From Neocallimastix lanati (nom. inval.) (lineage: Eukaryota; Neocallimastigomycota; Neocallimastigomycetes; Neocallimastigales; Neocallimastigaceae), in contig JACVTC010000307.1 in the NCBI GenBank assembly GCA_016946835.1, positions 27,501 to 51,288 on the forward strand: a stretch of 23,788 nt of DNA, given 5' to 3'. The position numbers and the translations under genes are program-made. Numbering within the stretch: the first letter of the stretch is position 1; each line of letters opens with the position of its first letter. Shown one piece after another: positions 1 through 23,788 of the stretch. The notes beneath the pieces are model-generated. The model was not told the DNA's origin, did not search any database, and was given only the letters and a program-made list of their open reading frames with translations.

Positions 1-526
1 TAATTAAATAGTATTATAAAATTTAAAATAATTAACTATTATTTTATTTCAAATATAATTTATTTACTTATTTTATTATATAAAATTTTTTAACTTAAAT
101 AACTAATTTTCATATATAATAAATATAAATAAAAATTATTTTATATATATTTATTATATATTTAATCCTAATTAAATTATACTTTATTTATTATTTTATT
201 ATATTTATAAAAATAAGATTAACACAAAAATGAATTATTGATATAATTTAATAATTCTATATAAACTATTTAATTTTAAATAATTAATTTTAATTTAAAT
301 TCGAAAGAGTATATAAATATTACTTAAATTTCATAATACCAAACTATTTATTAATAAAAATAACAATTAATTATTAATAAAAAAAGATTGATTATTAAAA
401 AAATTATAATAAATAAAATAATAAAAAAAAAATAAATATATTAAAACATGATAATTATTTCCCTACCTGTATAGTTAATTTTTTATCCAAAGCCTGAGTC
501 TATAATGTTATAAAGGTAAGTTTTCT
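1..526. other. AT-rich sequence without a recognisable gene
   Basis: All six frames are closed by frequent stops. The sequence is mostly short A and T runs. A slightly more complex patch at about 455-520 includes a CCCTACCTGT string and GGTAAG, but nothing identifies it as an exon or an RNA gene. Confidence 0.7.
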
Positions 527-874
527 ATTGAACTAAAATAAAGTAATATAAAATAAAATAAATATTTTAAATATAAATATAAAGTCTAAATTGAATAAAT
601 TAAAATAAAATAAAATAATATAAAATAAATATTAGAAATATGAATATAAAGTACATATTGAATAAAATAAAATAAAATAAAATAAAATAAAATAAAATAA
701 AATAAAATAGTAGAATAATGAATATAATTAAAGTACAGATTGAATAAAATAAAATAAAATAAAATAAAATAAAATAAAATAAAATAAAATAAAATAAAAT
801 AGTAGAATAATGAATATAATTAAAGTACAGATTGAATAAAATAAAATAAAATAAAATAAAATAAAATAAAATAA
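527..874. repeat. AAAAT pentanucleotide minisatellite with a higher-order unit
   Basis: Runs of AAAAT alternate with a conserved linker of the type AGTAGAATAATGAATATAAT followed by TAAAGTACAGATTGAAT. The two right-hand linkers begin at 709 and 801, a period of 92 bp. Two more diverged linkers lie to the left, near 565 and 631, with shorter AAAAT runs between them. The array therefore grew both by slippage inside the AAAAT runs and by duplication of the whole unit. A reading frame on the minus strand here is only translated repeat. Confidence 0.9.
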
Positions 875-911
875 ATGGATTATCTAGTCTAGTGGACAAA
901 GATGATCCATT

Positions 912-1140
912 TCTTCGTCTAAGAAATTGTATATATTAATTCTTCGCCATCAATATTTTCAATATTTATTTTATTATTCATTGAAATATCTTCAATCCTA
1001 TTTACAACATTATTTTCAACATCATTTTCATTCTTCATAATTACTAAATTAATTAATTCTCCATCAAATATCATTAGGGAATTCATCTGATCTATTTATT
1101 TCATCCATGTTTTCAATCACATCCCATAGTTTGGAAATTA
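912..1140 (-). pseudogene. Possible coding relic, unidentified
   Basis: Read on the minus strand, this stretch gives two protein-like segments in different frames. One is KLWDVIENMDEINRSDEFPN, closed by a stop at about 1064. The next is rich in N, E, D and I and ends at a stop near 915. It lies directly before a Ty3 reverse-transcriptase relic on the opposite strand. The composition resembles an acidic asparagine-rich linker. I do not recognise the protein, and an AT-rich sequence can produce such a string by chance. Confidence 0.2.
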
Positions 1141-1153
1141 TAATTTTGTAATA

Positions 1154-1955
1154 ATGCCTTTCGGTTTCACTAGTACTCCGGCTACGTTTCAACGGGGAAA
1201 TAAATAGGATATTTTTTCCCTTAATTGGAAAGTGTATGTTTCTGTATTTCGAGAGGTGAAAATTGATAGTCAAAACGTGTCACAAGTGTCAAGTTTTCCG
1301 TCCAAGACCATATCCAAAGGACTCCTAAAAGTATATCTACCCCGGCAGAAGCACCATTTCTACGGGTTGGACCGAATTAATTGGACATCTATATATTGCA
1401 AAAAGGAACAATCAATACATACAAAGTAGTGTTAGTAGACTATTTTACGGAATGGGTTGAAGCCAAACCTCTTCAAAAGACAGAATCTACGGATAATATC
1501 GACTTTATCGCAGAAGTGTTTAATCGTCATGAAATACCTGAAATACTTATAACAGACAATGAAACACAGTTTGTATCTACTTAAACAAAAGGATTCTTGG
1601 ATTTATACAACATTTACATAAAAACCGCAATATCCTACCACCCTGAGACTAACGGCAAAATGGAAAATAGGAACAAGGAAATTGGCTTATATTTACGTTT
1701 ATTAAATGAACAAGAGAAAGAGTGGGATGAATTGCTTTCGGCCTTCGAATTAACAGTGAATATCGATATGCAACTACCTGAAGAAACCAGAGAGGAATAC
1801 TTATTGAGAAAATTTATTAAACACAGAAAATGGAATTAAGAAGCAACATTAATATGAAAATGAAAACAAATTGTGAAGGGATAGGAGAAATCAGGTCAAA
1901 CTAACGAAGAAATATTACCAACCAGAAGATCTAAAACTTGTGAGATATTTAAATT
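1154..1955 (+). pseudogene. Ty3/gypsy pol relic (RT fragment plus integrase)
   Basis: The relic opens with the RT palm motif MPFGFTSTPATFQR (1154-1195), closed by a TAG at 1205. A shifted fragment, LIGKCMFLYF, stands where the YxDD region should be. Most of RT and all RNase H are missing. The integrase zinc-finger half VKTCHKCQ begins at 1269. The catalytic core follows with VDYFTEWVEAKP, ITDNETQF, a stop near 1582, and YHPETNGKMENRNKEIG with the catalytic E. The tail LLRKFIKHRKWN matches the equivalent tail of the Ty3 element at 8471-10390, so it belongs to the same or a sister family. At least four frameshifts or stops and two internal deletions make it a dead copy. No LTR is visible beside it. 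Confidence 0.85.
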
Positions 1956-1963
1956 GAAGAAAA

Positions 1964-2430
1964 TTGGATCATGGAAAAGAATTTGACAATATTCGAATTA
2001 AAAAATTCTGCTGCGAAAACGGTATTAAAAAAGAATATTCACCTCCCTACAATCCTGAAAGTAATGGCATAGTAAGACGTTTTAATCAAACCATTATTTC
2101 AAGTACTAAAACTTTAATCTTTTGGAGTAAAATATGTGATAATTTATGGGATTATGCAATTACATATGCTAATCTCATTTACAACAAAATGTCTCATAGT
2201 GGAATAGTTAATAAGATTCCTGATAAAGTACATTATAAAAAAAAAGTAGATATCAAATATCTAAGAGTTTGGGGATGCATTACTTACTAAAAGATTTTTC
2301 ACAAAATAAGGGAAAATTCTCTCCTAACGCTAAAAAGAGTATATTTCTTGGTTTTAATCAAAACACACAATGCTATATAATCATGGATTATGAAGATCAT
2401 AAATTACACCATGTGAGAGAAATATTATTT
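1964..2430 (+). pseudogene. Ty1/copia integrase relic
   Basis: The first frame gives DHGKEFDN (second catalytic Asp region), then the conserved SPPYNPESNGIVRRFNQTI, where the usual catalytic Glu of the NGxxER signature is replaced by Arg. It runs on to LRVWGCITY. A one-base deletion near 2290 shifts the frame to KDFSQNKGKF, then KKSIFLGFNQNTQCYIIMD and HHVREILF, which is the copia post-integrase region. The coding sequence then passes directly into an ATTATTT microsatellite. The N-terminal zinc finger, the first catalytic Asp and all of RT are absent. Abutting the Ty3 relic without an LTR suggests that two decayed elements were joined by nesting or deletion. Confidence 0.85.
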
Positions 2431-2637
2431 ATTATTTATTATTTATTATTTAATTATTCAATTATTATTTATTTAATTATTCAATTATTATTTATTTACT
2501 TAATTATTTATTATTTATTATTTATTATTTAATTATTCAATTATTATTTATTTAATTATTCAATTATTATTTATTTATTTAATTATTAATTATTAATTAT
2601 TAATTATTTATTATTTATTATTTATTATTTATTATTT

Positions 2638-2669
<32 letters not shown>

Positions 2670-2682
2670 TTATTAATTTATT
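2425..2682. repeat. ATTATTT / ATTT microsatellite block
   Basis: The block consists of ATTATTT, AATTATTC and finally pure ATTT repeats. It begins inside the last codons of the copia relic, so it expanded within or over former coding DNA. Confidence 0.9.
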
Positions 2683-3551
2683 ATTTGATATCACTGAAAA
2701 ATTATCCTTTATTTATTGTTTTTTATTCTATTTCTATATTCATTTATCATCAAATTTTACGGAAACAAAAAAAAATTCATTTTTTTAAAAAAGAAAAAAT
2801 ATAAATTAGGACGGATGAATTTTCATTACAATTTAAATGATTATTCACAAGTTTTCTTAATAATAAAATGAAGAATGTAATATTGTTTGGAAAAAAAAAT
2901 TAAATAAATAAATATTTTTTATTTAACTAAAGTATTTAATTACTGTAATCTTGTCTTTCATTACAACAAATAAAAAAAAAAATTCAATTAAATATTCATA
3001 AATAACTGCTTGCTGTAAAATAAAAATATAATATTTATAAATTTATTTTCATAATATTTATAAATCTTTAAATATTACTGATCAAAGTAAAAAAAAAAAA
3101 AAAAAAAATTTGAACTTAAATTATATTATTCTCTTAACATTTTTCTGAAAATGCAACTTTTGATAAAATTTGTACCTTTTTTTCCAAAAAATGCCAATCT
3201 TCCTCTAAATATAAATCAAGCACATTTTAATTTTAATTTTTATTATTATATAATGTAAAAAAAAAAAAAAGTTTTATTAATATATATCAATGAATAAAGT
3301 AAATAAATTTATCATTTAATTACATAGATTAATATTATGATGTCATTTGATTTACATTGATTTATGTATACCCATTGATTATTATTATTTATTTATAATT
3401 ATTTGAAATATATACAAATCTTGTTATTATATTTATTCTATGAAATAATTACAGGATTAAAATAAAATATAAAGTCATAAATAAAATAAAATAAAATGAA
3501 ATAAAAAATTATATTTATAATAAAAGTTTAAAATAAATAATTAATAAAAAC
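2683..3551. other. AT-rich sequence, no gene seen
   Basis: No frame resembles a protein and no tRNA-like or paired structure stands out. It contains an A run at about 3089-3108. Shorter A runs occur near 2880-2900 and 3255-3270. Confidence 0.7.
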
Positions 3552-3680
3552 TTTTAATTATTCAATTATTTATTTATTATTTATCTATTTAATTATTATT
3601 TATTTATTTATTATTTATTTATTTATTCAATTATTTATTATTTATTTATTTATTTATTTATTAAATCAAATTTTAATTTA
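3552..3680. repeat. Second ATTT/ATTATTT microsatellite
   Basis: ATTTATTT and ATTATTTATTCAATT repeats have the same composition as the block at 2425-2682, on the same strand. Confidence 0.85.
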
Positions 3681-4144
3681 TTTATTTTGTTAAACTACAC
3701 TTTTCTATATTTTCCTTTCCTCACAAAATCTAAAATATTTGATAATAAATAAATTTTTTACTTTTATTCTTTTAAAAGTTTCTAAAAGATTCTATATTAA
3801 GAATCTTGTAAATAAATTATTTCTATAAAATTTTTGTAACAAATGTACTGTAATTAATTGTTAACATATAAATAAATGAAAAAATTTTTATTTATTTAGA
3901 GTAAATTATTAATAAATATATTTATATATTTAGTAATTACTACTCTCATTCGAAAAAATCGTATTTTTAATTCAAATCATTTTTTTTAACCATTACATTA
4001 ATACGATTTAATATTATTAGTAATAGTTTTTCTATTTCTTTCGAAAAGATATTATTCTACTTGTTCAAATTATATTCTTAATAAATATAATATATTGAAT
4101 AATTATTAAAATCAATTTAATATTTTATATGATTAATTTAAACT

Positions 4145-4183
<39 letters not shown>

Positions 4184-5218
4184 AGGCTTTATAATTAAAT
4201 AATAATAATAATTGTAAAAGTATAATTAGCTCTAAATCTACTCAATAAAAAAAGGAGAACTTTTTCTTTTAATAATTATAATAATAAAAAAAATTTTTTT
4301 TTTTTCATTTGGTTAATTCAGTTTAATATTTAGTTATAATAATAAATTTATAATTATTTTTATGAATTGGATTATTTAGCTTATTAAATAATTTTAATAA
4401 TTAGTTTTATTTGGTTATAAATATTAGTTAAATAAATAATTTTAATAATAGTTTTATTCTGTTATAATAATCGTTTAATAATTGGTTTTAGTTAGTTATT
4501 AATTAATTCTAATAATTATTTTTAGCAAGTTTTTATGATTAAATTTAGTCGTTATTATTAATTTTAACAAATATAAGAAAATTCGACAAATAAAATTAAA
4601 AATAACAAACCCAAGTTTAAATATAAATAAAAGGTTAACAATAAAATATAAAAGTTATAATAATATTCGTTTATTTCTTATAATTTCTGAACATTTCTAT
4701 AAAAAGTACTTACTATGTACTTCTAAAACAGTTAATAAAAAAGTGGTTATATAATAATGTTAGTGGATAATATAATACATTCGTTTTAAACCTAAATTAA
4801 TTATTTTTAATTACTAAAGCCAAAGGATTACATATTAACCTATCATGTATAATAACAAGTAAACATAACGCTAGCTTGTTAATATTACTTATTAATACAA
4901 ATTATAATACTGGAAATAATCATAATATACTTATAGAATATAATTGTAATATTTAATAAAGAAATAAGCTTTAAAAAGAATAAAATTAGCTAAATTATAG
5001 TAAACCCTACGTAGTTCTAGTTTTGTGTTAAAAAATGATATTATAACATTTATTTAATTTAGATTTTATAAGGTATTATTACTAGTTTTACAACTCAAAC
5101 AGTGAGTTGTATATTGCTATAGTATTTGTTTAAATTTATTATTTGTTTAATAAAGGACTAATTAAATCCAAAATAAATTTTTACAATTTATTTAGTATTA
5201 ACAAAAATTCAAAGTGAG
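3681..5218. other. AT-rich intergenic sequence downstream of tRNA-Trp
   Basis: No coding potential was found on either strand. It includes an uninterrupted 36-base T run at 4147-4182. A more complex patch at about 4790-5050 gives no recognisable product. This is the 3' flank of the tRNA gene and, unlike its 5' flank, shows no LTR termini. Confidence 0.65.
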
Positions 5219-5223
5219 AAAAA
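5219..5223 (-). terminator. RNA polymerase III terminator
   Basis: On the minus strand, five T residues follow directly after the discriminator base of tRNA-Trp. This is the usual Pol III stop signal. Confidence 0.85.
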
Positions 5224-5295
5224 TGGAGAGTGAGTGATTCGAACACCCAACCTTCCGCTCTGGAGGCGGACGCGCTACCGTTGCGCCAACCCTCC
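5224..5295 (-). tRNA. tRNA-Trp (anticodon CCA)
   Basis: Read on the minus strand, the full cloverleaf forms: acceptor GGAGGGT/ACTCTCC (one G-T pair), D stem GCGC/GCGC with loop AACGGTA, anticodon stem TCCGC/GCGGA with loop CTCCAGA (anticodon CCA), a 5-nt variable loop, and T stem GGGTG/CACTC with loop TTCGAAT. The discriminator is A and no CCA is encoded. There is no intron. The D arm TGGCGCAACGGTAGCGCG and the B box GTGTTCGAATC closely match animal and fungal nuclear tRNA-Trp, so this is a nuclear gene with its own internal A and B boxes. All stems are intact, which suggests it is functional. An LTR element begins 15 bp upstream of its mature 5' end. Confidence 0.97.
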
Positions 5296-5310
5296 CCTTT
5301 CGTGATTATT

Positions 5311-5832
5311 TGATACGCAACTTATAAAAAAGTCACTTTAGGGTCGGGACAAACAAGTTTTATTAATATAAAATAATATATTCTAATAATAAGAATTAAA
5401 TAACACACAAATAAAAAAAATAATTTAAACAAAGATAATAATATTATTTAATATTTTAGTATTTTATTATTTTCTCTGTTTTTATATTTCAAATTAATAA
5501 TTTCATATATTTATCTCTAAAATCTATTTTCTATATTTATTATTTATTATAAAATTTCTCTTTCTATTTTCTAATCTTAATTATAAAGTATAAATCCCTT
5601 ATTTTAACTATTGAGTAATTCTTTTTCTCTAAGAATTCCCCTTTCTAATTATTTAATAATTGATCTTTTTATACTAAGTTTTCTCAATTCCTATTGGTAG
5701 TTAATTATTATTTAATTATATTATTTAATTATATTAAAATATTTAATATTCTTTATCACTAATCCACATATTAATATTGTTATTTTCTAATTTTTTACAA
5801 TTATTTTCTATTATTGTATGAGTAACGTATCA
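5311..5832. mobile_element. E1: solo LTR-like element beside the tRNA
   Basis: The 522-bp element starts TGATACG and ends CGTATCA, a perfect 7-bp terminal inverted repeat containing the TG...CA of LTRs. It is flanked by a direct TATT on both sides (5307-5310 and 5833-5836). A GGGTCGGGACA string near its left end resembles TTCGGGACA near the end of the LTR at 16211, which suggests its sense direction is minus. There is no ORF. E2 and E3 have the same termini and similar length. A MITE is the alternative, but the length, the TG/CA ends and the position 15 bp upstream of a tRNA gene favour a solo LTR. Confidence 0.7.
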
Positions 5833-5887
5833 TATTTGATAAAGAACGAACATATAATGGATTATTAATTAGAATTTCAACTTACTT

Positions 5888-6619
5888 TGTTGAAATTATA
5901 ACTGAATTGAAATCTCAATTTCAGTTATTTACATTTCAATAGTTAACAAATATTATTTATTTAGTTATAAATAATATATATATTTAAATAATTAATAATT
6001 AATATAAATTCTTATTTAATATTTAAGGAATTATCTTAGGCCTAATAATTCTGAGAATATTAGTAAATAAGATTTATATTAATAATTTCAATTATCTACA
6101 TATGACGTCACATGTATTTATTTATATTATGTTTATATATATGTTTACATCATATATATTAACTACTATTTTTAATTATTCAAATTAATTATATAATTAT
6201 AAATTAAATTTATTTAGTTATATTAAATATTTTAAACATATCGATATTGTTATTATCTTAATATTTTATTAATATTCATATTACTATATTATTAATATCT
6301 TATAATTAAATATTATTATTATGTAACTTACAAAGTATAAAAGAAAGATGTAAAAATCTATCTTTTATGTTCTTTGTAAGGTTATTGTACTTACAATAAT
6401 TATATATAATTCAATAAATAAATATTTTCATAAATCCTTCAAAGAAATTATTATTTAAAATATTCTTAGATATTAAGTGTTTAAATAACTTAACTATTTA
6501 TCTTATATTATTTTTATATTATTATTAATTAATTATTGTTGGATTATTAATATATAATTCAACATATTAACCTAGTAACGTTATTAATCATAAAACTATT
6601 TTATATCTTAATTTTAACA
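5888..6619. mobile_element. Solo LTR nested in the Gy1 5' LTR
   Basis: This 732-bp insertion begins TGTTGAAA and ends TTTTAACA, near-perfect inverted ends with TG/CA. A direct TACTT flanks it (5883-5887 and 6620-6624). The undisturbed site is seen in the 3' LTR at about 10460, which proves the borders. It has no reading frame. It contains a palindromic TGACGTCA and a long hairpin beginning CTTACAAAG at about 6328 and ending CTTTGTAAG at about 6380. It is unrelated by eye to the other LTR families here. TSD length and ends fit a Ty1/copia or Ty3 LTR left by LTR-LTR recombination. Confidence 0.92.
6103..6110. promoter_or_regulatory. CRE-like palindrome TGACGTCA
   Basis: This is a perfect ATF/CREB consensus inside the nested solo LTR, within a longer imperfect palindrome (ACATATGACGTCACATGT). 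Fission-yeast Tf elements are activated through ATF-type bZIP factors, so a promoter role is plausible. In such AT-rich DNA a GC-containing 8-mer is unlikely by chance, but its function is inferred. Confidence 0.4.
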
Positions 6620-7423
6620 TACTTTAGAATCCATTATATTATTCTTTACTTAATATTATTTTACTATATTTTCTATACTAAAATATTTTCTAAATATATA
6701 TTTTTTTTTTATATTTTTATTAAAAGTTTCTAAAATATTATCAATAATTCTATATTTTTATTATTAATATCAATATCTATAATTTAACCTTAAATTTTAT
6801 TATTTTATTAAAGTGTTTATTATCAATATTAATATTTTATTTTTATTTTCAAATATATTATTATATTATTATTATATTATATCAATATTAAAATTGTATT
6901 CTTTTTAGTATTTTATTTTATTTTTAAATTGATTATTTAATATTTTTATTCCCCACAAATAAAATCAAATCTTAATTGATTAATAATAAATATTAAATAT
7001 ATTATAGTTTTTAAATTTATTTTATATAAAATATAAGAATATTATATTAATAGTCTTGATTAAAATAACTTTATTTTTTCTGTAAAATCTTTTTAAATTT
7101 TGTTTGTTTCTTTTCGTATATATTAAATAATTTAGTTTTAGTATATGAAAAATAATATAAAATTATATAAACAAAATTTATTAAAATAAAAATATTTATG
7201 AATTAATTAATTTAAATTAATATAAAATTGAAGTAATTAGTCATAGTAGATTATTTTTTTTTTTAAATATGATAACAAAATGTAGAAAGGCTTTACATAT
7301 TTATTTTTTTTCAAAAAGTATAAATAAGTGAAGTTTTTCAATAATTAAAATGTAGACAGAAAAAATATTAAAAATAAATAATTAAATAAAATTCTAATAA
7401 AACCCGAACCATAACATAATTTA

Positions 7424-7440
7424 TGGTGGAGATATCGGGG
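7424..7440 (+). promoter_or_regulatory. Candidate Gy1 primer-binding site
   Basis: TGGTGGAGATATCGGGG starts 7 bp after the 5' LTR. It is complementary to a possible tRNA 3' end with discriminator A, acceptor strand TATCTCC and T stem CCCGA. Composition and position fit a tRNA-type PBS. I cannot name the tRNA. The LTR end and the adjacent TTATGG can also pair locally. Confidence 0.45.
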
Positions 7441-7493
7441 AATATTAGAAAAATAAAATTTAATATTATTTATTAATTAAATTATTTAACAAA

Positions 7494-7665
7494 GCCTTGG
7501 ATATAGATTTCCGGGCTAAGTTTAACCTACATAGTAATTGGGCTAGTAGGCTCTGGACTGCTGTATTTTATATTGAATACAGTATCCGTGGTACCCGCGT
7601 GGCATGACGCCGTGAAGAGGCAAGCTGCACGTCAGACAGGGTATACTATCAGATTATCCATAAGT
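7494..7665 (+). other. Structured GC-richer island 1 in the Gy1 leader
   Basis: This stretch is much richer in G and C than its surroundings and is self-complementary. Closing arms GGATA/TATCC lie near its ends. Hairpins CCTAC/GTAGG, CTGTATT/AATACAG (about 7560-7585) and GCGT/ACGC, and a longer GTACCC/GGGTA pairing, nest inside. No frame looks coding. It lies where Ty3 elements carry the untranslated leader and packaging signals. I do not recognise a known RNA family; RNase P, SRP and snRNA signatures were looked for and not found. Confidence 0.5.
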
Positions 7666-7936
7666 TTTGTTAAATAATAATAATTAATAATTTAATATTA
7701 ATATTAATAATAATAAAAGTTATCATAAAAAAAAAAACAAAAAAAAAAAAAAAAACTTTGGAAAACTTTAGTTTTTGTAGTAACTTTATTTAATTATAGA
7801 TTATAGATAAAAAAATAATAATAAAAAAAAAAAAAAAATAATAAAAAGTTAACAAATTTACGAAGTTAATATTCGAGTAAGACAGTGTTAGCTTGCAGGA
7901 TATTAATTTCATAAACTCTTATTTACAATTTTGCAA

Positions 7937-8112
7937 GGTTTTGTAGATTGTAAACGCGAGTATCTCAAGGAACAAATCCTTGACAATTAGGCAAATACGC
8001 CCTAGAACTATAAAACCTTCACGCTGAAGGCAACTACACACTTCAACAGGTGATAGTTTGTTTACTCGCGCAGAAAATAAGAGGTGGGTCAGGTTCGATC
8101 CCTGATAAAACC
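7937..8112 (+). other. Structured island 2 with tRNA-like ends in the Gy1 leader
   Basis: The ends pair as a 7-bp acceptor-like stem (GGTTTTG, 7937-7943, with TAAAACC, 8106-8112). Directly before the 3' strand is a canonical T arm, TCAGG-TTCGATC-CCTGA. A second 8-bp helix, CGCGAGTA (7955-7962) with TACTCGCG (8063-8070), encloses further hairpins (AAGG/CCTT, CCTTCA/TGAAGG, AACTAT/ATAGTT). This order of acceptor, inner helix, T arm and acceptor resembles a tRNA-like domain with a long insert where D and anticodon arms would be. There is no recognisable D arm or anticodon. It may be a viral-style tRNA-like structure or a tRNA-derived segment. Confidence 0.5.
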
Positions 8113-8192
8113 CTGGTCATTCTTGCGAAGTGACGTTAAAATATATAGTTTTTTTTTTATTTTTATTTTAGGCTTTTATAAATTTGTTCGCC

Positions 8193-8229
<37 letters not shown>

Positions 8230-8346
8230 TTTGCAATAAAATAAAAATATATATATTTTTTTTTCCTTTTATTAAAATAATAAATATTTCATTAATAAAT
8301 TTTTTTTAATAAATAATAAATTAAATTTTTCTTTAGTGTAGAACAA

Positions 8347-8401
<55 letters not shown>
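8193..8401 (+). repeat. ATT trinucleotide run and 49-base A tract
   Basis: An (ATT)n run of about 12 units begins at 8193. An uninterrupted A tract fills 8353-8401. The A tract sits between the untranslated leader and the first RT codons, exactly where gag, protease and most of RT should be. Confidence 0.85.
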
Positions 8402-8403
<2 letters not shown>

Positions 8404-8470
8404 AAAATTAAGATATTATTATATAGTTCTTATCTAAATGATTATAAATAAATAAAGTAAAAATGAAATA

Positions 8471-10390
8471 AATAAAAAATGTCACTTTATGCAAACAGAA
8501 GTTGAAGTTCTTGGTCACAAGATTTCTACTAAGGGTCTTAGTCCTCAAAATAGTAAAATTGAAGCAATTAAAGCCTGGAAAGAACCCACGAATATACATG
8601 AGTTAAGATCATTCTTAGGTGCTGTAGGATATTATAGGAACTTTATAAATGAATATGCTCAAACCTCAGCTCCTCTTTGTAAGCTATTAAGAAAAGGCGT
8701 AAAATATAAATGGAATAATGAACAAAAACAAAGTTTTACCAAATTAAAAGAAAAATTAATTAATGCTCCTATTTTAAAATATCCTGATTTTCCCAAAGAA
8801 TTCATTATTCGAACAGATGCATCATATGAAGGTATTGGTGGAGTTTTATTGCAGAAAGACGAATCGGAAATAGAACACCCGATTCATTTCATTAGCCGTA
8901 GCTTAACCAAAGCAGAAAAGAATTATGGAATAACCGATTTGGAAGGAACGGCTTTATATTATTGTATTACTAAATTAAAACCTTATATTATGGGAAGCCC
9001 CTTTAGAACCATAGTTTTTACAGATCACAAACCTCTACTAGGTTTATTTAATAATAAGGAACCGAATAATGCACGACAAACAAGATGGTGTTTGACTGCA
9101 AGTATGCTAAAAGTGGATATTCGCTATGAGCAAGGTAAAAAGAATGTAGTAGCCGACGCTTTATCTAGAATGAAGAACGATAAGGAACAAAAGGTATTAG
9201 CTATAAAAACAAATAAAGATGATGAAAATGATTCACTTTCTAAAGTAATTAAAGAATTTATTGAAGAAAAATTTACAAAGATTGATGGTATAGATTATTT
9301 TATAGATGGAAATAATTATAGAAAACTTGTTACCGAAACAAATGAAAAACTAAAATTAATTCTCGAAGCACATCATGTTGGCCATGAAGGTTATTATAAA
9401 ACATATCAAAGACTTAGAAAAAGTTACTACTGGAATGATATGGTCAACGATATAAAAAGGATAATTTCAAAATGCGAAAAATGTCAGTTAAATCGCCCTC
9501 AGCCATATCCAGAACCAACCGAAAACATTCCAACAGAAGTTGAAGGCCCTTTTACTCATCTTGGACTTGATATTATTGGTCCCTTAATAAAGACTGGTAA
9601 TAAAAACCAATATATCATTGTTGCGGTGGATTATTTCACAAAGTGGGTGGAGGCTGAACCTACTGAAAAAATTACATCTAAGGACATCATTAAGTTTTTA
9701 ATAAATGTTTTCGCTAGACATGGAGTTCCTTAAGTCATTACAACGGATAATGGCGTTCAATTCACATCGGATATGACTAAAATATTCCTGGACTTATATG
9801 ATGTTTACGTAAAATTTACCACTACCTATCACCCAGAAAGTAATGGATTGGTTGAAAATAGGAATAAAGAAATTGGTAAATTATTGAGATTACTTGGTGA
9901 AGAAAATAAAGACTGGGATGAGGTATTACCTTCAGCCTTGTGGGCCCTTAGAACTACAAAGAATTCTGTAACCAAACATTCTAGCTTCGAATTAGTTTAT
10001 GGTCGTGAGGATCAACAGCCTTTCGACAATGCTGCTAGACCTACACAAGGAGTGAATAAATCTTCAGATGAAATTCTTTTAGAAAAATTTATCTCACATT
10101 ATAGGTGGACCATGGAAGCAGCTGAAAATGTAAAGAACGCAAGTAAATATTGGGCCAATCGAAGGGAAGAAAAAAATAGCATGAAAAATTCCAAAAACAT
10201 AAGAATCGGTGATTTAGTTCTTGTTCGAAATTTTAGTCGTTCTAAATTAGAACCTTATTTTGTCGGTCCTTTTAAAGTAATAAAAAAACAATTTAATACC
10301 GTAACACTTGCGGACCCAAATACTATGATTCAAATGAATCGTAATGTTCATTTGAAAAATATAGTAAAGTATAACTCAGCTATAGATTAG
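8471..10390 (+). pseudogene. Gy1 pol remnant: RT thumb, RNase H, integrase
   Basis: A single frame is open from 8471 to 10390 except for one TAA at 9731-9733. It begins in the RT thumb (KCHFMQTEVEVLGHKIS), which shows the palm has been deleted. Numbering from Met 8489, RNase H keeps its four acidic residues: D110 (TDAS), E152 (TDLEGT), D179 (FTDHKP) and D223 (VADALSR). Integrase follows with the HHCC finger (AHHVGHEG, then CEKCQ), first Asp in GLDIIGP, second in TTDNG and Glu in GLVENRN. The C-terminus has the GPY/F module (EPYFVGPFKVI) and no chromodomain. The stop probably replaced a Gln or Lys codon before VITTDNG. Apart from it the enzyme core looks intact. Confidence 0.93.
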
Positions 10391-10400
10391 CTTGAGTCTT

Positions 10401-10413
10401 AGTGGGGGCATCT
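10401..10413 (+). promoter_or_regulatory. Gy1 polypurine tract
   Basis: AGTGGGGGCATCT lies directly before the 3' LTR and 10 bp after the pol stop. It would be the RNase H-resistant primer for plus-strand DNA synthesis. In this AT-rich window a run of five G is conspicuous. Confidence 0.85.
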
Positions 10414-11257
10414 TGATAAAGAACGAACATATAATGGATTATTAATTAGAATTTCAACTTACTTTAGAATCCATTATATTATTCTTTACTTAATATTATT
10501 TTACTATATTTTCAATACTAAAATATTCTCTAAATATATATATATTTTTTTTATATTTTTATTAAAAGTTTCTAAAATATTATCAATAATTCTATATTTT
10601 TATTATTAATATCAATATCTATAATTTAACCTTAAATTTTATTATTTTATTAAAGTGTTTATTATCAATATTAATATTTTATTTTTATTTTCAAATATAT
10701 TATTATATTATTATTATATTATATCAATATTAAAATTGTATTCTTTTTAGTATTTTATTTTATTTTTAAATTGATTATTTAATATTTTTATTCCCCACAA
10801 ATAAAATCAAATCTTAATTGATTAATAATAAATATTAAATATATTATAGTTTTTAAATTTATTTTATATAAAATATAAGAATATTATATTAATAGTCTTG
10901 ATTAAAATAACTTTATTTTTTCTGTAAAATCTTTTTAAATTTTGTTTGTTTCTTTTCGTATATATTAAATAATTTAGTTTTAGTATATGAAAAATAATAT
11001 AAAATTATATAAACAAAATTTATTAAAATAAAAATATTTATGAATTAATTAATTTAAATTAATATAAAATTGAAGTAATTAGTCATAGTAGATTATTTTT
11101 TTTTTAAATATGATAACAAAATGTAGAAAGGCTTTACATATTTATTTTTTTTCAAAAAGTATAAATAAGTGAAGTTTTTCAATAATTAAAATGTAGACAG
11201 AAAAAATATTAAAAATAAATAATTAAATAAAATTCTAATAAAACCCGAACCATAACA
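10414..11257 (+). repeat. Gy1 3' LTR
   Basis: This 844-bp LTR, TGATAAAG...CATAACA, is nearly identical to the 5' copy. I noted two substitutions and small length changes in AT or T runs. The right flank TATT equals the left flank of the element. Confidence 0.95.
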
Positions 11258-11261
11258 TATT

Positions 11262-11753
11262 TGATACGGTACCACCATAAATACCATAATTTAGTGAAAT
11301 TTAGGTTACTGAAATCTTATTGGTTAATAATAATTTAGTAATAATATATATAGTTAGTAAATAATAATAGTTTAAGGAATGGTTCTTTTATTAATATTAA
11401 TTTAGTTTATTAATTTAACCTATAAACATGTTTATTAGTATAGTTTAGTGTAGTTTTATATTTAGTTTACATTAATAATATGAGAGATTTTAGTAATTAA
11501 TTATATTTTATTGAATGATTTAATTATATTTTAACTAATTAACAATTATTTATATTGATGATGTATTTTTACTTATGAATGATAATAAATAAATAAACTA
11601 AATAAACTAAATATTAAAGTGTGAATATTATTATTGTGTGTATTATTCTATATAATATTAGAATATATTATTTTGTCAATTATTCCCTACTGTTATCATC
11701 CAAATAAAATAAAATAAATATTGATATTGATGTTTAATAAAAATATCGTATCA
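11262..11753. mobile_element. E2: solo LTR-like element
   Basis: This 492-bp element runs TGATACGGTACCACC...ATATCGTATCA, with TATT on both sides (11258-11261 and 11754-11757). The left 14 bases, TGATACGGTACCAC, recur inverted at the right end of E3. The right-hand part, with TCCAAATAAAATAAAATAAAT and then ATCGTATCA, matches the other end of E3. It contains ATTCCCTACTGTTA near its right end, also seen in the Gy2 LTRs. No ORF is present. Confidence 0.7.
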
Positions 11754-11759
11754 TATTTG

Positions 11760-12596
11760 TGTAAAGAATTATAATTATTTTTCAAAATAATTATTATTCT
11801 TTATTAAAAAATTAATATTTAAAGTTTATTATTTTATAAAATTTTATGAATAATTTTATTAACTATGTCACATAGTAATTATTAATTAATGTTATTGTTT
11901 TAAAATTTATTTACATTAAATTAATTTATCAATAATTAATATATTAAATTATAATAATGTATTATTGTATTAAAATAATGATAAATTCTATTTAATTAAG
12001 AAAAATTAAATTGTATTAAAATGATAATGTTATTTAATCAAGAAATAATTAAATTATATTATTTCTTGGACTTTTAATTAAGATAATTAAAAGAATTAAG
12101 TATTTAATTATACTTGTGATTAAATATTAATAAAATTAATATATAATTAGTTAATAAGTTTTCTCCCTTATTCGGGTTTTCTTATTAACTAAAGATTGAT
12201 GTAATTAAACACCAATCGAGATCTATCTAGTTTTTTCTTCTAATCTTTTTCTAGATAGAAATAATTTTCCAAGATTAGAAATCAAATTAATATAAATAGG
12301 ACTCTTGATTCTTCTAAAAATAATCAAGAGTTATTATTATAAGAAATTATAATAATTAACACAAATATTTTAAAATTACTTTTAATAAAAAATTTTTATA
12401 ATAAAATAACTTCTAAAATACTTTTAACCTACTTTTAGTGTTGTTTATTATAATCTTATAATAAACTCTAAGTTTTTAAATTTTCGTTTTCAATTTTTAT
12501 ATTATATTTTTTAATTTTATCTCAATTAATAATATTTTTTATTATTAAAAGAATTAATTATTAATATAATTATATATTATTAATTAATTCTTTACA
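11760..12596 (+). mobile_element. C: Gy2-family solo LTR, sense orientation
   Basis: This 837-bp element runs TGTAAAGAATT...AATTCTTTACA, flanked by ATTTG (11755-11759 and 12597-12601). It carries the family features in the same order as the Gy2 5' LTR: a terminal hairpin (11771-11794), the interleaved inverted repeats (12222-12279), a CTCTTGATT/AATCAAGAG hairpin, and AAGAGTTATTATTAT (12326-12340), the proposed self-primer. The right part, with AATAAACTCTAAG, matches Gy2 U5. Confidence 0.85.
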
Positions 12597-12601
12597 ATTT
12601 G

Positions 12602-13478
12602 TGTAATAATTCTATTAAGAACTAACTCAAAATAGAATTATTAACTACAACTTAACGACTAATTCATTAAGTTGAGAAAATAAAATAAAATAAATTTTTT
12701 TACCTTTAGAGTAGAGTTTATTATAAAATTAATTATAATAATAACACAAAAAGTAAGAGAAGAATTGTTTGTATAAATTGATTTTAAAAATATGTTTTTG
12801 AATAAAATATTTTTATTAATTTATTAAAGTTAAAAATATAAAATTGTTACTATTATAACTATGTTTTTTATAATAATAACTCTTGATTTCTCAAAGAGAA
12901 CTCAAGAGCCTTATTTATATTTTTTTATGAAAATAAGGTTAAATAAGAAAGGGTTTTCTAATCTTAACAAATCTCTTATCTAGGAAAAGATTAGATAGAA
13001 AAACCTAGATAAGTTTTCGATCGATATTCTATCCATATCGATCATCGCATTAATTAAGTAAAACCGATTACTTCTAAAAAGTAATTGGAAAAAATCTTAA
13101 TTAACCGATTTTCCAATCTAATGATCGAAAATAAAAGAATAAAATAATAAAAGATATTTCGACCATATAATTTATCCTTATATTAAAAATATAAAATTAA
13201 ATAGTTAATAAAATACAGAATACATTATAAAATACAGAATACATTATAAAATACAGAATAAAATACAATACAAAATATATTAGTTACAGTAGGGAATTTA
13301 ACATATTGTAAATATATTATTTAAAATTAATTAAATAAATTTTGTTAAATTAATGAATATTTAAAATTAAATTAAATAAATTTAATAAATATTATATGTA
13401 ATTAAATAAAGTTATAGTTATAATAACTTAACTAAGAAAATATAATTATTTGTTAGCAAATAATTATAGATTCTTACA
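12602..13478 (-). mobile_element. A: Gy2-family solo LTR, antisense
   Basis: This 877-bp element is a near-identical inverted copy of the Gy2 5' LTR at 17657-18518. On the plus strand it reads TGTAATAATTC...GATTCTTACA, with ATTTG on both sides (12597-12601 and 13479-13483). It has one more copy of a 19-bp repeat (13210-13258) than the Gy2 LTR. The complement of the self-primer lies at 12872-12884. Confidence 0.92.
13210..13258. repeat. 19-bp tandem repeat inside LTR A
   Basis: Two full and one partial copy of AAAATACAGAATACATTAT. The mirror LTR at 17657-18518 has one copy fewer, so the array changed length after the two copies separated. Confidence 0.85.
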
Positions 13479-13483
13479 ATTTG

Positions 13484-14186
13484 TGTAATAATCATACTAA
13501 GTTCATTACTAAATATGATTATTAACTTCAACTTAATGACGAAATCAAGAGCCCTTTTTATATTTTTTTATTGAATTAAGGTTAAATAAAAAGTTTTTCT
13601 AATCTTAAAAATTATCTTATCTAGAAAAAGATTAGAAGAAAAAACTAGATAAGTTTTGATCGATATTCTATTCATATCGATCATCGTATATATTAAGTAA
13701 AACCAAATATATTATTTTATATTTGGATAAAACCTTAATATATCGATTTTCTAAATTTTAATTTAGATCATCAAAAATAAATAATAACCGGAATGATCTA
13801 AATTATTCTATTTTTCTAAATATTATTTTTAAAATCTAATCTAAACATATTAACATAAAACTATCTTTAAAAAATACAGAAACTTATTAATTGTTCTTTT
13901 AAATGTACAATGTACAAAATAAATAAAACTAATGTTTACATTAACTTAATAATTAAATGAATAATTAAATAAAATTAATAATATTAATAAAAGTATATAT
14001 AATAATTATTTAAATAAATTTTTAATATTATTTTAGTGTATGAATAATTATATTTTTAATAAATTTGATAATAATATTTCAATGTATGAATTAATTATAA
14101 TTTAAATAAATTTATAATTATTATCAATAATTATAAAGACTAAGAAATAGTAATTATTTATTAATAAATAATTATTATTTCTTACA
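13484..14186 (-). mobile_element. B: Gy2-family solo LTR, antisense, shortened
   Basis: This 703-bp element runs TGTAATAATCATAC...ATTTCTTACA, flanked by ATTTG (13479-13483 and 14187-14191). It keeps the interleaved inverted repeats (13598-13653), the branched domain after them and a perfect 24-base palindrome at 14151-14174 near its end. It has lost the segment with the primer-complementary site. It is more diverged than A, which fits an older insertion. Confidence 0.85.
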
Positions 14187-14189
14187 ATT

Positions 14190-14644
14190 TGGTAAAGAAC
14201 GAACATATAATGGATTATTAATTAGAATTTCAACTTACTTTAGAATCCATTATATTATTCTTTACTTAATATTACTTTACTATATTTTCTATACTAAAAT
14301 ATTTTATAAATATAATTTTTTTTCCATAAATTTTGTTTGTTTCTTTTTGTATATATTAAATAATTTAGTTTGAGTATATGAAAAATAATATAAAATTATA
14401 TAAACAAAATTTATTAAAATAAAAATACTTATGAATTAGTTAATTTAAATTAATATAAAATTTGAAGTAATTAGTAATAGTAAATTATTTTTTTTTTAAA
14501 ATATGATAATAAAATGTAGAAAGGCTTTACATATTTATTTTTTTCAAAAAGTATAAATAAGTGAAGTTTTTCAATAATTAAAATGTGGACAGAAAAATAT
14601 TCAAAATAAATAATAAAATTTCTAATAAAACCCGAACCATAACA
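14190..14644 (+). mobile_element. Gy1-family solo LTR with internal deletion
   Basis: It starts TGGTAAAGAACGAACATATAATGG and ends CCCGAACCATAACA, both matching Gy1. It is 455 bp instead of 844 because the middle is missing, with the break near 14320. The right flank is TATT (14645-14648). The left side is shared with the ATTTG duplication of B, so B inserted after it, using its first two bases. Confidence 0.9.
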
Positions 14645-14648
14645 TATT

Positions 14649-15502
14649 TGATACAATACAGCTAGAAATACGCAAGAAAATTAACAAAAGAGAAAATCCT
14701 GTTAAGATAAAATAAAGGTTATTAATTCATTCTTTACCAAAAAATGATACAGATTGGAATTCTTAAACATAAAATTATTATAAAAGCTTGAATAATATCT
14801 AACCTATTCAGCAACAAGCTAATAAATTAAAATTTGAAATTAAAATCATAATAAAAAAAAAAATTTATTTTAATTAAATTCTAAAACTCGAAATTATACT
14901 TTAATTCTATTAAATTTTTAAAATAATAAAATACTAATGATAATTAATTTCTCTTTTTAATTAAAAGTAAATAGTTCGTAAACAATTTTCTCTTTTTTTT
15001 TATTATTTTGAATTCTTTGTTTATAATAATTCATATATTAATTGTTTATTTGTTTATTTTATTGTTTATTTTTATAAATATAATTATTCTTAATTGTTTT
15101 ATTATTAAAAATTGTAAATACTTTAAATTATTGTAAAAATATAAATACTTGTAAATATTTTATAAAATTAATTTTTCGTTGTTATTAGGAATGTAATAAA
15201 AAAAAACTAATAACCAAATATTATATTAATAAATAATAATAAAAATTAATAAATAATAATAAAAAAATAATAAATAATAATAAAAATTAATAAATAATAA
15301 TAAAAATTAATACTAAACACAAAAGAAATGTATAATTTTGAAAAATTAATAACAATTCAGTGTTAAGCTAGAATAATAATAACTTAATTATTAATAATAA
15401 TAAAACAAATTCATTTATATTAAATATTATATTAAATCAAACTTGATACATCTATTATCACTTTTGAAGTAATAACTTCAAATTAAGATAATTGAATCGT
15501 TT
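14649..15502. other. E4 start and unresolved AT-rich sequence
   Basis: TGATACAATACAGC follows the TATT of the preceding LTR and resembles the TGATACG start of E1-E3, but no matching CGTATCA end is seen before solo LTR D. AATAATAAAA repeats occur at about 15220-15320. No gene is visible. The short minus frame at 14471-14656 is LTR sequence. Confidence 0.4.
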
Positions 15503-15507
15503 GTCAA

Positions 15508-16204
15508 TGTAATAACACAAAATTAATACTTAACTTTTATAAAAATAACAATAATTGTTAAAAATATTTCGAGTTTATTAAGAAATTTTATTATATATTA
15601 TTTTCTAAATAATAACTCTTGATTTTTATTTTATAGAAAAATCAAGGTTATTTATAATTTTTTTGTTCATAATCTTAAAAGTTATTCTTTCAGGAAAAAA
15701 ATTATGAGAAAAAACCTGAAAGATAAAATAAATTAATTATTTATTATTTAATATAATTTAATATTATTTAATATTGGCAATTAACCAATATTTTATGAAA
15801 TTATTTATTATGATGTTTTAAGTTTATAATTATTAATTAATTTTATATTAATTTAATATTAATTATATTAATATTAAATGTTTTAATATAATTAATCACG
15901 TATTATTGTTAATGATAAATCAAATGATTAATTATTTATATTAAATAGAAATTGGTTATTAATTAAAGATATTGTTTATATTTCATAATAATTAATTATT
16001 AATTAGTTAAAAAATTAATTTTATCAATTAATAATTATTTTTATTTTATTATTTAATAACAATTATTAAAATTATAGTATATTAAATAATATTAAGTGTT
16101 AATTTTATTGTAAAATTATTCAAATCTTAATTAATAATAAAAATAAATATAATATTTATATTATATTTGATAAAGTGTGACTAATTAATTAGTCAGCACT
16201 TACA
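15508..16204 (-). mobile_element. D: Gy2-family solo LTR, antisense, diverged
   Basis: This 697-bp element runs TGTAATAACAC...GCACTTACA, with a perfect 5-bp duplication GTCAA on both sides (15503-15507 and 16205-16209). It keeps AATAATAACTCTTGATTT with its hairpin (about 15610-15645), interleaved inverted repeats with a changed sequence (15667-15723) and an end hairpin GACTAATT/AATTAGTC (about 16179-16194). It lies inside the flank of the next LTR, so it is a separate later insertion. The most diverged member, it is the best test of which pairings are conserved. Confidence 0.85.
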
Positions 16205-16210
16205 GTCAAA

Positions 16211-17115
16211 TGTTGAGGTTCGGGACAGAATAATAATAAATATAGAATTAAACACTAAAATAATAAAAAAAAAATTAAAAATTAAAATATATCTTTTTTT
16301 AAAATATTTTATTTATTTATCTAATAAAAATTATTCAATTAAAAACTAAAAATAATTTTATTTCTTCAATAAGATTATATTTTTCAAGATTATTTTTCTC
16401 AAATACAATTTTCTCATCTATTTATATTTTTTTTTATCGTTAGAAATGGTCAAGCCATTTCTTTAGAATATCTTAGAGTTTCATGTTTGAATTGTATTTA
16501 AATTATAAATTCATAATCTATTCTATTATAATAAATAATTATTATATATTATTAAATTCTAAACTATTTATTATTAATTGTAGTAATAATATATTTTAAA
16601 AATAATTTTATTACTTTTACAGAACTATTAGTAATAGAGTATTATTTAATTTTATACTATTTTTAAATAAAAGTATTTTAGATTATTATCTATTATTAAT
16701 CTTATTATAAATAGGGTGTATTTTGGAAGGAAGTATTACTAATTTTAATGACAAGGATCATGGATTTAAGTAAAATATTTTTAAATCATTATTAATTATA
16801 TTAATTTTTATTAATAATAAATAATCTGTATTAGTAATATTTGTAAAATAAAATTTTCTTTAATAATAAAATATTGATAGAATAAATCATATTAATAATA
16901 CTAGATATTGATAATATAGTATTAATTTTAATAATAAAGTATTGATATTGATAAAGAATTTATATTAATAATAATAAATTTAATATTAGTAATAATTTGG
17001 CAGTAATAGAACATAAGAAAGTTCCCCAAGTAAGGAAATAAATAATTTAATTTTAGTGGTTAAGTTATTTTTATGAAAAATAATAAAATTAACATTATTT
17101 GTTCATTCCTTAACA
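16211..17115 (-). mobile_element. Gy1-like solo LTR, reverse orientation
   Basis: On the minus strand it begins TGTTAAGGAATGAACAAATA, which matches the Gy1 LTR start TGATAAAGAACGAACATATA, and ends CCCGAACCTCAACA against CCCGAACCATAACA in Gy1. At 905 bp it is a diverged relative, not a recent copy. There is no clear target duplication. It abuts E3 through AATT. Confidence 0.7.
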
Positions 17116-17119
17116 AATT

Positions 17120-17653
17120 TGATACGTATCTTTTATATTTAAAGATGTATCTAAATAATTTTATTTGTTTGGACGTTGTCAGAAGGGAATTATTAAAAAA
17201 ATAATATATTCTAATAAAAATAATAACGCATAATGTATAAATATAAATATATAATTTAAATGTAAAGATTTGTCTTTATTTATTTATTCTTATTTCTTTA
17301 TTTATTTTTATTACATTATTCTCAATGTTTACAAAAATATAAAAATACAAGTTATATATTTATTGTTATCTTTCTCACTAGCTATCTAATTATACACTTA
17401 ATAATTAATATTTATTACTCTATAAACTATTATATTTTCTACTAATAAACCTGTTATTTTGAAGTATCTTTATTATATATTTCCTATATTATAACAAAGA
17501 ACTCCTCGTTTAATTATTAATGAATTATCAAAATATGTATCTAACTATTTAGTTTTATTTAATTATCTACCAATCATTATTAATTTTTAATTTATTACTT
17601 TAACTAATTTCTAAAACTATTCCTAACAATGTTTTTAGTGTGGTACCGTATCA
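17120..17653. mobile_element. E3: solo LTR-like element, inverted relative to E2
   Basis: This 534-bp element runs TGATACGTATC...GTGGTACCGTATCA. The right end is the reverse complement of the E2 left end over 14 bases, and the interior next to the left end also matches E2. The left end forms a hairpin from GATACGTATCTTT and AAAGATGTATC. Flanks are AATT and AAA, not a clear duplication, because the Gy2 insertion starts at its right edge. Confidence 0.65.
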
Positions 17654-18103
17654 AAATGTAAGAATCTATAATTATTTGCTAACAAATAATTATATTTTCT
17701 TAGTTAAGTTATTATAACTATAACTTTATTTAATTACATATAATATTTATTAAATTTATTTAATTTAATTTTAAATATTCATTAATTTAACAAAATTTAT
17801 TTAATTAATTTTAAATAATATATTTACAATATGATTAAATTCTCTACTGTAACTAATGTATTTTGTATTGTATTTTATTCTGTATTTTATAATGTATTCT
17901 GTATTTTATTAACTATTTAATTTTATATTTTTAATATAAGGATAAATTATATGATCGAAATATCTTTTATTATTTTATTCTTTTATTTTCGATCATTAGA
18001 TTGGAAAATCGGTTAATTAAGATTTTTTCCAATTACTTTTTAGAAGTAATCGGTTTTACTTAATTAATGCGATGATCGATATGGATAGAATATCGATCGA
18101 AAA

Positions 18104-18160
18104 CTTATCTAGGTTTTTCTATCTAATCTTTTCCTAGATAAGAGATTTGTTAAGATTAGA
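18104..18160 (+). promoter_or_regulatory. Interleaved inverted repeats (candidate pseudoknot) in Gy2 U3
   Basis: CTTATCTAGG (18104-18113) pairs with CCTAGATAAG (18133-18142), and TCTAATCTT (18122-18130) pairs with AAGATTAGA (18152-18160). The arms alternate, so both can form together only as an H-type pseudoknot. All Gy2-family LTRs have it, with stem sequences that change in both arms. In RNA it would lie in the 3' untranslated end. As DNA it could be a paired factor-binding site 70-130 bp upstream of the start. Confidence 0.65.
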
Positions 18161-18197
18161 AAACCCTTTCTTATTTAACCTTATTTTCATAAAAAAA

Positions 18198-18245
18198 TAT
18201 AAATAAGGCTCTTGAGTTCTCTTTGAGAAATCAAGAGTTATTATT
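18198..18245 (+). promoter_or_regulatory. Gy2 TATA box and transcript start/self-primer
   Basis: TATAAATAA at 18198-18206 lies 35 bp before AAGAGTTATTATT (18233-18245). The latter is the exact complement of the 13 bases at the LTR/leader junction and is conserved in LTRs C, A and D. If transcription starts here, the RNA 5' end could fold back and prime cDNA synthesis, as described for Tf1. The start point is inferred from this pairing. Confidence 0.6.
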
Positions 18246-18517
18246 ATAAAAAACATAGTTATAATAGTAACATTTTTATATTTTTAACTTTAATAAATTA
18301 ATAAAAATATTTTATTCAAAAACATATTTTTAAAATCAATTTATACAAACAATTCTTCTCTTACATTTTGTGTTATTATTATAATTAATTTTATAATAAA
18401 CTCTACATTAAAGGTAAAAAAAAAATTTATTTTATTTTATTTTCTCAACTTAATGAATTAGTTGTTAAGTTGTAGTTAATAATTCTATTTTGAGTTAGTT
18501 CTTAATAGAATTATTAC

Positions 18518-18530
18518 AATAATAACTCTT
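18518..18530 (+). promoter_or_regulatory. Gy2 primer-binding site (self-primed)
   Basis: AATAATAACTCTT spans the last LTR base and the next 12 bases. All 13 pair with 18233-18245 inside the same LTR. No TGG, as needed for a tRNA primer ending in CCA, is found near the LTR end. Confidence 0.65.
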
Positions 18531-18711
18531 CTTAGATTAGCTTAGGGTTAGATAAAATGTGAAAAATTTTTAGAATAGTGTAACGTTGGAAATTTTATTA
18601 GTGAATTAGCCTATTGAAATTATATATATTAGAATACAATAATAATATATAGCTAGAGTGGCACAAAAAAAATTATATTAAAAAAAAAAAATTATATTAA
18701 AAAAAAAAATT

Positions 18712-18743
<32 letters not shown>

Positions 18744-18944
18744 TTTTTTTTAATAGTTAATAATAGAATAATAAATTAATATTATAGAATAGTTTTAGAT
18801 TATAATAATTTAATTAAAATAATTTTAGAATAAATATAATAATATATAATAGATTAGAATTATTTTAATAATTTAGAATTAATAGTATAGAATAATAAAT
18901 AATTTTAGATAATATAATTAAGAATAGAAAGAATAATTTAAAAT

Positions 18945-19002
<58 letters not shown>

Positions 19003-19061
19003 ATAATAATAATAAATAAATAAAGAAATAAATAAAAACATTAAAAAATAAATTAAAAATA
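18531..19061 (+). repeat. Gy2 leader, proximal part with long A tracts
   Basis: This stretch is untranslated. A runs occupy about 18671-18743, broken by ATTTATATT, and 18949-19000 (52 bases uninterrupted). Between them is AT-rich sequence with TAATA and TTTAGAATA repeats. The minus-strand frames here are T-run translations. Confidence 0.75.
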
Positions 19062-19310
19062 ACAAACTGAGAAGGTAATAATACCTTCATATATAGAGTT
19101 AGCCATCTAATTGGGGATGGTGAGTACATTTTTAGGTAGTAATAAAGGAAAGGTCTCCTTTTCCTATACCGTAGCGTTTTGTACCGTACGGAAATGCAGT
19201 ATTTCACGTGAAAGTATAGGTTATCCGAATGTAGCTCTAGCGAATAAGGAACTCTTGGTCACCGAAGGCCTCGAGGTTCTTCAATATTATGTATTGAAGT
19301 AAAATTATAT
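19062..19310 (+). other. Structured island 1 in the Gy2 leader
   Basis: It is clearly richer in G and C than its surroundings and full of paired arms: GAAGGTA/TACCTTC, GCCATC/GATGGT, GGAAAGG/CCTTTTCC, CCTATAC/GTATAGG enclosing CCGTA/TACGG, the palindrome TTTCACGTGAAA, and CTTCAATA/TATTGAAG at the right end. A 63-codon frame (19111-19302) crosses all of them. It has no recognisable domain and is better explained as leader RNA. Confidence 0.55.
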
Positions 19311-19361
19311 AGTTTTAATTTTAATAATGGGTTTTAACAGTTTGTTTATCCCAAACAAAAT

Positions 19362-19415
19362 TGGTTATAGCAGTTATGTTTTTTTATGCTTGATTATATA
19401 AAACTGCTATGGAAA
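19362..19415 (+). other. Leader hairpin
   Basis: ATAGCAGTT (19367-19375) pairs perfectly with AACTGCTAT (19402-19410) around a T-rich 26-nt loop. It lies between the two larger structured islands of the Gy2 leader. Confidence 0.55.
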
Positions 19416-19605
19416 ACATAAAATATTTTTTTTTATGTTTTAATGGATCACTTTTGCCGGTTTTTGAATGTTGTAAGGCATAAGAAGGTGATATTGAATT
19501 TTAATTAAAATAATACTAAATATTGTATTTATGCAGAAGTTTATAATAAAGGATAAGTTTATAATAATATTTTGTTAATCATTTTAACTTAATTTCCAAG
19601 TACGT

Positions 19606-19690
19606 AGTTGACCGTTACTGGTAGGCTGTAACATTAGACCTACACCTCAGCCCTTTGGTTGATAAACCAAATGAACGGTAACACGGAAAG
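19606..19690 (+). other. Structured island 2 just before gag
   Basis: CCGTT (19612-19616) pairs with AACGG (19674-19678). Inside are hairpins GTAGG/CCTAC (19621-19643) and TTTGGTT/AACCAAA (19654-19671, GATA loop). It ends about 130 bases before the gag ATG, the position expected for a packaging or translation-control element. The role is inferred. Confidence 0.5.
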
Positions 19691-19819
19691 GAAGAAATTA
19701 AAGTGTATTCTATAAAATATTTATTAATCAAAATCCTTATTATAATTCTTAATTTTGTGTAATAAAAATGTCCATTTTGTTAACTCTATCCTATTTTTAT
19801 CTATACTAAAGGCACAAAA

Positions 19820-20620
19820 ATGGATTTCAATAGTAATAAACAAGCAATTTCCTCAAGTGAAGTTAATAATTCCTATCTCCATGATGAAAATGCATCCAAA
19901 CTTATTACTGCAATTGCTGACTTCATTCCTGCTTTCTTTTCTCCTAATGGTGTCCTCCAAAAGGAAAATGAAAGCAATAAACTAAATATCTTAGAAATTT
20001 TAATTCAAAGTGAAGATTTCTTTAAGGAGCATCCAAATTCTTTTCAAAAGGATGAACTAAAAAGTTCTTTTGTTATTAATAAACTTACTGGTACCGCCAG
20101 AAAATGGGGTCTTTCTCTTTTAACTGATGGTACTCTAAAGAACCTTGAATTTAGTAAGTTTAAGAAGCTCTTACTGGATAACTTTGATATTGGGAATGAA
20201 AGGAAGCAAAAATATGTCATCATGGAAAAGTTATGGAAATTGAAACAACTTCAACTAGGAAATGTTGCTGAATATACTATTGAATTTCGGAGATTGGCTG
20301 GACGTTTAGGATGGCCCGACGAAGTTTTAATCGATATAATCGGTAAGGGTCTACTTGACAAAGTCCGCGAAGAGTTTGATAAACTCGAAAAGCCATCTAC
20401 TCTTCTTGAAGCTACCAATATTATTATTGGAATTGATAAGAAGTGTTTTTTGGAAAGACGTCTACGCCACAATCAAAAAAATAAATTTAATGGAAAAATG
20501 TCGTTTCATAGGAAGAGAAACGATTTATTAAAATCAGAAAAGAATTCTAAACATTCTCATTTCAGAAAAAATAAGTCTAAAAAACGACATACTTTCAGCA
20601 AATTACACCCCGAATATTAA
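19820..20620 (+). CDS. Gy2 Gag (capsid) protein
   Basis: The 266-codon uninterrupted frame starts at an ATG preceded by ACAAAA, a good fungal context. Gag forms the cytoplasmic virus-like particle that packages element RNA. Residues about 50-215 have the retrotransposon Gag capsid pattern: FFKEHPNSFQKDELK, LTGTARKWGLSLL (the W-containing helix), FKKLLLDNF, and LKQLQLGNVAEYTIEFRRLA with GWPDE. The last about 50 residues are strongly basic (RKR, KNKSKKRH), suited to binding nucleic acid. There is no CCHC zinc knuckle, as in Tf1-type Gags. The protease frame lies +1 and overlaps the Gag end from about 20532, so Gag-Pol would need a +1 shift or a one-base indel. It is the only intact element gene here. 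Confidence 0.88.
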   Translation: MDFNSNKQAISSSEVNNSYLHDENASKLITAIADFIPAFFSPNGVLQKENESNKLNILEILIQSEDFFKEHPNSFQKDELKSSFVINKLTGTARKWGLSLLTDGTLKNLEFSKFKKLLLDNFDIGNERKQKYVIMEKLWKLKQLQLGNVAEYTIEFRRLAGRLGWPDEVLIDIIGKGLLDKVREEFDKLEKPSTLLEATNIIIGIDKKCFLERRLRHNQKNKFNGKMSFHRKRNDLLKSEKNSKHSHFRKNKSKKRHTFSKLHPEY

Positions 20621-21029
20621 AACAACAATCACAACTACCTTCTACCTTGATATTAATGGAAGAAATATTAAGGCAAATCTATTAATTGATTCGGGTTCTG
20701 CCAGAAGTTTTATTTGTAAAAACTTCGCAAATTCTAATAAATTACCTGTGTTAGGACTCAATTCCCAAATCAACATCCAACTTCCTAATGGGAAAAGTAT
20801 GAATATCAGACAAACTACTAAGCCCCTTAAATTAAAATTTATGGATCATAAGGAAACTTTTGAATTCTGCATTGCTAATCTATCTCTTCAGGGCATTAAT
20901 GGTATTCTTGGAAGGGATTGGTTATCCATTCACAATCCTTTCATCGATTATAAAAATAATAGAATCTACTTCCTTGGTAGATACTGTGGCTCACATTGCC
21001 CATCCTCCAAAAGTAATAAGTTTTTTTAA
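20532..21029 (+). pseudogene. Gy2 protease segment of pol
   Basis: This frame lies +1 from gag and is open from 20532. The retropepsin begins around FYLDINGR (20640), with catalytic LIDSGSARSFI (Asp codon 20688-20690), a flap-region stretch IQLPNGKSM and the conserved ILGRDWLSIH near the end. These are the two signature motifs of Ty3 proteases. It would act as a dimer to process Gag-Pol. The frame closes at TAA 21027-21029 directly in a 7-T run, and the next pol frame continues through the same run, so a single T gained or lost explains the break. There is no start of its own; it was made as part of a polyprotein. Confidence 0.85.
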
Positions 21030-22085
21030 TCAAAATAAAAATATTACTGCTTCAATGTTGGAGAATTCAGAAGAAGATTCAGTATTACCAAATTCGGCTT
21101 TTGATACAGATATCTCAGATTATGATTTATGTGCTGCAATGATTGATTCAGAAGAAGTAAACACTGACGTTCAGGGAAAAGAAGAGATTATTAATAAATA
21201 CTATTCGGATCTTAAAATAGTATTTGAAAAGAAACAAGCTGAGAACTTACCACCTCATCGTGACTATGATATTGCTATTGAGCTTTTTCCTGGTGGACAA
21301 CTTTATTTTGGTCCAATATACTCTCTTACTGTACAAGAACTGAAAGCTTTAAAGGATTATATTAAGGAAAACTTAAAAAAGAAATTCATTAGGAAGTCAA
21401 AATCACCAGCAGGTGCTCCTATATTATTTGTAATGAAACGCGATGGTACCCTTAGAGTCTGTGTAGATTATCACCGGTTAAATGCTATCACAATCCGTAA
21501 TAGCTACCCAATTCCAAGAATAAATGACTTGATTGAATCCTTTCAAGGAGCTAAGATATTTACTTCGTCTTGACCTTAGATCTGCTTATAACCTAATCAG
21601 AGATAAAGAAGGTCACGAATATCTTACTGCTTTTAGAACCCCTTTAGGACATTTCGAATATCTCGTTATGCCTTTTGGTCTTCGAAATGCCCCTTCGGTT
21701 TTCAACGTTTTGTACAAGATATCTTCAGTGATATCATTGGTTCTTTCATGCAAGTCTATCTGGACGACATCATTATTTACTCTAACAACGAAGAAGAACA
21801 TATTAAACATGTTAGGATCGTTCTTCAACTTCTCATCAACAATGGATTATATGCTAAATTAGAGAAATGTGACTTCCATGTTACTAAAACCACTTTCTTA
21901 GGCTTCACTGTTTCTGTAGATGGTCTCACTATGGATAAGGATAAGGTAAAATCTGTTCTGGATTGGCCTATTCCGAAGAATCAAAAGGAATTACAAAGTT
22001 TTCTAGGCTTATGTAATTTCTATAGAAAGTTTATCAATAATTTTTGCCAAAAATATGGAACCTCTTCGTCGACTTTTAAGGAAAA
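21022..22085 (+). pseudogene. Gy2 reverse transcriptase segment of pol
   Basis: After an acidic linker, RT begins with the fingers (YDIAIELFPGGQLYFGPIYS), LRVCVDYHRLNAITIRNSYP and IPRINDLI. A one-base gain near 21565 shifts the frame into [11 protein letters not shown], with the first catalytic Asp, and then [15 protein letters not shown]. One T lost in a T run near 21700 shifts back to [12 protein letters not shown], the catalytic YLDD box (21757-21768). The thumb and connection follow ([35 protein letters not shown]). An A-run indel near 22050 shifts the frame again. All seven RT blocks and both catalytic Asp sites are recognisable, so the shifts look recent or are sequence errors. Confidence 0.9.
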
Positions 22086-22703
22086 ATACTACATTTAATT
22101 GGGATGAATCAGCAAATGAAGCTTTTAGTAAATTGAAAGAATCTTTTAAAGCTGATGAAGTGCTCATTTTTCCTAATCCAGAGAAAGAATTCATCGTTGA
22201 AACAGATTGCTAGCGACTTTGCTGTCGGTTGCATACTTTCTCAGGTTAGTGACACTGATAACTTATTGCATCCCGTAGCCTTCCATTCTAGATCCCTTAA
22301 TAAAGCAGAAGTCAATTAATACTATATATGATAAAGAACTTCTTGCTATAATTACTGCGTTTGAAACTTGGAGGCATCATTTAGAAGGCGCAAAATTTCC
22401 TGTTCAAGTAATAACAGACCACAAGAACTTATTGTATTTTAAGAAACCCCAACATTTAAATCAAAGACAAATTCGTTGGAGTCTCTTTTATCAAAGTTTG
22501 ACTATAGGATTGCATTCAGATCAGGCGCTAAAAGTGGCAAACCAGATGCTCTTTCAAGACGCCCAGATTTTAAATCTGACTCTTCATCTGAATCACAACC
22601 TGTAATTAACAATAATGCTTTCTGTTGTGCTATAAATGACAATATTAGTAGTCTTATTGAAGCACAGAAAGCTGATAATTATTGTAAAAAATATTCCTCT
22701 TAA
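22086..22703 (+). pseudogene. Gy2 RNase H segment of pol
   Basis: Acidic active-site residues are all present: VETD (22199-22207), [19 protein letters not shown] and KPDALSRR. Three small indels interrupt it: an extra T that makes TAG at 22211, an extra A at about 22318 that makes TAA, and a lost base near 22485. It is Ty3-type RNase H, which degrades RNA in the hybrid and leaves the polypurine primer. The tail, an S/E-rich linker then FCCAINDNISSLIEAQKADN, leads to integrase and closes at 22701. Confidence 0.88.
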
Positions 22704-23788
22704 AAATAAGGGATAAGTCAAACAACATCAAAAGTTCTTTATTTTCCTTCGTCGATGGCGTACTTCACTTTCAAAAGCGTATTATTATTCCTCCAGTCCT
22801 CAGGGCTAGACTTTTTAAAGTCTTTCCATGATGCACCCACTAGTGGCCATCAGGGGGTAGATAGAACCTTTTGAAAAACTCAGAAGGAACTACTGGTGGC
22901 CTAATATGAAAAAAGATATTTCAAATTATGTGGCTTCTTGTGATTGTTTGTTGTAGAAATAAATCCGTCCCTCATAAACCTTATGGTAAACTAATACCAC
23001 TTCCTACTCCTACAAAAACCCTGGGAAGTTTTATTGGCGTCGATTTATTGTTTCATTGCCTTCTTCACAAGATTGCACTTGTATCATGGTTGTTTCTGAT
23101 CATTTAACCAAATGATTCAATTAGTACCCCTGCTCCGATGTTCCCTCTTCCGACTTAAACTGCCAATGGCTCTTACTTTTCCAAGTCTTTAAGTATCATG
23201 GTTTTCCTAAAGTGATGTGTCTGATCATGGTTCCCAATTCTCTTCTCAATTTTGGACTTCGTTGTGCGATGCTATTCGTGCTAAACCAAGACTTGCTACT
23301 GCTCACCACCAACAATCAATGGTCAGGTTGAACGGGCTAATGCTGTAATAGAACAATATCTTCGCTGCTATTGTTCTTCTGCTCAAAACGAATGGTGTTT
23401 CTACCTCCCTTTATGTGAAATGTCCTACAACAACTCCATTCACAAATCAATAGCTCAAACTCCTTTTCATGCTAACTATGGATTTGACCCAAATTGTGTT
23501 ATTGATTCACCACCGATTCTGCTAAAAGATAGTGCTTCTGTTCTTACAAGGATTGGTCTTCACATTTCAATGCCCTTCGTCAACATTTAGTTAAAGCCAA
23601 AGAAGATTTTAAGAATATGCTGACAATAAAAAATCTGTAGGACCTGACTTTAAGGTAAATGATTTGGTTATGCTTAGAAGATACTACTTTAGCGAATGAA
23701 CCCTCTAGAAAATTATCCACTCAATATCTTGGACCTTTTAAAATCATCGAGAAAAGGGGAAAGAATGAATTACCGTTTGGAACTTCCA
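22704..23788 (+). pseudogene. Gy2 integrase segment, heavily frameshifted, cut by window end
   Basis: The zinc finger is seen as FHDAPTSGHQG (about 22825) and SCDC (about 22936). The core has the first Asp in GVDLL (23042-23044), the second in SDHGSQF (23223-23225) and Glu in INGQVERANAVIEQYL (23331-23333). EWCFYLPLCEMSYNNSIHKS and the GPY/F module QYLGPFKII (about 23720-23750) follow. I count roughly eight frame changes or stops in 1.1 kb, far more than in gag. No chromodomain is visible before the window ends. The integrase would have chosen the insertion site. Confidence 0.85.

Follow-up and report, generated by a model that had tools for sequence, protein, structure and literature searches.

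A ladder of LTR units beside a tRNA-Trp gene

The window analyzed here is a 23,788-nucleotide stretch of very AT-rich DNA from Neocallimastix lanati (contig JACVTC010000307.1, positions 27,501 to 51,288). It carries a tRNA-Trp gene and, beginning 15 bp upstream of that gene (the first LTR starts at 5311), adjoining units of several LTR families separated by the spacers TATT, TATTTG, or ATTTG. Target copies were read from the sequence; entries without a sign have no assigned strand.

5224..5295 (-): tRNA-Trp (CCA), the anchor of the ladder, called by ARAGORN
5307..5310: TATT, tRNA-proximal target copy
5311..5832 (-): E1, solo LTR, 522 bp, TGATACG...CGTATCA; antisense as judged by the purine tract and primer site of other copies
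5833..5836: TATT, target copy at the E1/Gy1 junction
5837..11257 (+): Gy1, Ty3/gypsy element with an internal deletion; 5' LTR 5837-7416 (interrupted), 3' LTR 10414-11257
5888..6619 (+): solo LTR of the -66 family (described below), 732 bp, nested in the Gy1 5' LTR; target duplication TACTT at 5883-5887 and 6620-6624
8489..9730 (+): Gy1 pol piece with RNase H and integrase H2C2 domains (Pfam)
11258..11261: TATT, target copy at the Gy1/E2 junction
11262..11753 (+): E2, solo LTR, 492 bp
11754..11759: TATTTG, the overlap of TATT (E2) and ATTTG (C)
11760..12596: C, solo LTR, 837 bp, with the 5-bp target duplication ATTTG
12597..12601: ATTTG, target copy at the C/A junction
12602..13478: A, solo LTR, 877 bp
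13479..13483: ATTTG, target copy at the A/B junction
13484..14186: B, solo LTR, 72% identical to A
14187..14191: ATTTG, made of ATT (14187-14189) and the first TG of the old Gy LTR
14190..14644 (+): old Gy solo LTR with an internal deletion
14645..14648: TATT, distal copy
16168..17115: further LTR-like unit, TGATAAAG...TTAACA, then AATT; from sequence ends only
17120..17653: further E-type LTR, TGATACG...CGTATCA, then AAA; from sequence ends
17657..23788 (+): A-family element with LTR 17657-18518, gag frame 19820-20620, and RT pieces; runs off the contig

The initial annotation described seven LTR units of three families, head to tail, within 5224-14648. The consecutive, abutting units and their spacers are confirmed; the family count, the arrangement, and the extent are revised. 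Specifically, E1 and E2 yield no match to one another at E 1e-8 despite their common termini, A and B are related at the identity given above, and C matches A and B over short stretches only; thus, the units represent about five families by LTR sequence. E1 is reversed relative to Gy1 and E2, judging from the purine-tract and primer-site flanks in copies L003, L005, L006, and L008, Gy1 carries the nested LTR, and the last three units listed lie beyond 14648. In the one C element copy examined (L094) and the one A element copy examined (L093), gag-pol lies on the strand opposite to our reading of the LTR.

All junctions fit serial re-use of a single target, with the spacers registering, as first suggested, as TATT and ATTTG within TATTTG. 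Gy LTRs start with either TGATAAAG or TGGTAAAG (the latter in L031, L050, and L069), so no mutation at 14190 is needed. In DNA this AT-rich, a TATT match alone is weak, and the weight is therefore carried by the exact LTR edges and by the sister copy C2 discussed below.

The coding content is of Ty3/gypsy type. Gy1 retains 3.0 kb between LTRs that are 99.0% identical (5 mismatches and 3 gap bases in 809); a stop at 9731 follows directly after its pol piece, and 8489-9730 gave no Pfam match to RVT_1, gag, or protease. The best PDB match is Ty3-G both for this piece (E 3e-35) and for the C-family pol (E 4e-119). Among the closest named matches are Orpsp1 proteins at 77% identity, which we take to be from Orpinomyces; together with the base composition, they point to an anaerobic fungus. 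The order RT, RNase H, integrase occurs in the C element L094, the -66 element L072, and the L070 element, and was followed as far as RNase H in the stretch covered of the A element L093. The LTRs have the TG...CA ends and 4-6 bp target duplications of Ty3/gypsy elements (Metaviridae). A TGG-containing sequence after the Gy and E2 LTRs is a putative primer site; E2 and Gy have the same primer-site and purine-tract sequences, and short E2 elements may be moved by Gy-type proteins. Two candidate features were discarded. A tRNA-Thr within Gy1 (7937-8113), called by ARAGORN with introns allowed, is absent from the other ARAGORN run and is judged spurious, and a copia-like assignment of the nested 732-bp LTR, made from its ends, is ruled out by the Ty3/gypsy-type pol of L072.

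Sister copies and the probable order of insertion

Seven copies of the tRNA-Trp locus have 3' flanks that are 99-100% identical, diverge from 13-17 bp upstream of the tRNA, and differ in the elements beside it. The C2 copy has the same 3' flank and tRNA, and its first element is E2, at 15 bp, behind AATA (TATT); neither Gy1 nor E1 lies beside its tRNA-Trp. Thus, C2 is the intermediate state expected of serial insertion, which supports the earlier proposal that newcomers re-use the tRNA-proximal target copy.

Divergence had also been said to track the order of arrival. Sequence comparison suggests that it does so only roughly: identity to another copy reaches 99.8% for E1 (L003), 99% for E2 (C290), 98% for C (C755), and 99% for A (C555), and the 14190 LTR is 93-94% identical to Gy and lacks about 380 bp. 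Across E1, Gy1, E2, C, A, and the 14190 LTR, nearest-copy ages are not strictly ordered, and A is no more decayed than C. The nested LTR supplies separate support for the arrival of Gy1 before E1. It lies 51 bp inside the tRNA-facing end of Gy1, and 51+15=66, the usual distance of its family from a tRNA. We propose that this insertion came after Gy1 and before E1.

Other tRNA genes and a second spacing

The association with tRNA genes extends beyond the window. Of 43 non-redundant tRNA flanks, 29 carry LTR-end motifs 10-23 bp upstream, whereas controls average 4.2 and reach at most 10 in 2000; the motif set and distance window were picked after inspection of the flanks. The flanks come from 85 tRNAs in 45 clusters, two of which were dropped for having another tRNA directly upstream; 20 of the 29 positive flanks belong to loci chosen by tRNA score alone (L009-L038). 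In a downstream control restricted to flanks 40 bp or longer, LTR-start motifs occur in 4/36. The tRNA genes with Gy, E2, C, or A-type LTRs at a distance of 14-23 bp are those for Arg, Glu, Ser, Thr, and Trp; E1 falls within the same range, and tRNA-Asn is also hit, by motif, in the flank test. A narrow window upstream of tRNAs and the use of several isoacceptors are features of targeting to RNA polymerase III (Pol III) start sites.

Ladders exist elsewhere too. Past the outer element on C755, where a tRNA or a further LTR was expected, a tRNA-Ser lies 18 bp off with a matching target duplication. C755 is the one of four extended ladders that reached a tRNA; those on C95, C124, and C146 ran into further retroelement sequence and no tRNA. 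A re-used site common to several families, as claimed for the window, recurs at tRNA-Ser (C755) and at tRNA-Trp (C24, C555). TATTTG itself is not constant: targets in other ladders include TTGT/TGTTG (C755), CAAAA (L077), CACAT (L100), TCTC (L054), TCGC (L055), and CTCT (L065), among others.

Reading in the opposite direction, from LTRs to tRNAs, gave no enrichment. In a coordinate test of low power, 4 of 172 best-matching E1, Gy, A, C, and E2 copies lay within 20 kb of 103 listed Arg and Trp tRNAs, with 2.6-3.6 expected. These copies were the best roughly 40 candidates per search, that is, those most like the window's; the window, the tRNA-Trp sister copies, and short secondary matches were left out, and C275 was kept. 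All seven other E1 loci have no tRNA within about 1.5 kb on either side. A pattern scan pairing an LTR end with an A box (52+81 matches versus 26+25 in the reversed control) is not used as evidence because one dispersed repeat and one tRNA-like repeat with a period of roughly 10-11 kb account for many of its listed rows.

A further Ty3/gypsy family, here called -66, was measured at 65-67 bp upstream of tRNAs in nine groups of loci: L012 (67 bp), L015 (65), L016 (66), L021=L022=L030 (67), L038 (66), L072 (66; the same insertion in C167/L095), L079 (65), L080 (65, its edge placed via the 735-bp subfamily length), and L090 (66). L021 and L080 share an intervening LTR piece and so could be one event. 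The measurement was confined to loci whose edge lies close to a tRNA or a ladder LTR and omitted L062, L065, the second copy in L021/L030, and edgeless partial matches (e.g., L013, L029, L068). The family is also nested exactly 51 bp inside five ladder LTRs (L001, L002, L050, L054, L077). In three of these five the host is Gy, where a preference for sequence could thus play a part; in L054 and L077 the inserted LTR is of a related subfamily with a partial match only (68%).

Proposed targeted growth, its rivals, and known systems

The anatomy, the sister-copy intermediate, the recurrence of this spacing at further tRNA genes, and the ladders elsewhere were all observed. Very probably, the ladder grew through a succession of position-specific insertions ahead of tRNA genes. 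On this view, several Ty3/gypsy families would insert about 13-18 bp upstream of a tRNA gene; the most likely reason is docking of their integrases on the Pol III initiation complex, comparable to that of Ty3 on TFIIIB. The target would be set by the tRNA and not by DNA sequence, so every newcomer would land on the tRNA side of the previous arrival, duplicate either the same 4 bp (for E1, E2, and Gy) or 5 bp overlapping them (for A, B, and C), and push older elements outward. LTR-LTR recombination would then leave mostly solo LTRs. Another Ty3/gypsy family would use the second position, 65-67 bp upstream, and its nested copies would date to the time when the host LTR stood beside the tRNA.

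An improbable alternative holds that LTR ends, or the duplicated target adjoining them, attract integration, with the tRNA merely the first landing place. E2 copies do adjoin other LTR ends at exactly 4 bp: CA in 9/18 flanks (p 2e-8) and TG in 8/18 (p 1.5e-9), with internal sides of full elements excluded and 7 of 30 loci dropped as copies of the window locus (L040, L041, L042) or of others (L046, L057, L058, L059). Moreover, an Rfam search of low power found no Pol III gene within about 1.5 kb on each side of 20/20 E2 loci, a set drawn from the 30 by omitting those with ARAGORN tRNAs (L041, L066, L067, L068) and six redundant loci, and the coordinate test was unenriched. Against attraction by LTRs, single LTRs of several families lie 14-23 bp from five tRNA types, newcomers in the sister copies entered on the tRNA side, and the C755 ladder ended at a tRNA. 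The -66 family, likewise, holds its tRNA distance in L038, where the intervening 66 bp contain no LTR-end motif.

Recurrence of the block elsewhere, which the initial annotation had named as counterevidence, is literally present: C149 also contains E2-C-A-B-Gy, and C748, C173, C167, and C2 contain parts of this block. The block could in principle have formed once by recombination and spread by segmental duplication, making serial insertion illusory. Block copies with a tRNA on the contig are, however, the whole tRNA-Trp locus, one locus by 3' flanks and tRNA in seven copies that differ at the insertion point; thus, duplication copied the ladder and did not make it. The states of C2 and C149 contradict a single origin, the intact LTR ends with target duplications and the differently composed ladders at other tRNAs also speak against it, and we give this account very little credence. 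Less credible still, to the point of being negligible, is recognition of the sequence TATTTG rather than the tRNA. All window spacers register within TATTTG, but targets in other ladders vary while the distance stays constant, so the site appears to be set by distance from the tRNA.

Extending position-specific growth to both spacings, we lean toward two rulers that share the tRNA promoters: one, at about -15, used by several Ty3/gypsy families, and one, at -66 +/-1 bp, used by a different Ty3/gypsy lineage. The two flank the expected TFIIIB position in this scheme, with the ladder growing only at the tRNA and nested -66 insertions dating its layers. With fixed rulers and growth confined to the tRNA, tRNA genes would keep a stratigraphic record. 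If so, something on the upstream side of the Pol III complex (e.g., Bdp1, or else a phased nucleosome) would tether the -66 integrase with a precision close to a single base. Such a tether for a gypsy element is not described in the available parts of PMC5006619, PMC5911963, PMC4600332, PMC10085805, and PMC8632968; statements below drawn from these papers refer to the same parts.

Both Ty3-like targeting and stacking have precedents; what sets the present case apart is the depth of the ladders, the number of families per site, and the -66 ruler. Ty3/sigma of Saccharomyces cerevisiae, likewise a Ty3/gypsy element, inserts about 12-15 bp from the mature tRNA, in the Pol III start region (PMC5006619, PMC8632968). 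Unlike Ty3, the elements here include several families per site, 4-bp or 5-bp duplications, and deep ladders, and their link to TFIIIB is putative. DGLT-A elements of Dictyostelium and its relatives insert upstream of tRNA genes at an average distance of 15 bp (13-33), and a table note mentions tRNA-targeted elements stacked at one tRNA gene (PMC5006619); the host group differs, and the available text of that paper holds no dated multi-family ladder or -66 ruler. Tj1 of Schizosaccharomyces japonicus, of the Ty3/gypsy group with a 5-bp duplication, inserts nearer, 5-11 bp upstream of mature tRNAs, and its experimental insertions share one orientation, whereas both occur here (PMC4600332). Ty1 of S. 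cerevisiae, like the -66 family, integrates past the start site on the upstream side of tRNA genes. It is, however, a nucleosome-directed element of copia type whose insertions spread across as much as about 1 kb (PMC5911963); the -66 family keeps to 65-67 bp in the nine groups measured, and its pol, in L072, is of Ty3/gypsy and not copia type. No paper on tRNA-targeted retrotransposons in anaerobic fungi was among the matches listed from the open-access literature.

If our reading is right, several Ty3/gypsy families at once use Pol III-directed integration in the 199-Mb genome of an anaerobic gut fungus, and the argument that tRNA-directed targeting serves survival in compact genomes (PMC5006619, in the part available) would need another look. 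tRNA genes would also be fossil records from which the relative order of insertions can be read without a molecular clock. The -66 ruler, in turn, would offer a way to explore what each integrase reads, whether a particular component of the Pol III machinery or a particular nucleosome.

The ladder at tRNA-Trp and its sister copies

Outward from the tRNA-Trp gene of the window (C232:27501-51288, within the 199-Mb, 762-contig genome searched) lie 11 bp, TATT, and then a ladder of LTR units: E1, Gy1, E2, C, A, B, and an old Gy LTR. Gy1 is an internally deleted Ty3/gypsy element, and Gy denotes its LTR family. Among named proteins, the nearest to the Gy1 pol fragment are Orpsp1 proteins, at 77% identity, which makes an anaerobic gut fungus the probable host. 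The remaining units are solo LTRs. E1 and E2 are distinct LTRs with only their termini in common. Two features of the window are needed here:

5224-5295, minus strand: tRNA-Trp, the ladder anchor
5888-6619: LTR nested in Gy1, a member of the -66 family, another Ty3/gypsy family

Every junction of the ladder is TATT, TATTTG, or ATTTG. Target duplications are of 4 bp with E1, E2, and Gy and of 5 bp with A, B, and C. The initial annotation proposed that successive newcomers inserted at, and duplicated, the tRNA-proximal copy of the target, and this scheme fits every one of these junctions. Specifically, B, then A, then C would have entered TATT|TG, duplicating ATTTG each time, with the TG supplied by the first dinucleotide of a Gy LTR already present. 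If so, the ATTTG spacers exist because B, A, and C entered beside that resident LTR. E2, Gy1, and E1 would have arrived later, each duplicating TATT. The companion claim, that age rises with distance from the tRNA, held in broad outline and not step by step: nearest-copy identities are ordered along the ladder only roughly. Window positions 1380-2400, 3' of the tRNA, appear, by eye only, to contain decayed integrase-like coding remains.

Further genomic copies of the locus record its growth. The 1 kb on the non-ladder side of tRNA-Trp has seven copies, 99-100% identical (contigs C232, C262, C149, C2, C748, C167, and C23). On the ladder side, the LTR end that lies at 13-17 bp differs from copy to copy, except that C167 and C23 have the same one. 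On C2, the E2 LTR comes first, 15 bp from the tRNA behind AATA, and a -66-family element interrupts it 51 bp in. With E2 at the tRNA and both Gy1 and E1 absent, C2 is the state expected of the window before those two arrived, which bears out the proposed order. On C149, a different LTR (TGACAAATG...TTTATCA), judged from its ends and its ATAA duplication, entered one base off, ahead of the same E2-C-A-B-Gy series. Another LTR (TGGTACGT...) adjoins E2 behind AATA on C748. The E2 beside C on C167 has the same -66-family insertion as C2. Contig C173 begins within a Gy LTR, repeats the Gy-E2-C-A of the window, and does not include the tRNA. The ladder block is common to the copies via duplication or haplotypes, and growth continued at the tRNA end. 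A contig end is found 8-41 kb away from each of the seven copies, as would be expected of loci that are subtelomeric or where repeats broke the assembly.

Insertion sites at other tRNA genes

The tRNA appears to set the insertion site. LTRs of the ladder families also adjoin other tRNA genes.

Distances of ladder-family LTRs from other tRNA genes (retrieved locus in parentheses)
Gy: 16 bp from tRNA-Arg (L031)
E2: 14 bp from another tRNA-Trp (L068)
E2: 23 bp from tRNA-Glu (L066)
A-type LTR: 14 bp from tRNA-Arg (L017)
A-type LTR: 16 bp from tRNA-Trp (L076; also C555, by coordinates)
A-type LTR: 17 bp from tRNA-Thr (L020)
C: 18 bp from tRNA-Ser (L097)

An LTR-end motif (TATCA, TTACA, TAACA, or TACCA) lies 10-23 bp upstream in 29 of 43 non-redundant tRNA flanks, mostly at 12-18 bp, whereas control windows, drawn 2000 times, gave 4.2 on average and never more than 10; the motif set and the 10-23 bp window were picked after the flanks had been read. 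Among loci chosen by tRNA score alone (L009-L038), the motif is present in 20 of 29 flanks. Downstream of tRNAs, at the same distance, LTR-start motifs occur in 4 of 36. Elements can be common to different tRNAs up to this point: L009 (tRNA-Asn) and L071 (tRNA-Trp) have 740 bp in common (94%), starting at 18 bp in the former and 17 bp in the latter.

Ladders recur elsewhere. Among non-redundant E2 copies, 9 of 18 outer left flanks have CA at a distance of exactly 4 bp (p 2e-8) and 8 of 18 outer right flanks have TG at that distance (p 1.5e-9), both measured against local background. Overlapping 5-bp duplications exist at tRNA-Trp (CAAAA on C24, L077; ATTTG on C555, L076) and also at C755 (TGTTG) and C146 (CACAT). 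At C755, two signs, the overlapping duplication and a nested LTR starting 51 bp into a Gy LTR, placed the tRNA side beyond the outer end of a 5.9-kb C element. The prediction made beforehand was a tRNA or a further LTR past that end; tRNA-Ser(CGA) was found there, 18 bp from the C-element LTR, with TGTTG flanking C on both sides.

Other observations fit less readily. The ladders on C95, C124, and C146, extended likewise, gave further retroelement sequence and no tRNA. Rfam detected no tRNA within about 1.5 kb of the 20 E2 loci searched, and the 7 other E1 loci had none within about 1.5 kb. The copies that match E1, E2, Gy, A, and C best show no enrichment near tRNAs: 4 of 172 lie within 20 kb of 103 tRNA genes, with 2.6-3.6 expected. 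This is a weak test, since those genes are mostly Arg and Trp among the matches listed, and insertions beside tRNA-Ser or tRNA-Glu were outside its reach. Besides Pol III genes, LTR junctions may themselves attract some insertions.

The -66 family

In the -66 family and its related subfamilies, the LTR is separated from a downstream tRNA-Asn, -Arg, or -Trp gene by 65, 66, or 67 bp, a spacing present in nine locus groups (L012, L015, L016, L021, L038, L072, L079, L080, and L090). The pol between -66-family LTRs at L072 encodes RT, RNase H, H2C2, rve, and SH3_Tf2-1. At L038, the 66 bp separating LTR and tRNA are devoid of any LTR-end motif. Nested -66-family LTRs lie 51 bp from the outer end of the host LTR in all five readable cases (three in Gy, two in other LTRs). 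Because 51+15=66, each nested case fits entry while the host LTR adjoined the tRNA. For the nested LTR of the window (5888-6619), this spacing places entry after Gy1 and before E1, an order for which the spacers are not needed.

TFIIIB and known systems

PMC8632968 describes the Ty3 integrase as held by TFIIIB, which occupies roughly -15 to -32 relative to the start site, with integration 2-3 bp upstream of the start; in terms of the mature tRNA, PMC5006619 puts the site at a distance of about 12-15 bp. Thus, the Ty3 position is matched by the 13-18 bp found here. Families in this genome presumably use TFIIIB, and the -66 position would lie past its far side. Short E2 elements, with LTR starts 2.6-2.7 kb apart, have the same sequences as Gy just inside both LTRs, and Gy proteins may mobilise them.

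Position-specific integration upstream of tRNAs is already known for Ty3, DGLT-A, and Tj1, and PMC5006619 mentions, in a table note, stacking at one tRNA gene in dictyostelids. Within the open-access literature searched, and as far as those searches show, what is new is the probable host lineage, the number of families at one site, how deep the ladders are and that they can be dated internally, and the -66 family.

Several tRNA arrangements were also seen. C555:170732-399007 holds 34 of 63 tRNA matches among the matches listed, spaced in places by about 0.5 kb; ARAGORN identifies the six that have retrieved loci (L033-L038) as tRNA-Arg(TCT). Across L009-L034, tRNA-Asn lies about 13-15 bp upstream of many tRNA-Arg genes, or an opposite-strand tRNA-Thr lies nearby. 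A tRNA-like A-box sequence recurs on C188, C251, C266, C304, C350, and C353, mostly 10-11 kb apart in tandem-repeat fashion. Finally, a repeat dispersed over many contigs (e.g., C1:37332-37378) contains a tRNA-like A box (TATCAGAATGCTC...) and is possibly a tRNA-derived short element.
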